A DNA stretch of 57,647 nt, from the IMG/VR virus record IMGVR_UViG_3300021081_000002, positions 1 through 57,647 of that record; one strand, written 5' to 3'. The translations under genes and the position numbers were made by a program. The notes beneath the pieces are model-generated. The model was given only the letters and a program-made list of their open reading frames with translations. It was not told where the DNA came from and did not search any database. Shown piece by piece: positions 1 through 57,647 of this stretch. This DNA comes from a virus. Every line of letters begins with the position of its first letter. Within the stretch, counting starts at the first letter, position 1.

Positions 1-127
1 CACCTAGACTTTAGTCCGCTACTAACCCGAGAGTTTTTTCCAAAATTCTCTTCTGGAAGTGTCTCGTTGCATCCAGTACACAACTTCATCGGATTATCCT
101 TCGGCTAGCTTCTTCGCAGTTGCAGCG
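1..127. repeat. Terminal direct repeat (circle overlap), copy 1
   Basis: Bases 1-127 are identical to 57521-57647, so the record closes into a circle of about 57,520 bp. The repeat falls inside coding sequence (end of TerS and start of the neighbouring HNH gene), which is not where a physical terminal repeat is expected. The odd length 127 is typical of an assembler k-mer overlap. I infer an assembly artefact of a circular or circularly permuted genome. Confidence 0.95.
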
Positions 128-600
128 GCCTTCGTCAGCTTGTCCATGTAGTCAACTGCACCTTCGGCGGCCTGCTTCACTTGCTTTTCCGCTTCCTCCT
201 CGGTTTGGGGAGTCTTGATAGCGAGTCTGTTCCGCTTCCTTGCTTCCCACGTCGCACCGAAGGCATCTTCTCTTCGACGCATCTCGGCCATCAATAGTGC
301 GACATTAGATGCGGCTAGTGGCTTATCGCGAGCGACGTCAGGCCGGCGGATTCTCCACAGTTCGTTGTGAATCATCGCAGCCTCCAACAGACTCCACCAG
401 TCTGTCTCGATCATCAGCTTCGCTTGGGGCGACCGGCGCCACATCTCCCACCACGCTCGGGTCAATTTGCACCACTGGATGTTCGGGTGGTCAGGGAGAT
501 CGAAACCCCTGATTACACCGTCCTCCGTGATGATCTCTTCCTCGAACCGTACTGGGTTCCTGCGGACGCGGTCTTCGTCATCCTTCGGAATATTGCCCAT
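94..600 (-). CDS. Terminase small subunit
   Basis: A 168-residue protein predicted to recognise phage DNA and hand it to TerL for packaging. The Trp-rich central part (WWEMWRRSPQAKL, then TDWWSLLEAAMIHNELWR at about residues 50-82) matches the small-subunit pattern common in actinophages. The C-terminus is charged and helical, rich in Lys, Glu and Ala. The SD AGGAGGT precedes the ATG by 6 bases. Across the circle junction its stop lies 4 bases before the HNH gene at 57609, which separates it from TerL. The assignment rests on family resemblance plus position. Confidence 0.75.
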   Translation of the reverse strand: MGNIPKDDEDRVRRNPVRFEEEIITEDGVIRGFDLPDHPNIQWCKLTRAWWEMWRRSPQAKLMIETDWWSLLEAAMIHNELWRIRRPDVARDKPLAASNVALLMAEMRRREDAFGATWEARKRNRLAIKTPQTEEEAEKQVKQAAEGAVDYMDKLTKAAATAKKLAEG

Positions 601-622
601 CTTTGACCTCCTGGGTCTGATT

Positions 623-2146
623 TTAAAAGAACGTTATAATGATGGCTATTCCCTCTTTGCCAGCGCCACCCGCACCACTATTACTACCGTTGACCGAGGC
701 GCCACCGCCTCCGCCACCGCCTCCGTAGATCCCTGCGTCAGCTCCAGCCTGCGCGGCAGTCGTAATAGAAGAAGCGCCACCGCCTCCGCCGGAACCGGGC
801 CTACCAGACCCGGAAACGATTGCTGTCCCGGAGCCGGGCGAGGTTGAATCTACGACCCCACCGACGCCAGCAGACGCCGTCGAACTGTTAGAGGCTCCAC
901 CGTTGCCACCGTTGCTAGCGACATTCGCAGTAGTTATGCCTCCACCGGCTCCACCCCCACCTGCGGCAGCTGACGCGCCGCTGTTGGGTCCAGCGAGCCC
1001 TGTAGCAGATGCGGCACCTCCAGCGGTGCCGATACTCATACCGCTGCCACCACCACCGGCCGTACCTAGTCCATTTGTACCGCCGCTGCCTCCAGCACCA
1101 GCTCCCGCGCGCACAAGCCCCGTACCGATTCCTGTAGAGGTTCCAGCGGCACCGGCCGCTCCATCGGTGTCGTTCGCTGTGACCGCTGCGCCACCGGCCC
1201 CGCCACCGCTGCCTACAATTACAGCTAACGTACTAGATAGGACGGAAGCAGGAAAGGTCGCCATCGTTTGGCCTCCGCCACCGCCTCCGCTGCCACCAGC
1301 TCGGACGGTGCCAGCTGCGCCACGTCGACCGGAACCTCCACCCGCGCCACCTCCGACAAGGAAAACATGCACGACTGTTGCGCCGGACGGTTTGGTCCAG
1401 GTGCCAGAGGTTGTAAATACTTGGACGTCGGGTGTCGGGGCTGCGGCACCAGTCGCGCCAGTAGGACCAACTAACGACACCCCGGAGGGCCATGAGCCCG
1501 TAGCCTTCGGTCCATACAAGAACGAAGTCGTCGTCCTAATATAGAAATCTCCGTTCACACCTTCAGTTGTTGGGGCGGCAGTTCCACTTAAGACTGTTTT
1601 ACCATCGGCGCCAGCCGAACCTGTCGATCCTGTACTACCTGTAGCTCCCGTGGTCCCCTGGATACCTTGCGGCCCGACTAGACTTGTGCCACCTGGCCAC
1701 GCCCCACTAGCCTTCGGCCCATAGATGGAGTTCGTTGATGTTCGGATGTAGAAGTTTCCATCCACACCCTCGGTAGTCGGTGCGGCGGTACCGTAAAGGA
1801 TGGTATTACCCGCAGCTCCAGTTGAACCGGTAGAACCGGTAGACCCGGTGGCGCCCGGCGTACCCTGAATCCCCTGGATTCCTTGGGGACCCACGAGAGA
1901 GACTCCCGAGGGCCAACTGCCAGCGGCCTTCGGCCCGTATATGAAGTTCGTAGTCGTGCGGATGTACCAGTCGCCGTTGACGCCTTCGGTGGTAGGAACC
2001 GCTGTTCCAGAGAGAATAGTCTTGCCATCTGCACCGGCCGGGCCTGCACCTTCACCCCCACCGCCAGGTGGACCTTGGACCCCAACCTCACTGAAAATAA
2101 TGGTGTCGTCGGGAGCAGAGATAATGATCAGTTCGTCGTCAGGCAT
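623..2146 (-). CDS. Collagen-like, glycine-rich tail adhesin
   Basis: A 507-residue protein, likely surface-exposed on the tail tip. The first half holds three copies of a unit starting DGKTILSGTA and containing PTTEGVNGDWYIRTTT and IYGPKA, separated by collagen-like Gly-X-Y runs (GPQGIQG, TGSTGSTGSTG). From about residue 245 (VFTTSGTWTKPSGA) a Gly/Ala/Ser-rich domain runs to the end and closes with IAIIITFF. That domain is a paralogue of the C-terminus of the upstream gene at 2156-4231. The SD AGGAGGAG precedes the ATG. Glycine-rich domains of this kind occur in phage receptor-binding proteins, so receptor binding is inferred. Confidence 0.7.
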   Translation of the reverse strand: MPDDELIIISAPDDTIIFSEVGVQGPPGGGGEGAGPAGADGKTILSGTAVPTTEGVNGDWYIRTTTNFIYGPKAAGSWPSGVSLVGPQGIQGIQGTPGATGSTGSTGSTGAAGNTILYGTAAPTTEGVDGNFYIRTSTNSIYGPKASGAWPGGTSLVGPQGIQGTTGATGSTGSTGSAGADGKTVLSGTAAPTTEGVNGDFYIRTTTSFLYGPKATGSWPSGVSLVGPTGATGAAAPTPDVQVFTTSGTWTKPSGATVVHVFLVGGGAGGGSGRRGAAGTVRAGGSGGGGGGQTMATFPASVLSSTLAVIVGSGGGAGGAAVTANDTDGAAGAAGTSTGIGTGLVRAGAGAGGSGGTNGLGTAGGGGSGMSIGTAGGAASATGLAGPNSGASAAAGGGGAGGGITTANVASNGGNGGASNSSTASAGVGGVVDSTSPGSGTAIVSGSGRPGSGGGGGASSITTAAQAGADAGIYGGGGGGGGASVNGSNSGAGGAGKEGIAIIITFF

Positions 2147-2155
2147 TCTCTCCTC

Positions 2156-4231
2156 CTAGAAATAGGTAACGACGATGCAAATGCCTGCACCACCTATGCC
2201 ACCCGCACCACTATTGTTCCCGTTGACTGAAGCACCGCCTCCGCCACCGCCTCCTCCATAGATTCCGCCAGCGGCTCCAGTTTGGCCGACTGTCGTAATG
2301 GAAGACGCACCACCACCGCCACCGGATCCAGGCACGCCCGAGCCAGTAGTGATTGCGGTACCAGAACCCGGTTGGGTGCTGTCTATGACACCACCAGCTC
2401 CAGAGGAGGCTGTCGCTGAGTTGCTTGCGCCTCCGTTACCGCCCGCACTCGCGGCGTTACCGGAAGAGATGCCTCCACCTCCGCCACCACCGCCTGATGC
2501 GGCAGACGTCGCAGAGTTAGCGCCAGCCGCGCCAGCCGCCGCAGCGGCTCCACCAGCAGTCCCGAGGTGAGCGCCGTTGCCAGCACTACCACCCGTACCG
2601 GCACTAGCAGTACCGCCGCTACCACCAGTAGGGGCACCAGACCGAACTAGCGTCCCGAACGTCGTCGCTGCGCCACCGGTACCGGCGTTGCCGTCCGTAT
2701 CGTTTGCTGTGATAGCGGTACCGCCTGCGCCAGCCGCACCGATTGTGACGGCTACGGTGGCACCTAAGATTGAAGCGGGGATGCGGTGCGCACTACTCCC
2801 AGCGCCACCACCACCGGATCCACCAGAACGGACTGAGCCGGCTGCACCTCGGCGGCCGGAGCCACCTCCGCCGCCACCAGCTATACAGCTGACGTCTACA
2901 AACTGAGCACCCGTTGGTTTAGTCCAAGTTCCCGTTGCTGTGAACACCTGGACATCTGTGGTTCGCACCGGAGGGACAACGCCCATCCGAGAGATTGTGC
3001 CAAGGTATTCGTCGATGTAGGTGTTGGTGAGGTTGCCGCTGTTGTCGTCTACTCCCGCAGTCGTCGCGCCAGAGTACGCGCCAGCGAGATTGACGTAGGT
3101 ATTCGAAACGCCACTAGCGATGGTGACGTTATGGCCTTTGTAACCCTTAACTCCAACGATTCGGTTGCGGTCCTGTAGCACCGTAACGCCGGTGTCGACA
3201 TTGACGGCGCCTGTACCCCGCCCGGGGATCTGACCCGTGATGGAGTTGCCACCGAAGTTCTCCGACACCGGAACAGCTAGACGGAAGTAGCTGGTGTTGG
3301 TGGCCGCAGCCTCCTTAGCGATATCAAAGAACTGGAAGTCGCTGATGATGTTAGCGGAACCTTCGATGTGAAACAGCGCGCCGTTGGTGGGGACGTGTAA
3401 GAACTCGTACCACCAGCTATCGAAGAGGTTGTCGTGGGGAGTGAACGAAGCATTGCCGGTGATCCTCGCTGCACCAGAGACGCCGCAGTCAGCCGAGCCT
3501 GTGATCGACCTGAACCCGATACCACGGAATCGGTTGCCGTTAGGCTCATCAGCGACGAAATAAGGGACGTCGTTAGCCTTAGCACTGACAGGGGTATTGA
3601 GTGTGATTCGTTCGAAGTCGGAGAGATAGACCCCGGAGCCGGGGTTTGATTTCAGCTCTAGACAAGGCCCACCAGTATTGGCAATTGCGATGTCGCAGAA
3701 CAACGCCGACCCCATGGCCAGCAGCCGGATGCCAGCGTTGTTCTTCGTGGCGTCAGCGACGTTACTGCCCTGGATGAAAACCCCAGATAGAGGCGTAATC
3801 CGTCCCATCGCGGAGGACGGCAGAACATACCCAGTGAAGTCCAGCACCGGCCCCGTCTGAGTACTTGCTTTAATGACAGAACCGTTCGGAGTAGAACCTG
3901 CTCCAACCCCCGCTCCGTCGCCATGAATCTGTACCGAGTAACCGCTTAGGCTCAAGCCGTTGAGGACGTCAATTACCATACCAGCGGGGATGCGAACGAT
4001 CGTGTACTTGCCCCGAGCCTCGGCCGCGTCGAGTGCGTTGATGAAGGCCGCACGGCTCCCCAGGGTGCCGAAAGCTGGGTTGTCTGCGCGAACCTCAAGC
4101 CCAGAGGTGTAGTTGGGGGTAAGGGAGGCAAGAGAGAGGCTGGCGCCAGTATCCGACAACACTAGCGAGTCAGCGTCGGTTATCGTCAGGCTCTCATTAG
4201 GTTCCTGAAATTGGAGATTGTCGCTAGTCAC
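2156..4231 (-). CDS. Beta-helix tail spike with glycine-rich C-terminal domain
   Basis: A 691-residue structural protein. Residues about 50-450 look like a right-handed parallel beta-helix of the pectate-lyase/tail-spike type: a start region SRAAFINALDAAEARGKYT, then many short strands with Gly/Asn turns. Residues about 455-691 (VFTATGTWTKPTGAQ onward) form a polyglycine domain nearly matching the end of the downstream adhesin gene, which points to domain duplication. It overlaps the previous small gene by 8 bases. It could bind or depolymerise a surface glycan; no catalytic residues could be assigned. Confidence 0.7.
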   Translation of the reverse strand: MTSDNLQFQEPNESLTITDADSLVLSDTGASLSLASLTPNYTSGLEVRADNPAFGTLGSRAAFINALDAAEARGKYTIVRIPAGMVIDVLNGLSLSGYSVQIHGDGAGVGAGSTPNGSVIKASTQTGPVLDFTGYVLPSSAMGRITPLSGVFIQGSNVADATKNNAGIRLLAMGSALFCDIAIANTGGPCLELKSNPGSGVYLSDFERITLNTPVSAKANDVPYFVADEPNGNRFRGIGFRSITGSADCGVSGAARITGNASFTPHDNLFDSWWYEFLHVPTNGALFHIEGSANIISDFQFFDIAKEAAATNTSYFRLAVPVSENFGGNSITGQIPGRGTGAVNVDTGVTVLQDRNRIVGVKGYKGHNVTIASGVSNTYVNLAGAYSGATTAGVDDNSGNLTNTYIDEYLGTISRMGVVPPVRTTDVQVFTATGTWTKPTGAQFVDVSCIAGGGGGGSGRRGAAGSVRSGGSGGGGAGSSAHRIPASILGATVAVTIGAAGAGGTAITANDTDGNAGTGGAATTFGTLVRSGAPTGGSGGTASAGTGGSAGNGAHLGTAGGAAAAAGAAGANSATSAASGGGGGGGGISSGNAASAGGNGGASNSATASSGAGGVIDSTQPGSGTAITTGSGVPGSGGGGGASSITTVGQTGAAGGIYGGGGGGGGASVNGNNSGAGGIGGAGICIVVTYF

Positions 4232-4541
4232 TTGCGATCACCTCGCCAATCAACAGAGTTTTGACGTATGGCGCAGTAATACGAAGCGTATGCCTCCCCC
4301 TGCCACTGAGATCATCCGTTTCAGTGGAGGGGAGGGTTAGAGTGATAACGCCCGTGACTCCGACGACGCTAAGCATCGAATTAGCGGTGTTAGCGACGAT
4401 AGTTACGGTATCAGTTACGAATTCCCATTCGATGGTTAGGCCACTGAGATCTACCGGTACACCGGCAGTCAGGTACTGAACCTGTCTGGTAGTGGTGTCG
4501 CCAGTGTATATATAGAAGTTGTAATTAGCTGGTAACCCCAC
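4224..4541 (-). CDS. Small tail/baseplate protein, Ig-like
   Basis: A 105-residue all-beta protein whose pattern (YTGDTTTRQVQYLTAG, PVDLSGLTIEWEF, GVITLTLPSTETDDL) resembles the N-terminal domain of baseplate upper proteins that anchor fibres. It uses GTG with a strong SD (GAGGGAGGG). It overlaps the beta-helix spike start by 8 bases, so the two are probably translationally coupled. Function is inferred from fold resemblance and position. Confidence 0.5.
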   Translation of the reverse strand: MGLPANYNFYIYTGDTTTRQVQYLTAGVPVDLSGLTIEWEFVTDTVTIVANTANSMLSVVGVTGVITLTLPSTETDDLSGRGRHTLRITAPYVKTLLIGEVIASD

Positions 4542-4553
4542 TGTGCCCTCCCT

Positions 4554-5390
4554 CTATCGGTTCTTTCGGAATCGCTTCCACCACACGTGCCCGTGCTGAG
4601 ACTCGTCCACTAGCCTTCGCATCTTTTCGAGATCACCGGTTGCCCGGTTGTAGCGAATAGCGAGGTTGTCATTAGTTCGGGGGTGATGCTGTCCCTTCCA
4701 TTTCCGAGTCACCCAAGTATCGCCATGCTTCGGGTGCCACATATGGAGGACGTCGTTCTTGGAAGTCTTATGCTTCCCATATAGAGTATCGAGCGCTCGG
4801 ACGAAGGCGATGTCTTCACCACCCCAGCCACGGAAGCGCTTATCCATACCACCGACGAGTTCGAATGCCTCCCGGGGCATAATCTGGATTAACGCACCGA
4901 ACCGGTGGCCGAAGGCAGAGCCTTGGATCGACTCGACGTCCAAGTCACTCGGCGGGGACGGGAATCTCAGCGGGTCGGTGGGAGAACTCTGAAGTACTCT
5001 CTCAGTCGCTTCAGCTGTCAATCGGAACACACGGCGGTAGGGAACGAACCACAACGGATATCCCTTTCGCCGAGCGCGGTTGATACGCGCGGCGGCATCT
5101 CTGATTACCTGACCGGGAATATAGGTGTCCGCGTCGAGTATCACAAAGATGTTGCCACGTGCGCGTGAGGCAGCGTCGTTCACCGCGCAAGTCTTCGAAA
5201 AGGGGGTGCCGTTGTCATCCCCCATGACGATCTCGGCCTCGGGGAGTTCGCTAGCCCAGTAATGCTCTAGCCACTTCCAAATACGTTTCCGGTGAGCGTT
5301 ATCTGGCCGGAAGGGCACGAGGAGGGAAATTTTAGGATCGGGCGGTCTGTGATGGGGATGGCGTCGGTGGCGCCACCAGCTACTTACCAC
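4554..5390 (-). CDS. GT2-like glycosyltransferase (DXD type)
   Basis: About 278 residues from a GTG at 5390. The open frame extends to 5537, but that part lies inside the upstream gene and is Cys/Trp-rich, unlike a real N-terminus. Features of a GT-A transferase: ISLLVPFRPDN at the nucleotide-binding strand, ILDADTY (DXD metal/nucleotide-sugar site), and GWGGEDIAFVRALD, matching the C-terminal acceptor-site motif of galactosyltransferase-like enzymes. It is last in the sugar cassette, directly upstream of the tail-fibre genes. Donor and acceptor sugars are unknown. Confidence 0.7.
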   Translation of the reverse strand: MVSSWWRHRRHPHHRPPDPKISLLVPFRPDNAHRKRIWKWLEHYWASELPEAEIVMGDDNGTPFSKTCAVNDAASRARGNIFVILDADTYIPGQVIRDAAARINRARRKGYPLWFVPYRRVFRLTAEATERVLQSSPTDPLRFPSPPSDLDVESIQGSAFGHRFGALIQIMPREAFELVGGMDKRFRGWGGEDIAFVRALDTLYGKHKTSKNDVLHMWHPKHGDTWVTRKWKGQHHPRTNDNLAIRYNRATGDLEKMRRLVDESQHGHVWWKRFRKNR

Positions 5391-6096
5391 TCTGCACCAT
5401 CTGACCAACCAACTCGAACATGTCGTATAACTCGTGCTGCATATCTTCGATCCAGTATCGCGGAGCTTGCTGAGTTTTGCCGAGCACCAGTTCCATGCCA
5501 AGCGAAGCAGAGTAGTCACGGAATTTAAACAACCCACCTTCCTTGTCTAGAGTCGTCGAATACTCGATTCGCCGGGGGATAGCGAAGGAGTCTGCCACGA
5601 TAATGCCGTGTAGTGAACTAGAGACAATTTTCTGGCACCGTCCGATCTCGGCAATAACCTCTAACGGGTCGCCTTCGGGACGGATAATGCGAGGGTTGTA
5701 TTTCGTGAACTGAGTTTCGAGGTGGTGATCGCTCCAGTGGGGAACGATACCGAGGTCGTATTCTTTCTTCACCGAAACGAGTTCATCACTAAGGAGTCCG
5801 GGGTCACCGATAACGATGTCTCGCCGACCACCCGAGGATAACGGACCCCTGGCTCCCAGGACTGTGGCATTGAAAGTCCGAGGGATGACGTCGGTGTTCT
5901 CGAATAGCATCCCAGAGCCAGCGACGATCCCGGTGTAGTGGGGAGTAACCGCTTCAAGGATAGAGCCGACACAGAGGATGTCAGCGTTTACCACTGGCGC
6001 CCATTCGACTTCTATCCCTGCAAATCGACTGAGAAGTAGTGGGGTGAGTTGGTCGCCGAAGTTCTTTTTGCCCTTCCACCAAAACGCAGTTGTCAT
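5380..6096 (-). CDS. Polysaccharide pyruvyl transferase family protein
   Basis: A 238-residue protein. The start FWWKGKKNFGDQLTPLLL and the late motif SSLHGIIVADSFAIP are signatures of the family that adds ketal-linked pyruvate from phosphoenolpyruvate to sugars of cell-wall or exopolysaccharides. GSGMLFENTD and GARGPLSS fit the family core. The SD AAAGGA precedes the ATG by 6-7 bases. Its end overlaps the next glycosyltransferase start. Such enzymes are rare in phages. It could charge a virion or host-surface glycan; the acceptor is unknown. Confidence 0.75.
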   Translation of the reverse strand: MTTAFWWKGKKNFGDQLTPLLLSRFAGIEVEWAPVVNADILCVGSILEAVTPHYTGIVAGSGMLFENTDVIPRTFNATVLGARGPLSSGGRRDIVIGDPGLLSDELVSVKKEYDLGIVPHWSDHHLETQFTKYNPRIIRPEGDPLEVIAEIGRCQKIVSSSLHGIIVADSFAIPRRIEYSTTLDKEGGLFKFRDYSASLGMELVLGKTQQAPRYWIEDMQHELYDMFELVGQMVQSGK

Positions 6097-6100
6097 CTCT

Positions 6101-7012
6101 CTAATCCTTTCGGAGAGCCAGCTTTATACCATCTTCGACGGAGATCTCAGGCGTGTAGTGTTCGAGCATCCTCGTTGGGTTGCCGACGCGGTAGCGGACA
6201 CCAGTAGGTTTACAGATGTCGTATGTCACCTGTGGCCGAGCCACCGGAGCGGTGTTGTGATGTGGCAACCCGAGGAAGCCACGGTCGAATGCGAGATCCC
6301 ATGCGGTCTTAGCTAGTGCCCCCATCTCTGTTCCAACGCCGGTGCAGAGATTGACAGGTCGACGGTCATCATCTCGATATACAGCATAAGCTGCTCGTAC
6401 GACATCGTCGATATGAATCCAATCTCTAGTTTGACCGGGTGGTCCCCACACCGTGAGATCGTTATTTCGGGCACGCCGAATGATGCTTGGAAACGGGTAA
6501 TCAAGAGATTGGTCTGCACCATATCCACTAAACGGCCGGACCACGTGTACTCGTAGGCCGAGTTCGTTTGCGGCCTTAGCGAGTCTTTCTCCGGTGACTT
6601 TGGCCCATCCGTAGTTGGCGTCGGGGTTGGCGACATCGAGAGAGAGATCTCTTTCTTCGAGATTCTTGTGGCAATACTGTCCCTGAAAGTGCGTAGGATA
6701 GACGGCAGAGCTAGAGAAATACAAAATAGCACGCTGCTGAGTCCGAACAGCCCAATTGAAAAGCTCGGCATCCAAGATGAGGTTGTCTGCAAGGTTTAGG
6801 TTCGTCCCATCGATTGTCGCTCTTCCACCGACCTTATAGGCGCAGTGGACGGCGAGGTCGTAGACCTCATCAGCAAAATGGAAATATTCGACAGCAGACA
6901 AGCCGTCGTAGGCTATATCGACGCATCTGACCTCGTAATCGAGGTCAACGAGGTAATCGACCATATGCCGGCCAACGAAGCCGTTGCTACCGGTTACGAG
7001 TGCAGTTTTCAT
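6101..7012 (-). CDS. NAD-dependent sugar epimerase/dehydratase (extended SDR)
   Basis: A 303-residue protein starting MKTALVTGSNGFVG, the Rossmann TGxxGxxG dinucleotide-binding motif. A catalytic Ser region (YFSSSAVYP) and YGWAK (YxxxK) follow, then RDWIHIDDVVRA, typical of nucleotide-sugar epimerases and dehydratases. I chose the ATG at 7012 because it overlaps the preceding stop as ATGA; two further in-frame ATGs lie at 7018 and 7024. It probably makes the activated sugar used by the neighbouring transferases. The exact reaction cannot be told from the sequence. Confidence 0.8.
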   Translation of the reverse strand: MKTALVTGSNGFVGRHMVDYLVDLDYEVRCVDIAYDGLSAVEYFHFADEVYDLAVHCAYKVGGRATIDGTNLNLADNLILDAELFNWAVRTQQRAILYFSSSAVYPTHFQGQYCHKNLEERDLSLDVANPDANYGWAKVTGERLAKAANELGLRVHVVRPFSGYGADQSLDYPFPSIIRRARNNDLTVWGPPGQTRDWIHIDDVVRAAYAVYRDDDRRPVNLCTGVGTEMGALAKTAWDLAFDRGFLGLPHHNTAPVARPQVTYDICKPTGVRYRVGNPTRMLEHYTPEISVEDGIKLALRKD

Positions 7013-7557
7013 TGACATCCCCATATTTGGAAACAGTAGCCCGGGTCGAAGTAGGTCTCGCGGTAATGCGTGGGATTCCAGCCTGTGTCAACTAACATCG
7101 CCTTAACAGCCTCTTGATCCCAACTCCAGTAATGCTCGGGGTTGTCGTCCCGCCACCGACAGATTGGAGTGCTGACGATCAGCTTCTTCGACTTCTGACG
7201 TATCTGTCGTAGCACCGATTCTGGGTCGTCGAGATGTTCGAGGGTTTCGCAGCAAAAGAAGACGTCTACCTCTGGGATCTCCTTTATCGTCTCTTCGATC
7301 GGTCCGCAGTAGGCGTAGCCTGGAGCGTAATCCCCGAGGTACCGTTTCTGGAATGGCAGGCGATTGATGGTGAAAGCGTTACCGCAGGAGAGGTCAGCTC
7401 CGGTGTGGTCAGTGTCGTCCATCAGCTCTGCGGCTAGGTCCAGAGTCGAGCACACACGAAGGACATGATCTGGCCACTGAGTGTGGTCGTGGGGGACGGC
7501 GTAGATCTCTCTTAGCTCTTCGTCTGTATACTTCTCCCGGCAACGGTTGCGGTACAT
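7009..7557 (-). CDS. Class I SAM-dependent methyltransferase
   Basis: A 182-residue protein with GADLSCGNAFTINRL as the SAM-binding glycine-poor loop, DVFFCCETLEHLDDPESVL as the motif after strand 4, and KKLIVSTPICRW as strand 5, as in small sugar or metabolite methyltransferases. The SD GAGG lies 5 bases before the ATG. It overlaps both neighbours within the sugar cassette, so methylation of a cassette sugar is the likely role (inference). Confidence 0.7.
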   Translation of the reverse strand: MYRNRCREKYTDEELREIYAVPHDHTQWPDHVLRVCSTLDLAAELMDDTDHTGADLSCGNAFTINRLPFQKRYLGDYAPGYAYCGPIEETIKEIPEVDVFFCCETLEHLDDPESVLRQIRQKSKKLIVSTPICRWRDDNPEHYWSWDQEAVKAMLVDTGWNPTHYRETYFDPGYCFQIWGCQ

Positions 7558-8312
7558 CCGTACCTCGCTTCAAAGACGTCGGGATTAGCTAAAAGTTCCT
7601 TATCGGTGGGCCAGCCACCGTCAGCCCAGTCGAAGTTGCTACGGTTGCCGTGTTCGGGGAACCGCATCTTCCCGTTGGCGTAATACCCAGCTCCGCAAAA
7701 TGACCGCGTCGGCCGAGCTACCCGAAGAGGCCGCCGCTGAGACATCCGCTCGTACATCCAATTGCATCCGATGTGAGCCATAATCTTCCTTCGGCATATC
7801 GGCCAGACCTGGAATAGCAGTGCTAGCTGGTCGGTCTGGTAGTAGTCACCGGTTATGGTATCGGACAACCCACCGAGTTCGTAATAATTACTCCGCTGAA
7901 TGCCCCATAGCCCCGCAAGAAGTTGCCGACCATGATAGGGGTGGTCTCGGATGACGTGATAGGGCAACTCTGATTGTTGTGACCACTCACGGACAGCTGC
8001 GATTTCCCTGGAACAAAGCCTGGAATCGACATCCCTAAAGAGGATGAAGTCGTGATCAGAATGCTTCACCGCACGGAATCTCCACCACGTCGCGGTCTGA
8101 TCTTCTGGTTCGTCGACAAATTCGAAGTCGGCATGAGGGTTGCTGTTCCGGATACGAGTGACTACTGAATCTGGCACAGATCGACCGCAGTAATACCACA
8201 AGTCCCAGTCTGGATGAGATTTGCGGTAGTCGGCGGCATTTGTTATCGCACCACCGTAGTAGATGTCGTCCTCATCCAAACCAAACAAGCTAAAAGCAAC
8301 TAGCCCCCGCAC
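7512..8312 (-). CDS. Glycosyltransferase-like protein (DXD)
   Basis: A 266-residue protein. DHDFILFRDVDSRLCSREI carries a DXD-type metal site in the place expected for GT-A enzymes, and WDLWYYCGRSVPD resembles the N-terminal strands of GT32-like or capsular-sugar transferases. YYQTDQLALLFQVWP fits the acceptor side. It starts GTG with the strong SD GGGAGGTGA, just after the inserted HNH gene. Specificity is unknown. Confidence 0.6.
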   Translation of the reverse strand: MRGLVAFSLFGLDEDDIYYGGAITNAADYRKSHPDWDLWYYCGRSVPDSVVTRIRNSNPHADFEFVDEPEDQTATWWRFRAVKHSDHDFILFRDVDSRLCSREIAAVREWSQQSELPYHVIRDHPYHGRQLLAGLWGIQRSNYYELGGLSDTITGDYYQTDQLALLFQVWPICRRKIMAHIGCNWMYERMSQRRPLRVARPTRSFCGAGYYANGKMRFPEHGNRSNFDWADGGWPTDKELLANPDVFEARYGCTATVAGRSIQTKS

Positions 8313-8315
8313 ATC

Positions 8316-8711
8316 TCACCTCCCATAGGTTCGGATTCGATGACAGTTAGCACAGACTACGTCGCACTTGTCTATCTCCTCTTGAACCAACCTAAGCGAA
8401 CGATGGGTGCCGGTGGCGATATTAAACTTTTTCTCTTTTGGATTACGGTGATCGAAGTCCATTACGCATGGCGGATATTTATTGCCGCAGTCCATACACG
8501 GAACGTCTTTGACGGAATTGGTGAGGCAGTAGAAAGCTTCAATACGTTCTTTCTTACCAGCGGCTCCCCAATTAGGGTTCTCTCGTCGCTTGACGTTTTC
8601 GCAATTCCTGCAATAAGACTTCAGGCCGTCGTAGCGTTTGGAGTTTTTATTGAACTCAGCCCGAGACTTTTCAGTGCTGCATCCCGGACAACGCTTTAAG
8701 CCGCGCGACAT
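8316..8711 (-). CDS. HNH-type homing endonuclease
   Basis: A 131-residue protein starting MSRGLKRCPGC. It has an N-terminal CxxC pair plus CRNC, then MDCGNKYP, the DFDHRN motif and a late CANCHR, as in zinc-stabilised HNH nucleases. The longer frame (to 8774) is only read-through of the upstream gene. It overlaps the upstream glycosyltransferase by 41 bases, in line with mobile insertion between two sugar genes. Expected to cut a specific DNA site and spread by homing. Confidence 0.7.
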   Translation of the reverse strand: MSRGLKRCPGCSTEKSRAEFNKNSKRYDGLKSYCRNCENVKRRENPNWGAAGKKERIEAFYCLTNSVKDVPCMDCGNKYPPCVMDFDHRNPKEKKFNIATGTHRSLRLVQEEIDKCDVVCANCHRIRTYGR

Positions 8712-9372
8712 CTCCACCAAACTCCCCACTGTCGTTATAGCGCGCGTACTCGGCGATGTCGGCGTTGGCCACAAGGTGGCTGTTCACTTCCTTGTAGTTG
8801 ACGTCATCCTTCCCCTTACCGGCGAGAGGGTGCATATGCTCGACTACCGTCTCCGGGAGATAGGTCAGGCGGTTGAGCGCCATACCCCAGTCTTTCCAGA
8901 CGACGTCAACACAAAGATGCTGGAAGCCAGGTGGGACCATATACCCGAGTGCTCGGGGGATGTTGGTAGTCATCGCTACCTGAGTGGGTATGGCCTCATA
9001 CTGGAAGAGATCGTTTCCGTATACGAACCCCGTTCCCAGTGTCTCCAATGCCTCAAGGTAGTCGTTGTCCCATCCTCGTGTACGAGCACGGTGATCGTCA
9101 CCCATGAAGCCAACTGCAAATCCCAGCCGAGGTGCGAGTGCTGTATAAGCTTGATTAAGTGCGTCGCACATTCCTCTTCGACCGCCCGGGACAGCAACGA
9201 CTCTCCCATATCCTGTAAGGAGCTTGTAGTATGTTGGTAGATACGGGTCGCTGTCGTCACAGACAATCACCAGTTCTGTCGATGCCGTCGTCGTATCTCT
9301 GAAATTGTCGTAGAGTTCTACAGCGCTCTTCGGCCTGCCTTTGGAAGGTACCAGTATGGTCAGCGCGCTCAT
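8671..9372 (-). CDS. GT2-like glycosyltransferase
   Basis: A 233-residue protein beginning MSALTILVPSKGRPKSAVEL, the classic first strand of GT-A/GT2 enzymes. LVIVCDDSDP follows, and GFMGDDHRART at the position of the metal-binding acidic motif. A GGAG SD precedes the ATG. The start lies 116 bases inside the upstream transferase gene, an unusually long overlap in another frame. Late HMHPLAGKGKDDVN is typical of phage glycan transferases. Target sugar unknown. Confidence 0.65.
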   Translation of the reverse strand: MSALTILVPSKGRPKSAVELYDNFRDTTTASTELVIVCDDSDPYLPTYYKLLTGYGRVVAVPGGRRGMCDALNQAYTALAPRLGFAVGFMGDDHRARTRGWDNDYLEALETLGTGFVYGNDLFQYEAIPTQVAMTTNIPRALGYMVPPGFQHLCVDVVWKDWGMALNRLTYLPETVVEHMHPLAGKGKDDVNYKEVNSHLVANADIAEYARYNDSGEFGGDVARLKALSGMQH

Positions 9373-10048
9373 TGATCAGCTCCAGGGTAGCTTCGCGGTT
9401 AAGGTAGGCGGCGTTGTAACGGTGGAGGATTTCGACATCTTCCGGCTCCCAGTCGAGGGTTAGTTTGCCGGTAGGGTCCGCACGGTCGTGATAGAGGCAC
9501 ATCAGCACCCCGGGATGAAACACCGGTTGACCGACTAGCGTATGAGCGGCGTTAATCATCGCTCTGTCCTCACAACCCCAACCCCTCAGCCTTGAGTCTT
9601 GTCCACCTGCAAGCCACCATACGTCAGGTCGACAAACCCAAATTCCTCCCTGAGAAGGTCCTGCTCGGCAGATTGCTCGGTTTCGGAGCTGAGAAAGATT
9701 TGATCCTCCGGCGATATTGTGGATCGCTTTCGGCGACATCTCCCACACCTCATTGAAAGGGAAATGGAGAAGGTAGTCTTCAGACTGAATAGCATCTCTC
9801 AACGCCCTTTCCTCTGGGATGGAGTCAGCGTCGCAGAGGACCACCTTCTCAGCTCCGTAGCTCTCAGCCATCAACACTCCGAGATTTCTCGTCGCAGAGC
9901 GGTTAAAACGGACATAAGATCTGTCATCGGCAACTAAGACGTGATCGAACGGATACATCTCAGAGACGCGGTCCCGAGTGATCTTGAACGGCTCTTCCCG
10001 CGAGCCTGAGTCATCATTCCGGTACAGGAACACGAGAGCAGTCCGCAC
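9257..10048 (-). CDS. Galactosyltransferase-like GT-A protein
   Basis: A 263-residue protein: VLVADDRSYVRFNRSATRN, then VVLCDADSIPEE (DXD), then LRGWGCEDRAMINAAH, the acceptor motif also seen in the transferase at 4554-5390. The GTG start at 10048 follows AAGGAG at 5 bases. It is the first gene of the leftward cassette, so its promoter should lie in 10049-10187. The last 38 codons overlap the next gene. Confidence 0.65.
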   Translation of the reverse strand: MRTALVFLYRNDDSGSREEPFKITRDRVSEMYPFDHVLVADDRSYVRFNRSATRNLGVLMAESYGAEKVVLCDADSIPEERALRDAIQSEDYLLHFPFNEVWEMSPKAIHNIAGGSNLSQLRNRAICRAGPSQGGIWVCRPDVWWLAGGQDSRLRGWGCEDRAMINAAHTLVGQPVFHPGVLMCLYHDRADPTGKLTLDWEPEDVEILHRYNAAYLNREATLELINERADHTGTFQRQAEERCRTLRQFQRYDDGIDRTGDCL

Positions 10049-10187
10049 GGTTCTCCTTAGAGCCTGTTACACAGAGAGGGAGACAGCCCTACGGACTGGA
10101 CGATCACCAGTATCGAGTGACTGGGAATTTACTAGCCGATCCCTCTGTTGCACTCAGTAAGAGCCGCAACAGAGGGAGAGACCGACC
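10049..10187. promoter_or_regulatory. Divergent intergenic region with SD-sequestering hairpin
   Basis: Separates the leftward sugar/late operon from the rightward TM2 gene, so promoters for both are expected; no convincing -35/-10 pair was found. A perfect 11-bp inverted repeat pairs 10141-10151 with 10166-10176 around a 14-base loop. Its right arm includes AGAGGG of the SD for the gene at 10188, so the folded mRNA would hide the ribosome site. Confidence 0.45.
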
Positions 10188-10421
10188 ATGAACTACTACG
10201 ACCAGACCCCGACCACTTACAGCGCTAAGGAGCGTGGAATCTACTACCTGCTTTGGTGTCTGTTTGGCCTCATCGGAGGCCATCAGTTCTACCTCGGCCG
10301 GAACGGCAGAGCGCTGAGCTACATCTTGACGTTCGCGTGGGGCACCGTCGGTTTGTGGATCGACTTGTTCTCTGCTAGGAACCAGGTCAACCGGTCCAAC
10401 GCCGGAGAGTTCAGGAGTTGA
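10188..10421 (+). CDS. TM2-domain membrane protein
   Basis: A 77-residue protein with two hydrophobic segments: IYYLLWCLFGLIGGHQFYLG and ALSYILTFAWGTVGLWIDLF, the order and spacing of a TM2 domain including GGHQFYLGR. Such proteins sit in the cytoplasmic membrane; their role in phages is not known. The SD GAGGGAG lies in the right arm of the upstream hairpin. First of three small membrane genes in a row. Confidence 0.75.
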   Translation: MNYYDQTPTTYSAKERGIYYLLWCLFGLIGGHQFYLGRNGRALSYILTFAWGTVGLWIDLFSARNQVNRSNAGEFRS

Positions 10422-10422
10422 C

Positions 10423-10518
10423 ATGCTGATCTTCGAAATCGTCGTTTTTGTCGTCGTGACGATAGTCGGGCTGGCTGCTGTCGTTCTGTGGTTGGCCCAC
10501 CACGGCCCAAGGAGCTAA
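10423..10518 (+). CDS. 31-residue single-span membrane peptide
   Basis: Starts one base after the TM2 gene stop. After MLIFEIV a single hydrophobic stretch ends in HHGPRS. The SD (CAGGAG) lies at the end of the TM2 gene. Probably a membrane micropeptide co-translated with its neighbours; no family recognised. Confidence 0.5.
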   Translation: MLIFEIVVFVVVTIVGLAAVVLWLAHHGPRS

Positions 10519-10519
10519 G

Positions 10520-10627
10520 ATGATCGAGATCCTGATTTTTGCCGCAGCGGCGCTGGTCGTACTAGGCGCAGTCGTCGCAGTGGTGGCCTATACCGACTAC
10601 CAGCAGAGGAAGCCATATACGGAGTAA
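10520..10627 (+). CDS. 35-residue single-span membrane peptide
   Basis: Begins 1 base after the previous stop, with AAGGAG as SD 5 bases ahead. MIEILIFAAAALVVLGAVV forms one membrane span, followed by a polar tail TDYQQRKPYTE. Same architecture as the preceding peptide, perhaps by duplication. Function unknown. Confidence 0.5.
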   Translation: MIEILIFAAAALVVLGAVVAVVAYTDYQQRKPYTE

Positions 10628-10670
10628 AGTCACACTTCTTCCCGAGGGAGAAAAACAGGGGGATTTAGAG

Positions 10671-10701
10671 AGAGGGCCCGCCGGGGATGGCGGGCCCCTC
10701 T
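10671..10701. terminator. Hairpin terminator between convergent genes
   Basis: AGAGGGCCCGCC (10671-10682) pairs with GGCGGGCCCCTCT (10689-10701), a 12-bp G+C-rich stem with one bulged base and a 6-base loop. It lies between the rightward small membrane genes and the end of the leftward lysin, so it could stop both transcripts. There is no long U run. Confidence 0.6.
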
Positions 10702-10716
10702 CGTGTCGTCTAAACG

Positions 10717-10783
10717 TCCCCCTGCTTAGACATTAGGTGTCCAGGGCTAAATATCACCCGAAACTACCACATATTAGACATCT
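10717..10783 (+). repeat. Dispersed intergenic element, copy A
   Basis: Shares the core ATTAGGTGTCCAGG and the flanks CCCCCT, CTTA, AATAT, CGAAACTA and GACATCT, in the same order, with 24026-24094. The conserved block is about 65 bases with small gaps. No gene explains it here. See copy B. Confidence 0.6.
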
Positions 10784-12813
10784 CCAGGGTTGTCCCCGAC
10801 GATCGGGCCAAAGAGGGTGGCGTCGGGGACTTCGTACACCTGGCCGTAGATCCTGGTCAGTTCCGCAACCCTCGCCGGCTCCGCGACCCACCGACGGAAC
10901 TTGTCATCGCCGTCAGCGAGGTAGACGGCAGTTTTACCACTACCCCTGATGAGGGCCTTTCGGAAGGACTTGTTCATCTCACCCTTCGTCGGGCCGCCGG
11001 TTACCACCGGTCGGTCGTTGATCAGAGCCTCGACTCGGAAGATCAGGGCGTTAAAATGGGTTTCGAAGTTAGCGGGCAGTGGCATATCTTCATCATCTCC
11101 TGTAGTGGTGTGGTTCCAGAAATATAGCGGTCCGCCGGTGGTGACGTCGTTGTCGCAGGCAGCACCAAGGACGGTGACGTTATTCTCCACCTGCCTGACG
11201 CTGGCGCGCTTATCGAAGGTAAAGTCGCTCCCACGGAGGTTGACGGTCTCAGCATTCGGACCGGTACCAACTTGACTCTTTAATGACCAGGCATACGCCT
11301 GCCAACCGTCCTGAATCACCCCCTGGTCGAATCCGAGGGAGATAACCCGGTAACCGCCGTAAACCCCGAAGCGGTAGCCAGCGGCGTTAGTCACTGCCCG
11401 CGCGGCGATCTGATATGGCTTCACTTGCCCGTTCCACGCCGACACAGAGACGTCGAAGTCGGCCGAGAAGTAGATAGTACTTCCCGAGGGGTATCCGAGG
11501 GCCCTAGCCTGCTTTACGGCCTCTGTGGCGTCGCTGGTCCCTCCAGCGGCACCCCTGGACTGATCCCCAGCGGTATTTTCCCAGTTCAGCATGATATTAA
11601 CCCCCGCTGCCAGGAGTTGGTCCCTCTCGGCGGCGAGAATGACTTTACCGTTGGGCAGTGGTGCGAGATACCGCGAAACGAAGGTGATCCCGAGGGGTTG
11701 GAGCCCAGAAAGTGGTGTTGGGCGACCCCATGAGTAGTCGAGACCCTTCAATTTCAACCCGACGGTGGGCGGGGGTGTAGGTGGTGGTGGCGGAGGCGGC
11801 AAAATGACTCCTTGGCGAGCTTGGAAAGCGGCGAGTGTCTCTCCCCGCATGATGCTGAGCGTAGCATCCATTGCTAAATACGATCCGCAGTCCTTACGAT
11901 TGAAGGAGATGTGAATGTGCCACAAGTGGCTGGTATCGGAGGTTGTAGTCCGATGAGCACGGAAGTCCCAACCCTCGACGCCGTTGTCATCGTCAGTCTG
12001 GCCGAAGAACTCCTTCATGTACCCCGAACGGGGGTCGTTAGCCTGTCCAGCGGCGAGAAGCCGGTTTGCATATCTCTTGATGGTGGTATAGTCCCCGGCC
12101 TGGGCGTCTGGGAAGGTTAGATCGATAGCACTGGCCCTGTCGGGGCCCGTGCGGTCATCGGCGTGCTGGACGGAGTAGTCACCGGAACTGTTCTGGCTCC
12201 GGGTGTTGTGATAGCCGGGCTTGTTGGCGTAGATCCCGCCGAGCAGGGTACGCGGCTCGACATTGACATCAAACTGCCTCCAGAACCACCACATCGCGTC
12301 TGTGACGTAATTCGGATTGGGGTTGTCACTGATCGCGACGGGAGCGGGGGCCGGAACGGGGACCGATGACGGCGGGGGTGTAGTTTGTACCCTAATGGAC
12401 GCTAACCACTGGTCTGCGAGTGTTGCGCTTGTTGCGAGGTGTACGTGGTTCGCATGCTGTGCCTTCGTCGCGGCGTCGTAGACGTCCGCTACCCTCTGGT
12501 TCTTGACATAGAAGCCGTTGTCCGTGTCGAAGGGGGTCGTATGGATTTCCTCCACGATGTACTTCGAGAACTGGATCAGCCACAGTGCGACGTCTCTCCC
12601 CTTCTCCGGCTGGCCGGTTCCGCCGAAGCCTATGTCGATTGCGACCGCCATACTTCCGCCATACTGGAGATTTCCGCTGTGATAGCTCCCCGGCTCACTT
12701 CGGACCGAGGATGTGATGTAGATGTCGGCCTTACCTGGATAGAATTCGAGAATTTCGAGGAGTTTGCGTCCGATGTCGTTGAGTTGGACGTCACTCCAGA
12801 CGGTGATAGCCAT
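10774..12813 (-). CDS. Multidomain endolysin (two M15-like domains plus DUF1906)
   Basis: A 679-residue lysin that should degrade host peptidoglycan. Domain 1 (about 1-140) has a zinc-peptidase pattern: YHSGN, AIDIGFG, NHVHLA. Domain 2 (about 175-325) repeats the idea with YHNTRSQN, AIDLTF and HLWHIHIS. A Pro-rich linker (about 335) leads to a DUF1906 glycoside-hydrolase-like domain (about 345-560: GLDYSWGRPTPL, FVSRYLAP, IMLNWEN, IYFSADFD). The last 90 residues are unassigned, perhaps wall-binding. I chose the ATG at 12813 (SD GAAGGGA at 7 bases) over a TTG at 12864 with no SD. Lies far from the holin. Confidence 0.8.
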   Translation of the reverse strand: MAITVWSDVQLNDIGRKLLEILEFYPGKADIYITSSVRSEPGSYHSGNLQYGGSMAVAIDIGFGGTGQPEKGRDVALWLIQFSKYIVEEIHTTPFDTDNGFYVKNQRVADVYDAATKAQHANHVHLATSATLADQWLASIRVQTTPPPSSVPVPAPAPVAISDNPNPNYVTDAMWWFWRQFDVNVEPRTLLGGIYANKPGYHNTRSQNSSGDYSVQHADDRTGPDRASAIDLTFPDAQAGDYTTIKRYANRLLAAGQANDPRSGYMKEFFGQTDDDNGVEGWDFRAHRTTTSDTSHLWHIHISFNRKDCGSYLAMDATLSIMRGETLAAFQARQGVILPPPPPPPTPPPTVGLKLKGLDYSWGRPTPLSGLQPLGITFVSRYLAPLPNGKVILAAERDQLLAAGVNIMLNWENTAGDQSRGAAGGTSDATEAVKQARALGYPSGSTIYFSADFDVSVSAWNGQVKPYQIAARAVTNAAGYRFGVYGGYRVISLGFDQGVIQDGWQAYAWSLKSQVGTGPNAETVNLRGSDFTFDKRASVRQVENNVTVLGAACDNDVTTGGPLYFWNHTTTGDDEDMPLPANFETHFNALIFRVEALINDRPVVTGGPTKGEMNKSFRKALIRGSGKTAVYLADGDDKFRRWVAEPARVAELTRIYGQVYEVPDATLFGPIVGDNPGDV

Positions 12814-12875
12814 AGATATGTCCCTTCGGGGCTCTGTCTGCGTCTTGGCGGCGATTTCGGACAAAATGGGGCAAA

Positions 12876-12904
12876 ATTATGGCATCAAGTGCCACATCGA
12901 CCAA
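12876..12904 (-). promoter_or_regulatory. Candidate sigma-70-type promoter for the lysin
   Basis: On the minus strand TTGGTC (12904-12899) and CATAAT (12881-12876) are spaced 17 bases apart, about 60 bases ahead of the lysin start. The -10 matches consensus at 5 of 6 positions; the -35 is weak. Predicted only. Confidence 0.35.
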
Positions 12905-13019
12905 TCTACAGGTAGTACAAACTGTTAGAGGCGAAGACGAATAGTGCAGCGACGTTTATCGATGGGGGTACCCCCCCTACCCCACCACCACTAGACACCA
13001 GACACACACCACAGTGGTG

Positions 13020-13129
13020 GGTACCGGTACCTGGGTACCGGTACCTGTAAGGGATCCCTTATGTGACTCCAGTACCGGTACCTCTAAGGGATCCCTTAGG
13101 GTCCCATATGGAGGGTAGGTACCGGTACC
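13020..13129. repeat. Four copies of palindrome GGTACCGGTACC
   Basis: Copies at 13020-13031, 13034-13045, 13071-13082 (first base A) and 13118-13129. The 12-base unit is itself two GGTACC palindromes. They are interleaved with the TAAGGGATCC-type repeats. Possible protein-binding sites. Confidence 0.85.
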
Positions 13130-13337
13130 CTACTAAGGGATCCGTTAAGGGATTCCTTAAGGGATCCGTTATAAGGATTGTTATTATGGGTCCTATATCA
13201 TGGGGTAGTAAGGGATCCGTTAATAGGCACCATATGGGTCCCATCGACATCGATATGCGAGGCGACACATATGAGCGATGTGAGAGGTATGTATTATATT
13301 TATTAACAGATCCCTTATTAATATAACAGATCCCTTA
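13048..13337. repeat. Eight-copy palindromic repeat family TAAGGGATCCSTTA
   Basis: Perfect palindrome TAAGGGATCCCTTA at 13048-13061 and 13085-13098. TAAGGGATCCGTTA at 13134-13147, 13158-13171 and 13209-13222. TAAGGGATTCCTTA at 13146-13159. Reverse-oriented TAACAGATCCCTTA at 13304-13317 and 13324-13337. Several share end bases head to tail. The layout resembles origin iterons or a clustered operator. Confidence 0.85.
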
Positions 13338-13600
13338 TGTATATGTATAGTATACATACCACTACTATATATATATTATACATATATATAATACATATAT
13401 ATATTATATACATATATATACTATATGTATATATATATACTATATGTGTATGTATATACTACTACTATATATATACTATACATATATATACTACATACAT
13501 ATATGTACCATATACATATACCATATACTAATAGCGTATGTATGTGTGGTATGTATGGTATGTATATACATATACCATATGTGTATAGTGTATATGCACA
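13285..13600. repeat. Alternating A/T tract
   Basis: About 300 bases of TATATA, CATATA and GTATAC-type repeats with very few G or C, giving Tyr/Ile-rich meaningless frames on both strands. It directly follows the iteron-like repeats, as a DNA-unwinding element would. Confidence 0.75.
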
Positions 13601-13674
13601 TAGCATATGCACATAGCACTAAGAGATATAGCATATGCACATAGCATATGCATGTGCACCATCACGGTAGCGTG

Positions 13675-13815
13675 ATAGGGGTATATAGCACATGCACACC
13701 CTGCACCTGCGACAGCACGTGCACCCCACGCCACATGGCAGGTACGTGCACCCCACACCACAGCACGAGGTGTGCTCCACGCCACACCCACACCACACCC
13801 CGTCCTCGCCACACC
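13675..13815. repeat. CAC-rich low-complexity segment
   Basis: Dense CACACC, GCACCCC and CCACAC repeats with strong C-over-G bias on the plus strand. The composition changes abruptly from the A/T tract and from the sequence to the right. Confidence 0.7.
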
Positions 13816-13988
13816 CTGATTTGCATTCAAGCTAGGTGTATGCTAAGCTTGAGAGGTAGGGCAAGGAAGACAGAGTTGACAACTGAAGAGGCTAGGTAGA
13901 GGTACTCAGTGAGGTAGTTCACAAACTGATACCCCGGTTGCAGGTCTAGACCCCCTGGAAGTACAGAGGGAATTATCTGAGAGCCACA

Positions 13989-14237
13989 GTGTTATACCTA
14001 GTAGAGAGCAAAATAGCAAAGGGACACACCGATCGGGTTGAACGAAGATCCAATTGGATGCGAGAGATCCGGTTCGTGACCAAGAGTCCTGATGTACCGA
14101 ATAGAGACAGCGTCCAGCTAATGATGCCAGAGGGTTGCCACCCCGAGCGCGTCATGTGGGTATCGCTTCACAGCGATCAGTACTTTATCTCGTTCCGGCC
14201 CACTACTGGTACACACCAATTAGAGAGTTGTGTGTAG
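13989..14237 (+). CDS. Doubtful 82-residue reading frame
   Basis: A GTG-started frame in the gene-poor region with no clear SD. The second half (DSVQLMMPEGCHPERVMWV, then SLHSDQYFISFRP) reads like protein, but nothing was recognised. It may be a decayed gene. Kept only as a low-confidence candidate. Confidence 0.2.
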   Translation: MLYLVESKIAKGHTDRVERRSNWMREIRFVTKSPDVPNRDSVQLMMPEGCHPERVMWVSLHSDQYFISFRPTTGTHQLESCV

Positions 14238-14359
14238 GGTGCGAGGTCATACGCTGTCCAGTGTACGTTGTACGGTTTGAGGGGTCTGTGAAGGTAGTTA
14301 GCCACAGTGCAACAACACGACAACGTACGCGAAACATGAGTCCAGCCACACATGAGCCG

Positions 14360-14931
14360 GTAGTTAGGCGGGATGCCAGACGGCTAGTCAGTAGTTTGAC
14401 GGGATGTCAGAGGCTAGCGGGACTCAAGGCAGTACGTCCCCTACCATCCAGGGGTTACAGGGATGATGAAGACGTGAGTATGGGTGCGTTCCTTGGCGCT
14501 AGCAAGACGGTTGCCAAGTGGCCTAGTGAGGCTAGGCGACGTACCCAGATCCTCTAAGGAGTTGATCGCTCACGGGCCGGGTACTACGAGGGAGAGTGCC
14601 AACGACCGCACTTAGCACGGATTGAGGAGCCGGTGCTATCTGGGGGGAGGTTGATAGGTGACGTTAACGGACCTATCAGACTGTACCAGGGTAGCAACCT
14701 TGTCCGGAAACGTGGAGAGTGCAAGATCAGCTTCATAGACTGATCATGACACAACAGAGAGACTTAACACATACTTAGCACTTAGCTTCACACTTCGCAC
14801 TACATCGCACATAGAGCACTGGACCCAAACACGGGCGGCAACACTGCTTAGAGGATACGTCGTACGACCACAGACGGGCATTTAGGTAGGCAGTCCTAAT
14901 AGAGGGTAGGTAGTTAGGCAGGATGCCAGAC
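14360..14931 (+). repeat. Three dispersed copies of a 21-22-base repeat
   Basis: GTAGTTAGGCGGGATGCCAG (plus AC) at 14360-14381 and GTAGTTAGGCAGGATGCCAG (plus AC) at 14910-14931 differ at one base of 22. A diverged copy, GTAGTTTGACGGGATGTCAG, lies at 14391. No gene accounts for them. Confidence 0.7.
14658..14738 (+). CDS. Possible 26-residue leader peptide
   Basis: GTG start 7 bases after GGGGGGAGG, an SD as strong as those of the real genes, followed by 26 codons and TAG. The peptide (MTLTDLSDCTRVATLSGN then VESARSAS) matches nothing known. The good SD is the only support. Confidence 0.25.
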   Translation: MTLTDLSDCTRVATLSGNVESARSAS

Positions 14932-15026
14932 TGGTGTGTCAGGTCATGAGCGGGATGCTCGCGACACACACGATGTGCTCACACATACAATCACAACTAG
15001 AAGATAGATCAAGAGAAGGTGAGGTA

Positions 15027-15161
15027 ATGAATAGCATCTGTGGCTACCTGCTAGAACACGCAGAGGCCACAACCGAATTCAAGCTTGAGTGGGTTACCAC
15101 CCCGCTTAGGACCGCCATGGGAGTAATGCATCTAGTCCAGCAAAGTGGTATCCTCGGCTAG
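15027..15161 (+). CDS. Small hypothetical protein (44 residues)
   Basis: ATG at 15027 behind AAGGTGAGG. Starts MNSICGYLLEHAEATTEF and ends LVQQSGILG. First gene of the rightward early block, ending 37 bases before the GGDEF gene. No family recognised; the length and strong SD suggest a real small early gene. Confidence 0.5.
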   Translation: MNSICGYLLEHAEATTEFKLEWVTTPLRTAMGVMHLVQQSGILG

Positions 15162-15198
15162 ATGTACTACTGAGAGGGAGAGGGGGAGGTGTTGCAAG

Positions 15199-15849
15199 AT
15201 GTATACGCTGTTAGTCGTTGGAATCGGGATCGTGGGCGCTCTCCTAGGGTGGATCCTCGGCTATAGAAAGGCAAGCCGACGATCAGAAGATATAGAGAGG
15301 GCTGCCCACCTTGACAAACTAACTGGGCTGTTTGATAGGGCCATCGTCGAAAACGCTATTGATGATGCCACGAAGAGTGGCGTCAACCTCACAATTGGGG
15401 TATGTGACGTCAACGGCCTACATGACATCAACGAGTCCTTGGGGCACGCTGCGGGCGATCAACTGCTCTTAGCCGTGTCTCATCGCTTACTCGACCTTCT
15501 CCCCGAGGGAGAGGGATTGGTGGCAAGAACGGGGGGAGATGAGTTCTGGATTGCAACCTCTCAGTCACCTCAAAGCCTAGTAGATGCGTATACCTCTGAC
15601 ATCGACGGCTTGGCTCACAGGGCCAGTGTCGGAGTTGCATCATCCCCACAAAACGGGTCGCCGAGACACGCTGTCCTCTGTGCAGATCTCGCGATGTACT
15701 CAGCAAAGAGTAGCCACACACCTGCGATGATCTATAACCAGAGCACTATGGGTACGCCTGAAGAGCAGAATGAAGGACTACCGGAGGAGATCAAGTACGA
15801 GCATCGCCATCACGAGCGCCGACAAAAAGAGAGAAGGAAAAGGGCGTGA
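15199..15849 (+). CDS. Membrane-anchored GGDEF protein, putative diguanylate cyclase
   Basis: A 216-residue protein. Residues about 2-22 (YTLLVVGIGIVGALLGWILG) form a membrane anchor. Then LDKLTGLFDRAIVENAI (GGDEF entry motif), GVCDVNGLHDINESLGHAAGD and an intact RTGGDEFWIA follow. These are the signature sites for cyclic-di-GMP synthesis from two GTP. The usual DxDxFK is DVNGLH here, and no RxxD inhibitory site lies ahead of GGDEF. A basic tail ends the protein. ATG at 15199 chosen for its SD (GGGGGAGG). Confidence 0.8.
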   Translation: MYTLLVVGIGIVGALLGWILGYRKASRRSEDIERAAHLDKLTGLFDRAIVENAIDDATKSGVNLTIGVCDVNGLHDINESLGHAAGDQLLLAVSHRLLDLLPEGEGLVARTGGDEFWIATSQSPQSLVDAYTSDIDGLAHRASVGVASSPQNGSPRHAVLCADLAMYSAKSSHTPAMIYNQSTMGTPEEQNEGLPEEIKYEHRHHERRQKERRKRA

Positions 15850-15907
15850 CTACTACACTAGGGATGATCTTGATGCTGGGAATCATATACCCGTTCTTGG
15901 TGTTGTA
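15845..15907 (+). CDS. Possible 20-residue hydrophobic peptide
   Basis: GTG overlaps the GGDEF stop as GTGA, and GAAGGA lies 8-9 bases upstream. Product MTTTLGMILMLGIIYPFLVL is one short hydrophobic helix. It resembles the other tiny membrane peptides of this genome in size, but it could be chance. Confidence 0.3.
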
Positions 15908-15913
15908 GCGGAT

Positions 15914-16150
15914 ATGGATCCCAACATCACACTCCTACGCATCCGTGAGTTGAGCCATAGGCTTAACAGGACCTACGACGAACTCACCGAGCTAGCTGAG
16001 CTAGTGGAAGAGCTTGATCACTGGATGACCAGAGGTGGCTTCCTTCCGAAAGCATGGGAGCACAAGCCACGAACCAGAGAGTGGTGGGACAAGGTAGCTA
16101 CAGGAGAAGAAGTGGCTACCCCCCGCTACGAGAGGGAGGGGTCACCATGA
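15914..16150 (+). CDS. Hypothetical helical protein (78 residues)
   Basis: From ATG 15914: a coiled-coil-like N-terminal half (LLRIRELSHRLNRTYDEL, then TELAELVEELDHWM) and a basic end with EWWDKVATGEE. It overlaps the next gene by 4 bases (ATGA). The frame extends back into the GGDEF gene but lacks an SD there. Function unknown. Confidence 0.45.
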   Translation: MDPNITLLRIRELSHRLNRTYDELTELAELVEELDHWMTRGGFLPKAWEHKPRTREWWDKVATGEEVATPRYEREGSP

Positions 16151-16407
16151 ACGACCTAGCCAACGAGCCATTTGGACCAGACGACGAGTCGCTGCCAGAC
16201 GACGAGCGAGGGGCTGTAGCCCTAAGTCTAGTCCGAGTGTTGACAGAAGCGCTGCTTGACCGTAATCTGACTCAAGACCTCGATGACCAGCACCACATCA
16301 TCAACTACATCGAGCCGTATACCGTCCCACCATTCTCACTTGAGATGAGCATCGCGCTCCAAGCGAATCAGCCTGGCCAGAGTGTTGGCCTCAAGGAGGG
16401 TAACTGA
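16147..16407 (+). CDS. Hypothetical acidic protein (86 residues)
   Basis: ATG at 16147 with SD GGGAGGGG, overlapping the previous stop. Acidic N-terminus (GPDDESLPDDERG), then a helical segment ALSLVRVLTEALLDRNLTQD. Part of the compact early operon ahead of the DUF932 gene. No family recognised. Confidence 0.55.
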   Translation: MNDLANEPFGPDDESLPDDERGAVALSLVRVLTEALLDRNLTQDLDDQHHIINYIEPYTVPPFSLEMSIALQANQPGQSVGLKEGN

Positions 16408-16408
16408 G

Positions 16409-17401
16409 ATGACCAAGGAAACTCAGCAGTGGCTAGAGTCCAACATCCGCGTCGGCTTCACGAAGCAGAGAGGGAATGCGTGGTGGTATGAGGGAGACAC
16501 TCAGAGCCACTACACCGGCGAAGTCCCCGAGGAGGAGGTCAAGCGGCTACTTGGCTTCCCAGTCGTCGAGAGCCCTGTGTACGTCAACGTCGAGCCGGAT
16601 AGCACGGGGAAGCTCGTAGTCCCTGACAAGAAGGCCATCATCCGAGGAGACACAGGGGAGGTCTTCAACATCACCGCGAGCGGCTACCAAGTACACCCAC
16701 TGACTGAGTGGCTGTATGACAGCGTCTACCAGATGCTAGACGGCGGGGTAGGGGTCGGCAGTGTTGGACTCCTGAATGGTGGCAGGGTCGCCTTCGTTCA
16801 GATGGAGCTGCCAGAGAACCAGCGGGGCCCTAACGGCGAAGACTTCCGACCGTTCGTAGCGGCTACGACCTCACTGGACTCCTCACTGGCAACTGAGTAC
16901 CAGCGGGGGACGACTCGGATCGTCTGCGACAACACCCGTAGTGCGTTCTTCGCCCATGGTGGTGGGCTGAAGAAGCGGCACACCAAGAACTCAAGTGTGA
17001 AGCCTCAAGAACTGCGGGACCACCTCGGGATCGCACTTGAACAGATCTCCGAGGACTACATCGCAGAGATCGAGGCGCTGACCTCGAAGGACGTCAGTGA
17101 GCGACAGTGGGCCGCGTTCCTCAACGAGTACGCGCCTATCCCCGAGAACCCCGGTAGGGGCCAGACGATGGCCAGGAACAAGCAGGACGCCCTCATGGGG
17201 TTGTGGGAGTCCGATGACCGAGTACCAGCGGGGACGGAGTGGGGAGTGCTGCAAGCCGTCAACACCTACAACCAGCACGTCCGAACCGTGAAGGAGGTCG
17301 ACAGGGTAGAGCGGAACTACATGAACCTCCTAGAGGGCAAGACCGCGAAGGAGGACAGGACGACACTGGAAGTGTTGGATCGGGTACTGTCGCGGGCGTG
17401 A
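16409..17401 (+). CDS. DUF932-like phage/plasmid protein
   Basis: A 330-residue protein. AIIRGDTGEVFNITASGYQV, VGSVGLLNGGRVAFVQMELP and TTSLDSSLATEYQRGTTRIV, then CDNTRSAFF, are the conserved blocks of DUF932, a family common on phages and plasmids and often next to replication genes. Biochemical role unknown. ATG 16409 follows AAGGAGGG at 8 bases. A terminator hairpin follows the gene. Confidence 0.75.
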   Translation: MTKETQQWLESNIRVGFTKQRGNAWWYEGDTQSHYTGEVPEEEVKRLLGFPVVESPVYVNVEPDSTGKLVVPDKKAIIRGDTGEVFNITASGYQVHPLTEWLYDSVYQMLDGGVGVGSVGLLNGGRVAFVQMELPENQRGPNGEDFRPFVAATTSLDSSLATEYQRGTTRIVCDNTRSAFFAHGGGLKKRHTKNSSVKPQELRDHLGIALEQISEDYIAEIEALTSKDVSERQWAAFLNEYAPIPENPGRGQTMARNKQDALMGLWESDDRVPAGTEWGVLQAVNTYNQHVRTVKEVDRVERNYMNLLEGKTAKEDRTTLEVLDRVLSRA

Positions 17402-17417
17402 TACCGTGAGTTAACCG

Positions 17418-17450
17418 TGGGGGCGTCGGGAAACCGGCGCTCCCACTCTC
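17418..17450 (+). terminator. Hairpin terminator after the DUF932 gene
   Basis: TGGGGGCG (17418-17425) pairs with CGCTCCCA (17438-17445) with one G-U pair, and an inner CGG/CCG pairs around GAAA. CTCTCTATTT follows. Separates the first early operon from the polymerase operon. Confidence 0.6.
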
Positions 17451-17469
17451 TATTTGCCGAGGGGTATTG

Positions 17470-17715
17470 ATGGAGACAGATCAAGACGAAGAAGTCGAAG
17501 AAGCCACTGTCGACTCCGATGAGTACGAGCACGCATTTTGCTCTGTTTGTAACGACTTGAGTTGGGCGACGCTCGCGGCCATCCAACCGGGTGATGTCCT
17601 ACTGACGATATGCGGTCTGAGACGGCCTATAAGGAACAAACTCCCGACGTGCCCCACTTGCCTACCGTCTTGGCGTACGATGACGTGTATGTTCCACTCA
17701 AGGGGGCAAACGTGA
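17470..17715 (+). CDS. Hypothetical acidic protein with Cys pairs (81 residues)
   Basis: ATG 17470 with SD GAGGGG. The N-terminus is a run of Asp/Glu (ETDQDEEVEEATVDSDEYEH), then FCSVCNDLSW and LPTCPTCLPSW, two CxxC pairs that could bind zinc. It ends in a GTGA overlap with the HNH gene, so its 3' end may have been altered by that insertion. Function unknown. Confidence 0.45.
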   Translation: METDQDEEVEEATVDSDEYEHAFCSVCNDLSWATLAAIQPGDVLLTICGLRRPIRNKLPTCPTCLPSWRTMTCMFHSRGQT

Positions 17716-18071
17716 GGTGGTGTGTGATCGAGGGGTACCCGAACTACCAGATCAGTGATCGCGGGACGGTGCGCGGTCCAAGAGGGGTCTTGAAGCCATG
17801 GCTACAGAAACGTGGAGGGTATCCTGCCGTCAGACTCAGCAAGGGCACCTATGCCAGTCAAAAGAACTGGTGCGTGCACACACTCGTTGCTAACGCATTC
17901 CTTGGACCTAAGCCTACGTCGAAGCACGAAGTCTGCCATCGTGACTCTAACCCTACCAACAACCGTGTCTCTAACATATACTGGGGCACTAGAGCAGACA
18001 ACGTACGCGATGCTATGAACCGGGGCACCGCATTCAATGTAGGTCGGGATGGTGGAAGATGGTCAAAGTAG
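17712..18071 (+). CDS. NUMOD4/HNH homing endonuclease
   Basis: A 119-residue protein. WCVIEGYPNYQISDRGTVRG is a NUMOD4 DNA-binding motif. HTLVANAFLGPKP, EVCHRDSNPTNNRVSNIYWG and TRADNVRDAM form the HNH core. I chose GTG 17712 because it overlaps the previous stop and follows AAGGGGG; an in-frame ATG at 17610 would add residues unlike the family. It ends 13 bases inside the DnaE gene, a typical free-standing homing gene next to a replication gene. Confidence 0.75.
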   Translation: MRWCVIEGYPNYQISDRGTVRGPRGVLKPWLQKRGGYPAVRLSKGTYASQKNWCVHTLVANAFLGPKPTSKHEVCHRDSNPTNNRVSNIYWGTRADNVRDAMNRGTAFNVGRDGGRWSK

Positions 18072-21000
18072 ACCCGTTCGTTCACCTACACAATCACAGC
18101 GGCTACAGCCTGCTAGATGGGTTGAGCAGTATTGAGTCGATGGTTAATGAAGCCGTGAAGCTTGGTCAACCAGCCATAGCATTGACGGACCACGGGAGTA
18201 TGGGAGGGGCTTATGAGCTATGGGACAGATGCCGCCGGGCAGGGATCAAGCCGATCGTCGGAACGGAGTTCTATGTCAGCCCAGGAGATCACCGAGACAA
18301 GAGCAAGATTCGATGGGGTACTGAGGAACAACAACGAGAGGATGTCGGAGGCGCAGGAGCTTATACGCATCTCACGGTCCTCGCTACTACAGCTGGAGGG
18401 CTTAGAAATCTCTTTGCCCTACACGCTGCGTCCTTCGCTGAAGGATTCTATTCGAAGCCTCGAATCAGTCGCAACGCTCTTATCAATCTATCAGACGGAC
18501 TTGTTGTGCTTTCTGGATGCCTTGGAGGTGAGTTCCAGACTCGACTGAAGCTCGGCCAGGTGGGAGAGGCAAAGAGATACGCCGCAGAGATGCGTGACGC
18601 CTTGGGGGATAAGTTCTACATCGAGATGATGGACCACGGGCTGGAAGTCGAGGACACCATCAACCCGCTTGTATTCTCGATTGCTCAAGAGCTAGATATC
18701 CCAATAGTGGCCACCAACGACAACCACTACACCCGAGAGGCTGACAGTGACATTCACGACGCTCTACTTTGCCTCCAAACTGGCCAGAGGGTTGCGACAA
18801 AGAAACGGTTTAGGTTTGATGGCGCGGGATATTACCTACGCAGTCGAGAGGAAATGTCTGCGCTCCCTCTACCGGACTCAGCACTACAGAGAACTTGTGA
18901 GATCACTGATCGAGTTGGATCGTACGACTCAGTCTTCGAGGAGGACGTCAGACTCCCAGGACTAGGGGACGACAACAAACTCATCCGACAGACCGTAGCC
19001 GACTGGCTCTACTGGAAGCTAGGGGTTGACGGCGCCACCGAGTACAGGACCTACGAACAACGAGCGGAGTACGAGCTTGACACAATCATCGGGAGAGGGA
19101 CGGCTGGATACTTCACCGTCCTGGCTGACGTTGTCGCCAGAGGAAAGGATCGCGGCATACGAGTTGGCCCGGGGCGCGGTAGTGCGGGAGGCAGCCTTGT
19201 CGCATATGCACTGGGAATTACAGAGCTTGATCCAATACGCGAGGGACTACTCTTCGAACGATTTCTTAACCCCGCGCGAGTTGGACTACCTGACATCGAT
19301 ATTGACATCCCTGACGACCGCAGAGACGAGTTTATCGAGATTGTCCGGGAAGTTCACGGCAACGACAACGTAGCGCAGGTTGGGACGTACGGAACGGTGG
19401 CGTCGAAGTCTGCGATACACGACGCAGCCCGCGTACTCGGCCACTCACGCGACTTCTCCAACACCCTCGCTAGTCAACTACCCCCGGCTCGATTTGGTCG
19501 GTTACCGTCGCTCTCAGAGCATCCGTATTGGTCAGACCCAAGTCCGACGGGGCCAACACGAGAGACGATGGAGCTTGCGGCAGGACTTGAATCTGCGATC
19601 AGGTCCAAGGGTGTGCACGCTGCGGGGGTAGTCGTCTCACCGACTCCACTCGCCAACCAACTGCCGTTGTGGATACCGACGGGGGAAACAGGATGGGTGA
19701 CAGCGTTCAGTAACCCGAACGACTACCCCATCCTTGACAAGATGGGGATTCTGAAGTACGACGTGCTTGGACTGAAAACACTAGGAGTAATCGATGAGTG
19801 CTTGCGCATGGTGGCCCCCAGGGACGTGCAGTTGCCCAGTGCATCAGCCGACTGCACAGACACTAAGACCTTCGAACTCCTCCGCTCCGGACACACCCTC
19901 GGAGTCTTTCAATTGGATAGCCCCGGGATGCAACAACTACTGAGAGCACTTAAACCAGATAGGTTCGCAGACATTTCTGCCTGCCTCGCTCTATACAGAC
20001 CAGGACCAATCGGGGTCAACGCACACCACAGCTATGCCAAACGCAAGAATGGACGAGAACGGGTTAGCTATCCTCACGGTGAGTTGGAAGAAGCTCTACG
20101 ACCAGTTCTAGAGGACACCTACGGGTTGATCGTCTACCAGGAACAAGTGCTCGAAACCCTGAGAGTTGTGGGAGGGTACGACTACGCATCCGCTGGGTTG
20201 ATATTCGATGCAATGAGGAAGAAGAACACCGAGAAGATGCTGGCTAGTAAGCCAGACTTCTCTTCACGGATGAAGGCAGAGGGTTACAGTGAAGACTGCT
20301 GTGAAGTTCTATGGGCCACGCTGGTTCCATTTAGTGATTATTCCTTCAACAGAGCACACACCACGGGGTACGGCTTGGTTGCGTATTGGACCGCGTACCT
20401 CAAAGCGAACTATCCGACTGAGTATATGGCCGCGCTTCTCACTCGTACGCCACCGACGACGAAAGATGGGGTAAAGAAAGCCCATGAGTACATCAATGAA
20501 GCGGAGAGGATGGGTATATCGGTATTATCTCCCGACATCAATGAATCATCCGCTGGATGGACTCCGACCTCAACCGGAATTCGTTATGGACTTACCACCA
20601 TCAAGGGTGTGGCAGACAAAGCTTTCGACGCGCTTCAAACGAAGCGACCATACAAATCTCTGGACGATATGCTGCGAAGAGCGCCGGCTAAAGCGCTTAA
20701 CGTCGGCGTACTGCGGAGTCTTGTCCGGGCGGGCGCGGTGGATAGTCTGGAGGACAGACGAGAAGAACTTGACCTGGATCTTGAGAGTCTGGTTGAACAG
20801 GCATTAGCAGAGAGGAAGATGAGGTCAAAAGGTCAGGTTGGGATCTTAAGCACTACGTACACGGCAAGCTCTCGTGGGTTGTATTCGAAAGGAGGGAGAC
20901 AAGAATGGGAGATGGATCTTCTGGGAGTGCACCTGACCCAGACGGAGATAACACTACGGCTGTCACGGTGGTTGACTCCCGAGGAGTTCGAGTATCTGAA

Positions 21001-21148
21001 TTCCGTATGTTCGGAGCACCCTGGATCGAGTCCATTACACTTAAATATCGGCAAGATTCTGTTGAGGGGGATCGCGATGGTTGGTTGGTCCGAGTCGATC
21101 AAGAGGGCTTTCACCTCACTCGGGGTAATAGAGGTGACTGAATCATGA
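18059..21148 (+). CDS. dnaE: DNA polymerase III alpha subunit (DnaE-like)
   Basis: A 1029-residue C-family replicative polymerase. The PHP domain at the start has intact metal motifs (FVHLHNHSGYSLLDG, LTDHG at 42-46). The palm has LPDIDIDIPDDRR (about 411-423), whose Asp residues bind the catalytic metals. YQEQVLETLRVVGGY and FNRAHTTGYGLVAYWTAYLK are typical finger and thumb blocks. EWEMDLLGVHL matches the usual start of the C-terminal region. It is shorter than bacterial DnaE (about 1160), lacking most of the C-terminal OB/tau-binding part. ATG 18059 overlaps the HNH end. Confidence 0.95.
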   Translation: MVKVDPFVHLHNHSGYSLLDGLSSIESMVNEAVKLGQPAIALTDHGSMGGAYELWDRCRRAGIKPIVGTEFYVSPGDHRDKSKIRWGTEEQQREDVGGAGAYTHLTVLATTAGGLRNLFALHAASFAEGFYSKPRISRNALINLSDGLVVLSGCLGGEFQTRLKLGQVGEAKRYAAEMRDALGDKFYIEMMDHGLEVEDTINPLVFSIAQELDIPIVATNDNHYTREADSDIHDALLCLQTGQRVATKKRFRFDGAGYYLRSREEMSALPLPDSALQRTCEITDRVGSYDSVFEEDVRLPGLGDDNKLIRQTVADWLYWKLGVDGATEYRTYEQRAEYELDTIIGRGTAGYFTVLADVVARGKDRGIRVGPGRGSAGGSLVAYALGITELDPIREGLLFERFLNPARVGLPDIDIDIPDDRRDEFIEIVREVHGNDNVAQVGTYGTVASKSAIHDAARVLGHSRDFSNTLASQLPPARFGRLPSLSEHPYWSDPSPTGPTRETMELAAGLESAIRSKGVHAAGVVVSPTPLANQLPLWIPTGETGWVTAFSNPNDYPILDKMGILKYDVLGLKTLGVIDECLRMVAPRDVQLPSASADCTDTKTFELLRSGHTLGVFQLDSPGMQQLLRALKPDRFADISACLALYRPGPIGVNAHHSYAKRKNGRERVSYPHGELEEALRPVLEDTYGLIVYQEQVLETLRVVGGYDYASAGLIFDAMRKKNTEKMLASKPDFSSRMKAEGYSEDCCEVLWATLVPFSDYSFNRAHTTGYGLVAYWTAYLKANYPTEYMAALLTRTPPTTKDGVKKAHEYINEAERMGISVLSPDINESSAGWTPTSTGIRYGLTTIKGVADKAFDALQTKRPYKSLDDMLRRAPAKALNVGVLRSLVRAGAVDSLEDRREELDLDLESLVEQALAERKMRSKGQVGILSTTYTASSRGLYSKGGRQEWEMDLLGVHLTQTEITLRLSRWLTPEEFEYLNSVCSEHPGSSPLHLNIGKILLRGIAMVGWSESIKRAFTSLGVIEVTES
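20905..21141 (+). CDS. Candidate overlapping gene inside the dnaE 3' end (78 residues)
   Basis: A different frame fully inside dnaE, yet its ATG follows AAAGGAGGG at 8 bases, among the best SDs of the genome. The product (TTAVTVVDSRGVRVSEFRMF, GAPWIESITLKYRQ, WLVRVDQEGFHLTRG) reads like a small beta protein. Two frames may be translated here, or dnaE may effectively end earlier. No family recognised. Confidence 0.4.
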   Translation: MGDGSSGSAPDPDGDNTTAVTVVDSRGVRVSEFRMFGAPWIESITLKYRQDSVEGDRDGWLVRVDQEGFHLTRGNRGD

Positions 21149-21348
21149 AGCCTCCTATCGGACAACGGGTGAAGCACTCTCTCGACGGCGCCAGTGCTGT
21201 TGTCGTCGAGTGGGATATCTGTAACTACTCCGGAGAGTACTGGGATGACTGGAAGGGAGTAGTCGAGTCGCACGACGAAACCGTAGTAGTTCTATTTGAC
21301 GACGACGACAAGGCCACACTACAACGAGTAGCATTTCTACGCTGGTAG
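21145..21348 (+). CDS. Hypothetical small beta protein (67 residues)
   Basis: ATG overlaps the dnaE stop (ATGA), with GAGGTGA as SD. MKPPIGQRVKHSLDGASAVV, then a charged DDWKGVVESHDETVVVLFDD suggest a small SH3/KOW-like beta barrel; this is a guess from pattern only. Last gene before the tRNA-like region. Confidence 0.55.
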   Translation: MKPPIGQRVKHSLDGASAVVVEWDICNYSGEYWDDWKGVVESHDETVVVLFDDDDKATLQRVAFLRW

Positions 21349-21481
21349 GCGCCTGCTACAATAGGTGGAGACGTCAACTCCAGGGCAGCGGGTTCTACTC
21401 TCTCCCCGCGTGGCAATCGGTTAGTCCAGCCCCGATGCTCATAATGCTGGACACAAACCCTCTTAGTGAAAAAGATGTTCA
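21349..21481. other. Intergenic stretch with stem-loops
   Basis: No gene. A 7-bp perfect stem pairs GTCCAGC (21424-21430) with GCTGGAC (21446-21452), its loop containing CTCATAA. Another stem pairs GCGGG (21389-21393) with CCCGC (21405-21409) around a loop beginning TTCTACT. These look like fragments of tRNA arms but do not form a complete cloverleaf. Confidence 0.4.
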
Positions 21482-21542
21482 CCCTTCGAAGCTTGATGGA
21501 AGAGCACGAAAGTGTTAGTTGGTTCGAATCCAACCGAAGGGA
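21482..21542 (+). tRNA. Collapsed tRNA-Asn-like element
   Basis: A perfect 7-bp acceptor stem (CCCTTCG/CGAAGGG), a D-arm GCTT-GATGGAA-GAGC and a perfect T-arm GTTGG-TTCGAAT-CCAAC are present. Between D- and T-arms only CACGAAAGTGTTA remains: it resembles the 5' anticodon strand and a loop with GTT (Asn), but the 3' anticodon strand and variable loop are missing. Total about 61 bases; no encoded CCA. It could be a decayed tRNA, a tRNA-like regulator or the imprint of a host tRNA. Confidence 0.45.
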
Positions 21543-21567
21543 CTAGTTGTACATAAGAGAGGGAGTT

Positions 21568-22023
21568 ATGAGTGATTCAGTCGTAGTTGCACTCATTGTC
21601 GGGTCCTTTACTATTATGGGGCCACTAATCTTAGGATGGTATCAATACAGAGCGCTCCAAAAAGCTAAACTCCAGGATTATGCTCACCAAGAACTGTTGT
21701 CCGCAATTGCGACCAACAAACTCGACCTTATTCAAAACACAGTCACATCGAAGATGAGTCAAACGATGCAAGCGGAATTAGATTCCACTATCCGTGAGCT
21801 GGTCGTCATCCGAGAGGTAGCAGCCCTGCACCGAGCGGCGGGGAACCCCATCGACTACGATGCCATCGTAAACGCCGATGTCGCGAAGCGCCGTATCCAC
21901 GAACTAACCTCTATACTCGCCGATCGAGCAGAAAACCTAAAACAACAACTGCCACAACAAACTGACGGTCAGGATGAATCCGACAAATCCAACGAGGTAC
22001 TTCCCACCGTCACCAATTCCTGA
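21568..22023 (+). CDS. Membrane-anchored helical protein (151 residues)
   Basis: ATG 21568 with SD GAGGGAG. One N-terminal membrane span (VVVALIVGSFTIMGPLILGW) is followed by a long helical, coiled-coil-prone region and a Gln/Asn-rich tail. The end overlaps the convergent gene at 21937-22362 by 87 bases. Function unknown. Confidence 0.55.
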   Translation: MSDSVVVALIVGSFTIMGPLILGWYQYRALQKAKLQDYAHQELLSAIATNKLDLIQNTVTSKMSQTMQAELDSTIRELVVIREVAALHRAAGNPIDYDAIVNADVAKRRIHELTSILADRAENLKQQLPQQTDGQDESDKSNEVLPTVTNS

Positions 22024-22362
22024 ACTATGACTCTGCTGAGAGACTACTATCTCTCGGAGTTCGTTGATCTTCTCGGTCAGCGCAGACATGCGTTGCTCGG
22101 CCTCCGTCCGGGGCATCATCGTTGAGATGATGTCCTGGTACGCCTGGCGGAACTCATTCACTGACTCGAACCGCTTCTCGGATGCCATCTCAGCCTTCAA
22201 CACCGCTTTCTCGGCCGCTGCGATGGCAGCGACGACCGCTTTCTCCTGAGCCTCGAAACGTTGCTGGTATCGCCGGTCCATCTCGCTGAGCATGGCGGTG
22301 AAGTAGGCGACGATCGTTACCTCTCCTTCACCCCCAACGGAACCTTCAGCAGTTGTGGGCAC
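21937..22362 (-). CDS. Coiled-coil protein with C-terminal membrane span
   Basis: A 141-residue protein. DRRYQQRFEAQEKAVVAAIA, AAEKAVLKAEMASEKRFESV and MMPRTEAEQRMSALTEKI form a long coiled coil, and KYLVGFVGFILTVSLLWQLL is a tail-end membrane span. Similar proteins are widespread in actinophages and are sometimes called membrane or holin-like proteins. GTG start with AAGGAGG. It faces opposite to the surrounding early genes. A role at the membrane is likely, the exact one unknown. Confidence 0.6.
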   Translation of the reverse strand: MPTTAEGSVGGEGEVTIVAYFTAMLSEMDRRYQQRFEAQEKAVVAAIAAAEKAVLKAEMASEKRFESVNEFRQAYQDIISTMMPRTEAEQRMSALTEKINELREIVVSQQSHSSGIGDGGKYLVGFVGFILTVSLLWQLLF

Positions 22363-22533
22363 GTGGCCTCCTTAAGGGTCAGGAAGTAGGACATTAAGGG
22401 GGATAGTGGTCAGGGTGATGGGCGTCAGTCTGAGGGCTGAAATGTCCCTGAAATTGGGGGACCCCTAGTTTTCCTCGCTGAAGCCGTTTTAGTCGCTTAG
22501 CGTGGCTCTCAGCGGGCTACAGGGCATGTTCTG
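22363..22533. other. Intergenic region upstream of a leftward gene
   Basis: Holds the SD of the coiled-coil gene (AAGGAGG) and G-rich stretches, including GGGG-GA-CCCC (22457-22466), followed by TAGTTTT on the plus strand. No gene or clear promoter seen. Confidence 0.3.
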
Positions 22534-22746
22534 TCACGACGCGGGGAGTCCAGCCGCACGCGCTATCTGGATGGGGGACATCCTGTCGGTGACGCTGGTG
22601 GGCTGAGAAGCGAGGTAGGCGTCTACCTGCCTCATCGCTCTCAGTGCAGTGACCCCGTCGGCGGAGAAGATCGCTTGATTCCGGAGGTGCCGGCGCGCAG
22701 TCTCCTCGGTCCAACCTGTCTTCGACACCCAGGGGTTGTTATTCAC
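22534..22746 (-). CDS. Hypothetical protein (70 residues)
   Basis: Starts GTG behind GAGGTAGGAAGC. The product (NNNPWVSKTGWTEETARRHL, DGVTALRAMRQVDAYLASQ, SPIQIARAAGLPAS) is helical and may have a small winged-helix-like end, but no family was recognised. Overlaps the upstream HNH gene by 8 bases; the two form a short leftward pair. Confidence 0.45.
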   Translation of the reverse strand: MNNNPWVSKTGWTEETARRHLRNQAIFSADGVTALRAMRQVDAYLASQPTSVTDRMSPIQIARAAGLPAS

Positions 22747-23056
22747 GCTTCCTACCTCTCCTCGCCTCGGCCTTGGTCTTAATCTGGTGACAACTGTAGC
22801 ACAATAACTGCAAGTTTGTCAATGCATCACTGCCACCCGAAGCACGGTTGACGATGTGATCTAGTTGTAACCTCTGTCTTGAGCCGCACTGTCTGCACCT
22901 TTTGCCGTCTCTCTTCTCTACCGTCCGTTTCAGCTTCACCCAGTTGCTAGGGAGCGTGGACTGTGACGCACGCCACCCTTTCGGGTGGGTGGGGCAGGGC
23001 AGGAAGTTGCCGCAATCTTTTGGACACCGGCGCCGGGCTCTGGGAATCTCCACCAC
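22739..23056 (-). CDS. HNH endonuclease
   Basis: A 105-residue protein. CRQCGSRQRLQLDHIVNRAS, then GGSDALTNLQLLCYSCHQIK, show the HNH core (LDH, then N and H) with two CxxC zinc pairs. An extra Cys cluster (CPKDCGNFLPCPTH) lies near the N-terminus. GTG start. It diverges from the HTH gene 21 bases away. May be a homing enzyme or a packaging-type HNH; the position far from terminase favours the former. Confidence 0.7.
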   Translation of the reverse strand: MVEIPRARRRCPKDCGNFLPCPTHPKGWRASQSTLPSNWVKLKRTVEKRDGKRCRQCGSRQRLQLDHIVNRASGGSDALTNLQLLCYSCHQIKTKAEARRGRKRE

Positions 23057-23077
23057 CTCCAGGTCGTTGGACAGTGT

Positions 23078-23350
23078 ATGAACGACACCACTGAGAAGTT
23101 GACGCCCCTCCAGCGCCGCATAGCGGCCTGGGAGCTACATGACCGAGGGATGTCCCAGAGATGGATCGCGAGGACCCTCGGGGTCGGGAAGTCGACCATC
23201 GGAAATGATCTACGGAAGCGAGTCATGCCGGAAGGAGAGCGGAGTGGGCAAGCTAGCGAAGAAGTTCGAGGAGGTAGTCCGGAAGCTCAACGACGAGATC
23301 GAGGGGGCGAAGCAGCGAGCCCGGGAGGAGAGGGAGAAGCAGCGTCGTAG
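23078..23350 (+). CDS. Helix-turn-helix DNA-binding protein
   Basis: A 90-residue protein. LTPLQRRIAAWELHDRGMSQ, then RWIARTLGVGKSTIGNDLRK form a clear HTH (turn at LGVGK), as in small phage transcription or replication regulators. The Gly/Arg/Glu-rich second half overlaps another frame with a better SD, so the C-terminus is uncertain. Upstream SD is weak. Confidence 0.5.
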   Translation: MNDTTEKLTPLQRRIAAWELHDRGMSQRWIARTLGVGKSTIGNDLRKRVMPEGERSGQASEEVRGGSPEAQRRDRGGEAASPGGEGEAAS

Positions 23351-23354
23351 CTGA
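23244..23354 (+). CDS. 36-residue coiled-coil peptide
   Basis: GTG 23244 follows GAAGGAGAG at 6 bases. MGKLAKKFEEVVRKLNDEIE, then a basic helical end. It lies in a different frame inside the end of the HTH gene; the SD and amphipathic pattern favour real translation. Ends directly before the convergent deaminase gene. Confidence 0.4.
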   Translation: MGKLAKKFEEVVRKLNDEIEGAKQRAREEREKQRRS

Positions 23355-23789
23355 TCACCACAACGACCCTCCGGGCCACACCACACGACCGATGCAGTGG
23401 TCGTCGAGCAACTGGGTGCAGTCGGTGCACGGTGCTCGCGTGATGTACGCGGTGGTGTGCTCGGAGTGGTCCATCCACGCTCCGAGCGGGTAGCGGTCAG
23501 TGAACCGTTCCATCAGGTTGAACTCAGCGTGATACGCGATGCAGTTGGCGTAGGTCCCACCAGCAGCGAGTTGGTCATACGTCAACAAACCCCTCGGACA
23601 GGCACCTTCGAGACACCCTGGGACACCAGGGTCAGTTCCGTTGTAGGACGTAGCGAGGATGTGATGACTGCGGTTGTCCATCAGCACAGCACCGACGAGG
23701 CTACGACGGCAGTCACCTCGGGTGCCTGCTGCGGTTGCGAGGATGAGACCGTACGAGTCCCAGTCCGGTCGTCCTTCGAGGGTGTGCAT
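23355..23789 (-). CDS. Cytidine/deoxycytidylate deaminase family protein
   Basis: A 144-residue protein. Zinc-site motifs HAEFN (HxE) and APCTDC (PCxxC) are both present, with GDCRRSLVGAVLMDNRSHHI as the core strands. dCMP deaminases give dUMP, the ThyX substrate, which fits the phage thymidylate synthase at 36521. ATG 23789 chosen for AGAGG at 5 bases; the longer frame has no support. Substrate (dCMP or other) is inferred. Confidence 0.75.
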   Translation of the reverse strand: MHTLEGRPDWDSYGLILATAAGTRGDCRRSLVGAVLMDNRSHHILATSYNGTDPGVPGCLEGACPRGLLTYDQLAAGGTYANCIAYHAEFNLMERFTDRYPLGAWMDHSEHTTAYITRAPCTDCTQLLDDHCIGRVVWPGGSLW

Positions 23790-24107
23790 GTCGCCTCTGT
23801 CTGATTCGCAAAACAACGCATTATAATAAGGAAGCGCGCCCCCGGCGCGCAACAAGATCCGGGGGAGCCGTTTCCTAGGGAAGCCTCTCGGCTTCTTCCC
23901 TGAGGTATCCGTTAGCTTCACTGAGTGAGGTAGTCCCTGAGTCGAACAGGGTCAACCTTCCAAAGTCCTCACCTAGTGCCCGTTGGTAGGCTTCCACTGC
24001 TACCAATCAGCGTACCGTAAGAGTTTCCCCCTCGGCTTAAGTATTAGGTGTCCAGGTGAGAATATACGGCATAGCCGGCGAAACTATGACATCTGAGAGG
24101 TGATACG
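23790..24107. ncRNA. Structured intergenic region, possible RNA element
   Basis: No gene in 318 bases. Contains GCGCGCC-CCC-GGCGCGC (23834-23850), a G+C hairpin near 23876-23902, a T-arm-like hairpin CCCTG-AGTCGAA-CAGGG (23935-23951) enclosed by GTGAGG/CCTCAC (23925-23930/23967-23972), and TTGGTAG/CTACCAA (23983-23989/24000-24006). A minus-strand TATAAT (23820-23825) could serve the deaminase gene. Dispersed element B follows at 24026. Confidence 0.35.
24026..24094 (+). repeat. Dispersed intergenic element, copy B
   Basis: Second copy of the element at 10717-10783, here just upstream of the gene starting at 24108. Between the conserved blocks it has an extra GC-rich palindrome-like GCATAGCCGGC. 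It could be a promoter, a repressor-type site or a small structured RNA. Confidence 0.6.
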
Positions 24108-24380
24108 ATGACACCCATGGACACCGTCAACGCCCTCTGCGACCACCCCCTGTGCCCTGCTGCGGGGACCGTGCTGACCGCCAAACCGGTTGGTGCCGAC
24201 GACTTCTCTGAGCTGTTGTGGTGCGCCCACCACTACCGGGCGCAAGAGGTGATCTTGAAGACTGCGGGGTTTGAGGTTGTCTCAAGTACAGACGACTGGA
24301 TAAACGACACCAAACGGGAGGAAAAGGATGACCACCCAGGAACTACACCAGATGTCCATCCGGACTACCGGGGACCGTAG
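24108..24380 (+). CDS. Small zinc-binding protein, DUF7455-like
   Basis: A 90-residue protein. ALCDHPLCPAAG and ELLWCAHHYRAQEVILKTAG show the paired Cys/His layout of the small actinobacterial DUF7455-type proteins. SD GAGAGGTGA. It lies right after dispersed element B. Role unknown. Confidence 0.55.
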   Translation: MTPMDTVNALCDHPLCPAAGTVLTAKPVGADDFSELLWCAHHYRAQEVILKTAGFEVVSSTDDWINDTKREEKDDHPGTTPDVHPDYRGP

Positions 24381-24531
24381 CCAGTGCTCCAGGTGCTTCG
24401 GCTTCGTTGATGACTACAGACACATCGGTCCCGACACCCTTTACGGACCGCCGGTAGAGGCGCTACACTCTGATCACGGCAACCAACACACGACTAGGAG
24501 TGGTGAAGGTGGCAGACCAGTGGGAGGGTGA
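24328..24531 (+). CDS. Hypothetical small Cys-containing protein (67 residues)
   Basis: ATG 24328 follows GGAGGAAAAGG and overlaps the previous gene by 53 bases. CSRCFGFVDDYRHIGPDTLY suggests a small metal-binding knuckle. The Gly/Arg-rich tail overlaps the next gene start. No family recognised. Confidence 0.45.
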   Translation: MTTQELHQMSIRTTGDRSQCSRCFGFVDDYRHIGPDTLYGPPVEALHSDHGNQHTTRSGEGGRPVGG

Positions 24532-24751
24532 TACCCCGAGGAAGCGCTTGAGGAAACCTCCGCCCCCACGAGCGAGAAGGCAGGTTTTGAACAGTTGCGG
24601 CTGTTATGTCTACTACTGCCGCGACTATCCCATTCCAGCCCCGAGATGCAAGGTGCTATGCGCAAATTGCGGAGAGAGTACTACGGTCCAGTCGTGGTTG
24701 GGGCTGTCCTCGGCTTCACGGCCTCCGTCCCGATTTTCTCCTTCATCCTGA
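24509..24751 (+). CDS. Hypothetical Cys-rich basic protein (80 residues)
   Basis: GTG 24509 lies 8 bases after AGGAG. Basic Pro-rich start (RKRLRKPPPPRARRQ), then CGCYVYYCRDYPIPAP and CKVLCANCG, six cysteines that could form a zinc ribbon. The tail is Ser-rich. Possibly a nucleic-acid-binding protein; this is inference. Confidence 0.4.
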   Translation: MADQWEGDTPRKRLRKPPPPRARRQVLNSCGCYVYYCRDYPIPAPRCKVLCANCGESTTVQSWLGLSSASRPPSRFSPSS

Positions 24752-24764
24752 GAGGTATAGACCA

Positions 24765-25244
24765 GTGGCAAACGACATCGCATTCGAGGAAACACTCCAC
24801 CAGATCGAAACGGGGGACATCCTCTTCAACATGGATTCCTTCTACGAGCCGGCGAGTGATCACGCCTGCCAGAGCAAGGCTTGCCTGGCTGGTCAGGCAG
24901 CTATCGCAGCGGGGCACTACGAGTCGTACGACACCGAAGACGGCAAGCGGTTTCTCCAGCCGGCGAAGGGCGGGACGTGGGCAGAGTGGGGGCGGGAAGT
25001 CCTCGGGTTGACTCGCGTCGAGGCAGAGATCCTCTTCTATCACTCGATGGAGGTCACGACCCCCGAAGAACTCCGCGAGCGGTGGATCGCAGTGACGAAA
25101 AACGGCGTCACCACCGACATGAGCACGGAGAAGGACATCGGCGAATTCTTGAAGACCTACTACACCGTCCTCGAAGAGACCGACGACCCGAATGCGGCTT
25201 ACGCCGCCGCCGTCCGGGTCGGCCAAGAGGTGGCAGTGGGGTGA
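24765..25244 (+). CDS. Hypothetical protein (159 residues)
   Basis: GTG 24765 behind GAGAGG; starts (M)ANDIAFEETLHQIETGDILF and continues ACQSKACLAGQAAIAAGHYE, then GLTRVEAEILFYHSMEVTTP. The frame to 24606 is shadow of the previous gene. GTGA overlap with the clamp-like gene suggests coupling. No family recognised. Confidence 0.5.
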   Translation: MANDIAFEETLHQIETGDILFNMDSFYEPASDHACQSKACLAGQAAIAAGHYESYDTEDGKRFLQPAKGGTWAEWGREVLGLTRVEAEILFYHSMEVTTPEELRERWIAVTKNGVTTDMSTEKDIGEFLKTYYTVLEETDDPNAAYAAAVRVGQEVAVG

Positions 25245-25882
25245 AGATAGACGCTGCTCTCCTCCACCAGACCATCTACAACACCCTGATCTTCACTCCG
25301 GGGAAGGGAGAAGCGAAGAAGACAACGACTCGGGGGGACGTCCTGCTCTCCGCTCGCAGCGACGGGATGTTTTTTATTGCGACGGAGGGGTACGTCGTCC
25401 TCTCCGAGAAATTTCCGGCGGTAAATATTGACATCCCCCCCGGTGACAGTGTAGAGTGCTGGATACGGGGGGATGAACTCCGGGAGTTTGAAAAAGCCCT
25501 CCGGGAGATCAAGGGGGAGATCAGTCTGTCGTTGCCACCGTTCGACCTCTCTATCGACGACGGCCCGACACTGAAACTCCTCCTCTCCAGTGACGCCAAG
25601 GACTACTGGGATGGCGTCCGGAAACTACTCGCTGGGAAGGGGGTCGACGGGGATGCCCTAGACGGACCATTTGCGATCGGTCCCGACCGGCTGAGCAAGT
25701 TCTCGCGGCTGAAACCTCAAGGGGAGTACCCGCTGGATCTGAAGCGCTTCGTGACCGAGTCCAGTCAGGATCTCCTCTATTGGAAGTACGGCCCGGCTGT
25801 CCGGGGGATTCTCGTACCACTCAACAGGGACATCATCCGCGAGCATTACGCAGAGACACCGGAGGTTCTGTGGAAGGGGTGA
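25241..25882 (+). CDS. Possible sliding-clamp-like protein
   Basis: A 213-residue all-beta protein from GTG 25241. Strand patterns VLLSARSDGMFFIATEGYVV and FEKALREIKGEISLSLPPFD, and a final LLYWKYGPAVRGILVPLN, echo DNA clamp subunits, where the last strand ends in a Met/Leu-Pro-Leu/Met motif. A phage with its own DnaE could use its own clamp. Length is shorter than DnaN (about 370) and closer to two-domain clamps. Tentative fold guess. Confidence 0.35.
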   Translation: MKIDAALLHQTIYNTLIFTPGKGEAKKTTTRGDVLLSARSDGMFFIATEGYVVLSEKFPAVNIDIPPGDSVECWIRGDELREFEKALREIKGEISLSLPPFDLSIDDGPTLKLLLSSDAKDYWDGVRKLLAGKGVDGDALDGPFAIGPDRLSKFSRLKPQGEYPLDLKRFVTESSQDLLYWKYGPAVRGILVPLNRDIIREHYAETPEVLWKG

Positions 25883-26076
25883 GCGTCGGATTCCTAGGCT
25901 TCTTCGTCCTCCTCGGACTGAAGCTCTCAGGGGTCATCGGGTGGTCGTGGTGGTGGGTGACCGCGCCTCTGTGGGGCGGGTTCGCACTGACACTGGCGAT
26001 TCTGGTGGTCTTCGGGACGTTGATCGCGGTGACGCGGCGAGTCTTCAGTTTGATCTGGGAAGACAACGATCGATGA
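25870..26076 (+). CDS. Two-span small membrane protein (Fragile-X-F-like)
   Basis: About 68 residues from GTG 25870 (SD GGAGG) or 65 from GTG 25879. SVGFLGFFVLLGLKLSGVIG and WWWVTAPLWGGFALTLAILV form two membrane spans, with the WSWWWV motif of small proteins annotated as transmembrane Fragile-X-F. Role unknown. Couples to the SLOG gene by an ATGA overlap. Confidence 0.55.
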   Translation: MEGVSVGFLGFFVLLGLKLSGVIGWSWWWVTAPLWGGFALTLAILVVFGTLIAVTRRVFSLIWEDNDR

Positions 26077-26483
26077 GAGTAGCCATTGTAGGGTCGTCGT
26101 ATCTCTCGGAGGAACAACTCCGGGAGGTACGGCATCTCTGTGAGCTGATCTTATTCACGGAGTGCGATGAGCAGGTAGGGGACGTCGAAGTCGTCTCAGG
26201 TGGGGCGCCTGGCGTCGACACCATAGCGGCCGAGGTGGCGAAAGACGTCGGTCTCGACTCTATGACCTTCCGACCGGAGGTCTTCCAGTGGGAGGACCTA
26301 TACGAACAGAAGTTCGGAGGCTTGGTGAGGCGCCGAGGTTTTCGGAGTCGGAACTTGCAAATAGCTGAATACTGTGATACGCTGTACTGTGTGAGGTCGA
26401 CAGAGAGTCAGACATACGGCAGCGGTTGGACCGCTGACAGGACCGAGGAGCTTGGGAAGCGTGTCTACCGGTACTTTGTCTAG
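26073..26483 (+). CDS. SLOG-family nucleotide-binding protein
   Basis: A 136-residue protein. MRVAIVGSSYLSEEQ starts a Rossmann-like fold and VVSGGAPGVDTIAAEVAKD is the hallmark SGGAxGVD loop of SLOG proteins, which bind nucleotides or nucleotide-derived signals. Phage members are small single-domain proteins like this. The neighbouring phosphoribosyltransferase suggests nucleotide metabolism or signalling. ATGA overlap with the previous gene. Confidence 0.7.
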   Translation: MRVAIVGSSYLSEEQLREVRHLCELILFTECDEQVGDVEVVSGGAPGVDTIAAEVAKDVGLDSMTFRPEVFQWEDLYEQKFGGLVRRRGFRSRNLQIAEYCDTLYCVRSTESQTYGSGWTADRTEELGKRVYRYFV

Positions 26484-26958
26484 GGTCCTAGACAACGCCC
26501 AGAACAGCTACTTCTCAGAGGCGTTCAGGCCCCCGATGGGGCTGAAGCGGAGAGCTAAAAGAGACTTAGAGGAGGTAGATTTCGATACGTTTGTAGTCAC
26601 TGGTATCTCCGGGGCGCTGGTGGTGGCCGAGCTAGCCCACCACCTCCATAAGAATTTCGCTGTGGTGAGGAAGACTCAGACTGAGTCTTCCCATGCCAGT
26701 CGGAAGATAGAGGGATGTCTCGGATCTCGCTGGATTTTTCTGGATGATTTCATCTCTTCCGGGGCAACACTACAGAGAGTAATCAACGAGGTCGAGGACT
26801 TCGTTACAGACAGTAACCGTTGGAGGACCGACTACGAGACCCCACTATTCGAATCTCATATAGTGGGAACATACACCTACCAGAGGCAGAACAACAATGG
26901 GTGCGGGTTCAGGAAGATCTCAGATTACTCCAACTACATCCTCGACCGAAGCGTGTGA
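26461..26958 (+). CDS. Phosphoribosyltransferase-like protein
   Basis: A 165-residue protein. VVTGISGALVVAELAHHL and the PRPP-loop-like RWIFLDDFISSGATLQRVI match type I PRTases (acidic pair followed by S/T-G). It starts GTG 26461, 10 bases after GAGGAG. It may recycle a base or act in nucleotide sensing with the SLOG protein. Substrate unknown. Confidence 0.65.
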   Translation: MSTGTLSRVLDNAQNSYFSEAFRPPMGLKRRAKRDLEEVDFDTFVVTGISGALVVAELAHHLHKNFAVVRKTQTESSHASRKIEGCLGSRWIFLDDFISSGATLQRVINEVEDFVTDSNRWRTDYETPLFESHIVGTYTYQRQNNNGCGFRKISDYSNYILDRSV

Positions 26959-27157
26959 CTACTGCCTCGGCAGTCTCGTATACATCCACTGCTACGGCCG
27001 GGAGGGTGCGAACGGGTGTCACGAGTCCTTCGGTGACATCGAGGCCGCGCTACGCCACCAGGCGAAGACTGGCGGCTGCCACTTCCCGGGGAACCCGAAG
27101 CTACAGATGGTATTTGATGGATTGTGTTGGAGAATCAAACCAGAGAGGGACAGATGA
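26897..27157 (+). CDS. Small zinc-ribbon-like protein (86 residues)
   Basis: CDYCLGSLVYIHCYGREG, then NGCHESFGDIEAALRHQAKT and GGCH give paired Cys/His sites. ATG 26897 follows AGAGGCAG and overlaps the PRTase gene by 62 bases, so the start could be later. It ends in an ATGA overlap with the next small gene. Role unknown. Confidence 0.45.
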   Translation: MGAGSGRSQITPTTSSTEACDYCLGSLVYIHCYGREGANGCHESFGDIEAALRHQAKTGGCHFPGNPKLQMVFDGLCWRIKPERDR

Positions 27158-27294
27158 ACGAGACGTTCTGGAGCAAGGTGAAGCGGGTATGGAACCGGTG
27201 GTGGAAGAGCCGGCCTGTAGGTGGGACGATCCCTGTCCCACCTGTGAAGCCTCCGGTGGTGAAGCCTCCGGTGACTGGTGGATGTGGTTTGTAA
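27154..27294 (+). CDS. 46-residue Trp/Pro-rich peptide
   Basis: ATG 27154 overlaps the previous stop, SD GAGAGGGA. MNETFWSKVKRVWNRWWKSR is an amphipathic Trp-rich helix, followed by a repeated PPVVKPPV. Too short for a track cut-off but well placed. Function unknown. Confidence 0.45.
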   Translation: MNETFWSKVKRVWNRWWKSRPVGGTIPVPPVKPPVVKPPVTGGCGL

Positions 27295-27344
27295 TAGGTG
27301 CGATGGCTATCGTCTTAGTACACGTTCTCACCCGGAGGGGGTAA
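27282..27344 (+). CDS. 20-residue membrane micropeptide A
   Basis: MWFVIGAMAIVLVHVLTRRG, a single hydrophobic helix with a basic end. It closely resembles the next peptide, suggesting tandem duplication. The SD is weak and the start lies inside the previous gene. Confidence 0.35.
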   Translation: MWFVIGAMAIVLVHVLTRRG

Positions 27345-27349
27345 GATAG

Positions 27350-27421
27350 ATGCATTGGTGGATGTGGCTGTTAGTAGCAGTGGCAGCAGTGTGGTTAGTC
27401 CAAGTCCTGATCCGTCGCTAA
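27350..27421 (+). CDS. 23-residue membrane micropeptide B
   Basis: ATG 27350 lies 9 bases after GGAGGGGG, a very strong SD. MHWWMWLLVAVAAVWLVQVL then IRR is a single span with a basic end, aligned with micropeptide A (MW, LV.VL, RR). Supported as a real tiny gene by its SD and paralogue. Confidence 0.5.
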   Translation: MHWWMWLLVAVAAVWLVQVLIRR

Positions 27422-27457
27422 AAATTTTTCAGCTTCGAAATCTAGGGAGGCGAATAG

Positions 27458-28306
27458 TTGGGTAAATACAGCCGGAGCGTCAGCCAACTGAAGAGTGTGA
27501 CGCGGTGCGGCGAAGCCTTCCGACTGGAACGACTCTCCTTCCCGAAAACACCCCGCCGGCCGGCTGCCTGGACGGTGCTCGGGATCGCGCTGCACGAGGT
27601 GTTCCCTGAGTGGGAGATCGGGGATCGGAAGGACGATCCGGTGCAGATGTTCGACGTCGCCTTCGATAAGATTCTAGCCGAGGAACAACAGCGCCAACCA
27701 GATCAGGAGATGTGGCAGAAGGCTCCGAATGCCAAGACCGTCGACAACGACATCAAAAACTACAAAAAACGGGGGATGACTAAGGACGTCCCGCTGTACC
27801 AGCAACGGTGTGTGGAAGCAGAGTGGGAGATCCTCCACCTCCCGGACGGTGACCGCGCACTTGAGCTTGAGTTTGAGCTAGAACTAGGAGAGGTGACTGT
27901 GAAGGGGGCCCTCGACCGGGTGCTGTGGTTCCCGGGCAAGAAGATGGCTGCGATGGAGGATCTCAAATCAGGGAGTCCGGATGATGAAGTCGACACCAGG
28001 CAGTTGGGTTTGTACTCACTGGCGGCAGCTGAATGCTACGGTCTGGATATCAGTCATGGTCGCTATTGGTATACTAAGTTGGATCGACCTGGCGACTGGG
28101 TTGACCTCTCTCGCTACAGTCGTGACTACCTTACCCAGGAGTATGGTAGACTAGACGAATTGATAGATCGGAATTTGCTACTGCCTAATCCGGGGAAGCA
28201 CTGCGGTCTGTGCGGCAGCCGGCCATGGTGCAGCGAATTAGGGTGGTTGAAACCAGGAGAGGGGTTGTTCGGTCCGAATGAGGAAACTGCAACAGCCACA
28301 AACTGA
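27458..28306 (+). CDS. PD-(D/E)XK nuclease, RecB/Cas4-like
   Basis: A 282-residue protein. AAWTVLGIALHEVFPEW carries the His of motif I, VTVKGALDRVLWFPG the Asp region, AAMEDLKSGSPDDEVDTRQL the D-x-K core with the following Gln, and LYSLAAAECYG the helix after. Two Cys pairs at the end (HCGLCGSRPWCSE) suggest a Cas4-like iron-sulfur site. TTG start with a strong SD (GGGAGGCG). Likely acts in phage recombination or DNA end processing. Confidence 0.75.
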   Translation: MGKYSRSVSQLKSVTRCGEAFRLERLSFPKTPRRPAAWTVLGIALHEVFPEWEIGDRKDDPVQMFDVAFDKILAEEQQRQPDQEMWQKAPNAKTVDNDIKNYKKRGMTKDVPLYQQRCVEAEWEILHLPDGDRALELEFELELGEVTVKGALDRVLWFPGKKMAAMEDLKSGSPDDEVDTRQLGLYSLAAAECYGLDISHGRYWYTKLDRPGDWVDLSRYSRDYLTQEYGRLDELIDRNLLLPNPGKHCGLCGSRPWCSELGWLKPGEGLFGPNEETATATN

Positions 28307-28658
28307 CTACGAAAAGATGATGCTGCTGGCACTACACCGGAAGCTGTTCGGTAAGAACGACGCCAACGACGACACACTACAGACAGAGACCACCACTCCC
28401 AATCGAAAGGATAAGAGACGGCGATGGGGAAGCGCTCGAAACCGGATCAGGGCATTCAACCTCAAACATTCTACCAACCTCCCCTTGAGGCCCCGCCTGA
28501 AGCCGGTGTTGTGGATCGGTCAGCGCAAGATATTCGTGACGAGATCTACGACGACGGCTACAACCACGGATTCTCCGACGGACTCTACATCGGGGCACAG
28601 CCTGTGGTCCTTCGGCCGAAGCCGACGAAGCTCCGAGTCACCCTCAGTCGACGACTGA
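28278..28658 (+). CDS. Doubtful hypothetical protein (126 residues)
   Basis: ATG 28278 overlaps the nuclease gene end. The first 50 residues (MRKLQQPQTDYEKMMLLALH, then basic) could be real and fill the gap to 28424; the rest overlaps the next gene in another frame and is Ser/Thr/Arg-rich like a shadow. Possibly a short real gene whose end is misread. Confidence 0.25.
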   Translation: MRKLQQPQTDYEKMMLLALHRKLFGKNDANDDTLQTETTTPNRKDKRRRWGSARNRIRAFNLKHSTNLPLRPRLKPVLWIGQRKIFVTRSTTTATTTDSPTDSTSGHSLWSFGRSRRSSESPSVDD

Positions 28659-28873
28659 CGTGGTCAGAGCGGGAGGCATTCCGGGAGGCTATCGACGGGG
28701 TATACGACAGTCATCGGTTCAACACCAACAACTCAGCGGTGGTGTACGTCTCTGCCTCGGGCGGCATGGACTCACGGGAGTTGGCATGGGAGCTACATGA
28801 TTGGTTCGCGACGGAGTTGTTCAACGTCCATATTCATAGCGTCAAGACCATCTATCCGGAGGTAGTAGTATGA
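28424..28873 (+). CDS. Hypothetical protein (149 residues)
   Basis: ATG 28424 after AAGGATAAGAG. GIQPQTFYQPPLEAPP, then YDDGYNHGFSDGLYIG and VTLSRRLTWSEREAFREAID. The Gly/His/Asp-rich motif YNHGFSDG is distinctive but not assigned. ATGA overlap with the next gene places it in the nuclease-helicase operon. Confidence 0.5.
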   Translation: MGKRSKPDQGIQPQTFYQPPLEAPPEAGVVDRSAQDIRDEIYDDGYNHGFSDGLYIGAQPVVLRPKPTKLRVTLSRRLTWSEREAFREAIDGVYDSHRFNTNNSAVVYVSASGGMDSRELAWELHDWFATELFNVHIHSVKTIYPEVVV

Positions 28874-29256
28874 CAGAAGAGTTAACTAGCACTGCGGGCT
28901 ACAACAAACTCCAGATCTCGGGCGACCTCAATGGCGATCTCTACTGTATCAGAGCTGACACTGTTCAAGAATTGAACGAAATTTTTGAGGGGCTTGCTTC
29001 TTCTGGGGAAGATCTCGTCAAAAACCTCAGTACGTTTAAGCAGGTGGCGATTGCGAAGGGTGTGTTCACGAAGCCTGCGCCGAAGGCACAAGAGCGGAAG
29101 GCAGACACGCCGCCTCCGGGTGGGGATGGGGTGCCGAGGTGCAAGCATGGTCCTCGCAATGATGCTGGTGACCCCGCCGAAACAGGTTACAAGCACAGGT
29201 ACTACTGCACGCTGAAGACATCGAACTGGAAAGAAAAATGTCCTCCAGTCGACTAG
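28870..29256 (+). CDS. Hypothetical protein with C-terminal Cys/His site (128 residues)
   Basis: SD GGAGG, ATG 28870. N-terminal alpha/beta half (LQISGDLNGDLYCIRADTVQ), a Lys/Pro-rich linker, then PRCKHGPRNDAGDPAETGYK and YYCTLK plus EKCPPVD, a likely zinc knob. Position between a nuclease and a helicase suggests DNA metabolism; nothing more is seen. Confidence 0.5.
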   Translation: MTEELTSTAGYNKLQISGDLNGDLYCIRADTVQELNEIFEGLASSGEDLVKNLSTFKQVAIAKGVFTKPAPKAQERKADTPPPGGDGVPRCKHGPRNDAGDPAETGYKHRYYCTLKTSNWKEKCPPVD

Positions 29257-29262
29257 GAGAGG

Positions 29263-30075
29263 GTGAGTATCTCGCAGACGCTTGGACTCAGCTTGAGAAC
29301 AAAAGGCGATGAGGGTCTCCCACTCCCGAGTGTGTTCCACCAACTCTTCGTCCTAGGGGCGAAGCCAAGGATGGGGCAACTGACCCTTATCGCCGCCGCA
29401 CCTGGCGGGGGGAAGTCTGCGATTGCGACGTTCATGGCGCTGGTGATGCGTTGGGGCGACGGACACGCCGTCCCGACGCTGTACTTCTCGGCTGACTCAG
29501 ACCGGATGACGTTCGGGATGAGAGCGATGGCTGGGGCTCTGAATATCGTGATGGATGACGCCGAGGAAATTCTGCTGGCGCGGGAACCTGATGGACTGAT
29601 AGCATTAGATGAGTCGACCAAACATATGTGGGTGAACTTCGATAGCTCACCAACCCCGAAGGACATCGACGACGAAACAGAAGCGTTCGCTTACGTCTAC
29701 GGCAGCTATCCGCAGTTGATTGTGGTCGACAACCTGATGGATGTCTCGACGGGAGGGTTGAACGAGCGTGACGCCCACGATGCTGTACTTGATTTCTGTA
29801 AGCGACTTGCCCGTAGAACTAGCGCAGCAGTGGTGGTATTGTGTCATGTTACCGGTGAATATACAGATGGGAAAAAGATCATCCCACGGTCAGGTCTTAT
29901 CAACAAAATTGACAAGCGGCCGAGGCTTATACTCACACTGCACCAAGCAGATACTAACCTTCTCGGTGTTTCAGTTGTAAAAAACAGCAACGGCAGAGCT
30001 GATAGCAGTGGCACGGGCGTTATCGCTTATATCCCGGTTTTGTGGGAAAAATCTTGGTTCTCCCGAGGCGTCTAG
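29263..30075 (+). CDS. DnaB-like replicative helicase (RecA-fold domain)
   Basis: A 270-residue ATPase. Walker A LIAAAPGGGKSAIATFMAL, Walker B PQLIVVDNLMDV, then RRTSAAVVVLCHVTGE (motif with sensor His) and a late KNSNGRADS arginine-finger-like region, as in the C-terminal domain of DnaB. It lacks an N-terminal primase-binding domain. GTG 29263. Expected to unwind DNA with the primase at 32515-33373. Confidence 0.8.
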   Translation: MSISQTLGLSLRTKGDEGLPLPSVFHQLFVLGAKPRMGQLTLIAAAPGGGKSAIATFMALVMRWGDGHAVPTLYFSADSDRMTFGMRAMAGALNIVMDDAEEILLAREPDGLIALDESTKHMWVNFDSSPTPKDIDDETEAFAYVYGSYPQLIVVDNLMDVSTGGLNERDAHDAVLDFCKRLARRTSAAVVVLCHVTGEYTDGKKIIPRSGLINKIDKRPRLILTLHQADTNLLGVSVVKNSNGRADSSGTGVIAYIPVLWEKSWFSRGV

Positions 30076-30213
30076 GTGGGTGATAAGCGCCGCGAACCAT
30101 GTCCTGATTGTGGAGAGCCTAAGACGCTGGTTGCTAGCCGGTGCAAGCCATGTACGGATCTACACAGGCGCGGTTCGGATCGTATCGAGCCGGTGGAACT
30201 AGGTGGAGAATAA
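30076..30213 (+). CDS. 45-residue zinc-ribbon protein
   Basis: GTG directly after the helicase stop, SD GAGGCG. PCPDCGEPKTLVASRCKPC is a compact four-Cys ribbon. The small size and context suggest a nucleic-acid accessory protein. Its last bases carry the SD of the next gene. Confidence 0.55.
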   Translation: MGDKRREPCPDCGEPKTLVASRCKPCTDLHRRGSDRIEPVELGGE

Positions 30214-30223
30214 GGAGAATAGC

Positions 30224-30397
30224 GTGGCTGTAACTAAGAAGATAGAGTTGTCGTCGTGGGAGTATAAGGACGACGCCAACGACTTTTCCGTTGAGATTGA
30301 GACGACCTATACGGGGGAGATCTCAGCTGAGTTCATAACTGCCTTCGATAAGGCAGTCAATGAAGTACGGGCCGAGCTAAAGAGGGTGAAGAAGTGA
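30224..30397 (+). CDS. Hypothetical small protein (57 residues)
   Basis: GTG 30224 lies 7 bases after AAGGAG, so I prefer it to the GTG at 30203. (M)AVTKKIELSSWEYKDDAND, then IETTYTGEISAEFITAFDKA; a charged alpha/beta fold. GTGA overlap with the DUF6197-like gene. Role unknown. Confidence 0.5.
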   Translation: MAVTKKIELSSWEYKDDANDFSVEIETTYTGEISAEFITAFDKAVNEVRAELKRVKK

Positions 30398-30783
30398 CGA
30401 TGGATACTCCGACGCAGTTGAGTACGACATCTATCCGGGAGAACCTCTTAGTCGCAGCGGAGGTAATCTCCACTGACGGCTGGGCTCACGGATTTCTCCG
30501 AGAAAACAACGGTAGCTATTGCATCAACGGTGCTCTGTATGTCGCCAACGGTGAAGAGTTCGAAGAGATGAACGTCGAGGGGCAGAAGTACTACTGCGAC
30601 GGTAATCGGACTCAGGAGTTCTACGGTCCGGAGCGGGAGGTGCTGAAGGATTACATCACCCGGCACTACCGACAACTGACAACAACAGAACTGTGGGAGT
30701 GGAATGACTCGCTGCCGATTGATGAGGGTCAGGATGTCGTCATCTCTGTCCTTCGTGGCGCGGCGGCCGAGCTACAGGAGTGA
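30394..30783 (+). CDS. DUF6197-like protein, copy 1
   Basis: A 129-residue protein: NLLVAAEVISTDGWAHGFLR, YCINGALYVANG and LWEWNDSLPIDEGQDVVISV follow the DUF6197 pattern (helix, GW.xG, C.xGA, WND, then helix), shared with the protein at 37213-37539. Short actinobacterial/phage family of unknown function. GTG start overlaps the previous stop. Confidence 0.65.
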   Translation: MTMDTPTQLSTTSIRENLLVAAEVISTDGWAHGFLRENNGSYCINGALYVANGEEFEEMNVEGQKYYCDGNRTQEFYGPEREVLKDYITRHYRQLTTTELWEWNDSLPIDEGQDVVISVLRGAAAELQE

Positions 30784-30788
30784 TTTGG

Positions 30789-31586
30789 GTGGGGACGTTG
30801 ATCGTCGGCAGCACCGCCCAGTATTACTGGTTCCCGGCGGTCAGCCGGGAACCGAAGGATTTCGACATCTTCTCCGACCTTCCCGAGAAGGTTAGGGTCG
30901 CGGTACTGGGGATGTCAACTGAAAATTTTTGGCATCCGAATTTCGAACAGTGGATAACTCCGGCGACTCATAGGCACGCCTCTGTCGACGAACTCTACAC
31001 GATTAAGATCTCCCATTCATACTGGGAGCTGAAGAACGGGTCGTGGGATAAGCACACAGGAGACATCCTCTTCTTGGAGTCGATGGGCGCGGCATATCTT
31101 CCGTGGTTGCACGGCATCCTCTACCCAGTGTGGGAGGACCGCTACGGCAAGAAGCAGATGAATCTGAAACAAGAGGCGGCCAACTTCTTCAAGGACAAGG
31201 TCAAGAGGGTATACGATCACGACTCGATCCACGACAGTGTTGCGTATGGAGATGAAGCGATGTATACTAGAGTCTTGAAGGACGGCGAGACAGTAGACAT
31301 CGATCCGGTGAAGTTGTGGGACCAACTGACGTTCGATGAGCAAGTGATGTTGTTCCGCGAGGAGATCAATGCGACTGCCCTAGAGAGACTGGTTATCCCC
31401 AGTGGCTATCGCTGTAGCCCTGGTCGTGCTTATCGGTGGGCACTACGGCGAACGGTGACCAGTCTTACGAAGGGGAGGTCAGCGACCTTTATCATGACCA
31501 ACCTCTCCTCTTTCATCCATCCAGATGACTACGTCTCTCGGCACAAGTCGAAGTTAGATAAACTGATTTCGTTAAGAGAGGGGTGA
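30789..31586 (+). CDS. Nucleotidyltransferase-fold-like protein
   Basis: A 265-residue protein. LIVGSTAQYYWFPAVSREPK then DFDIFSDLPE resembles the G-S-xn-D-x-D start of nucleotidyltransferases. A His-rich centre (WITPATHRHASVDELY, KISHSYWELKNGSWDKHTGD) follows. I chose GTG 30789 (8 bases after AGGAG) over 30780. Could modify a nucleotide or RNA; substrate unknown. Confidence 0.4.
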   Translation: MGTLIVGSTAQYYWFPAVSREPKDFDIFSDLPEKVRVAVLGMSTENFWHPNFEQWITPATHRHASVDELYTIKISHSYWELKNGSWDKHTGDILFLESMGAAYLPWLHGILYPVWEDRYGKKQMNLKQEAANFFKDKVKRVYDHDSIHDSVAYGDEAMYTRVLKDGETVDIDPVKLWDQLTFDEQVMLFREEINATALERLVIPSGYRCSPGRAYRWALRRTVTSLTKGRSATFIMTNLSSFIHPDDYVSRHKSKLDKLISLREG

Positions 31587-31588
31587 CA

Positions 31589-31978
31589 GTGGCGACGCGA
31601 CATCTAAGTAAGTCGACCGGAGAGTTGGCCGAACTGCTAAAGGGGCACGTCTTCAAGGGGGGTTATGTACCCTACGGTAGTGAGTCCGGCGAGCCGGTGG
31701 AATACCACCAATCCGGCTGGGATGCGTGGGCGGAGACCGAAGGAGAGTGGGAAAGTGTCAACGACCTCGGTTCAGTGAGGGTGGTCGAGAATTTCGGTGG
31801 TGAGGGCCTCGGTGACGACTGCTTCCTCGTGTTTGAAGTCGCTGACGGCACTGGAGCGAGGCACTTCTTCAAGCTCCCCGGGTACTACACCAGCTACCAG
31901 GGTGGGTACTACGACGGTCAACTCTATGAGGTGAAGCCGGTTGAAAGGAAGGTAACTGTCTACGAACCCATCGAATGA
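31589..31978 (+). CDS. Hypothetical protein (129 residues)
   Basis: GTG 31589 with SD GAGGGG at 6 bases (GTG 31583 also in frame). HLSKSTGELAELLKGHVFKG, then Gly/Tyr-rich LPGYYTSYQGGYYDGQLYEV. Looks like a small beta protein; no family recognised. Its end overlaps the likely HNH start. Confidence 0.5.
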   Translation: MATRHLSKSTGELAELLKGHVFKGGYVPYGSESGEPVEYHQSGWDAWAETEGEWESVNDLGSVRVVENFGGEGLGDDCFLVFEVADGTGARHFFKLPGYYTSYQGGYYDGQLYEVKPVERKVTVYEPIE

Positions 31979-32384
31979 CTGTGTGGTCTGCGGCGGCCTT
32001 CTCACAGGACGCCAGAAAAAATTTTGCGGCGCCAACTGTAGCAAACTAGAAGGAAGGAGGAAACATATCTTTGAATGCTTCGCCATCACCCTCGAAGAAT
32101 ACGATCGGATCTTCCAAATACAGGGAGGTGGATGTGGCATCTGCTCCCGGAAACCTCGACCTGGGAAGTCACTGGCAGTTGATCACGACCACCAGACTGG
32201 TCTCGTCCGAGGGTTGTTATGTTTTCTCTGTAACCGACGAGTTCTCGGCGCGCGAACTGCCGATGTCATTATCCGAACAGCAGCGTACGTCACTGATCCA
32301 CCTGCTCGAAGAGCACTGGGGCGAGATGTTGTCGCGCCTGGTCGTCGGAAGCGTACGCGCCAACCTCGGAAGCGGCGTCGATGA
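31956..32384 (+). CDS. Endonuclease VII-like HNH protein, probable CTG start
   Basis: Zinc region CVVCGGLLTGRQKKFCGANC, then GGGCGICSRKPRP, AVDHDHQTGLVRGLLCFLCN and RTAAYVTDPPARRALG, the pattern of recombination endonuclease VII-type HNH enzymes. The first Cys needs an upstream start: CTG 31956 follows AAAGGAAGG and gives 142 residues, whereas GTG 31983 has no SD and loses that Cys. Likely mobile, inserted ahead of the primase genes. Confidence 0.65.
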   Translation: MSTNPSNDCVVCGGLLTGRQKKFCGANCSKLEGRRKHIFECFAITLEEYDRIFQIQGGGCGICSRKPRPGKSLAVDHDHQTGLVRGLLCFLCNRRVLGARTADVIIRTAAYVTDPPARRALGRDVVAPGRRKRTRQPRKRRR

Positions 32385-32707
32385 CTGAGTGGACGGAGCA
32401 TGCGACTCTCTCCCCCTCTGATTGGGGGAAGTGGGTACCTCTTGAACACTTAGAGGTAATGGTTGTTATCTCCGACCCGGTCGGGATGATTCGAGTCAGG
32501 GAAAGGAAGAAGCCATTGACAACAACGAACCCCAAGATATCGGAGCTGTCCTCGCGCATTACGGATACGAAGGTGAGACTCCGGGAGCTTGGCGCAGCAT
32601 TAGGTGCCCTTTCCACGACGACCGCCGAGCTTCGGCAAGAGTTAGTGGAAGTGCAGGAGCTTTTATTTGCCTTGGATGCGGAGTTAAAGGCGACGCAATC
32701 GGAGTGA
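32381..32707 (+). CDS. Hypothetical protein overlapping the primase zinc-finger frame
   Basis: ATG 32381 overlaps the HNH stop. The first 45 residues (MTEWTEHATLSPSDWGKWVP, then LEHLEVMVVIS) look genuine. From about 32515 the region also encodes the CHC2 zinc finger in another frame, and the product here becomes a Leu/Glu/Ala-rich helix. Either a short gene reads on by overlap, or a frameshift joins it to the zinc-finger frame. Confidence 0.35.
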   Translation: MTEWTEHATLSPSDWGKWVPLEHLEVMVVISDPVGMIRVRERKKPLTTTNPKISELSSRITDTKVRLRELGAALGALSTTTAELRQELVEVQELLFALDAELKATQSE

Positions 32708-32883
32708 TCAAGGAGGTTGAGGGTTGTGACTGGAGCGGTGCCTTCACTCTCTACGAGACGATTACTCGCGGAGCGAACACAGGAGTACGCCGGACAGATG
32801 ACGGCAGAAGCGGCGGCGTATCTCCTCGGTCGCGGGATTACGAAAGAGGCAGCGGAATTTTTCCGGATTGGTTTTGTCGCTAG
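32515..32883 (+). CDS. Primase CHC2 zinc-binding domain gene without a standard start
   Basis: A hidden frame of 122 codons. RCPFHDDRRASARVSGSAGA, then FICLGCGVKGDAIGVIKEVE is a clear CHC2 zinc ribbon of DnaG-type primases (Cys, His, Cys, Cys). No ATG, GTG or TTG precedes it in frame. ATT 32515 lies 7 bases after AAAGGA and could start it; otherwise a -1 shift from the frame at 32381. The catalytic part is the next gene, which overlaps by 158 bases, so the primase seems split. Confidence 0.6.
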   Translation: MDNNEPQDIGAVLAHYGYEGETPGAWRSIRCPFHDDRRASARVSGSAGAFICLGCGVKGDAIGVIKEVEGCDWSGAFTLYETITRGANTGVRRTDDGRSGGVSPRSRDYERGSGIFPDWFCR

Positions 32884-33373
32884 TCCCCTACCGGGGGATG
32901 ACATGTACGCTGGAAGATTAGCTATCCCTTACTGCACTCCGAGTGGGGTCGTAGCTATGAAGTTCCGCAGTCTAGGTGGGGAGAAGGACAACCGTTTCAT
33001 AACCTTCACGGGTACGACGATGAAGAGGTTGTATAACCCCGGCGTTCTCGTCAAACCACATCTCACTATCTATCTCTGCGAGGGTGAGATTGACACGATC
33101 ACGGCCTGGATGTGTGGGCTACCGGCACTGGGGATCCCGGGGGTTAAGCAATGGAGGAGGACATTCTCACGTGCTCTCCGTAACCGAAGAGTCGTCGTCT
33201 TAGCGGACGGGGACGACAACGGTGAAGGTGAGAGATTCGCCGACACTATCAGCGGGGACGTCGACGACTGCGGAGTCATCTTACTGACGGATGAGGATGT
33301 CAACTCCTACTTCATGAAGCATGGCAAAGACGGACTACGGGAAAGGGTTGGGTTGAGTGGCAGAGGAAGCTAA
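32726..33373 (+). CDS. DNA primase, Toprim catalytic part
   Basis: A 215-residue protein. AAYLLGRGITKEAAEFFRIG is the N-terminal subdomain motif of DnaG. IYLCEGEIDTITAWMCGLPA supplies the Toprim Glu and VVVLADGDDNGEGERFADTI the DxD, which bind metal for primer synthesis. GTG 32726 follows AAGGAGG at 9 bases. The zinc-binding part is in the previous overlapping gene. Confidence 0.85.
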   Translation: MTGAVPSLSTRRLLAERTQEYAGQMTAEAAAYLLGRGITKEAAEFFRIGFVASPLPGDDMYAGRLAIPYCTPSGVVAMKFRSLGGEKDNRFITFTGTTMKRLYNPGVLVKPHLTIYLCEGEIDTITAWMCGLPALGIPGVKQWRRTFSRALRNRRVVVLADGDDNGEGERFADTISGDVDDCGVILLTDEDVNSYFMKHGKDGLRERVGLSGRGS

Positions 33374-33719
33374 GGACAAAGACGAGAAGCCGCCACCAAA
33401 GGACAACCCGAAGGAAGGGGACTTTAAAACTGTTCAGGACATCATCAACTACCAAGGCGAGATGACTGACGAGATGTTCCAGTTCCAGACGGTGGTCACT
33501 CAGGCATGCCTTAAAACTGCTGATGACTGGTCTGCAGTGGCAGAGGCTTTCGAACTGCAACGACGACGGGCGATGGCTATGATCGAGAGTTGTGCCTGGA
33601 TAGCGCGGAAGTCTGCGGACAACATCGGGGATCTAATCACCGCGAAGTTCTCCCTTGACGACGACGCGGTCTACGAGAACGACGATGACGACGACGAGGA
33701 TGACGATGACGGTAAATGA
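33357..33719 (+). CDS. Hypothetical acidic-tail protein (120 residues)
   Basis: GTG 33357 behind AAAGGG, overlapping the primase end. KDNPKEGDFKTVQDIINYQG and AEAFELQRRRAMAMIESCAW, with a run of Asp/Glu at the end (NDDDDDEDDDDGK). Acidic tails often bind basic partners or mimic DNA; the role is unknown. Confidence 0.45.
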   Translation: MAEEAKDKDEKPPPKDNPKEGDFKTVQDIINYQGEMTDEMFQFQTVVTQACLKTADDWSAVAEAFELQRRRAMAMIESCAWIARKSADNIGDLITAKFSLDDDAVYENDDDDDEDDDDGK

Positions 33720-33996
33720 ATTTGCGTGGGCTATGGGGTGGTACGAAGAAGCCAAGGAGATTAACGCTGAGGTCTTAACTGAGCTAGATAAGGCAGTGGT
33801 GAAGCACGGCATCTTCCAGACTCCGATGTGCCCGGCGATGGACCAGCGGGACCGGTTCGTCATCCTCTCTGAGGAAGTGGGGGAGGTCGCTCGGGCGATG
33901 ACGTACGACGAAGGCGACAAGAACAAACTAATCGAGGAGCTGATTCAAGTGGCAGCGATGGCGACTGCGGCGGTAGTTGGGTTGCGTAATGAGTGA
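33709..33996 (+). CDS. MazG-like nucleotide pyrophosphohydrolase
   Basis: A 95-residue protein. RFVILSEEVGEVARAMTYDE, then KNKLIEELIQVAAMATAAVV matches the MazG helix pair, with the EExxE motif present; the second ExxD motif reads EELIQ, so its metal site may be altered. MazG-type enzymes hydrolyse dNTPs or ppGpp-like alarmones. ATG 33709 chosen for GAGG at 6 bases. Confidence 0.65.
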   Translation, partial: TVNEFAWAMGWYEEAKEINAEVLTELDKAVVKHGIFQTPMCPAMDQRDRFVILSEEVGEVARAMTYDEGDKNKLIEELIQVAAMATAAVVGLRNE

Positions 33997-34207
33997 CCTC
34001 CCGAACCCGAAGAAGTTGGCGAAGAGTGTCATCCTTGGTGCTATCGAAGACGTCGAGCACCTAACCGTGACCGAGATGACCTACGACGCTATCGAGGACC
34101 CGATGTCTTTCTCAGAGAAGGAGATCGATGACCTCATTGACCAAGTCCAAGAGCTGGTGGACAACGCCACGGTGAAGGTAAAGGTGAGGTTCGCCAGTGA
34201 AGACTGA
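33989..34207 (+). CDS. Hypothetical helical acidic protein (72 residues)
   Basis: ATG 33989 overlaps the MazG-like gene. SDLPNPKKLAKSVILGAIED, then EKEIDDLIDQVQELVDNATV; mostly helical. Overlaps the next gene by 11 bases. No family recognised. Confidence 0.45.
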   Translation: MSDLPNPKKLAKSVILGAIEDVEHLTVTEMTYDAIEDPMSFSEKEIDDLIDQVQELVDNATVKVKVRFASED

Positions 34208-34721
34208 GCCGGAGAAGAAGGAGCCGATGGCGGGGCTGCCCGAGTTCATGAAGGAGGAGCCGGGGCTGAAGAAGGAGGACCCTGGATTGATGAAGGACAA
34301 GGCCATCACTGAATCGTATGTCGGGAAGAATTTTCTCGATCCTACGGTGAATCATCAGGAAGAAGACTGGGAGGAAGAGGACGACGACGAAGAGTGGTTC
34401 GACGGTGACGACCTCTCTGAGATCTTCCGTGCACCGGCACGGCAGGAGCTTCTAGAGGACGCTATCCTCGCGACCACTCAGCAACGCAACAACTCCTACG
34501 GTCCTCCGACTCAAGACTTCCGCCGTATCGCTGGGATGCTGAACGCGATGGGGTTTCGCTTCTTTGGGGACTTCGGCGCTGACGACATCCAACCTCATCA
34601 CGTCGCGATGATCATGATGGCACTGAAGCTAAGCCGTCTGACTTGGGACCCGCAGAACAGAGATTCGTGGCTCGATATTGGTGGCTACTCTGCTTGTGGG
34701 TATGAATGTACCGTTTCGTAA
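34197..34721 (+). CDS. DUF6378-like protein
   Basis: A 174-residue protein. The C-terminal half, LEDAILATTQQRNNSYGPPT, HHVAMIMMALKLSRLTWDPQ and SWLDIGGYSACGYE, is the DUF6378 pattern found in many phages. The acidic Lys/Glu/Pro N-terminus is extra. GTG 34197 follows AAGGTGAGG. The HNH gene overlaps its last bases, which may have replaced a few native residues (ending ECTVS). Confidence 0.7.
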   Translation: MKTEPEKKEPMAGLPEFMKEEPGLKKEDPGLMKDKAITESYVGKNFLDPTVNHQEEDWEEEDDDEEWFDGDDLSEIFRAPARQELLEDAILATTQQRNNSYGPPTQDFRRIAGMLNAMGFRFFGDFGADDIQPHHVAMIMMALKLSRLTWDPQNRDSWLDIGGYSACGYECTVS

Positions 34722-35053
34722 GTGATGATCGGTGGGTGCCTGAACCTAACACGGGGTGTTGGTTATGGCTACTGAGCCTTAATAGCTCAGGCTACGGTCA
34801 ACATCGACTTTACTATGAACATTACCGAGGAAAGATTCCTAAGGGAATGACAATAGATCATTTGTGCGGGACCCCGGCTTGTGTTAATCCAGATCATATG
34901 GAGGTGGTTACCTATTCAGAGAATAACCGTCGTAAGGCCGGGCCATACCAGCATGGTACTCGGAGAATGTATGATGGACAGCGCTGTAGGTGTGATAAGT
35001 GTCGAGCATTCAACACCGCTAGACATCGTGCCTATATTGAGAGGCGCCTATGA
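34706..35053 (+). CDS. HNH homing endonuclease
   Basis: A 115-residue protein. GCWLWLLSLNSSGYGQHRLY is the DNA-binding start, and MTIDHLCGTPACVNPDHMEV the HNH core (DH, N, DH) with a Cys pair. A second Cys set CRCDKC follows. It is wedged between the DUF6378-like gene and the exonuclease gene with overlaps at both ends, as mobile intergenic endonucleases are. Confidence 0.75.
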   Translation: MYRFVSDDRWVPEPNTGCWLWLLSLNSSGYGQHRLYYEHYRGKIPKGMTIDHLCGTPACVNPDHMEVVTYSENNRRKAGPYQHGTRRMYDGQRCRCDKCRAFNTARHRAYIERRL

Positions 35054-35772
35054 GGGTCCTGTTCTTGGACATTGAAACCTCCCCCAATCTTGCGCACGTC
35101 TGGGGCCTATTCAATCAGAACGTCTCGCTCAACCAACTACGGGAGTCAAGCTACACCCTATGCTTCGCAGCGAAGTGGCGGGGTGAAAAGAAGGTGATGT
35201 TCTACCGGAGCGACGACATGATCGAGCAAGCGTGGCGGCTGTTGGATGAAGCTGATGTCGTCACCCACTACTACGGCAAACACTTCGACATCCCGACGCT
35301 GAATAAGGAGTTCGTAGTCCGAGGGTACCGCCCGCCAAGCCCGTATAAGCAAGTAGATCTGTGCGCCGTAGTGAAGAAATGCTTCCGCTTCCCGAGTAAC
35401 AAACTCGCGTACGTCAGCGAGGCGTTGGGGTTGGACGGGAAGGTTAAGCATGAGGGCCACGAACTGTGGGTGAAGGTGATGGCAGGGGATGCGAAGGCTT
35501 GGAAGGAGATGGAGACATACAACAAGAGGGACGTTACCCTACTCGAAGAATTAGAGGCCGTGCTGCTCCCGTGGATCTCGAACTATCCGAGCTCGCGACT
35601 CTACGACGGCACTATTACAACCTGTCCGACGTGCATGATCGGCTCGCTCCAACGGCGCGGCTTCGCCTATACAGCGACGGGGAAGTATCAGCGATACGTC
35701 TGTTTGGATTGCGGTTCGTGGACTAGAGACACTAAGAGAATCGAGGGTGTGGATTTGGTGGGTGTGGTATGA
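35050..35772 (+). CDS. DnaQ-like 3'-5' exonuclease (DEDDy)
   Basis: A 240-residue protein. FLDIETSPNLAHVW (Exo I, DxE), HYYGKHFDIPTLNKE (Exo II, Asp) and TYNKRDVTLLEELE (Exo III, Y-x3-D) are all present, in order. A C-terminal CPTC/CLDC zinc ribbon follows. It could proofread for the phage DnaE, whose own PHP domain may also edit. ATG overlaps the HNH stop. Confidence 0.8.
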   Translation: MRVLFLDIETSPNLAHVWGLFNQNVSLNQLRESSYTLCFAAKWRGEKKVMFYRSDDMIEQAWRLLDEADVVTHYYGKHFDIPTLNKEFVVRGYRPPSPYKQVDLCAVVKKCFRFPSNKLAYVSEALGLDGKVKHEGHELWVKVMAGDAKAWKEMETYNKRDVTLLEELEAVLLPWISNYPSSRLYDGTITTCPTCMIGSLQRRGFAYTATGKYQRYVCLDCGSWTRDTKRIEGVDLVGVV

Positions 35773-36404
35773 GCGAAGATTTCTACAGTGTGTGGGAGGG
35801 TGATGTCTCCAGGATAGCTACGTTCGTCGCTAAAGACTTCCCGGACGTCGACGCCGAGGACATCTCCCAAGAGATGATGTTGTGGTTGTGGGAGAAGGGG
35901 AGGGTGAAGTTCAACAACCCCGACGCCGCTGGTGCGAGCACTGCGTTGTTCTGGTTGGCGAAGAAGATCGCGGGGGACTACCGACGGCAGCACCTCACTA
36001 TCTCCAGTCAGTACTCGTACAAAACCAGTGATGTGAAACAAATACTGGAGTCGATCTTCTCAGTCGAAGACTGGGCGACTGCGTTTATCCCGGAGGACTG
36101 TCGGGCCGAGGAGTTCGATGAGCACATGGCGATCTACAGCGATGTCGCCTGGGCATACGAAAACCTCCCAGCCCAGTACCAGAACGCCATCTACGGACGG
36201 TACTACCACGGGATCGAGTATGAGTCTGATAGTAACGGTCGACGGACCCTTAACCGAGCAATTGAGAAGCTGGCGGACGTCCTCAACACCTACTCCCGAG
36301 GTGATAGACGCCGAGTGGCAATCAGTAACGCCAACGCCAGATACATTATCGCCAACGCCAATGACGTCAACCTCTCAGACAGAACCGTCAACAACGGTCC
36401 GTGA
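35769..36404 (+). CDS. Sigma-factor-like protein
   Basis: A 211-residue protein. FPDVDAEDISQEMMLWLWEK matches sigma region 2, STALFWLAKKIAGDYRR continues it, and VAWAYENLPAQYQNAIYGRY resembles the start of region 4. A clear region-4 recognition helix is less evident, so it may be a diverged sigma or another regulator. It would redirect host RNA polymerase to phage promoters. ATGA overlap with the exonuclease gene. Confidence 0.55.
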   Translation: MSEDFYSVWEGDVSRIATFVAKDFPDVDAEDISQEMMLWLWEKGRVKFNNPDAAGASTALFWLAKKIAGDYRRQHLTISSQYSYKTSDVKQILESIFSVEDWATAFIPEDCRAEEFDEHMAIYSDVAWAYENLPAQYQNAIYGRYYHGIEYESDSNGRRTLNRAIEKLADVLNTYSRGDRRRVAISNANARYIIANANDVNLSDRTVNNGP

Positions 36405-36417
36405 GGCGTATCTCCTA

Positions 36418-36579
36418 GTGAGGGAGGCTCTTACTGAGCCGTATCGGGGGAGGGTGGGGACGTACGGTCCGGACGCTGCTAGACTGTTGGTGGAGCTGTA
36501 CGACGCAGTAGGGAGAGAGTATGAAGGTGTGGCTGATCGGGTACACGAAGATAGACTTCTTCGACCAGCCGGGGCTTGA
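36418..36579 (+). CDS. Hypothetical small protein (53 residues)
   Basis: GTG 36418, 9 bases after GAGGCG; fills the gap before thyX and overlaps its first 59 bases. (M)REALTEPYRGRVGTYGPDAA, then RLLVELYDAVGREYEGVADR. Probably a helical small protein; the overlap leaves some doubt. Confidence 0.35.
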   Translation: MREALTEPYRGRVGTYGPDAARLLVELYDAVGREYEGVADRVHEDRLLRPAGA

Positions 36580-37210
36580 GGAGGAGGTGGCCCCGTGGTA
36601 TCCGGGCTACGACGACGACGCCGACACTCTAGCTGAGTTCGCCGGCCGTGCCTGCTACCAGTCGTGGGACCGTCCGAACCCTGCTACGGCTAACAACAAG
36701 GATTACCTCAAACACATCCTCGAAGTGAACCACCAATCCGTCCTAGAGCATAACTCCTACACATTCTATTGTGTGGGAGTTAGCCGTACCTTGACCCACG
36801 AACTGATCCGGCACCGCCACCTCTCCTTCTCGGAGCTGTCTCAGAGATACGTCGATCTTGCAGGGTATGACACCATCTGCCCCCCTGATATCGTCGGTAA
36901 GGACACCCCCGGGTTGACTAGAACCTGTTCGTGGGCGGTGGTTTCTGCCCACAACGCTTATGATATGGTCATGGCCACCCTCCTCGGTGAGGGGAAGAAG
37001 CGGAAGGAAGCGCGGCAGGCAGCGCGGGCCTTCCTGCCGGCGGGGATGGAGACTAAGATCGTCGTCTCGGGGAATGCTCGGGCGTGGCGGCACGTTATCG
37101 AGATGCGGGAGTCGCCTCAAGCTGACGCCGAGATCCAGGAGTTCGCACGAGAGATACACCGGAAGCTACTAAACCACTCACCGAATCTGTTCCAACAACT
37201 AGGAGAATGA
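36521..37210 (+). CDS. thyX: FAD-dependent thymidylate synthase
   Basis: A 229-residue enzyme making dTMP from dUMP with methylene-THF, NADPH and FAD. The ThyX motif RHRHLSFSELSQRY (RHRxxSxxxxSxR) is intact, and LEVNHQSVLEHNSYTFYCVG and PAGMETKIVVSGNARAWRHV are the conserved flavin and substrate blocks. SD GGGAGAG. With the deaminase at 23355 it can raise dTTP supply during phage replication. Confidence 0.9.
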   Translation: MKVWLIGYTKIDFFDQPGLEEEVAPWYPGYDDDADTLAEFAGRACYQSWDRPNPATANNKDYLKHILEVNHQSVLEHNSYTFYCVGVSRTLTHELIRHRHLSFSELSQRYVDLAGYDTICPPDIVGKDTPGLTRTCSWAVVSAHNAYDMVMATLLGEGKKRKEARQAARAFLPAGMETKIVVSGNARAWRHVIEMRESPQADAEIQEFAREIHRKLLNHSPNLFQQLGE

Positions 37211-37212
37211 CA

Positions 37213-37539
37213 GTGACTCAGACTGGAACACCGCTCTTCCACAAAGCGAAGATGATCGAGCACCTGTCGGAAGTCGTCTCAGTTATTCAGGAGAGAGGGT
37301 GGTGCCGGGGGATGCTGACGAACCACGATACTGGAGCTGTCTGTATCGTCGGAGCGCATAACGTCGCGGTTGACGCCCGCGACGAAGATGATGTGTGGTC
37401 TCAACTCGAATTCGCTCGGGCGCTCGGGTTTGATTCAATCGAGCAGGTGGTTATGTGGAATGATTTTAAGGCAGAAGATCAGGACGACGTCATGGAGTTC
37501 ATACTTCAGCGAATCGAGAGGATTGTACAGACAGCATAG
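37213..37539 (+). CDS. DUF6197-like protein, copy 2
   Basis: A 108-residue paralogue of the protein at 30394: LSEVVSVIQERGWCRGMLTN, GAVCIVGAHNVAV and QVVMWNDFKAEDQDDVMEFI. GTG 37213 sits 8 bases after AGGAG; ATG 37207 overlaps the thyX stop. Last gene of the rightward block, followed by a strong terminator. Confidence 0.6.
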   Translation: MTQTGTPLFHKAKMIEHLSEVVSVIQERGWCRGMLTNHDTGAVCIVGAHNVAVDARDEDDVWSQLEFARALGFDSIEQVVMWNDFKAEDQDDVMEFILQRIERIVQTA

Positions 37540-37552
37540 AGACGAAAAAAGA

Positions 37553-37578
37553 GGGGGTCAGCCATCGGGCTGACCCCC
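37553..37578. terminator. Strong bidirectional terminator
   Basis: GGGGGTCAGCC pairs perfectly with GGCTGACCCCC (11 bp, 4-base loop). TTCTTTG follows on the plus strand and CTCTTTTTTC on the minus strand. It separates the ends of the rightward early block and the leftward late operon. Confidence 0.85.
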
Positions 37579-37593
37579 TTCTTTGTGTCTGTT

Positions 37594-37767
37594 CTACTGT
37601 ACGTTTGGACTCCGGCGAGTGTTCGGGATGGCGTACACACCCAGTACAGTCAGCACTGTCAGCGCGATCTCGATCCCGTCGTTGACCGAGAAGACGTTGT
37701 CGCTGAGGTAGTACGCAGCGGCGCCGAGGGCCGCGACGATAGCCTTCCCATAGGGACCTAGATTCAT
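37594..37767 (-). CDS. Holin
   Basis: A 57-residue protein from ATG 37767, which follows AAGGAG at 7 bases. YGKAIVAALGAAAYYLSD and GIEIALTVLTVLGVYAIPNT form two membrane spans, and the basic end NTRRSPNVQ is typical of small actinophage holins that permeabilise the membrane. The same frame is open upstream to TTG 37872, giving a 92-residue form with a hydrophilic N-terminus. Last gene of the late operon. Confidence 0.7.
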   Translation of the reverse strand: MNLGPYGKAIVAALGAAAYYLSDNVFSVNDGIEIALTVLTVLGVYAIPNTRRSPNVQ

Positions 37768-37872
37768 CGATTTACTCCTTCGTGGTGGGGGTGATGGCTT
37801 GGGGCCTGGCAGGGTGATCTCACACTTCTCCTCGTACTCGTACTCTTCGCCTTCGTAGGTCAGTCTAGCCAA
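37768..37872 (-). CDS. In-frame N-terminal extension or separate leader of the holin
   Basis: TTG 37872 behind GGAAAG opens 35 codons in frame with the holin, with no stop between: ARLTYEGEEYEYEEKCEITL, then a Pro/Arg-rich linker. Either a 92-residue long form of the holin (two-start arrangement) or an ancestral small gene fused by loss of its stop. Confidence 0.4.
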
Positions 37873-38548
37873 CTTTCCACAACTCCATGAACGACCCCGC
37901 TAAACAGATAGAGTCCGAACCGGCGGCGGCATACTTCGCGAAGTAGAACCCGATGACTCCGGTGTTGGCGCCAACTTGTCCGAAGAGATGAAGTAAAGCG
38001 TAGGACGGTGCGGCTGTTACCGCTGGAGCTCCAGCGACGATGGAGTTGGTTTCGCTGTTGTACTCCATGTTCGTGATAAGATCTCTTGCTGTCGTGGCAC
38101 CAGCCTCCAGCGCGATCGAACCGACGGAGACGGAACACGACGGCGGACCGATACAGTTAATTTTGAAGTCGTTGGAGTGCTGGCAGAAGTAGAGGAGATT
38201 GATTCGGCCAACGTACTTCGAGTTCGTCTCGACGGACAGTAGCATCGCTGAGTCTGCCACTAGAGTAGTACCCGTAGCGTTCTGGTTCGAGGGCTTGTAC
38301 GCGACACGGGGGACGGCAGAAACCCACGTCGTGCCGTTGTATCGATACGTCTCCTTCGTACCTGAGACGTAGCACATCATTCCCTCGGTCGGGGCAGAGA
38401 TCCTGGTATCCCGGACGGCAACAGTCGTAAACCGGGGGAGGATGAATTGGTCGATGGCATTAGCGAATGGCTGGATGGCGGTCTCGATATTGGGAGAGTC
38501 CGCCAACTGCGGGATCTGGAACTGATTGATCGGGGTAACTGTTGACAC
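37865..38548 (-). CDS. Minor tail/fibre-like protein
   Basis: A 227-residue protein. I chose GTG 38548 (AAGGAG at 6 bases). ISAPTEGMMCYVSGTKETYR, then YNGTTWVSAVPRVAY is a pattern common in tail fibre and C1q-like ends. The C-terminal half is beta-rich. Lies after the tail genes and before the holin, where tail-tip proteins are common. Confidence 0.5.
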   Translation of the reverse strand: MSTVTPINQFQIPQLADSPNIETAIQPFANAIDQFILPRFTTVAVRDTRISAPTEGMMCYVSGTKETYRYNGTTWVSAVPRVAYKPSNQNATGTTLVADSAMLLSVETNSKYVGRINLLYFCQHSNDFKINCIGPPSCSVSVGSIALEAGATTARDLITNMEYNSETNSIVAGAPAVTAAPSYALLHLFGQVGANTGVIGFYFAKYAAAGSDSICLAGSFMELWKVG

Positions 38549-38556
38549 GATTCTCC

Positions 38557-38922
38557 TTAGAGGAACCAGAGTGTTGAATCGACTACGATATCTCCGGTGA
38601 TGACACCGACTATTACTATCGGCATCCCCTTCGCTACGAGCACGAGACACTGGTCGTTAGCCGTCAGGGTTCCGACATGCTTCAGCTTCCGGACGTTGTG
38701 ATGCTCGATCCCCTCGGCAATGATGTAGCTAAGCTTCGGGTCGGTCTCCTCGGCGACGAAGCTAGCCTGTAGCCACCGAGTGCCACTGTTGTCCACCATC
38801 GTCTGGATGGCCTGGACTACGGCGTCAACGACGTTCACTGGGGTCACCGGCGCCGGTCCCGGCTCGTAGGTGGGTAGCGTCGGCTGAGTAGGGGGTAACG
38901 GTCCCTGACTACTGGGCTGCAT
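38557..38922 (-). CDS. Hypothetical tail-region protein (121 residues)
   Basis: A Pro-rich N-terminus (GPLPPTQPTLPTYEPGPAPV), then WLQASFVAEETDPKLSYIIA and CLVLVAKGMPIVIVGVITGD. It may contain an SH3- or OB-like beta domain. Overlaps the DUF5047 gene by 14 bases. Likely a virion or baseplate component from position. Confidence 0.45.
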   Translation of the reverse strand: MQPSSQGPLPPTQPTLPTYEPGPAPVTPVNVVDAVVQAIQTMVDNSGTRWLQASFVAEETDPKLSYIIAEGIEHHNVRKLKHVGTLTANDQCLVLVAKGMPIVIVGVITGDIVVDSTLWFL

Positions 38923-40078
38923 ACTGAGTACTCCTAGTGCCTATTTGCATCTTCCCGTTGAGGAGGTCGATGTCGATGGAGTCGACGAGGTGTAACTCAA
39001 ACGTCCCATTCAGGAACCCGACCGTGATCATATCTCCTGGGTCGAGGGCAGGGTTGCAGAGGGCATCGAAGCTTAGCGTCCGACTAAGGCCGACGGTACT
39101 GCGGAGTTTTGAGATCGCAGCGGCGTAAGCCTGACTGTCGGACGAGATCGCAGCGTTGCTGACCCGGAGAGTCTTCTTCCCGAAGGGCCCGTTGTAGTAG
39201 GTCTTCGACCGTGTGTCGAGGTCATAGACGGCAGCGAAAGCTTGAGGCTTCCCTTCCTGTCCGGTTGCTCCCAGCATCACGACGGAGTTATAGGTGTTGC
39301 TTCGGCTGACGATCCTCGCTGCGGTCATCAAAACCCCGGTACCCTCACCTACTCCACACTCCCACACCGAGTCGGCGGCGTCCGACTCATCTGTGATGAT
39401 TGGCGGTGGCCTGACCTGGCACATCCCGTCACGGTCGAAGTAGACCTCTCCACCCATCGACAACGCGAGATCCTCGGCCATCTTCCACCGGTCAGTGGCG
39501 CCGTTGTAGAACCCCGTCGGGATGAGGAAGTCGGTGATGCCTGACTGGAGGGTCACCGTCCAGAGCGGGTGGTTGTCAGCCCACCCAGGGGCAGCACCCT
39601 CTACGGTGGTTCGGAGGGCCTGGCTAGCGTAGTCTCCACCGAATAACTGTGGTCCGGAGTCAGCGACGTGCGTCGACATATCGTACACACGTTGGGCGCG
39701 GTCGAACATCGCAACCTCGGGGAACAAACCAGTGGCCTCGTCCCCCGAGATATCGTCTATTCCGAAGATACCCATCGGAATCAACTCTTCGGTGTTGTCG
39801 GCGTACACGAACCCAGTCCGGACTACCATCTCTGTGCCGTAGGGGTTCAACTCAGAGGAGTTGTCGATCAGGGGGAACAGTGCGGGGTCGCCGACAGTGA
39901 TGTTTCCACTCCGTCGACTCCGGCTGCCTGAGTCACACTTAATACTCCCAGCTACTACCGGGATGTCATTCTCAATACGGACCCAGCTACTACCTGCTCC
40001 GTAGTAGAGGTCGACGACAGTCTTACGTCTCCCCCCTTGAGCGATTGTCTGGAGGAAGCGATCGGATACCGAATACAC
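38909..40078 (-). CDS. DUF5047-type minor tail protein
   Basis: A 389-residue protein. MYSVSDRFLQTIAQGGRRKT, SIKCDSGSRSRRSGNITVGD and LSFDALCNPALDPGDMITVG follow the DUF5047 arrangement of actinophage tail proteins, near the role of the distal-tail or tail-associated hub. Starts with ATG and lies 3 bases downstream of the gene at 40082. Confidence 0.65.
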   Translation of the reverse strand: MYSVSDRFLQTIAQGGRRKTVVDLYYGAGSSWVRIENDIPVVAGSIKCDSGSRSRRSGNITVGDPALFPLIDNSSELNPYGTEMVVRTGFVYADNTEELIPMGIFGIDDISGDEATGLFPEVAMFDRAQRVYDMSTHVADSGPQLFGGDYASQALRTTVEGAAPGWADNHPLWTVTLQSGITDFLIPTGFYNGATDRWKMAEDLALSMGGEVYFDRDGMCQVRPPPIITDESDAADSVWECGVGEGTGVLMTAARIVSRSNTYNSVVMLGATGQEGKPQAFAAVYDLDTRSKTYYNGPFGKKTLRVSNAAISSDSQAYAAAISKLRSTVGLSRTLSFDALCNPALDPGDMITVGFLNGTFELHLVDSIDIDLLNGKMQIGTRSTQYAAQ

Positions 40079-40081
40079 GAC

Positions 40082-41776
40082 TCACTCTCCATCCAATAGG
40101 ACATCCAACCAATTCGTATTTGCGGTCGAAACCCCAACCGAGACGTCGCCCCAGTTGTCGTTGACGTCCAAGACATTTTGCCACGTACTAGTGACGGCCT
40201 GGCTAAGGGTGGCCGGTCGGTCAGTCTCGATGAACTGCACTGTGATCTCGTAGTAGGGGTAGTCGAGTGTGATATCTCCGTACTGCGCAGCCAGTCTATT
40301 CAATCGGTGGATCGAGATAGAGTCGATGACGAAATAGAAGTCCGGGATGCCCGCAATCATCGCACTCCGGTGTCGCATCATCAGGATGTTTCCCCGGTTG
40401 AAGAAGTCCTCGATCCTCTTCGGCCCTGTCGGGGTACCGTAGCTGGCAGCGGTCAGGAACCCACGGTCAGCCGTCAACGCCGGGGGGGTGTTATCCGTCC
40501 GGCTTGGCGAGACATTCATCGCGAGGATAGTGAAGGATCCCGTCATGCCCGCTGACGTATCAGTGACGATCACTGGATTTCGTCGGCCGAGGACCTTATG
40601 ATTCCCGAGGATCGCTCCCGCTCGGTCGTAGGTGTCGAATTGCATCACCATCACGGGGATATCGACACTCGGAGCGATGGGGTCAGAGATGAACGTCACT
40701 GGACAGGTGGAGTACGGAGCAAAGAACCCATCCGCAGCCGCCGCAGTGGCGTAGTCTGTTGCCGGTGTCACTGGGCCTACGGTGACGGTGGCGTTAAATA
40801 TCCCACCGGAGTATACCGTGATGTCGTAGTAGTGTTGCTCGACGAGTACCTCACGACCCGAGAAGTGAAACTCGATGTCGTCGAGGACCGCTGAGCTTGT
40901 CGGGATGTCCTGGTAGTCACCACCACGCACCGGCACCGTAGCGTATTCACCGGAGACTCCGCGTCTCTCAATCTTCCATTGATCGAATGGGCCGAGGCCA
41001 GTAATGGTGAGTTGGTATCTCGGTTGGATGTGGAAGTCCGTATCTGGGACGATAGAGACAGCGGGATCGGTGACCTCCCGGATACGTAGCATCATGCTCG
41101 TACCGGAGCCAGTGAACGCCGCAGCGGTTCCACCGGCTGTAGCGGGCCCACTCTGGGTCGTACCGGCAGTGATTAGTGCTTGGTTGATAAGTAGCCTGCC
41201 GTCATCCCCGAGGGTGGTGGCGTTGTTAGCGAGGTTAGTTACCGTACCTACTGTTAACCCGGGGACAGTGATGGTTGGGACTGTCCACGTCCCGGAGTCG
41301 GAGTTCATCCCCGTCACCGAGAAGAGCTGGTCGCCGTTGAGAGCGACGAAATTCCCGATGTTGCTGTTTGTGGAGTAGTTCGCACCGTCGGTGGTGTCCC
41401 GAGCAGTGCTGGCTTTGAACGCAAAGGTCTTCCCAGCCGTCCGGTGGCAGGTGATCATCTGGCCTTGCATCACGGTGGAGTTACCGGGAGTAGTCAGGGT
41501 AGTGACCGCGCTCCCAGTGACACCGTATTTGAAGAAGCAAGCGATGTTTACGATACCGGTATCAGCCGCAGAGCCCACGGGGAACCCGAGGAACTCGTTA
41601 AGCTTCACCCACCCACCTTCAGGTGGAGCCCACGTCACCGTACCGGTACCGTAAATCGTCTTGCTGGTGAGGAACAGGAAGGTGACATCACTGTCGACCT
41701 GCCCGGCCGGAGCCGCCACTGTCAGCGGTGCTGAAGCAGAGGCGGCGTACGCACCTAAGGTATATGTAATAGCCAT
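40082..41776 (-). CDS. Minor tail protein (distal-tail-like)
   Basis: A 564-residue beta-rich protein directly after the tape measure, where distal tail proteins sit. MAITYTLGAYAASASAPLTV starts it; the centre holds Ig-like strands and VMVMQFDTYDRAGAILGNHK. VLGRRNPVIVTDTSAGMTGS and YPYYEITVQFIETDRPATLS at the end resemble phage tail domains. The assignment is positional. Confidence 0.55.
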   Translation of the reverse strand: MAITYTLGAYAASASAPLTVAAPAGQVDSDVTFLFLTSKTIYGTGTVTWAPPEGGWVKLNEFLGFPVGSAADTGIVNIACFFKYGVTGSAVTTLTTPGNSTVMQGQMITCHRTAGKTFAFKASTARDTTDGANYSTNSNIGNFVALNGDQLFSVTGMNSDSGTWTVPTITVPGLTVGTVTNLANNATTLGDDGRLLINQALITAGTTQSGPATAGGTAAAFTGSGTSMMLRIREVTDPAVSIVPDTDFHIQPRYQLTITGLGPFDQWKIERRGVSGEYATVPVRGGDYQDIPTSSAVLDDIEFHFSGREVLVEQHYYDITVYSGGIFNATVTVGPVTPATDYATAAAADGFFAPYSTCPVTFISDPIAPSVDIPVMVMQFDTYDRAGAILGNHKVLGRRNPVIVTDTSAGMTGSFTILAMNVSPSRTDNTPPALTADRGFLTAASYGTPTGPKRIEDFFNRGNILMMRHRSAMIAGIPDFYFVIDSISIHRLNRLAAQYGDITLDYPYYEITVQFIETDRPATLSQAVTSTWQNVLDVNDNWGDVSVGVSTANTNWLDVLLDGE

Positions 41777-44700
41777 TAGATTCCCCTACCTCTATCCAGT
41801 GCGTTAATCAGTTCGGCGTTATTCTTTTGGACCTCTACCCTTGCGGCGTGTAGCACACCATCGACGTACACCAATACTGTAGTGTCGCCGCCAGCGTCGG
41901 CCGTCTCTTTTCGGAGGAGATCGGAGTTCACCAACGGCTCTGGTTTGCCGGTGTTGTTGTTGATGATGCTTGTCCCCGTAGGCAGCATTCCTCCCTGGTC
42001 GAATACCAATCCACCACCGAAGAAGCCCGGGTAGCCAGCCTGCTTCAGCAGAGCCATAGCCTGCGGTACGACAGCCTGATACCTCCCAGGGAAGGCTGAC
42101 TTCTGGACATTCTGAGCGGACTGGCCGATAGAACCGAGATCCTGATACCGAGAGAGGAAGTTAGCAGCCTGGAACGCCGGGCTAGCAAGCTGGGCGAGAC
42201 TGCCCCAACCCTGACTCGTACGTTGCTGGAGAACGCCAATGGAGTCGTGGTCAAGCATCTTGAGGATGTTCCTCCAGCCTGACTCGACGATCCCAGCCGC
42301 GACCATCGCCAACACCGCATTCTTACTCGCGTTCATCAGCTTCGCTTGCTCAAGAGCCTCGAACAGTGGCGAACCTTGAGCCGTCGAGATAGGCCCACCA
42401 TAGGGCCCGGACGCGTTTTGGTTTGACAGCTGTTTCTCGTACTCTTCGGTGATCTTCTTCTTGATCCCCTCGACCATCTTATCTAGGACGGCGGGGGCCA
42501 TCTCAGCCGCGACGTTCCCCTTCGGAAACAGCTTCTTAGCTTCGCCGATGACAGGTTCGAGCATGTTCTTAAAGACCCACGCCAGACCCTTCTTGAAGAA
42601 CTTATTCAGGGCTGCCAGCGGGCCACCTCCACCACCAGTGGAGAAGATGCCGTAGTCACCGGCTGAAGTACGGTGGATTAGTTCGACAACCCCAGGGAAG
42701 TGACCGAAGAACTCAGCGAGTTTGTCTTGGTTGAAGCCGGGGAAGTCCACGGCCTTACCTGCTCCGTGGAAGTCCTTAGCACCAGGACGAACGGTCGAGC
42801 CGACCGTGTGGCCGACACCTGACTGTTTCGCGGCAGCGATGACAGCTTGATAACCGGCACCCATAGCGGCGTGCACGTGGTCCTTGTGCTCATTCATCAA
42901 GCCTTCGTTGTCACCGTTGGCGCCAATCCAGACGATCTTCTTAGCGAAGCCTTGAGGCAAGCCACCGGAGGTGCCGTTGATTACCCCACCACCACCGAAG
43001 AATTTTAGGTGGTCACCCTTTCGGGGCCTGGTATCGCTTCGTTTCCGATCCCCTACTACATGGAAGTTCGTCTTCCAGGGCTTGATTGCTTTGTTCTGGA
43101 AGTTAGAAGCTGTCTTCTGTTGGGTTCTGCCAGCGTTGATCGCCCGGAGGAGGTGGATGTTAGACGCGGTCGCTTTCTTGTTGACCACGAACTCACCACG
43201 CGAGCCCATCAGCGGGACGCGGTCCTCGCGTCCACCACCTTGCCCAGTGATTGGCCGACCAGGACGGGTCCGCTTCCAGTTGCTACCGAGCGGGCCACCA
43301 TGAGCTAGCTCGACAGGACCGCCATCAGCAAGGCCACCGACGAGTCCACCGCCAGCTAGTCCGGGGATGTCCGGAATCTTGAAGGAGACCCCGAGCTTCC
43401 CGAGCATCCCGTTGATCAGCCCGATGCCTTTGTTGAAGATGCCGATGACGGAGTTAATCCCACCCTTCACTCCATCTGCAATCTTCTTCATCGTGCCTAG
43501 CAGGAATTGGTGCATCCCAGTCCAGGCATCATTCCAGCCCTTGTGGACTGCGTTGACAGCGGCGAAGAACAGGTTCTTAATCTGCTCCCACCACGCTCTA
43601 CCGGTAGCGAGGATCTGAGTCCAGGTATCGAGTACGAACCGGTGGATCGCAGACCACGCAGAGTTCCACGCACCGTGCAGCAAATTCAGTGCCGATTCGA
43701 AGAGCTGCCGAATCTGTGCCCACCACGCCGCACCAGTCTGGAAAATTTGTTGCCAGGTCTGGACGACGAAGAGATGGATGGCATTCCACACTGTCTGCCA
43801 TATCAACTGGAGGAAGTTCAACGCCGCTTGGAACAACTGCATCATGAAGTTCCAGAACTGCTGGGCAGCGTTGCTGATTGCACCAGCAACAGCCAGGAAG
43901 AACTGGACGCAGAAGTTCCAGACCGCACTCCAAATAGCCTGGATGAAATTCAATCCAGCCTGGAAGATAGCAGTTAGGAAAGCCCAGAATGCCTGAGCGA
44001 AGGCAATGATAGTACTGACTACCGCCATGAAGAACTGAACTACGAAGTTCCACACGGCTCCCCATATGGCCTGGATGAAGTTCAGCCCAGCGGAGAATAT
44101 CGCTGTCAGGAAGGACCACAACACCGCAGCCCATTGCATCACCGTCTGCCACACGAAGACAACGAGGTTCAATACAAACGTCCACACCGCCGACCACAGT
44201 TGGAAGATGAAGTTCAGTCCGAAGTTAAACCACTGGATAAGGACGTTCCAGAAGACAACCGCAGCTGTAGCGATGGCATTCCACACGGCCATCACGAAGC
44301 CACCGATGAATCCCCAGACGACATTCCAAAGGTTCAAGATGAAGTTCAACCCGAAGTTGAACCACGCTATGAGGATGTTCCAGAAGGCGACTGCGGCGGC
44401 AGCTATCCAGTTCCATATTCCGATGACGAACGGAGCTACCCATCCCCATGTAGCGTTCCAGATAATCCGGATGAAGTTCAGGCCGTTGTTAAACCATCCG
44501 ATGAGGAGATTCCAGAAGGCAACAACCCCAGCAGTGATGGCCTGCCATGCCGCGACAGCGACAGCATTCAGCCCGTTCCACGTCACACTCCAGAGCCACG
44601 CGATAAACCGGAGTCCGTTATCGAAGTTCCTAACCATCCACATCACTGCGAAGACGATCAACCCGATGGCGGCACCGACGATGCCGACAGCTAGGACGAT

Positions 44701-46407
44701 CGCCCCGACCACCAGAGCGAAGGCGATAGCGACGGCAGCGATGGGAGCTAGGAGGACCCCAGCGATGCCAAGCATCGCAAACCGGAAGATCTCGCTTGCC
44801 CGCCACAACTCGACGAACTTACTGATGAGGCTAGCGAAGAAGATGATGATGGCAGCGACAGCGTCAATCGCAAAGGACAACACCGCGATGAACACGTGCC
44901 ATACGATGATCAGACCATCCATGGCCTCGTGGTTTCGGACGATCTTGTCAACCATATCGAGGAGTTTATTCCCGATGATGCCGAAGCTGTCACCCATGAC
45001 CTTCAACAACGCGAGCACTTGGGCGTTAGCCATCCACCGGCCGAAGAACGCGGACATCTTGATGATGCCGTCACCGGCTCCATTGATTGCCCACGACAAC
45101 AACTGGAAGCCCATCTCCAGGGCCTTCAGGACCCCAGCCATAGCCGGTCCGTTGTTCAAGAATTTGTTGATGAAGCCACCGATAGCCTCGCCAATCTTCA
45201 CGAGACCTTGACCGAAGATGTTGAAGAGGTCTTTGAGGAACTGCGACTCAGCGAAACGCTGGAGGGCAGGGAGGATGTGATCGATCATCCCGATGAAGCC
45301 GGAGGTAACCGGCGCCAGCAACGGGGCGAACCCCTTCATGATCCGATCGATCATCGGCATCCATCTCTGGAAGGCCGCACCGATCTGGTCCATCGCCTGC
45401 ACCAACGGTCCGATGAAGGCCTTGACCCCATCGGAGTTCATGAACCGGCCCCACGTGTTCTCCTTGAACCGGGCGAACGCACCTTGGACTTGGGGATCTT
45501 TCGAGACTGCTGCGATGCCGAGGGCGAATGCACCAGCGACGATGCCTATGAAGCCGCCGGCTAGAATCAACCCAGCGACTCCAGCCAGTGCGACACCGAT
45601 AGCTACCGCCATCGCACCAATGAGGCTAGCGACGAACCCAGCCATCACGAATCCCAGTATCGCAATCATCCCGGCTGCCAACACCGCTATTCCAGCGACG
45701 ATCGCACCACCCACGGGACCAGTCATCGCCAACCCCGACTGAACGGCGCCACCGATGACGCCGATCCCTGCGAGGAGGCCGTGCCGGGCAGTCTGAGTGA
45801 AGACGTCCCCCAACATCTGGCCGAGGCCGTGGGCCGCAGCCGACACGAACCCCGCCGCTCCGGCGATGCCTGCGCCGATGCCGGCAGCTAGAGTCCTCGT
45901 TATCCTGTCGTGGTCTACACGAGTCTCGATCTCAATCGTGGGGTGTTCGGTTGCGATCCGAGCACGGAGGGCACCGATTGCGGCGGCGTAGCTAGCTCTG
46001 TCAAGGTCGCTTTTGATTCCGATAGTAAGGGTGAGGCCGTTAGCCAGTCGAGCCCGCAGCTCTGCCATCTGGGCATTAAGCCGGCCGGTGTCGAGGTTGG
46101 CGTTGACGTTAAAAGCGTTGTTAAGGGAGGCTCCGAGGGACCGCATCTCTGCGACCCGAGCCATCACCTTCGAGGTGTCGAGGTCGGGCTTTGCGACCAT
46201 CCCACCGATCTTTTCGAAGGCGGTACGGAACACCGCCATCTGAGCCTGAGCCTTCGTGGTGTCGACGTCGATGTTAGTCTTGACGTCCCTAACCAGCCGC
46301 GCAGCGAGCTTGTTGAAGCCCTCGATATCCGAGACGGCTCCGGTGGTGTCAGTGCGATAGTCGACTTGGACGAAAGCTGAACCTACCTGGTTCCCTGGCT
46401 GAGTCAC
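41776..46407 (-). CDS. Tape measure protein with peptidoglycan-active end
   Basis: A 1543-residue protein that sets tail length. Residues about 185-315 are membrane-like Gly/Ala/Val/Ile-rich helices. About 642-990 hold eight tandem 44-residue Trp-rich units, most starting GLNFI.x.W. Near residue 1200 VRPGAKDFHGAGKAVDFPG resembles an M15-type metal site. Near 1380 AAGIVESGWRN and DHDSIGVLQQRTSQGWGS match lysozyme-like transglycosylases, with the catalytic Glu in VESGW. GTG 46407. At about 1.5 angstrom per residue it would span roughly 230 nm if unprocessed. Confidence 0.9.
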   Translation of the reverse strand: MTQPGNQVGSAFVQVDYRTDTTGAVSDIEGFNKLAARLVRDVKTNIDVDTTKAQAQMAVFRTAFEKIGGMVAKPDLDTSKVMARVAEMRSLGASLNNAFNVNANLDTGRLNAQMAELRARLANGLTLTIGIKSDLDRASYAAAIGALRARIATEHPTIEIETRVDHDRITRTLAAGIGAGIAGAAGFVSAAAHGLGQMLGDVFTQTARHGLLAGIGVIGGAVQSGLAMTGPVGGAIVAGIAVLAAGMIAILGFVMAGFVASLIGAMAVAIGVALAGVAGLILAGGFIGIVAGAFALGIAAVSKDPQVQGAFARFKENTWGRFMNSDGVKAFIGPLVQAMDQIGAAFQRWMPMIDRIMKGFAPLLAPVTSGFIGMIDHILPALQRFAESQFLKDLFNIFGQGLVKIGEAIGGFINKFLNNGPAMAGVLKALEMGFQLLSWAINGAGDGIIKMSAFFGRWMANAQVLALLKVMGDSFGIIGNKLLDMVDKIVRNHEAMDGLIIVWHVFIAVLSFAIDAVAAIIIFFASLISKFVELWRASEIFRFAMLGIAGVLLAPIAAVAIAFALVVGAIVLAVGIVGAAIGLIVFAVMWMVRNFDNGLRFIAWLWSVTWNGLNAVAVAAWQAITAGVVAFWNLLIGWFNNGLNFIRIIWNATWGWVAPFVIGIWNWIAAAAVAFWNILIAWFNFGLNFILNLWNVVWGFIGGFVMAVWNAIATAAVVFWNVLIQWFNFGLNFIFQLWSAVWTFVLNLVVFVWQTVMQWAAVLWSFLTAIFSAGLNFIQAIWGAVWNFVVQFFMAVVSTIIAFAQAFWAFLTAIFQAGLNFIQAIWSAVWNFCVQFFLAVAGAISNAAQQFWNFMMQLFQAALNFLQLIWQTVWNAIHLFVVQTWQQIFQTGAAWWAQIRQLFESALNLLHGAWNSAWSAIHRFVLDTWTQILATGRAWWEQIKNLFFAAVNAVHKGWNDAWTGMHQFLLGTMKKIADGVKGGINSVIGIFNKGIGLINGMLGKLGVSFKIPDIPGLAGGGLVGGLADGGPVELAHGGPLGSNWKRTRPGRPITGQGGGREDRVPLMGSRGEFVVNKKATASNIHLLRAINAGRTQQKTASNFQNKAIKPWKTNFHVVGDRKRSDTRPRKGDHLKFFGGGGVINGTSGGLPQGFAKKIVWIGANGDNEGLMNEHKDHVHAAMGAGYQAVIAAAKQSGVGHTVGSTVRPGAKDFHGAGKAVDFPGFNQDKLAEFFGHFPGVVELIHRTSAGDYGIFSTGGGGGPLAALNKFFKKGLAWVFKNMLEPVIGEAKKLFPKGNVAAEMAPAVLDKMVEGIKKKITEEYEKQLSNQNASGPYGGPISTAQGSPLFEALEQAKLMNASKNAVLAMVAAGIVESGWRNILKMLDHDSIGVLQQRTSQGWGSLAQLASPAFQAANFLSRYQDLGSIGQSAQNVQKSAFPGRYQAVVPQAMALLKQAGYPGFFGGGLVFDQGGMLPTGTSIINNNTGKPEPLVNSDLLRKETADAGGDTTVLVYVDGVLHAARVEVQKNNAELINALDRGRGI

Positions 46408-46439
46408 ACTAACACCACCTTCTCGTTAACTGCCGTGCA

Positions 46440-46862
46440 TCATCCGTGCATCATCGCTTTCAATTCTCTACCTGACAAAAACCGGGGCTTCTCTTTCTCT
46501 GGGTCCTTGAAGCGAGGACGTACAACCGGGTCAGGTGCTTCTTTGAACACTTTCCGGGCCTGCTTCCCTGCGTCGACACTCGCAGACACGGACGAATAGA
46601 ATGCACTACTCCGCATCACTTCGAAGATGTCTGTCAGGAGATGTTCCTTGCGGTCGAAGAGGTCATTCCGGATCTTCTTGGGAGTCCGGGCTTCGTCTGG
46701 TAGTAAGAGGAGGTGGCTAATCACCCAACGGAGTGTCACCTTCCGGTTCTCCGGGTCGAAGAGATCCCGGAGATCTGCGTTATAGAACTGAGTGAAATCA
46801 GCTTCTACACTGCCGCACATCTCCGGGTCTTCGAGGAGTGTGATTAGCCCTCTAATTCCCCC
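46440..46862 (-). CDS. Tail assembly chaperone, -1 frameshift extension
   Basis: After the slippery GGGGGAA (46862-46856) the -1 frame reads GIRGLITLLEDPEMCGSVEA, then DFTQFYNADLRDLFDP and WVISHLLLLPDEAR, the normal second half of phage tail chaperones. An ATG at 46820 starts a separate frame, but the residues before it belong to the fold, so fusion with the upstream gene by frameshifting is more likely than independent start. Ends 32 bases before the tape measure. Confidence 0.75.
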   Translation of the reverse strand, partial: GGIRGLITLLEDPEMCGSVEADFTQFYNADLRDLFDPENRKVTLRWVISHLLLLPDEARTPKKIRNDLFDRKEHLLTDIFEVMRSSAFYSSVSASVDAGKQARKVFKEAPDPVVRPRFKDPEKEKPRFLSGRELKAMMHG

Positions 46863-47125
46863 GGGGTAACCCCAGAGGCATTGACCATAGCTTCGAGGAA
46901 GTCACCGAGGTCAGCCACCGTCCTCGGCTTCGCCTTGAATTTGTTGTACTGCTTCATCCCGATGAGTTCCTTCACCGCGAGGGCATTCTTTCCACTCTCC
47001 TGAGCCTCAAGTACTTCCAGTGGCCACAACTTCATAGCCGGGGCGGTATAGGTTTCGCCGTCGTACTTGAACTCGATCGGCTGGTCACTCTGCTCGTCGG
47101 AGAGGTTCTTCTTGACAGTGGGCAC
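46844..47125 (-). CDS. Tail assembly chaperone, zero-frame product
   Basis: A 93-residue protein from GTG 47125 (SD CAGGAG). IEFKYDGETYTAPAMKLWPL, EVLEAQESGKNALAVKELIG, and an end at ASGVTPGELEG. Paired with a -1 product it makes the short/long chaperones that assemble tail tube around the tape measure. The heptamer G-GGG-GAA straddles codons CCG-GGG-GAA, 11 bases before the stop. Confidence 0.8.
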   Translation of the reverse strand: MPTVKKNLSDEQSDQPIEFKYDGETYTAPAMKLWPLEVLEAQESGKNALAVKELIGMKQYNKFKAKPRTVADLGDFLEAMVNASGVTPGELEG

Positions 47126-47197
47126 GTGATTCTCCTGGTTAGTTGGTGGGGAGGGGGCGGGAGGTAGCGAACCAGGCCCCCTCCCTGGCATTACGAC

Positions 47198-47266
47198 GGC
47201 AGCATTTTAGCTGCCTGCTCCGCTAGGAGGTGGGTACGACAGTGCAGGCCAGCTATGATTAGCTGG
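47198..47266 (-). terminator. Stem-loops after the major tail protein gene
   Basis: GGCAGC/GCTGCC (47198-47203/47210-47215) and a perfect CCAGCTA/TAGCTGG (47249-47255/47260-47266) around the gene's stop codon. No U run, so partial termination or mRNA end stabilisation after a highly expressed structural gene is possible. Confidence 0.35.
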
Positions 47267-47822
47267 TTGGCACCAGATCCGGGTTGTCGGAGTAGACGTA
47301 ACCGAACACGCCGTTGAAGTCCAGCGCCGAGAAGGTGACACCGGAGAGTACCGGGTCAGTTCTGGTGAGCTGGAGGTCGTCGCGGTCGGTTAGGGTCGCC
47401 TTCGGCAACACCAGTCGACACTGGTCAGCTTCGTCATCCACCCACTCGATAATGAGTGCGCAGTCCTGCGTCCCCGGGTTGGAGAGCAGAGTCAGCTTTG
47501 CCTGTCCGAAGTTATTCGCCCAGGCAGAGTTGTTGAAGAAGTACAGACCCCACGTGGCCTTGTTGACCTGGCCCATCGAGAACTTCACCTCGAATGACGC
47601 GGTGTCTAGGGTGCGCTTTACAGGCACCGCAGACTGCCACATCATAACGTCGTTGATGTCGACGCCAGGGGTGAGAGCTACACCATCCTCGGAGATATAC
47701 CCGAGGTCGGAGAGAGCGGCGTTCACGGCCATAGTCGCGTTGGTCGGTAGGGTTGAACCTACAGGACCGACGTAGACCTTGCCGTCGGGTGCAAGTCGTA
47801 CTTGCGCGCCGTCCTTCGCCAT
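47259..47822 (-). CDS. Major tail tube protein
   Basis: A 187-residue protein. PDGKVYVGPVGSTLPTNATM, LSDLGYISEDGVALTPGVDI, and FEVKFSMGQVNKATWGLYFF are the usual pattern of siphophage tube proteins, and it stands directly before the chaperone pair. ATG 47822 follows an A-rich SD. The HNH gene at 47829 separates it from the tail terminator gene. Confidence 0.8.
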   Translation of the reverse strand: MAKDGAQVRLAPDGKVYVGPVGSTLPTNATMAVNAALSDLGYISEDGVALTPGVDINDVMMWQSAVPVKRTLDTASFEVKFSMGQVNKATWGLYFFNNSAWANNFGQAKLTLLSNPGTQDCALIIEWVDDEADQCRLVLPKATLTDRDDLQLTRTDPVLSGVTFSALDFNGVFGYVYSDNPDLVPTS

Positions 47823-47828
47823 TTACGT

Positions 47829-48257
47829 TCACCTCTTTCTATTATAGTTGATTAAGTAGTTAGAGGCCGCTATTAGCGTGTCTGGCGAGTCATTGAAACC
47901 GCCAAGCCCCCTGTTGCAACGAGCACAGAGTAAACCTCGTATGCATTTGCCACAACTGCCTCCCGCTTTGGGACAGCAAAAGTGGTCGTGATCTATATGG
48001 AGTGTTTCGTCGGAAAGCTGTCCGCATATAGCGCACTTCCCATCTTGGTCTTCGACCATCTTGCTGTACTCGTCGGCCGTAAGGCTGTATCGGGCCAGCA
48101 CTCCACGCCTCACCGCGTTTGGGTGGTTGGCGTTCCATTTCTTTTGTCTTGCGATGCAGCAAGCTTTACACGCATACTGGTATCCGCTTTTTATAGCTCG
48201 CTTATAGAATTCTTCAGGGGGCTTTTCTTCCTTACACCCCGAACAAGTCCTTAGCAT
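47829..48257 (-). CDS. Endonuclease VII-like HNH protein, copy near the tail genes
   Basis: A 142-residue protein. MLRTCSGCKEEKPPEEFYKR, GKCAICGQLSDETLHIDHDH, then GGSCGKCIRGLLCARCNRGL and GFNDSPDTLIAASNYLINY. Same layout as the proteins at 55117 and 57157, so a recent relative. Inserted between the tail terminator and tube genes, overlapping the former by 7 bases. Confidence 0.75.
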   Translation of the reverse strand: MLRTCSGCKEEKPPEEFYKRAIKSGYQYACKACCIARQKKWNANHPNAVRRGVLARYSLTADEYSKMVEDQDGKCAICGQLSDETLHIDHDHFCCPKAGGSCGKCIRGLLCARCNRGLGGFNDSPDTLIAASNYLINYNRKR

Positions 48258-48694
48258 GGTGTCGGCAAGGGGGTTCCGAAGGGAACGGTAGTCAGTCGTA
48301 CGGAGAATACGTACCGCGATGTCTCTTGATATTTGTCGGGCACGCGGGTCACTCCTTGCTCAAGCTTCACGGCTGTGATCTTAATTCCAAAACCGCTGTA
48401 TGTTCCCATTGCCCTGAAGATAGAAGCTAGGCAAATATTTGCCAGGTCTCTCGCAGTGGATCTAATCGGTGCGTAGCACTCGACATCAATCCTCGGTCGG
48501 GAGACTTTGGGCCAGGTGAAGCTGGAGCCTTCCTGGATTATATGGATCCATCTCTTATCCGGGGTGTATCCGATCATGTTCGTTCGGATAAATAGATCAG
48601 AGACGTTATCGAGTTCGATGGTTTCGTTGACGAGAATATCGAGGACGGCAGCTTCCGCATCACCATCTTGGATATACTCCCAGATAGCAGCCAT
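48251..48694 (-). CDS. Tail terminator-like protein
   Basis: A 147-residue protein. AAVLDILVNETIELDNVSDL, WPKVSRPRIDVECYAPIRST and YQETSRYVFSVRLTTVPFG give the alpha/beta layout of siphophage tail completion proteins. ATG overlaps the previous gene. Its last residues overlap the HNH start. Confidence 0.55.
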   Translation of the reverse strand: MAAIWEYIQDGDAEAAVLDILVNETIELDNVSDLFIRTNMIGYTPDKRWIHIIQEGSSFTWPKVSRPRIDVECYAPIRSTARDLANICLASIFRAMGTYSGFGIKITAVKLEQGVTRVPDKYQETSRYVFSVRLTTVPFGTPLPTPC

Positions 48695-49059
48695 TAATCC
48701 TCCATCGCGACAATATCTAGTGCCCTAGCCAGCGGCCGGTAACGGAGGACGGCAGTCCTACCGCCCGCGTGTGCGCCAAACTCAACCCACACTGCGCTAG
48801 GGTCGTCATTCCGGGCTTCGTACGCCCACGTCCCGTCAGGCTTCTCGATCCGACGGACGGAGAATGAGAACAGATACTTCGGAGGGGTCGTCTCGGATGT
48901 CCTAGCTTCGTTGTCCCCGCGCTGGGATGCGATGAACACCTGCTTCGCAGTCTCGACGATCTTCTCAGCCTCTTCTTTTGTCTGTCGCTGGAGTTCGAGG
49001 GAGTTTCTAGCCACACGCTCTAGTGCGGCGTGATCTACCTTCGACGACGATCTAGCCAT
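48694..49059 (-). CDS. Head-tail joining protein (HK97 gp10-like)
   Basis: A 121-residue protein from ATG 49059. A basic helical N-terminus (ARSSSKVDHAALERVARNSL), then YLFSFSVRRIEKPDGTWAYE and AVWVEFGAHAGGRTAVLRYR, the pattern of gp10/DUF5403-type neck proteins. The longer frame to 49128 overlaps the upstream gene. Confidence 0.6.
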   Translation of the reverse strand: MARSSSKVDHAALERVARNSLELQRQTKEEAEKIVETAKQVFIASQRGDNEARTSETTPPKYLFSFSVRRIEKPDGTWAYEARNDDPSAVWVEFGAHAGGRTAVLRYRPLARALDIVAMED

Positions 49060-49064
49060 CAGTT

Positions 49065-49427
49065 CTACCCATCTCGCTCCCTCGCTATGAACGCGACGTG
49101 ATGAGTCTGGCCGCTGAACCGACGCCACGGCCCCGGCTCGCCGAAGACATCCAATTCATACGGCCCCCACACAACCCGGCTGGTCGGGAGTACTACCCCT
49201 TCGGTCGAGGGAGGACAGTAGAACCGGAAGGCCGTACGGATGAACTCCCTATCCCGGTTGTCCTCGAAGTTCAGCTTCTCGGCCATAGGGAACGGCTCGA
49301 CCATCACCTTTGTCACCACGGTAGCGACGGGGTTATCCCAGTCTCGATAGGAGGTGTTGTCACGGGGATCGAATACTAGCGGCGCGTTCAGAATCGTGAT
49401 GGTGTCGTTACCTAGTGGTTTCCCCAC
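49065..49427 (-). CDS. Head-tail stopper-like protein
   Basis: A 120-residue beta protein. ITILNAPLVFDPRDNTSYRD, TKVMVEPFPMAEKLNFEDN, and WGPYELDVFGEPGPWRRFSG resemble head-completion or stopper proteins of siphophages. Its place between the adaptor and gp10-like gene supports this. Confidence 0.6.
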   Translation of the reverse strand: MGKPLGNDTITILNAPLVFDPRDNTSYRDWDNPVATVVTKVMVEPFPMAEKLNFEDNRDREFIRTAFRFYCPPSTEGVVLPTSRVVWGPYELDVFGEPGPWRRFSGQTHHVAFIARERDG

Positions 49428-49437
49428 AGCTCACCCC

Positions 49438-50037
49438 CTATGGAATCGGTAGGGTGGGGGTGTTGTCGGGGTAGTGCCCCGCCCCCAGCCTCAATGTGTA
49501 GTCTGTCGTGCAGTACCGTGCGAGTGTGTGGCCGGCGAGTGTTACCCCCGCGACCTTCCCACCAGCAGTGGTGTCATAGACTTCCGAGACATCTCCGACA
49601 GTGAAGCTCCGGATTGGTCCGGAGGTTCCGAGTTCGAGAACCCCGAGTACGATATCCCGAACCATAAACTTAATATCGTCGGGTATCTCTACCCAACCGT
49701 GGGTGTACGTGACATCTACTACTTGCAATGGCTGAAGGCCGTAGATCTGGTCAATCCCATTCCAGTATGCGTACGACACTTCGGCGTCCGTCCTCCAATT
49801 CGAGATCAGAGAGACGTCAGATATTGGACCACCTCCTAGGTCGATCAAGCCGTAGTAGTCAGCCTGATAGCGGACAACGTCATCGGTAATTTCTTCGAAG
49901 ATGTCGTCTACATAACCGTTAACAAAACTGGAGACTGAATCGATGTAGGCTTGCCACTTCGGCTCTTCCGATAATGGAATTGGATCCCCGGTAGCAGCTT
50001 CGATGTCATCAATAGTGGTCAAAGCCAATACAGTCAC
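49438..50037 (-). CDS. Head-tail adaptor (gp6-like connector)
   Basis: A 199-residue protein. TTIDDIEAATGDPIPLSEEP, VNGYVDDIFEEITDDVVRYQ and MVRDIVLGVLELGTSGPIRS match the helical bundle of connector proteins that bind under the portal. GTG 50037, SD GGGGTGA. It is separated from the capsid gene by a sugar-transferase insertion. Confidence 0.65.
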   Translation of the reverse strand: MTVLALTTIDDIEAATGDPIPLSEEPKWQAYIDSVSSFVNGYVDDIFEEITDDVVRYQADYYGLIDLGGGPISDVSLISNWRTDAEVSYAYWNGIDQIYGLQPLQVVDVTYTHGWVEIPDDIKFMVRDIVLGVLELGTSGPIRSFTVGDVSEVYDTTAGGKVAGVTLAGHTLARYCTTDYTLRLGAGHYPDNTPTLPIP

Positions 50038-50041
50038 GCGG

Positions 50042-51022
50042 TCACCCCGACTCTATAAGATGAAGGAAGTCTGGAATCTGGTCTTGGGTCTGCTTCCACA
50101 GACGGTCAGAAGCGTCGATAGCGTTAGTAGTGTGCCAGTCGTAGTTGTTGAGGAGAGTCGTCAGCGCCGACTCCCACGTCCACATATCTTTGGGGTCGAT
50201 ATAGGCGAAGGAGACCCCCGCTTCCAATGGCCCGGGGAGGTCAGTGGAAATGCTTGGGATTCCACTGGCGGCGGCCTCCACCGCCACCCGGCCGAAAGAC
50301 TCCACCGTCGACGGCACCAGCAACACCGAGGTCTGTCTGTAGATCTCCAGCGGGTTCTGGGTGTGGGGCAGGATGGTGACGTTGTCCATCTCTCGGACGT
50401 CTTGGTTGCCGTAGGCTCCGAGGACCCCGAGGAACTGGAGATCCGGAAATCGTGCCGCGAGATGATAGAAGACGTCGTGGCCTTTGTCGTAGAACGGCTC
50501 CGTGCCGTCCGACAAGTTCACTAGTGTGATGTAGCCCTTGTCCACCCTCGGAGGGGTGATCTTGTACAGCGCGGGGTCGACCAGCGGATAGAGCACACAG
50601 TTCGGTTTGTGGGTGCCGTTGGCCTCGACTGCCGCGCGGGTGTTGTAGGAGTTGTAGACGAGTTTGTCACAGTACCGTTCGGCTATATTGAGTGAGAACT
50701 CCGTGTAGTTGTGCACCATCTGGACGGTGGGGATCTTGTGTTGTTGGGCGACGAGGCTCCCACGGGCCGCACACTCAAGCTGGGTTATGATGAGATCGTG
50801 TCCAGGAAAATGGAGGGTCGGATCTCTCTTCGACGAGTACGCGTTGACTGGGATACCATCTACTAGGTACGACGCACTACCATCAACGAAGACGCGGCTA
50901 GCAAGCACCTCGACCTTGTGCCCTTCCCGCTTCAGCAGACGGAGGAGGTCGTGGAGCGACGTCTCTGCCCCAGCATTATGGCCACTGCCGACGTATGTGC
51001 TGTTGTAACCGAGTACCTTCAC
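50042..51022 (-). CDS. GT4-family glycosyltransferase (GT-B fold)
   Basis: A 326-residue protein. GHNAGAETSLHDLLRLLKRE is the N-terminal acceptor loop, NLSDGTEPFYDKGHDVFYHL starts the second Rossmann domain, and VESFGRVAVEAAASGIPSIS is the E-x7-E sugar-nucleotide site of GT4. It sits between the capsid and connector genes, where transferases often act on virion proteins or on the host surface. GTG 51022. Confidence 0.75.
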   Translation of the reverse strand: MKVLGYNSTYVGSGHNAGAETSLHDLLRLLKREGHKVEVLASRVFVDGSASYLVDGIPVNAYSSKRDPTLHFPGHDLIITQLECAARGSLVAQQHKIPTVQMVHNYTEFSLNIAERYCDKLVYNSYNTRAAVEANGTHKPNCVLYPLVDPALYKITPPRVDKGYITLVNLSDGTEPFYDKGHDVFYHLAARFPDLQFLGVLGAYGNQDVREMDNVTILPHTQNPLEIYRQTSVLLVPSTVESFGRVAVEAAASGIPSISTDLPGPLEAGVSFAYIDPKDMWTWESALTTLLNNYDWHTTNAIDASDRLWKQTQDQIPDFLHLIESG

Positions 51023-51044
51023 AAGGGAGTCCTAGGGAGAGAGT

Positions 51045-51314
51045 GTGGCAAAGCTAATTATTGAGGTCGAGCAATCTGGCCAGATTGGGTCAGTCCGGGC
51101 GACGAAAGCTCGGACGGGACCACGGAACGTCGATACGTGGTCAGAGGCGACGGTGTACTTCATCAGAGATCTGACTGAGAACGTCCTCGACGAACTGTGG
51201 GCTGATCTGATCAGGGACTGGTTCAACAACACCTCCCCTGTGAAGTCAGGGATGGTAGAGTGGACGAGCTACTTCGATCCTGGGACGTCCATCAAGTGGG
51301 AGTACCAGGAGTAA
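51045..51314 (+). CDS. Rightward hypothetical gene inside the late operon
   Basis: An 89-residue protein on the strand opposite to all neighbours. GTG 51045 follows GGGAGAG. (M)AKLIIEVEQSGQIGSVRATK, DTWSEATVYFIRDLTENVLD, then EWTSYFDPGTSIKWEYQE. It is bounded by a strong hairpin on its right and starts 22 bases from the GT4 gene, like a moron with its own signals. Function unknown. Confidence 0.55.
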   Translation: MAKLIIEVEQSGQIGSVRATKARTGPRNVDTWSEATVYFIRDLTENVLDELWADLIRDWFNNTSPVKSGMVEWTSYFDPGTSIKWEYQE

Positions 51315-51320
51315 TAGACC

Positions 51321-51358
51321 GGGAGGGGCGCCCGCTGTGGGGCCGGGCCGCCCCTCCC
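51321..51358. terminator. Strong hairpin between the capsid gene and the rightward moron
   Basis: GGGAGGGGCG (51321-51330) pairs perfectly with CGCCCCTCCC (51349-51358); the loop is itself G+C-rich. It lies between the convergent ends of the rightward gene at 51045 and the leftward capsid gene, so it could stop both; some read-through must supply the connector genes. Confidence 0.75.
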
Positions 51359-51363
51359 ACCTA

Positions 51364-52329
51364 TTAGCTAGCGCCTACCGGCTTCAAAATCCCGAACGGG
51401 AAAGTCCCGCCCAGAACCTTGATCGGGTTAGGCACGGCGTAACCGAGCCGCATCACAGCACGGAGCACCTTACCATCCTGCTCTACAGCAGAGTAGGTAA
51501 CGTTTCCCGCGCCATCAGTCAGAACAGCCTGGTCGAACAGGTCGAAGGTTATGTTCTGCTTGATTCCGATGACGAGCTTGTCCCACTCGCCGGCCAGAGC
51601 CAGCGCTTCAGTGTCGTCCCACGCGCCGTTGCCGACTTCGTAGAACGGCTGCCCGAAGACAGTCGCGGGTCCAGCTTCGCTCATCGGAGCGTACACAGCC
51701 TCACCAGTGGTCGCACGGAGCTTCTTGAGCCGCCATGCGAAGCCCTTCCGGGCCACGAATCCGTTGGTGTCGTAGCCGTCTACAGCGAGATCCTCAGCGA
51801 CAGTAGCAAGGTCAAGAACGATGTCGTTGACCGTGTTGCTGATGGTCGTCCCGACGATCGTGGCGTTGCCGGCCGCGTTAGCGCCACCGACTAGACCACC
51901 GACGGGGCCAGAGAAACCGGCCGGGGGCGAACCATCACCGAAGATGATTGCCTGGTCGATCTTTTTGGCGAACGCCCTAGAGACTTCCTTCCGGATTTCG
52001 CTCCAAGCGATGTCGGAGTCGTCCATCCATGCGTCGTCGATACGGACCAGGACAGCGAGTTCATCAGGAGTGATGTATACGTTGTCCCAGGACAGGTCAG
52101 TCTCGGTCTTCCGAGCACTGTCCTTGACAGCCTGGGTTGCACCCGACAGCCAGAACGCATCCGCGAAAGCCTTCAGCACCCGGATACGGTGCTGGTAGGC
52201 AGTCATCGTGAATGTGTTACCCAACTGGAGTACAGCGGAAGCCTCGACAGCGTCAGCGAGAATCCCCGCCGAAACGGTTTCTGGAATCTCTCTCGCGGTA
52301 CGGCTTGTACCAGTACGATTAATAGTCAT
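51364..52329 (-). CDS. Major capsid protein (HK97 fold)
   Basis: A 321-residue protein. REIPETVSAGILADAVEASA, VLQLGNTFTMTAYQHRIRVL, DELAVLVRIDDAWMDDSDIA, and FAKKIDQAIIFGDGSPPAGF are typical of HK97-type capsids (N-arm, E-loop, spine helix, then a short strand). The SD AAGGAGGTGA is complementary to nearly the full anti-SD, fitting very high expression. Confidence 0.85.
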   Translation of the reverse strand: MTINRTGTSRTAREIPETVSAGILADAVEASAVLQLGNTFTMTAYQHRIRVLKAFADAFWLSGATQAVKDSARKTETDLSWDNVYITPDELAVLVRIDDAWMDDSDIAWSEIRKEVSRAFAKKIDQAIIFGDGSPPAGFSGPVGGLVGGANAAGNATIVGTTISNTVNDIVLDLATVAEDLAVDGYDTNGFVARKGFAWRLKKLRATTGEAVYAPMSEAGPATVFGQPFYEVGNGAWDDTEALALAGEWDKLVIGIKQNITFDLFDQAVLTDGAGNVTYSAVEQDGKVLRAVMRLGYAVPNPIKVLGGTFPFGILKPVGAS

Positions 52330-52373
52330 ATGTCATTCACCTCCTTCAAGGTGTTGTAGAGAGAGCGAGCTTC

Positions 52374-52961
52374 CTACCGGAAGCTCTGCTCGTAGAATTC
52401 ACCGAACCAATCGCCTTCGGACTTCTTCCCAGCCTTTCCGACTGGGTCACCCCGCTTACCTGCGAGTAGTCCGGTAGACTGGACACCCTGTGGCCTCATT
52501 GCCGAAGCAGGGTCGTCAGTTGGGGAGCTGTTCGACAGCTTGCCACTCAACCTCTCAGCCTTTTCACGCATTTCGTCTTCGTCTGCACCAGTGATGAAGT
52601 CGAGAAAGTCATCATCAAGGTTGTATTCCTTGAGGACCGCCCGCGCAGTCATATCCTTCGCTTTCTGCTCTGCCTTGTCCGCGCGATCGCGCTCGCGTTC
52701 TAGGTCGGACATCTGGCTAGCTTTCCACGAATTGAACTCTTCGAGTTCTGACTTCACTTGCTGCTTCTCTTTACGACCCTTCGCATTCTCTCCGCGAAGG
52801 CTCTTCACCATCTGCTTCAGCACGACCGGGTCATCAATGTCGTCCAGCGACTGATTGATGCTGTCGTTCGTGTTTCCGCTCGGGGCCTTCTTCGTAGACT
52901 CAGTTTCCTGGGTCTCTTCTACACCGGCTGAGGACTCCTGGCCCTCTTCGACATCAGACAT
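52374..52961 (-). CDS. Capsid scaffolding protein
   Basis: A 195-residue, acidic, coiled-coil protein (KSLRGENAKGRKEKQQVKSE, ASQMSDLERERDRADKAEQK) just before the capsid gene, as scaffold proteins are. ATG 52961 follows AAAGGTGA. The Gly/Lys-rich end (LLAGKRGDPVGKAGKKSEGD) may bind the capsid protein. Confidence 0.7.
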   Translation of the reverse strand: MSDVEEGQESSAGVEETQETESTKKAPSGNTNDSINQSLDDIDDPVVLKQMVKSLRGENAKGRKEKQQVKSELEEFNSWKASQMSDLERERDRADKAEQKAKDMTARAVLKEYNLDDDFLDFITGADEDEMREKAERLSGKLSNSSPTDDPASAMRPQGVQSTGLLAGKRGDPVGKAGKKSEGDWFGEFYEQSFR

Positions 52962-52990
52962 CTCTTTATTCACCTTTCCAGAAGGTCATT

Positions 52991-55117
52991 CTATTTCCCT
53001 GCGGGCTTCTTTGAGCCTGCCGCAGAAGTCTTCTTTTGTGCAGCGGCCTTCTCTTTCTGGGCTTGTGCACTGATCTTTGTTTTTTCGATATCGGTCTGGT
53101 TCTTGGCGTCACCCTTCGCCATATCCGTCTGTCCCTTAGCGCCGATCTGGGCCATGCCCTGTTCGGCCTGCTGGTCTGCAAGAGCCTGCTGTTGCATCAT
53201 CTCTTGCTGCATCCTGCGCTCTTGTTCCTGGACAGCGAACTCGATCTCTTCAGGAGTGAATCCAAGCTTCTCCATCGTCAACTGCAACCCGATGACATCG
53301 ACGAACTTACTCGCGGCGTCACTCTGCTCCGCTAGCGTCCGGCGCTCCGGGTCAGCCCATAGAGTAGAGGCTTCAGTACTGTTCGCTTTCTCTTTGTCAC
53401 CCTTGTAGGCGAAGGCAAGCTTTATCAACTTCTCATAGAACCAGCCCATCGCGTCGCATCGATCCCCGACCTTCATCACCAGAGCAATCTGGTCCTGGCT
53501 TAGCGTGTCGCCAGAGACGTTGACCATCCGGTTCATCAGATAGGTACCGGGCGTCTGGGTGATAGCGGCCATGTCGCCGACGTCATTCTTCACCGCTTCG
53601 AGTACCTGAGTGATGTCAGCTTGCTCGAAGTCACCGAACTTCGCTTCCGCGTTATCCGTGACCCATAGCATGTCCGCTCCGGGATCCCAGGCCGGGGCCT
53701 TGCTCCCCTTCGCACCCTTCTTCCCACGGGCGGGGGTCACACCACTGACCCACCGCTGGCGGTAGGCTTGGTTCTTCGTGATGATCAGCCGGTCGAGTAC
53801 GGTGTGGTTGATCCGGTCCTGGATGTCGAGGACGTTCTCATGCTCGGCCATACTCACAGGGCCGAACGACGGCTGCCACATCCCTTCGACTAGCGGCACC
53901 TCTCCGAGTTCATTCGGCTCGATCGAGACGAGCTTGAAGCCACCAGCGCGGGGATTCGACGCCCACTCTCGGGTAAGCTTGGCGACCTCCTCCGGAGAAC
54001 GGTCCACCCATCCAGGCCCAGTGAAGATGTAGGTGTATTCGGGGAGATAGAGGACAGCTACGACAACCTCTAACACCGAGTCTTGAAACAGCTTCAATCC
54101 AGCGATTGACTTCCCGAATCGAAGAGGGTCTCTTTCCGTGATGCAACATCTCGGGTCCTCTATCGAGATTCGGGGGTGCTCGTCGCCTTCCTCGGCGGGG
54201 CAGACGAGGCCGTAGCAGACGCCAAAGGTCGCGGCCATCTGGAGGTTCATCGGGCTCTGGAGATCCATGTCATTGGCATCCCAGATGTCTCCAGCTTCGC
54301 TGTCAGCGGCGTTAATCGTCGCTACTGGCGGCGGGGCGATGTCTGCGGGGTGAACCGAACGCGGATATTGTCCCGGCTTCCCGGGACCGTCATTCTGGCT
54401 ACCCTGGTCACCACGGGCAGCATCCCGAGGTTGCTGAGTATTGCCCTGCCCAGTTCGACTAGAAGCCCCATCTCTCGAAGAAGCCTGAGCCTGTCGTCCC
54501 CCTCCACCACTACCACTCCCCTGCTGCTTTTGCTGCTGGCGGTCACGCTGGGTCTGGTCCTGGTCGTACTGGTCTCGGTTAGCCTGCCGGTCCTGGTTCT
54601 GGTCGCGCTGTTGGGGGCGACCCTTACCGTCCTGCTGTGGCTTCCCACTGGGCTTCCGAGGGTCACCCCCCGCGCCATCCGGCTTCAGTGAGTTTCCCTG
54701 ACGCTGCGGGTTGTTTCTGGTGCCAGGATCACCCTCGCCCGCAGCCTTACCGAAGCGGAAGCCTCGTACCTTCATTCTCTGGATTGTCGCCTTGATGACC
54801 AGATCACAGTAATTCGTTGTAGCTTTTCTTTGAAGGTCCTCAAGTGCTCGTACATATCGCTTATCCAGATTAGGCAGAGGATGATTACCGACTGCGTATC
54901 GTTCGAGCGTGTCAAAGCGGGCCTGCCTATCCATCAGTCGGAGAACGAGCCTGTCCAACCACCACCACGGCGTCCCCGGTTCCCGGGATGCGTCCACTTC
55001 CTCGGGGGTCGTCAGGGGTGCGATCTTCGCCTTGAAGGGATTCTTCTCTTCGTCCAACGGCGACTTATTCTCGGTGAGGACGACAGAGTCGGTTACCTTT
55101 TGCAGAGGTAGGGTCAT
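52991..55117 (-). CDS. Portal protein with low-complexity insertion
   Basis: A 708-residue SPP1-type portal. Conserved parts: WWWLDRLVLRLMDRQARFDT and DLVIKATIQRMKVRGFRFG early, VLDIQDRINHTVLDRLIITK, and QDQIALVMKVGDRCDAMGWF late. Between about residues 125 and 265 lies an inserted Gln/Asp/Arg/Gly/Asn/Ser-rich stretch (KPQQDGKGRPQQRDQNQD and similar). The C-terminus (about 630-708) is Gln/Met/Lys/Ala-rich. The insertion is much longer than usual for a loop of this family. Confidence 0.85.
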   Translation of the reverse strand: MTLPLQKVTDSVVLTENKSPLDEEKNPFKAKIAPLTTPEEVDASREPGTPWWWLDRLVLRLMDRQARFDTLERYAVGNHPLPNLDKRYVRALEDLQRKATTNYCDLVIKATIQRMKVRGFRFGKAAGEGDPGTRNNPQRQGNSLKPDGAGGDPRKPSGKPQQDGKGRPQQRDQNQDRQANRDQYDQDQTQRDRQQQKQQGSGSGGGGRQAQASSRDGASSRTGQGNTQQPRDAARGDQGSQNDGPGKPGQYPRSVHPADIAPPPVATINAADSEAGDIWDANDMDLQSPMNLQMAATFGVCYGLVCPAEEGDEHPRISIEDPRCCITERDPLRFGKSIAGLKLFQDSVLEVVVAVLYLPEYTYIFTGPGWVDRSPEEVAKLTREWASNPRAGGFKLVSIEPNELGEVPLVEGMWQPSFGPVSMAEHENVLDIQDRINHTVLDRLIITKNQAYRQRWVSGVTPARGKKGAKGSKAPAWDPGADMLWVTDNAEAKFGDFEQADITQVLEAVKNDVGDMAAITQTPGTYLMNRMVNVSGDTLSQDQIALVMKVGDRCDAMGWFYEKLIKLAFAYKGDKEKANSTEASTLWADPERRTLAEQSDAASKFVDVIGLQLTMEKLGFTPEEIEFAVQEQERRMQQEMMQQQALADQQAEQGMAQIGAKGQTDMAKGDAKNQTDIEKTKISAQAQKEKAAAQKKTSAAGSKKPAGK

Positions 55118-55569
55118 TAGAGCCTCCCTTCAATCAAATATCTAGTCATGTTCTGAAGTAGCTCGGGAGAATCTTTGGCGTACCCGAGCGCACTATTACA
55201 TGACCGACAAAGGAGGCCCCTTATGCATCTACCACAAGAAGTATTCCCAGGACAACACGAATGGTCATGATCTATAGAAAGTTCCGAACCGGTCTTGCAT
55301 GGCTTATAGCAGGTGGCACAAACCCCACCCTGGAATAGATATAGATCCTCGAACTGAGCTTCGGTCAGAGAATGTCGCTTAAGATTGCTTCGTCTTCCGC
55401 GACCGGCATGCATCCGATTTCGTTGACCTTCGCGATACTCTGGGGTCCGCTTCCTAACCAACGCACAGTCTAAACAGGTCCAGCGACGAAGAGTGTTTCC
55501 GGCAGTGGTTGTATATTCACGAAAACGTTCCAGTGGCCTCTCGACCCCGCACTTATTACAGAGTCTCAT
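55117..55569 (-). CDS. Endonuclease VII-like HNH protein, copy after TerL
   Basis: A 150-residue protein from ATG 55569 (SD AAGGGG). MRLCNKCGVERPLERFREY, GGVCATCYKPCKTG, ELSIDHDHSCCPG, then CGRCIRGLLCRSCNSALGYA. Close in layout to the proteins at 47829 and 57157. Lies between TerL and portal, overlapping the portal start by one base. Confidence 0.75.
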   Translation of the reverse strand: MRLCNKCGVERPLERFREYTTTAGNTLRRWTCLDCALVRKRTPEYREGQRNRMHAGRGRRSNLKRHSLTEAQFEDLYLFQGGVCATCYKPCKTGSELSIDHDHSCCPGNTSCGRCIRGLLCRSCNSALGYAKDSPELLQNMTRYLIEGRL

Positions 55570-55577
55570 AAGCCCCC

Positions 55578-57176
55578 TTAAAATGAATACAGCGTACCGA
55601 CCTTTGACTTCATGGCCCCTTCTTCGATCGCGAGGATTCCAGCCTCCCAAGCCAACACGGCAGCTTGCGCGCCAATGATATAGCGAGTAGTATGTCGTGT
55701 CTCCTGGCGAATAGTGTAGCCGGTGGGAGTTTCCACTTCGTGACAATTAAGAACGTGTCGCGAGATCTGATCATCGTTGTATTTAAGCCTCTTGCCGACA
55801 ACAGCAGATTCAAAGGCTTCACAATATCTACTCATCTTCGTCTTGTTCTGGACGGAGGTCTCTTCGATAACGTCCTCGTAGTCAATCGACCACCGGCCGA
55901 TGATGTCCTGGAACGACTGTTGGTCGGCTACGACTTTGTAGACGTCGTAGTCGTCGATGAGCTTTCGGATACGTTTGTCGACAGCAGTGGCACTGACTTC
56001 CCACTTCTCAGGGTCGCCGTCGGTTCTCTCCCAGTCCTTCCCGGAGAGGTTGAAGAGAGCGCCATCTGTCAGCCGGCAGGCCACGATCACACAAGCTTTG
56101 GACGGTGTGATCTTAAATCCGAGGGCAATCTGGTCGGTCTTCTTCAGTTTGATTGAGTCATCACGACAGGCTTTCCACTCGTGGGGTTTGAGCCACGTCG
56201 TATGCCCGCTGATCCGTTGGTTGAAGTAGAACCGCCTGGCCATGTGCTCACGGCAGCTTGGGTCGAGGATCTCATCCCAGATACGATCGAGGTTTACCCA
56301 TCCACCGTTGTCTTTGGCGGCGTCACCATAGACGTACCGCAGCGCCGGGAATGCTTTTTCTTTGTCGTAGATGTCCTCGACGAACACCTCTCGGGTGTCA
56401 AGGAGGATCTTGACGTAGCTCCCGTCGACCCCCGCAGCGGCCAACCCAGCTACCTGCTTAACCACCGCTTCGTGGCTGTCTTCAGCGACGCTCATCTCAC
56501 CAGGGACGGGGGCGTTCGTCGTCTCGACGATCCGGTTGTCCATCTTCACAGCGTTACGACGCAGGGCGTCCATCAGCTCCGGGCCATTCTCAGCAGGGAC
56601 CCACAAGTGGGTCTCGTCGCAGACTACAAACGTCACCCGCTGGCCTTCACGACCACGTGGGCTAGCGGTTACCTTCTGGATGATGCCGTTGTCGTGGGTG
56701 TGGACCTTCGACAACATGACACAACCTTTGAGGTCATAAGCTATGTACGCCAGTCCCTCATTCAGCATTTCCATGACGAGGTAGTATGTGTTGTTCGCCT
56801 GGTCTTCGGAGATAGCTGCAATCTGAATCAGTGGGGTGTACTCAGGCCGGCCGATTGGCTGTCCGGTTTCATCGAAGTGACTGAATCGGACCGGCCCGAG
56901 GAGTTCTGCACAACACAGAGCGGCGAGAAGTGGACTCTTTCCCCAACCTTTCGCTCTTTCAAGGATAGCTCTATTGAAGACGAATTCACCATTTGGCTTT
57001 ATAGCATAAAGCCTTAAAACAAAGAGAGCCTGCTCATTAGTGAATCTCCAATTGTCTCCCTTTGTTTTTCCATCCGGTTGTCCTAAATAGGTAGTACACC
57101 AATTGAGGACCGACCAGCCGAGACTTTTAACTTTGCCGCTAGTGAAATCCTCAATCTCAGGGAGTATCAGTTCCAT
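55578..57176 (-). CDS. Terminase large subunit
   Basis: A 532-residue packaging ATPase/nuclease. Walker A is LERAKGWGKSPLLAAL and Walker B VTFVVCDETHLWV, followed by MDNRIVETTNAPVPGE (motif III region). In the nuclease half the usual first motif (GFDGS...D) reads LGFKITPSKACVIVAC, the second keeps Asp (KVVADQQSFQD), and the last (usually KIDAAVAAVLA) reads YIIGAQAAVLAWEAG. Thus two of three expected acidic residues are missing. An HNH gene directly upstream could supply cutting. Confidence 0.85.
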   Translation of the reverse strand: MELILPEIEDFTSGKVKSLGWSVLNWCTTYLGQPDGKTKGDNWRFTNEQALFVLRLYAIKPNGEFVFNRAILERAKGWGKSPLLAALCCAELLGPVRFSHFDETGQPIGRPEYTPLIQIAAISEDQANNTYYLVMEMLNEGLAYIAYDLKGCVMLSKVHTHDNGIIQKVTASPRGREGQRVTFVVCDETHLWVPAENGPELMDALRRNAVKMDNRIVETTNAPVPGEMSVAEDSHEAVVKQVAGLAAAGVDGSYVKILLDTREVFVEDIYDKEKAFPALRYVYGDAAKDNGGWVNLDRIWDEILDPSCREHMARRFYFNQRISGHTTWLKPHEWKACRDDSIKLKKTDQIALGFKITPSKACVIVACRLTDGALFNLSGKDWERTDGDPEKWEVSATAVDKRIRKLIDDYDVYKVVADQQSFQDIIGRWSIDYEDVIEETSVQNKTKMSRYCEAFESAVVGKRLKYNDDQISRHVLNCHEVETPTGYTIRQETRHTTRYIIGAQAAVLAWEAGILAIEEGAMKSKVGTLYSF

Positions 57177-57609
57177 TTCGACTCCAGTGATTGAGGTATT
57201 CTATTGACCTATGGAAGATCTCTATGGATTCACCCGCCCCTGCAATTAGCCAATTGCACTTATTGCAAAGAATTCCACGAATGCATTTTCCACAAGAAAG
57301 GTAGCCTGCGCAACAGTAGTGATCGTGATCAACGTGCATGTTTTTTAGGTTGCTATCGATCTTTCCACATATTGCGCAGCCGCCTTGTGCCTCCAGCATC
57401 TCATTAAACTGGTCGGCCGTCATCCCATAGGTTCGCTTAAGGTATTTGTTCCTAGCCGTGAGGGAGTCGTATGGATTACGCTTCGCGTACTCCCGCATCC
57501 AAGAGTTGAGACAGGATTTACACCTAGACTTTAGTCCGCTACTAACCCGAGAGTTTTTTCCAAAATTCTCTTCTGGAAGTGTCTCGTTGCATCCAGTACA
57601 CAACTTCAT
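57157..57609 (-). CDS. Endonuclease VII-like HNH protein between TerS and TerL
   Basis: A 150-residue protein. MKLCTGCNETLPEENFGKNS, GGCAICGKIDSNLKNMHVDH, and CGKCIRGILCNKCNWLIAGA give zinc pairs and a DHDH core. SD GAAGGA at the TerS end; overlaps TerL by 20 bases. HNH proteins next to terminase can be part of the packaging machine in HK97-like phages, but the same family also acts as homing enzymes, and two relatives here are clearly mobile. Confidence 0.75.
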   Translation of the reverse strand: MKLCTGCNETLPEENFGKNSRVSSGLKSRCKSCLNSWMREYAKRNPYDSLTARNKYLKRTYGMTADQFNEMLEAQGGCAICGKIDSNLKNMHVDHDHYCCAGYLSCGKCIRGILCNKCNWLIAGAGESIEIFHRSIEYLNHWSRNGTDTP

Positions 57610-57647
57610 CGGATTATCCTTCGGCTAGCTTCTTCGCAGTTGCAGCG
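57521..57647. repeat. Terminal direct repeat (circle overlap), copy 2
   Basis: Exact second copy of bases 1-127. Bases 57610-57647 include the last codons of TerS again, and the HNH gene that starts at 57609 is complete only in this copy. Remove one copy when the genome is circularised. Confidence 0.95.

What the first reader, a model, noticed from the sequence alone, without database searches (positions are those of the whole stretch)
4554..10048. A phage glycan cassette with pyruvyl transferase
Seven contiguous, overlapping sugar genes (four GT-like, epimerase, methyltransferase, polysaccharide pyruvyl transferase) sit upstream of the tail-fibre genes in the late operon; a further GT4 gene sits next to the capsid gene. 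This is enough to build and decorate a short methylated, pyruvylated glycan. Pyruvylated wall polymers are known in actinobacteria (established); a phage-made version could glycosylate virions or mask host receptors against superinfection.
Basis: partly seen in the sequence, partly recalled or inferred. Interest (0 to 1): 0.75.

Follow-up and report, generated by a model that had tools for sequence, protein, structure and literature searches.

The report
Phage cassette for pyruvate-capped virion sugars
This phage, probably one that infects actinobacteria, carries eight sugar genes wired into its particle-building genes, including a phage-specific gene pair that should cap sugars with acidic pyruvate, so it probably coats its own particles with an unusual charged glycan.

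Summary
Window 4554-10048 (minus strand) encodes seven sugar-type genes: four GTs, a methyltransferase, an SDR epimerase and a PF04230 pyruvyl transferase (PVT). A GT4 gene follows the capsid gene. An exact 127-b terminal repeat shows the genome is complete, so the cassette reads into fibres, terS, terL, portal and MCP.

Related viral contigs keep the order GT-GT-GT-(MT)-epimerase-terS-terL-portal-scaffold-MCP-GT4. In the closest one the PVT-GT pair instead sits between MCP and GT4. PVT plus a beta4GalT-like GT is a two-gene module, adjacent in 39 of 39 loci examined, co-inherited (r=0.91) and nearly confined to viruses (one of 84,980 species genomes has a close homologue). Catalytic-type residues are invariant. 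GT_a and GT_d are homologous to Che8 gp109, from a phage whose virions are reported to be glycosylated.

Best explanation: a cytoplasmic pathway that glycosylates virion proteins and caps the glycan with a pyruvate ketal (about 0.6). Receptor masking and DNA glycosylation are weaker: no export genes, no DNA-hypermodification genes. It is a new variant of phage virion glycosylation. Sugar, acceptor protein and benefit remain unproven.

The parts
9257..10048 (-). GT_a: GT2/GT7C-like glycosyltransferase, 263 aa
   Evidence: phrog_1721 3.6e-18; 36-47% in related contigs; profile of GT_a and relatives hits Che8 gp109
8671..9372 (-). GT_b: GT-A-type glycosyltransferase, 233 aa
   Evidence: phrog_14945 8.8e-39; 34-39% to Streptomyces and Actinoplanes phage GTs; 41-61% in related contigs
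8316..8711 (-).
   Evidence: phrog_2255 2.1e-34; no gene at this place in L172, L173
7512..8312 (-). GT_c: putative glycosyltransferase (FRDVDSR motif), 266 aa
   Evidence: No Pfam or PHROG match; 36-52% and same position in related contigs; relative in the S-SRM01 sugar cluster
7009..7557 (-). MT: SAM-dependent methyltransferase, 182 aa
   Evidence: Methyltransf_23/12/11 at 3e-4 to 1e-3; 49-51% and same position in L172, L173
6101..7024 (-). EPI: extended-SDR nucleotide-sugar epimerase/dehydratase, 307 aa
   Evidence: PF01370 1e-31, phrog_540 3.8e-48; 51-57% in nine viral contigs, just upstream of terS in five
5380..6096 (-). PVT: compact polysaccharide pyruvyl transferase, 238 aa
   Evidence: PF04230 35.7 bits, cut-off 25.3; R83, H163, K191 invariant in 33; model pLDDT 94.6 matches giant-virus PVTs
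4554..5390 (-). GT_d: beta4GalT-like (GT7C) glycosyltransferase, partner of PVT, 278 aa from GTG 5390
   Evidence: PF02709 31.1 bits; DxD, GWGxED and His invariant in 27; Foldseek matches beta-1,4-GalT and chondroitin polymerase
4224..4541 (-). 105-aa phage protein of family phrog_1084 in the same transcript
   Evidence: phrog_1084 1.3e-10; relatives next to the cassette in L173, L174
2156..4231 (-). tail fibre / Gly-rich minor tail protein
   Evidence: phrog_863 5.7e-15, phrog_356
623..2146 (-). second fibre / Gly-rich tail protein
   Evidence: phrog_819, phrog_863
94..600 (-). terminase small subunit
   Evidence: PF25673 1.1e-24
50042..51022 (-). GT4 glycosyltransferase directly downstream of the major capsid gene
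   Evidence: PF13692 1.7e-11, PF00534 9.9e-11; 42-53% after MCP in four related contigs
51364..52329 (-). major capsid protein
   Evidence: phrog_10 7.8e-33
1..127 (.). left copy of exact 127-b terminal direct repeat (circular/complete genome)
   Evidence: identical to 57521-57647
57521..57647 (.). right copy of the terminal repeat

Best explanation
The eight sugar genes form one late-expressed, cytoplasmic pathway that glycosylates the phage's own virion proteins. GT_a, GT_b, GT_c and GT4 start and extend a short glycan on a head, tail or fibre protein. The SDR enzyme supplies or interconverts a nucleotide sugar and the methyltransferase methylates a sugar. The PVT-GT_d module acts last: GT_d (beta4GalT-like) adds a hexose, and PVT transfers pyruvate from PEP onto it as a ketal, leaving an acidic, bulky cap. 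The likely benefit is a changed surface charge and shielding of the particle. Shown here: the genes, motifs, folds, conserved order, module co-inheritance and welding to head genes. Inferred: the order of action, the acceptor protein, the sugar identities, the ketal itself and the benefit.
For: Synteny: GT_a-GT_b-GT_c-(MT)-EPI-terS-terL-portal-scaffold-MCP-GT4 recurs in related viral contigs; in G028 (MCP 68%, TerL 52%) the PVT-GT_d pair (63% and 71%) sits between MCP and GT4, the two ORFs overlapping by 4 nt. Module: PVT and GT_d adjacent in 39 of 39 loci; identity matrices correlate, r=0.91, 0 of 2000 permutations, 26 lineages under 90% identity. Unrelated phages also carry it inside head genes: between terL and portal (L022), between portal and head protease (L038 type), near MCP (L047, L048, L050). 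PVT family score, invariant R83/H163/K191 and fold; CsaB needs R148, H308 and K328 (PMC10435577). GT_d hallmarks and fold. GT_a and GT_d are homologous to Che8 gp109; mycobacteriophages glycosylate capsid and tail tube (PMC12363180 citing Freeman 2023); Corndog has an O-methyltransferase and GTs between portal and protease (PMC4351075). Mimivirus fibrils carry a 4,6-pyruvate ketal and an O-methyl sugar (PMC8456856). No membrane or export gene in the cassette.
Against: No virion chemistry exists for this phage or its relatives. In several large-phage loci the PVT-GT_d neighbours are HNH and helicase genes, not virion genes. Five of 26 GT_d homologues have an N-terminal transmembrane-like helix, which could mean a membrane or lipid-linked substrate. 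Known PVTs such as WcfO act on lipid-linked precursors (PMC6801904). PVT resembles Pvg1p only loosely (TM 0.45, E 4e-3). GT_c and MT are weak or absent in family libraries.
Confidence: 0.6

Rival explanations
1. The cassette remodels a host cell-surface glycan (receptor masking, superinfection exclusion or release of progeny) rather than the virion.
For: Bacterial PVTs act on wall and capsule polymers, some lipid-linked (PMC6801904). An Eggerthella lenta prophage carries a PVT-containing exopolysaccharide operon (PMC8778435). Host csaB, a PVT gene, controls phage adsorption in Bacillus (PMC9703825). Five of 26 GT_d homologues have an N-terminal TM-like helix.
Against: No flippase, polymerase, lipid-linked initiating transferase or membrane protein in the cassette; location among late virion genes in this lineage; homology of GT_a and GT_d to Che8 gp109.
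Confidence: 0.2
2. The GTs glycosylate phage DNA, as in TET or hydroxymethylcytosine phages, to evade restriction.
For: Phage GTs can hypermodify DNA (Pyle 2024, cited in PMC12619734). PHROGs labels a GT_b relative 'DNA methyltransferase'.
Against: No TET/JBP, C5-methyltransferase or ThyA-type hydroxymethylase in the window. Among 29 module-bearing records: TET 0 (the control was also silent), C5-MTase 5, ThyA type 1. Early genes show only ThyX and dCMP deaminase. The PHROG label is misleading: the phiAsp2 fusion carries Methyltransf_24, deposited as an O-methyltransferase.
Confidence: 0.07
3. The sugar genes are recently acquired passengers, or decaying genes of no use to the phage.
For: A homing-type HNH gene has inserted between GT_b and GT_c; the exact gene set varies between relatives.
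Against: Catalytic-type residues are invariant across 33 PVTs and 27 GT_d-type proteins; the pair is co-inherited; the order is conserved across contigs with 39-68% MCP identity.
Confidence: 0.06

Closest known systems
Virion glycosylation loci of mycobacteriophages Che8 (gp108-110) and Corndog (gp35-38)
   Same: Several GTs (with an O-methyltransferase in Corndog) placed among or beside virion genes; GT_a and GT_d are homologous to Che8 gp109
   Different: Those loci as described or fetched contain no pyruvyl transferase or epimerase; here there are eight sugar genes including the PVT-GT pair
CsaB / Pvg1p / ExoV-type polysaccharide pyruvyl transferases (PF04230)
   Same: Pfam family score; NFGD, RGP, GDP and SSLHG motifs; R, H and K in the order of CsaB R148, H308, K328
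   Different: 238 aa against about 400; the phage clade is nearly absent from bacterial genomes (1 close homologue in 84,980 species) and is paired with a GT7-like gene
Mimivirus virion fibril glycans
   Same: A virus-encoded virion glycan carrying a 4,6-pyruvate ketal (poly_1) and an O-methylated sugar (poly_2) (PMC8456856); giant-virus PVTs are the closest viral folds
   Different: Giant eukaryotic virus with long polysaccharides; unrelated virion architecture
Actinoplanes phage phiAsp2 pas33-35
   Same: GT_b relative (35%) in a three-gene sugar cluster after the tail genes
   Different: GT fused to an O-methyltransferase-like domain; no PVT or epimerase in the locus shown
Tunturiibacter phage Tunturi_5 gp300-301
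   Same: PVT (46%) and GT_d (46%) as an adjacent pair
   Different: 308-kb phage; pair not shown next to other sugar genes or virion genes; both annotated 'galactosyl transferase'

Membership tests
Polysaccharide pyruvyl transferase (PF04230) | Profile score above the curated cut-off | tested here: met
   35.7 bits against 25.3, covering the C-terminal half of the profile
Polysaccharide pyruvyl transferase (PF04230) | Conserved PEP-binding/catalytic Arg, His and Lys (CsaB R148, H308, K328) | tested here: met
   R83, H163 and K191 invariant in 33 homologues; equivalence to CsaB is by order and motif, not by direct alignment
Polysaccharide pyruvyl transferase (PF04230) | GT-B-like fold of Pvg1p | tested here: inconclusive
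   Foldseek: Pvg1p prob 0.97 but TM 0.45, E 4e-3; strong match to annotated giant-virus PVTs
Polysaccharide pyruvyl transferase (PF04230) | PEP-dependent ketal transfer to a sugar | not testable with these tools
   needs a phosphate-release or NMR assay
GT7 / beta4GalT-like glycosyltransferase (GT_d) | PF02709 score above cut-off, DxD, GWGxED and C-terminal His | tested here: met
   31.1 bits against 23; D86xD88, G188-W-G-x-E-D193, H219 invariant
GT7 / beta4GalT-like glycosyltransferase (GT_d) | GT-A fold of the beta4GalT type | tested here: met
   model pLDDT 90.4; beta4GalT1, beta4GalT7 and chondroitin polymerase among the top matches, TM about 0.5
GT7 / beta4GalT-like glycosyltransferase (GT_d) | Use of UDP-Gal or UDP-GalNAc | not testable with these tools
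   needs an enzyme assay
Phage virion glycosylation locus (Che8/Corndog kind) | GT genes located among virion genes | tested here: met
   window and related contigs
Phage virion glycosylation locus (Che8/Corndog kind) | Homology to a GT of a proven locus | tested here: met
   GT_a profile to Che8 gp109, 35.5 bits; GT_d BLAST 2e-7 against 12 sequences; the role of gp109 itself was not checked
Phage virion glycosylation locus (Che8/Corndog kind) | Glycan present on virion proteins | not testable with these tools
   needs MS of particles
DNA hypermodification (TET/5hmC glycosylation) | TET/JBP, C5-methyltransferase or ThyA-type hydroxymethylase in the genome | tested here: not met
   none in the window; the TET control rang nowhere, so that part is weaker
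Wzx/Wzy-type surface polysaccharide locus | Flippase, polymerase or lipid-linked initiating transferase in the cassette | tested here: not met
   no strongly hydrophobic segment in any cassette protein and no such family match

The most novel reading that the evidence does not exclude
A phage-specific two-gene module (compact pyruvyl transferase plus beta4GalT-like transferase), carried by at least 26 diverged lineages from a 57-kb actinophage-like virus to contigs over 450 kb, is a general device by which tailed phages cap virion glycans with acidic pyruvate ketals, a phage counterpart of the pyruvylated Mimivirus coat.
Probability: 0.42. Interest if true: 0.78.

Novelty: new variant of a known kind. 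Interest (0 to 1): 0.6.

Why it matters
Phage virion glycosylation has been shown for only a few mycobacteriophages, where it affects antibody recognition. Here is a conserved, nearly virus-restricted enzyme pair predicting one specific, easily detected chemical group (a pyruvate ketal, about +70 Da per site) on particles of many unrelated phages. If true, it adds acidic caps to the known phage surface chemistries, links them to the pyruvylated coat of Mimivirus, and gives a marker pair for finding glycosylated phages in genomes.

Tried and rejected
Close-relative DNA search of the cassette in known phages: only a 96-b piece in Tunturi_5. Close-pattern scans for GT_b, GT_c and GT_a in viral contigs found nothing; the epimerase scan then revealed the syntenic relatives. 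Sequence searches of PDB with the PVT profile, GT_c and GT_b: no usable match. Promoter and terminator scan: no more than shuffles. Rfam: nothing. DNA-hypermodification genes: not found. PHROG label 'DNA methyltransferase' for GT_b rejected: the matched region is the GT part, and the phiAsp2 fusion partner is Methyltransf_24. Idea that the module is always inside virion genes: rejected, since neighbours in several large phages are HNH and helicase genes. Conserved third partner of the PVT-GT pair: none; the next clusters are antisense ORFs of the pair itself or lineage-specific genes shared by at most 11 of 39 loci. The Freeman 2023 paper itself is not held, so its results are cited through PMC12363180 and PMC12619734. 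The Corndog record could not be fetched.
Full report
WHAT IS THERE. The window is a virus record of 57,647 bases whose first 127 bases are repeated exactly at its end, so it is a complete genome of 57,520 bases opened at an arbitrary point. Read circularly, the minus strand carries one late block: cassette, fibres, terS, (junction) terL, portal, scaffold, capsid, GT4, head-tail genes, tape measure, tail. The large terminase subunit is closest to those of Streptomyces, Thermobifida and Arthrobacter phages (34-38%), and the lysin carries an Rv2525c-like domain. An actinobacterial host is therefore likely but not proven.

THE CASSETTE. In transcription order: GT_a (9257-10048), GT_b (8671-9372), an HNH endonuclease (8316-8711), GT_c (7512-8312), methyltransferase (7009-7557), SDR epimerase (6101-7024), pyruvyl transferase PVT (5380-6096) and GT_d (4554-5390), followed by a small phage protein and two Gly-rich fibre genes. 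Genes overlap or lie within about a dozen bases, which suggests one transcript. An opposite-strand TM2 gene (10188-10421) separates this unit from the lysin. GT_c has no family match, and the methyltransferase scores below Pfam's cut-off. Both are kept as members because they keep their place in relatives.

THE SAME ORDER ELSEWHERE. A scan with the epimerase found nine viral contigs at 51-57% identity. L172 and L173 have GT_a, GT_b, GT_c, MT, a second methyltransferase, epimerase and terS in this order; L174 and L175 keep most of it; L172, L174, L175 and L176 continue into terL and portal, and L172, L174 and L175 on to the capsid. L172 also has a putative sugar nucleotidyltransferase in the cassette (read from its sequence). 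GT4 follows the capsid gene in four contigs. In the closest relative, G028 (the contig of L172), the PVT-GT_d pair is not in the cassette but between the capsid gene and GT4 (MCP 13774-14772, PVT 14857-15588, GT_d 15585-16418, GT4 16699-17703). PVT was not found in the other nine fragments searched. So PVT-GT_d behaves as a movable two-gene module found at one of two sites, both occupied by sugar genes and both in the virion block. This ties the outlying GT4 gene and the cassette into one system.

THE PVT-GT MODULE. A profile scan found 88 viral stretches coding for relatives of PVT, of which 80 loci were kept. I examined 39 loci with the closer type (36 at 43-58% identity to the window PVT, three at 35-37%). 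In all 39 a GT_d homologue lies next to it on the same strand. Identity matrices of the two proteins over 26 lineages, all under 90% identical, correlate at r=0.91 (0.79 without three outliers), with 0 of 2000 permutations reaching this. Only one of 84,980 bacterial and archaeal species genomes held a close homologue (47%, an Actinomycetota MAG contig without GT_d); the next best were at 40% or less. In unrelated phages the pair lies between terminase and portal (L022), between portal and head protease (L038 and four like it), or near the capsid gene (L047, L048, L050). In several large phages, however, the neighbours are HNH and helicase genes, so head-gene location is frequent, not universal.

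ENZYMOLOGY FROM SEQUENCE AND FOLD. PVT passes the PF04230 cut-off. R83, H163 and K191 are invariant in 33 homologues and stand in the order of CsaB residues R148, H308 and K328, which were found critical (PMC10435577). The model is confident (pLDDT 94.6). Its nearest viral folds are giant-virus proteins, several annotated as pyruvyl transferases (TM 0.72-0.80 by query length); yeast Pvg1p matches loosely (TM 0.45). At 238 aa it is a compact version. GT_d has DxD, GWGxED and a C-terminal His invariant in 27 sequences, and its model (pLDDT 90.4) matches chondroitin polymerase, beta-1,4-galactosyltransferases and GalNAc transferases. Pvg1p pyruvylates terminal beta-galactose (PMC10435577). A GT adding a beta-hexose with its partner capping it is therefore the simplest reading, by inference.

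FUNCTION. Three facts favour virion proteins as acceptors: the syntenic bond to head genes, the lack of any export or lipid-linked step in the cassette, and the homology of GT_a and GT_d to Che8 gp109. Che8, Corndog and Myrna virions are reported to be glycosylated, with an effect on antibody binding (PMC12363180 citing Freeman 2023). Corndog carries an O-methyltransferase and GTs between portal and protease (PMC4351075). A viral surface glycan with a 4,6-pyruvate ketal, in a coat that also has O-methyl sugars, is established for Mimivirus (PMC8456856). Sugars with both pyruvate and O-methyl groups occur in mycobacterial glycolipids (PMC6801904). Rivals are host-surface remodelling (kept at 0.2 because some GT_d homologues have a membrane-like helix and known PVTs can use lipid-linked substrates), DNA glycosylation (0.07) and passenger genes (0.06).

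NOVELTY. Phage virion glycosylation is known, and PVT genes in phages have been mentioned or annotated before: the E. lenta prophage operon (PMC8778435) and a Cobetia phage annotation. My literature searches in the held open-access library found no report of pyruvylated phage virions or of this conserved PVT-GT pair. I therefore call it a new variant of a known kind.

Noticed in passing
window 15199-15849 (+): A short phage protein with a GGDEF (diguanylate cyclase) domain, PF00990 3e-20, with an N-terminal hydrophobic stretch; unusual for a phage and not followed.
   Followed up: partly
window 10188-10421 (+): TM2-domain membrane protein on the strand opposite to the late genes, between lysin and cassette.
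   Followed up: partly
window 1-127 and 57521-57647: Exact 127-b terminal repeat: the record is a complete circular assembly.
   Followed up: yes
window 8316-8711, 55117-55746, 57157-57609: Three HNH/endonuclease VII-like genes: one inside the glycan cassette, two flanking terL.
   Followed up: partly
L005 14974-15741 and 16891-17586 (Tunturi_5 gp300, gp303): gp300, annotated galactosyl transferase, is a pyruvyl transferase homologue; gp303, annotated DNA methyltransferase, is a histidine phosphatase by Pfam (2.2e-32).
   Followed up: yes
L007 14001-15791 (phiAsp2 pas34): The PHROG name 'DNA methyltransferase' (phrog_2675) covers a GT fused to a Methyltransf_24 domain, likely a sugar methyltransferase.
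   Followed up: partly
L091 5962-6816: The only bacterial genome contig with the phage-type PVT: an Actinomycetota MAG, without the GT_d partner; possibly a remnant of a phage gene.
   Followed up: partly
L172 3827-4513 and 4715-5296: The sister cassette has a putative sugar nucleotidyltransferase and a second methyltransferase missing from the window.
   Followed up: no
L090: An 8.4-kb contig from another metagenome record (3300019249) with portal, MCP, GT4 and tape-measure proteins 100% identical to the window: the same virus in a second sample.
   Followed up: no
L002, L003, L031, L040, L045 (N-terminus of GT_d homologues): About a fifth of GT_d homologues start with a transmembrane-like helix while most of the rest do not; the reason is unclear.
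   Followed up: partly

Follow-up and report, generated by a model that had tools for sequence, protein, structure and literature searches.

A predicted membrane-tethered diguanylate cyclase of an actinophage-like siphovirus with histidine in place of a near-invariant lysine

Several phages have annotated GGDEF proteins: Bacillus phages G and SP-15, Pseudomonas phages YuA and MP1412, Bordetella phage CN1 and Acetobacter phage phiAX1. GGDEF domains are also encoded by a Mu-like marine virus (PMC7785012) and occur in polyvalent proteins (PMC5512222). Bordetella phage LK3, whose lysogens form more biofilm, encodes a further GGDEF protein, for which the available part of the report gives no gene-level causal test (PMC8471281). 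Phage GGDEF proteins as such are thus already known, and gp150 of SP-15 (AMM44948.1; 183 aa) even has a single N-terminal membrane helix before its GGDEF-family domain. YuA gp44 and CN1 gp42 (Yuavirus/Vojvodinavirus) are small proteins without such a helix; together with the polyvalent domains they carry an S/AGDEF signature and their own C-terminal DKAEREKSGHRAARG tail, and form a separate supported clade. GGDEF-like domains in giant phage proteins of 2200-3200 aa (L044, L050-L052, L055 and L056), several of them S/AGDEF, group with these small proteins. Outside phages, Streptomyces plasmids often encode small proteins that consist of GGDEF alone; S. venezuelae has one on a plasmid, pCdgG (PMC6205966), and 203 Streptomyces plasmid records matched the L053 form.

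We analyzed a 216-aa GGDEF protein encoded in the window, which is the whole 57,647-nucleotide stretch of IMG/VR record IMGVR_UViG_3300021081_000002. It resembles SP-15 gp150 in its single N-terminal membrane helix, but gp150, from a Bacillus phage with its gene among glycosyltransferase genes, is about 25% identical, has a GGEEF signature and keeps RxxD and the equivalents of PleD Lys332 and Arg446. Phage G gp350 also has a hydrophobic N-terminal part, but this is longer, RxxD and Lys are present, and identity is about 29%. The Streptomyces plasmid proteins are similar in being about 210-230 aa, GGDEF-only, devoid of RxxD, often without Arg446 and borne by actinobacterial mobile elements; they differ in a less hydrophobic N-terminal segment, a retained Lys332 and a clade of their own (support 98/93). 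The stretch behind the signature is about as short in our protein as in YuA gp44, CN1 gp42 and the polyvalent domains. The earlier note had proposed a search for phage homologues with conserved active sites. Phage GGDEF proteins were indeed found, those of SP-15 and G with the Lys, but none was a close homologue. Searched at a weak threshold, 50,697 phage records yielded 141 with a match, and every organism name given for these was a non-actinophage or "Bacteriophage sp."; with no named actinophage among them, the setting in an actinophage would, at this sensitivity, seem to be new. The His substitution and the lack of RxxD in an anchored phage form are likewise new. The three matches from faecal-clone "phage" records that we looked into turned out to be of LacI-GGDEF, multidomain sensor or GGDEF-EAL type; many such records are probably bacterial DNA and were excluded as precedent.

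The window holds terminase, portal, capsid and tape-measure genes. Its terminase matched 1,968 phage records, nearly all from phages of actinobacteria, its DnaE-like polymerase was closest to those of Streptomyces phages (42-43%), and all 193 phage records matching its DUF932 protein were actinophages. A direct terminal repeat of 127 bp (1-127 and 57521-57647) and a separate contig that runs over the repeat junction at 99.9-100% identity indicate that the genome is complete, at about 57.5 kb, and either has a circularly permuted form or was assembled as a circle. The virus is an actinophage-like siphovirus, whose host we leave unspecified beyond "an actinobacterium"; GC content is about 55%, with no specific pointer to Streptomyces. 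The terminal repeat, the independent junction contig and phage genes on both sides of the GGDEF gene led us to reject contamination or a chimera as unlikely and bore out the earlier claim that the protein is phage-encoded. Prophage or integrative cargo was set aside, no tyrosine or serine integrase being found in a search that diverged ones could escape, and the phage is probably lytic.

Matches to GGDEF-type families were obtained for the product (Table 1) in Pfam, NCBIfam and PHROGs. PF00990, of which this is the only copy in the genome, matched with E 3e-20 and 73 bits (curated cut-off, 23.8 bits) over profile positions 1-158 of 161, and a chance match is excluded. As had been read from the letters, there is one hydrophobic stretch, at the N-terminus (hydropathy over 19 residues peaks at 2.28 for residues 3-21 and is at most 0.81 beyond residue 30), an LTGLFDR motif at residues 41-47 and an intact TGGDEF at 111-116. 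Because RKASRR follows the membrane helix, the catalytic domain should be cytoplasmic by the positive-inside rule.

Table 1 Features of the GGDEF gene, its product and its surroundings (window positions)
Feature	Position	Strand	Basis or remark
Repeat-rich region of 2.4 kb with few credible genes	12814..15198	.	Between leftward endolysin gene and GGDEF gene
Shine-Dalgarno-like GGAGG	15185..15189	+	9 nt 5' of GGDEF-gene ATG
GGDEF protein gene	15199..15849	+	ATG start, 216 aa, ORF boundaries exact
Transmembrane helix, residues 3-22, with GxxxGxxxG (Gly13-17-21), then RKASRR	15205..15264	+	Hydropathy, motif, model
GGDEF domain PF00990, residues 36-173	15304..15717	+	Pfam, fold
DVNGLH, equivalent to PleD D327-K332; Asp70 kept, Lys332 replaced by His75	15406..15423	+	Alignment, pattern scans
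GGDEF signature, residues 112-116	15532..15546	+	Sequence, homologue alignment
Lys170, equivalent to PleD K442, phosphate-binding, kept	15706..15708	+	Alignment
78-aa protein, probable operon member	15914..16150	+	Read from 15770, the longer frame hits phrog_865 (label: HNH endonuclease)
86-aa hypothetical protein	16147..16407	+	Overlaps 78-aa gene (ATGA)
DUF932 protein, PF06067, phrog_1221	16409..17401	+	Profile matches
Strong terminator-like hairpin, 13 pairs, operon end	17417..17446	+	Consensus scan only

An AlphaFold2 model built from 25 aligned sequences had a mean pLDDT of 89.8. Its helices and strands follow one another as in a full GGDEF domain, the third helix being short, and one continuous helix spans residues 2-36. 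Compared by Foldseek and VIA-align 2, the model matched PleD, WspR, YfiN and SiaD (Z 18.6-19.4) along with other cyclases (Z 18-19 overall); the suggested structure prediction and comparison with PleD and WspR gave a confident model and Z of about 19. The top viral matches were phage G gp350, the best of them (E 3.7e-12), and the SP-15 diguanylate cyclase. The product is real, phage-encoded and very probably a membrane-tethered protein of the GGDEF fold, although a fold shared with active cyclases is no proof of function.

To read the active site we aligned 125 homologous domains, including the window's own (124 non-self), and took residue roles from published work (PMC7288161, PMC12943098). 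Since the homologues were collected with GHxxGD and RxGGDEF patterns, conservation in the corresponding columns is overstated; the Lys332 column lay outside direct selection. In the alignment, the metal ligands Asp70, Asp114 and Glu115 were kept together with the signature, as were the guanine-binding Asn78 (PleD Asn335) and Asp87 (PleD Asp344), so the loss of metal- or GTP-binding residues raised in the earlier note did not occur at these positions. Gly82, His83 and Gly86 were likewise kept.

The earlier description of DVNGLH as a departure from DxDxFK stood for its last residue only. Asn at the third position (24/125 homologues) and Leu for Phe (18/125) are common, and by alignment DVNGL is an ordinary DxDxF variant in which His for Lys is the sole exceptional change: Lys occupied the Lys332 column in 123 of the 124 non-self homologues and Gln in one. 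Codon 75 is CAT, two base changes away from AAA or AAG, which rules out a single read error as the source of His75. A strict degenerate pattern of 54 bases that specifies the His form, and which matches the window itself, had no match in IMG/VR contigs (the window's own record apparently being omitted from the scan) or in 296 actinobacterial genomes; viral matches to the Lys-form pattern numbered more than 120, and this pattern also matched 3/3 actinobacterial genomes. PleD K332 touches phosphate through its main chain (PMC7288161), and by analogy His75 would permit that contact; the residue at this position has also been described as a transition-state stabiliser (PMC12943098). Between these two accounts, the effect of His75 on rate is not predictable.

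Two further deviations were found. The equivalent of PleD R446, which binds phosphate, is Thr174, a change that the earlier note had not listed, at a variable position; and the segment from GGDEF to the next conserved strand has 27 residues, the shortest seen, against 31-48 in homologues. Together with His75 at the near-invariant Lys position, they raise the concern of impaired activity. The main rival to an active cyclase is a crippled or dead domain that still binds GTP and partners and that, as a membrane-anchored dominant negative on host diguanylate cyclases or as a GTP-sensing scaffold, lowers or redirects host c-di-GMP. We consider this possible, at odds well short of even. Degenerate GGDEF domains are known as receptors or allosteric modules. 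Here the positions that contact phosphate hold the unique His75 and Thr174, with Asn78 and Asp87 retained; this, and the long branch in the tree described below, would fit such a role. Dead GGDEF domains, however, usually lose their metal ligands and signature; here every metal ligand and the whole signature are kept, and there is no I-site for a c-di-GMP receptor role.

Returning to an active enzyme, we assign a probability of roughly 0.55 to the reading that infection yields a minimal diguanylate cyclase which has no sensor and dimerises constitutively; the protein is probably, not certainly, a working cyclase. The N-terminal helix would anchor it in the host membrane, leaving the GGDEF domain on the cytoplasmic side, and a Gly13-Gly17-Gly21 zipper, with the helix continuing into the catalytic domain, may pair two copies with no input signal. 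Each copy would bind one GTP, through Asp70 and Asp114/Glu115 with metal, Asn78 and Asp87 at the guanine and Lys170 at the phosphate, and the facing pair of GTP-bound domains would form c-di-GMP. As previously noted, RxxD is missing five residues before GGDEF, where EGEG stands; it was present in 70 of 121 homologues. The product would thus lack the usual means of shutting the cyclase down. A rise in c-di-GMP, perhaps one restricted to the membrane, might then alter host physiology or surface in the phage's favour.

In a 56-row tree the protein formed the longest end branch, and its position among ordinary bacterial cyclases was weakly supported. It was placed outside the Streptomyces plasmid clade (AU p 0.14) and outside the YuA/CN1/polyvalent clade (AU p 0.23), joining being rejected in neither case. 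The earlier concern that homologues might systematically lose the signature applied to the latter clade (SGDEF, AGDEF), of whose hallmarks (S/AGDEF, DKAEREKSG tail) our protein has neither, having GGDEF and another tail. The plasmid proteins are a plausible, unproven source pool for the phage gene. No close homologue was found by scanning with the protein alone, and no GGDEF match was obtained in the related contigs tested, including a 58-kb contig with a 50% identical polymerase; this contig was the sole tested relative covering the polymerase region, and the closest contigs stop short of the GGDEF region. Such absence from relatives and the long branch would suit cargo that plays no part in infection: a gene lately acquired from a bacterium or a mobile element and now decaying. 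We judge this unlikely, given the intact frame, ribosome site, operon-head position and complete fold; moreover, catalytic residues kept despite such divergence argue that the site is still under selection.

Among convincing genes, the GGDEF gene leads a rightward set that continues with the 78-aa, 86-aa and DUF932 genes to the hairpin. Its operon sits upstream of the replication genes, and this position suggests early expression. Codon usage gave too weak a signal to be informative. The 78-aa protein had no Pfam match. No EAL domain was found in the genome, and a paired phosphodiesterase was discounted. Overlapping the GGDEF-gene stop with its GTG, a very hydrophobic 20-residue frame (15846-15908, VTTTLGMILMLGIIYPFLVL) is possibly a coupled membrane micropeptide, or chance.

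A role in producing cGAMP or some other guanine-containing compound, or a decoy against host cyclic-nucleotide defence, is very improbable. GGDEF enzymes of changed specificity do exist, as the Hypr enzymes illustrate (PMC9140294), and interference with host nucleotide signalling has been proposed for phage GGDEF domains (PMC5512222). Nevertheless, the base-recognition position Asp87 is the ordinary Asp, and neither the GGDEF protein nor the two neighbours tested matched a defence-system gene family.

Returning to the cyclase reading, we advance only tentatively the fuller picture of a probably lytic actinophage whose operon-leading, sensorless, feedback-free membrane cyclase, using His for Lys, reprograms its actinobacterial host through c-di-GMP. 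The earlier suggestions of action via BldD or of holding the host in a growth state are speculative. If active, the protein would offer a direct test of whether phages rewire c-di-GMP in bacteria whose development that signal governs, and would show whether the Lys332 position tolerates His.

The operon promoter presumably lies within the repeat-rich region. No riboswitch or known RNA was found upstream of the GGDEF gene at the Rfam gathering level, and low-threshold matches there were weak and dismissed as AT-repeat noise. Folding in 250-nt windows was mostly unremarkable, and the minus strand at 14450-14699 had a somewhat better fold than its shuffled versions (z -4.1 with 60 shuffles, in one of 14 tests). 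A palindrome cluster at 12967-13220, with five copies of AAGGGATCC[C/G]TTA and four of ACCGGTACC, is a possible origin or repressor-binding region and is followed by an AT-repeat tract to about 13640. Three copies of GGTAGTTAGGCGGGATGCCAGAC lie in an apparently non-coding stretch at 14359-14931. Elsewhere in the genome, sugar-related genes (galactosyltransferase-like, NAD epimerase, methyltransferase-like and family-4 glycosyltransferase) occupy 4554-10048 and 50042-51022, which may be set beside the likewise glycosyltransferase-rich surroundings of the SP-15 GGDEF gene. Genes for a ThyX-like thymidylate synthase and a dCMP deaminase were seen at 36521-37210 and 23355-23921.
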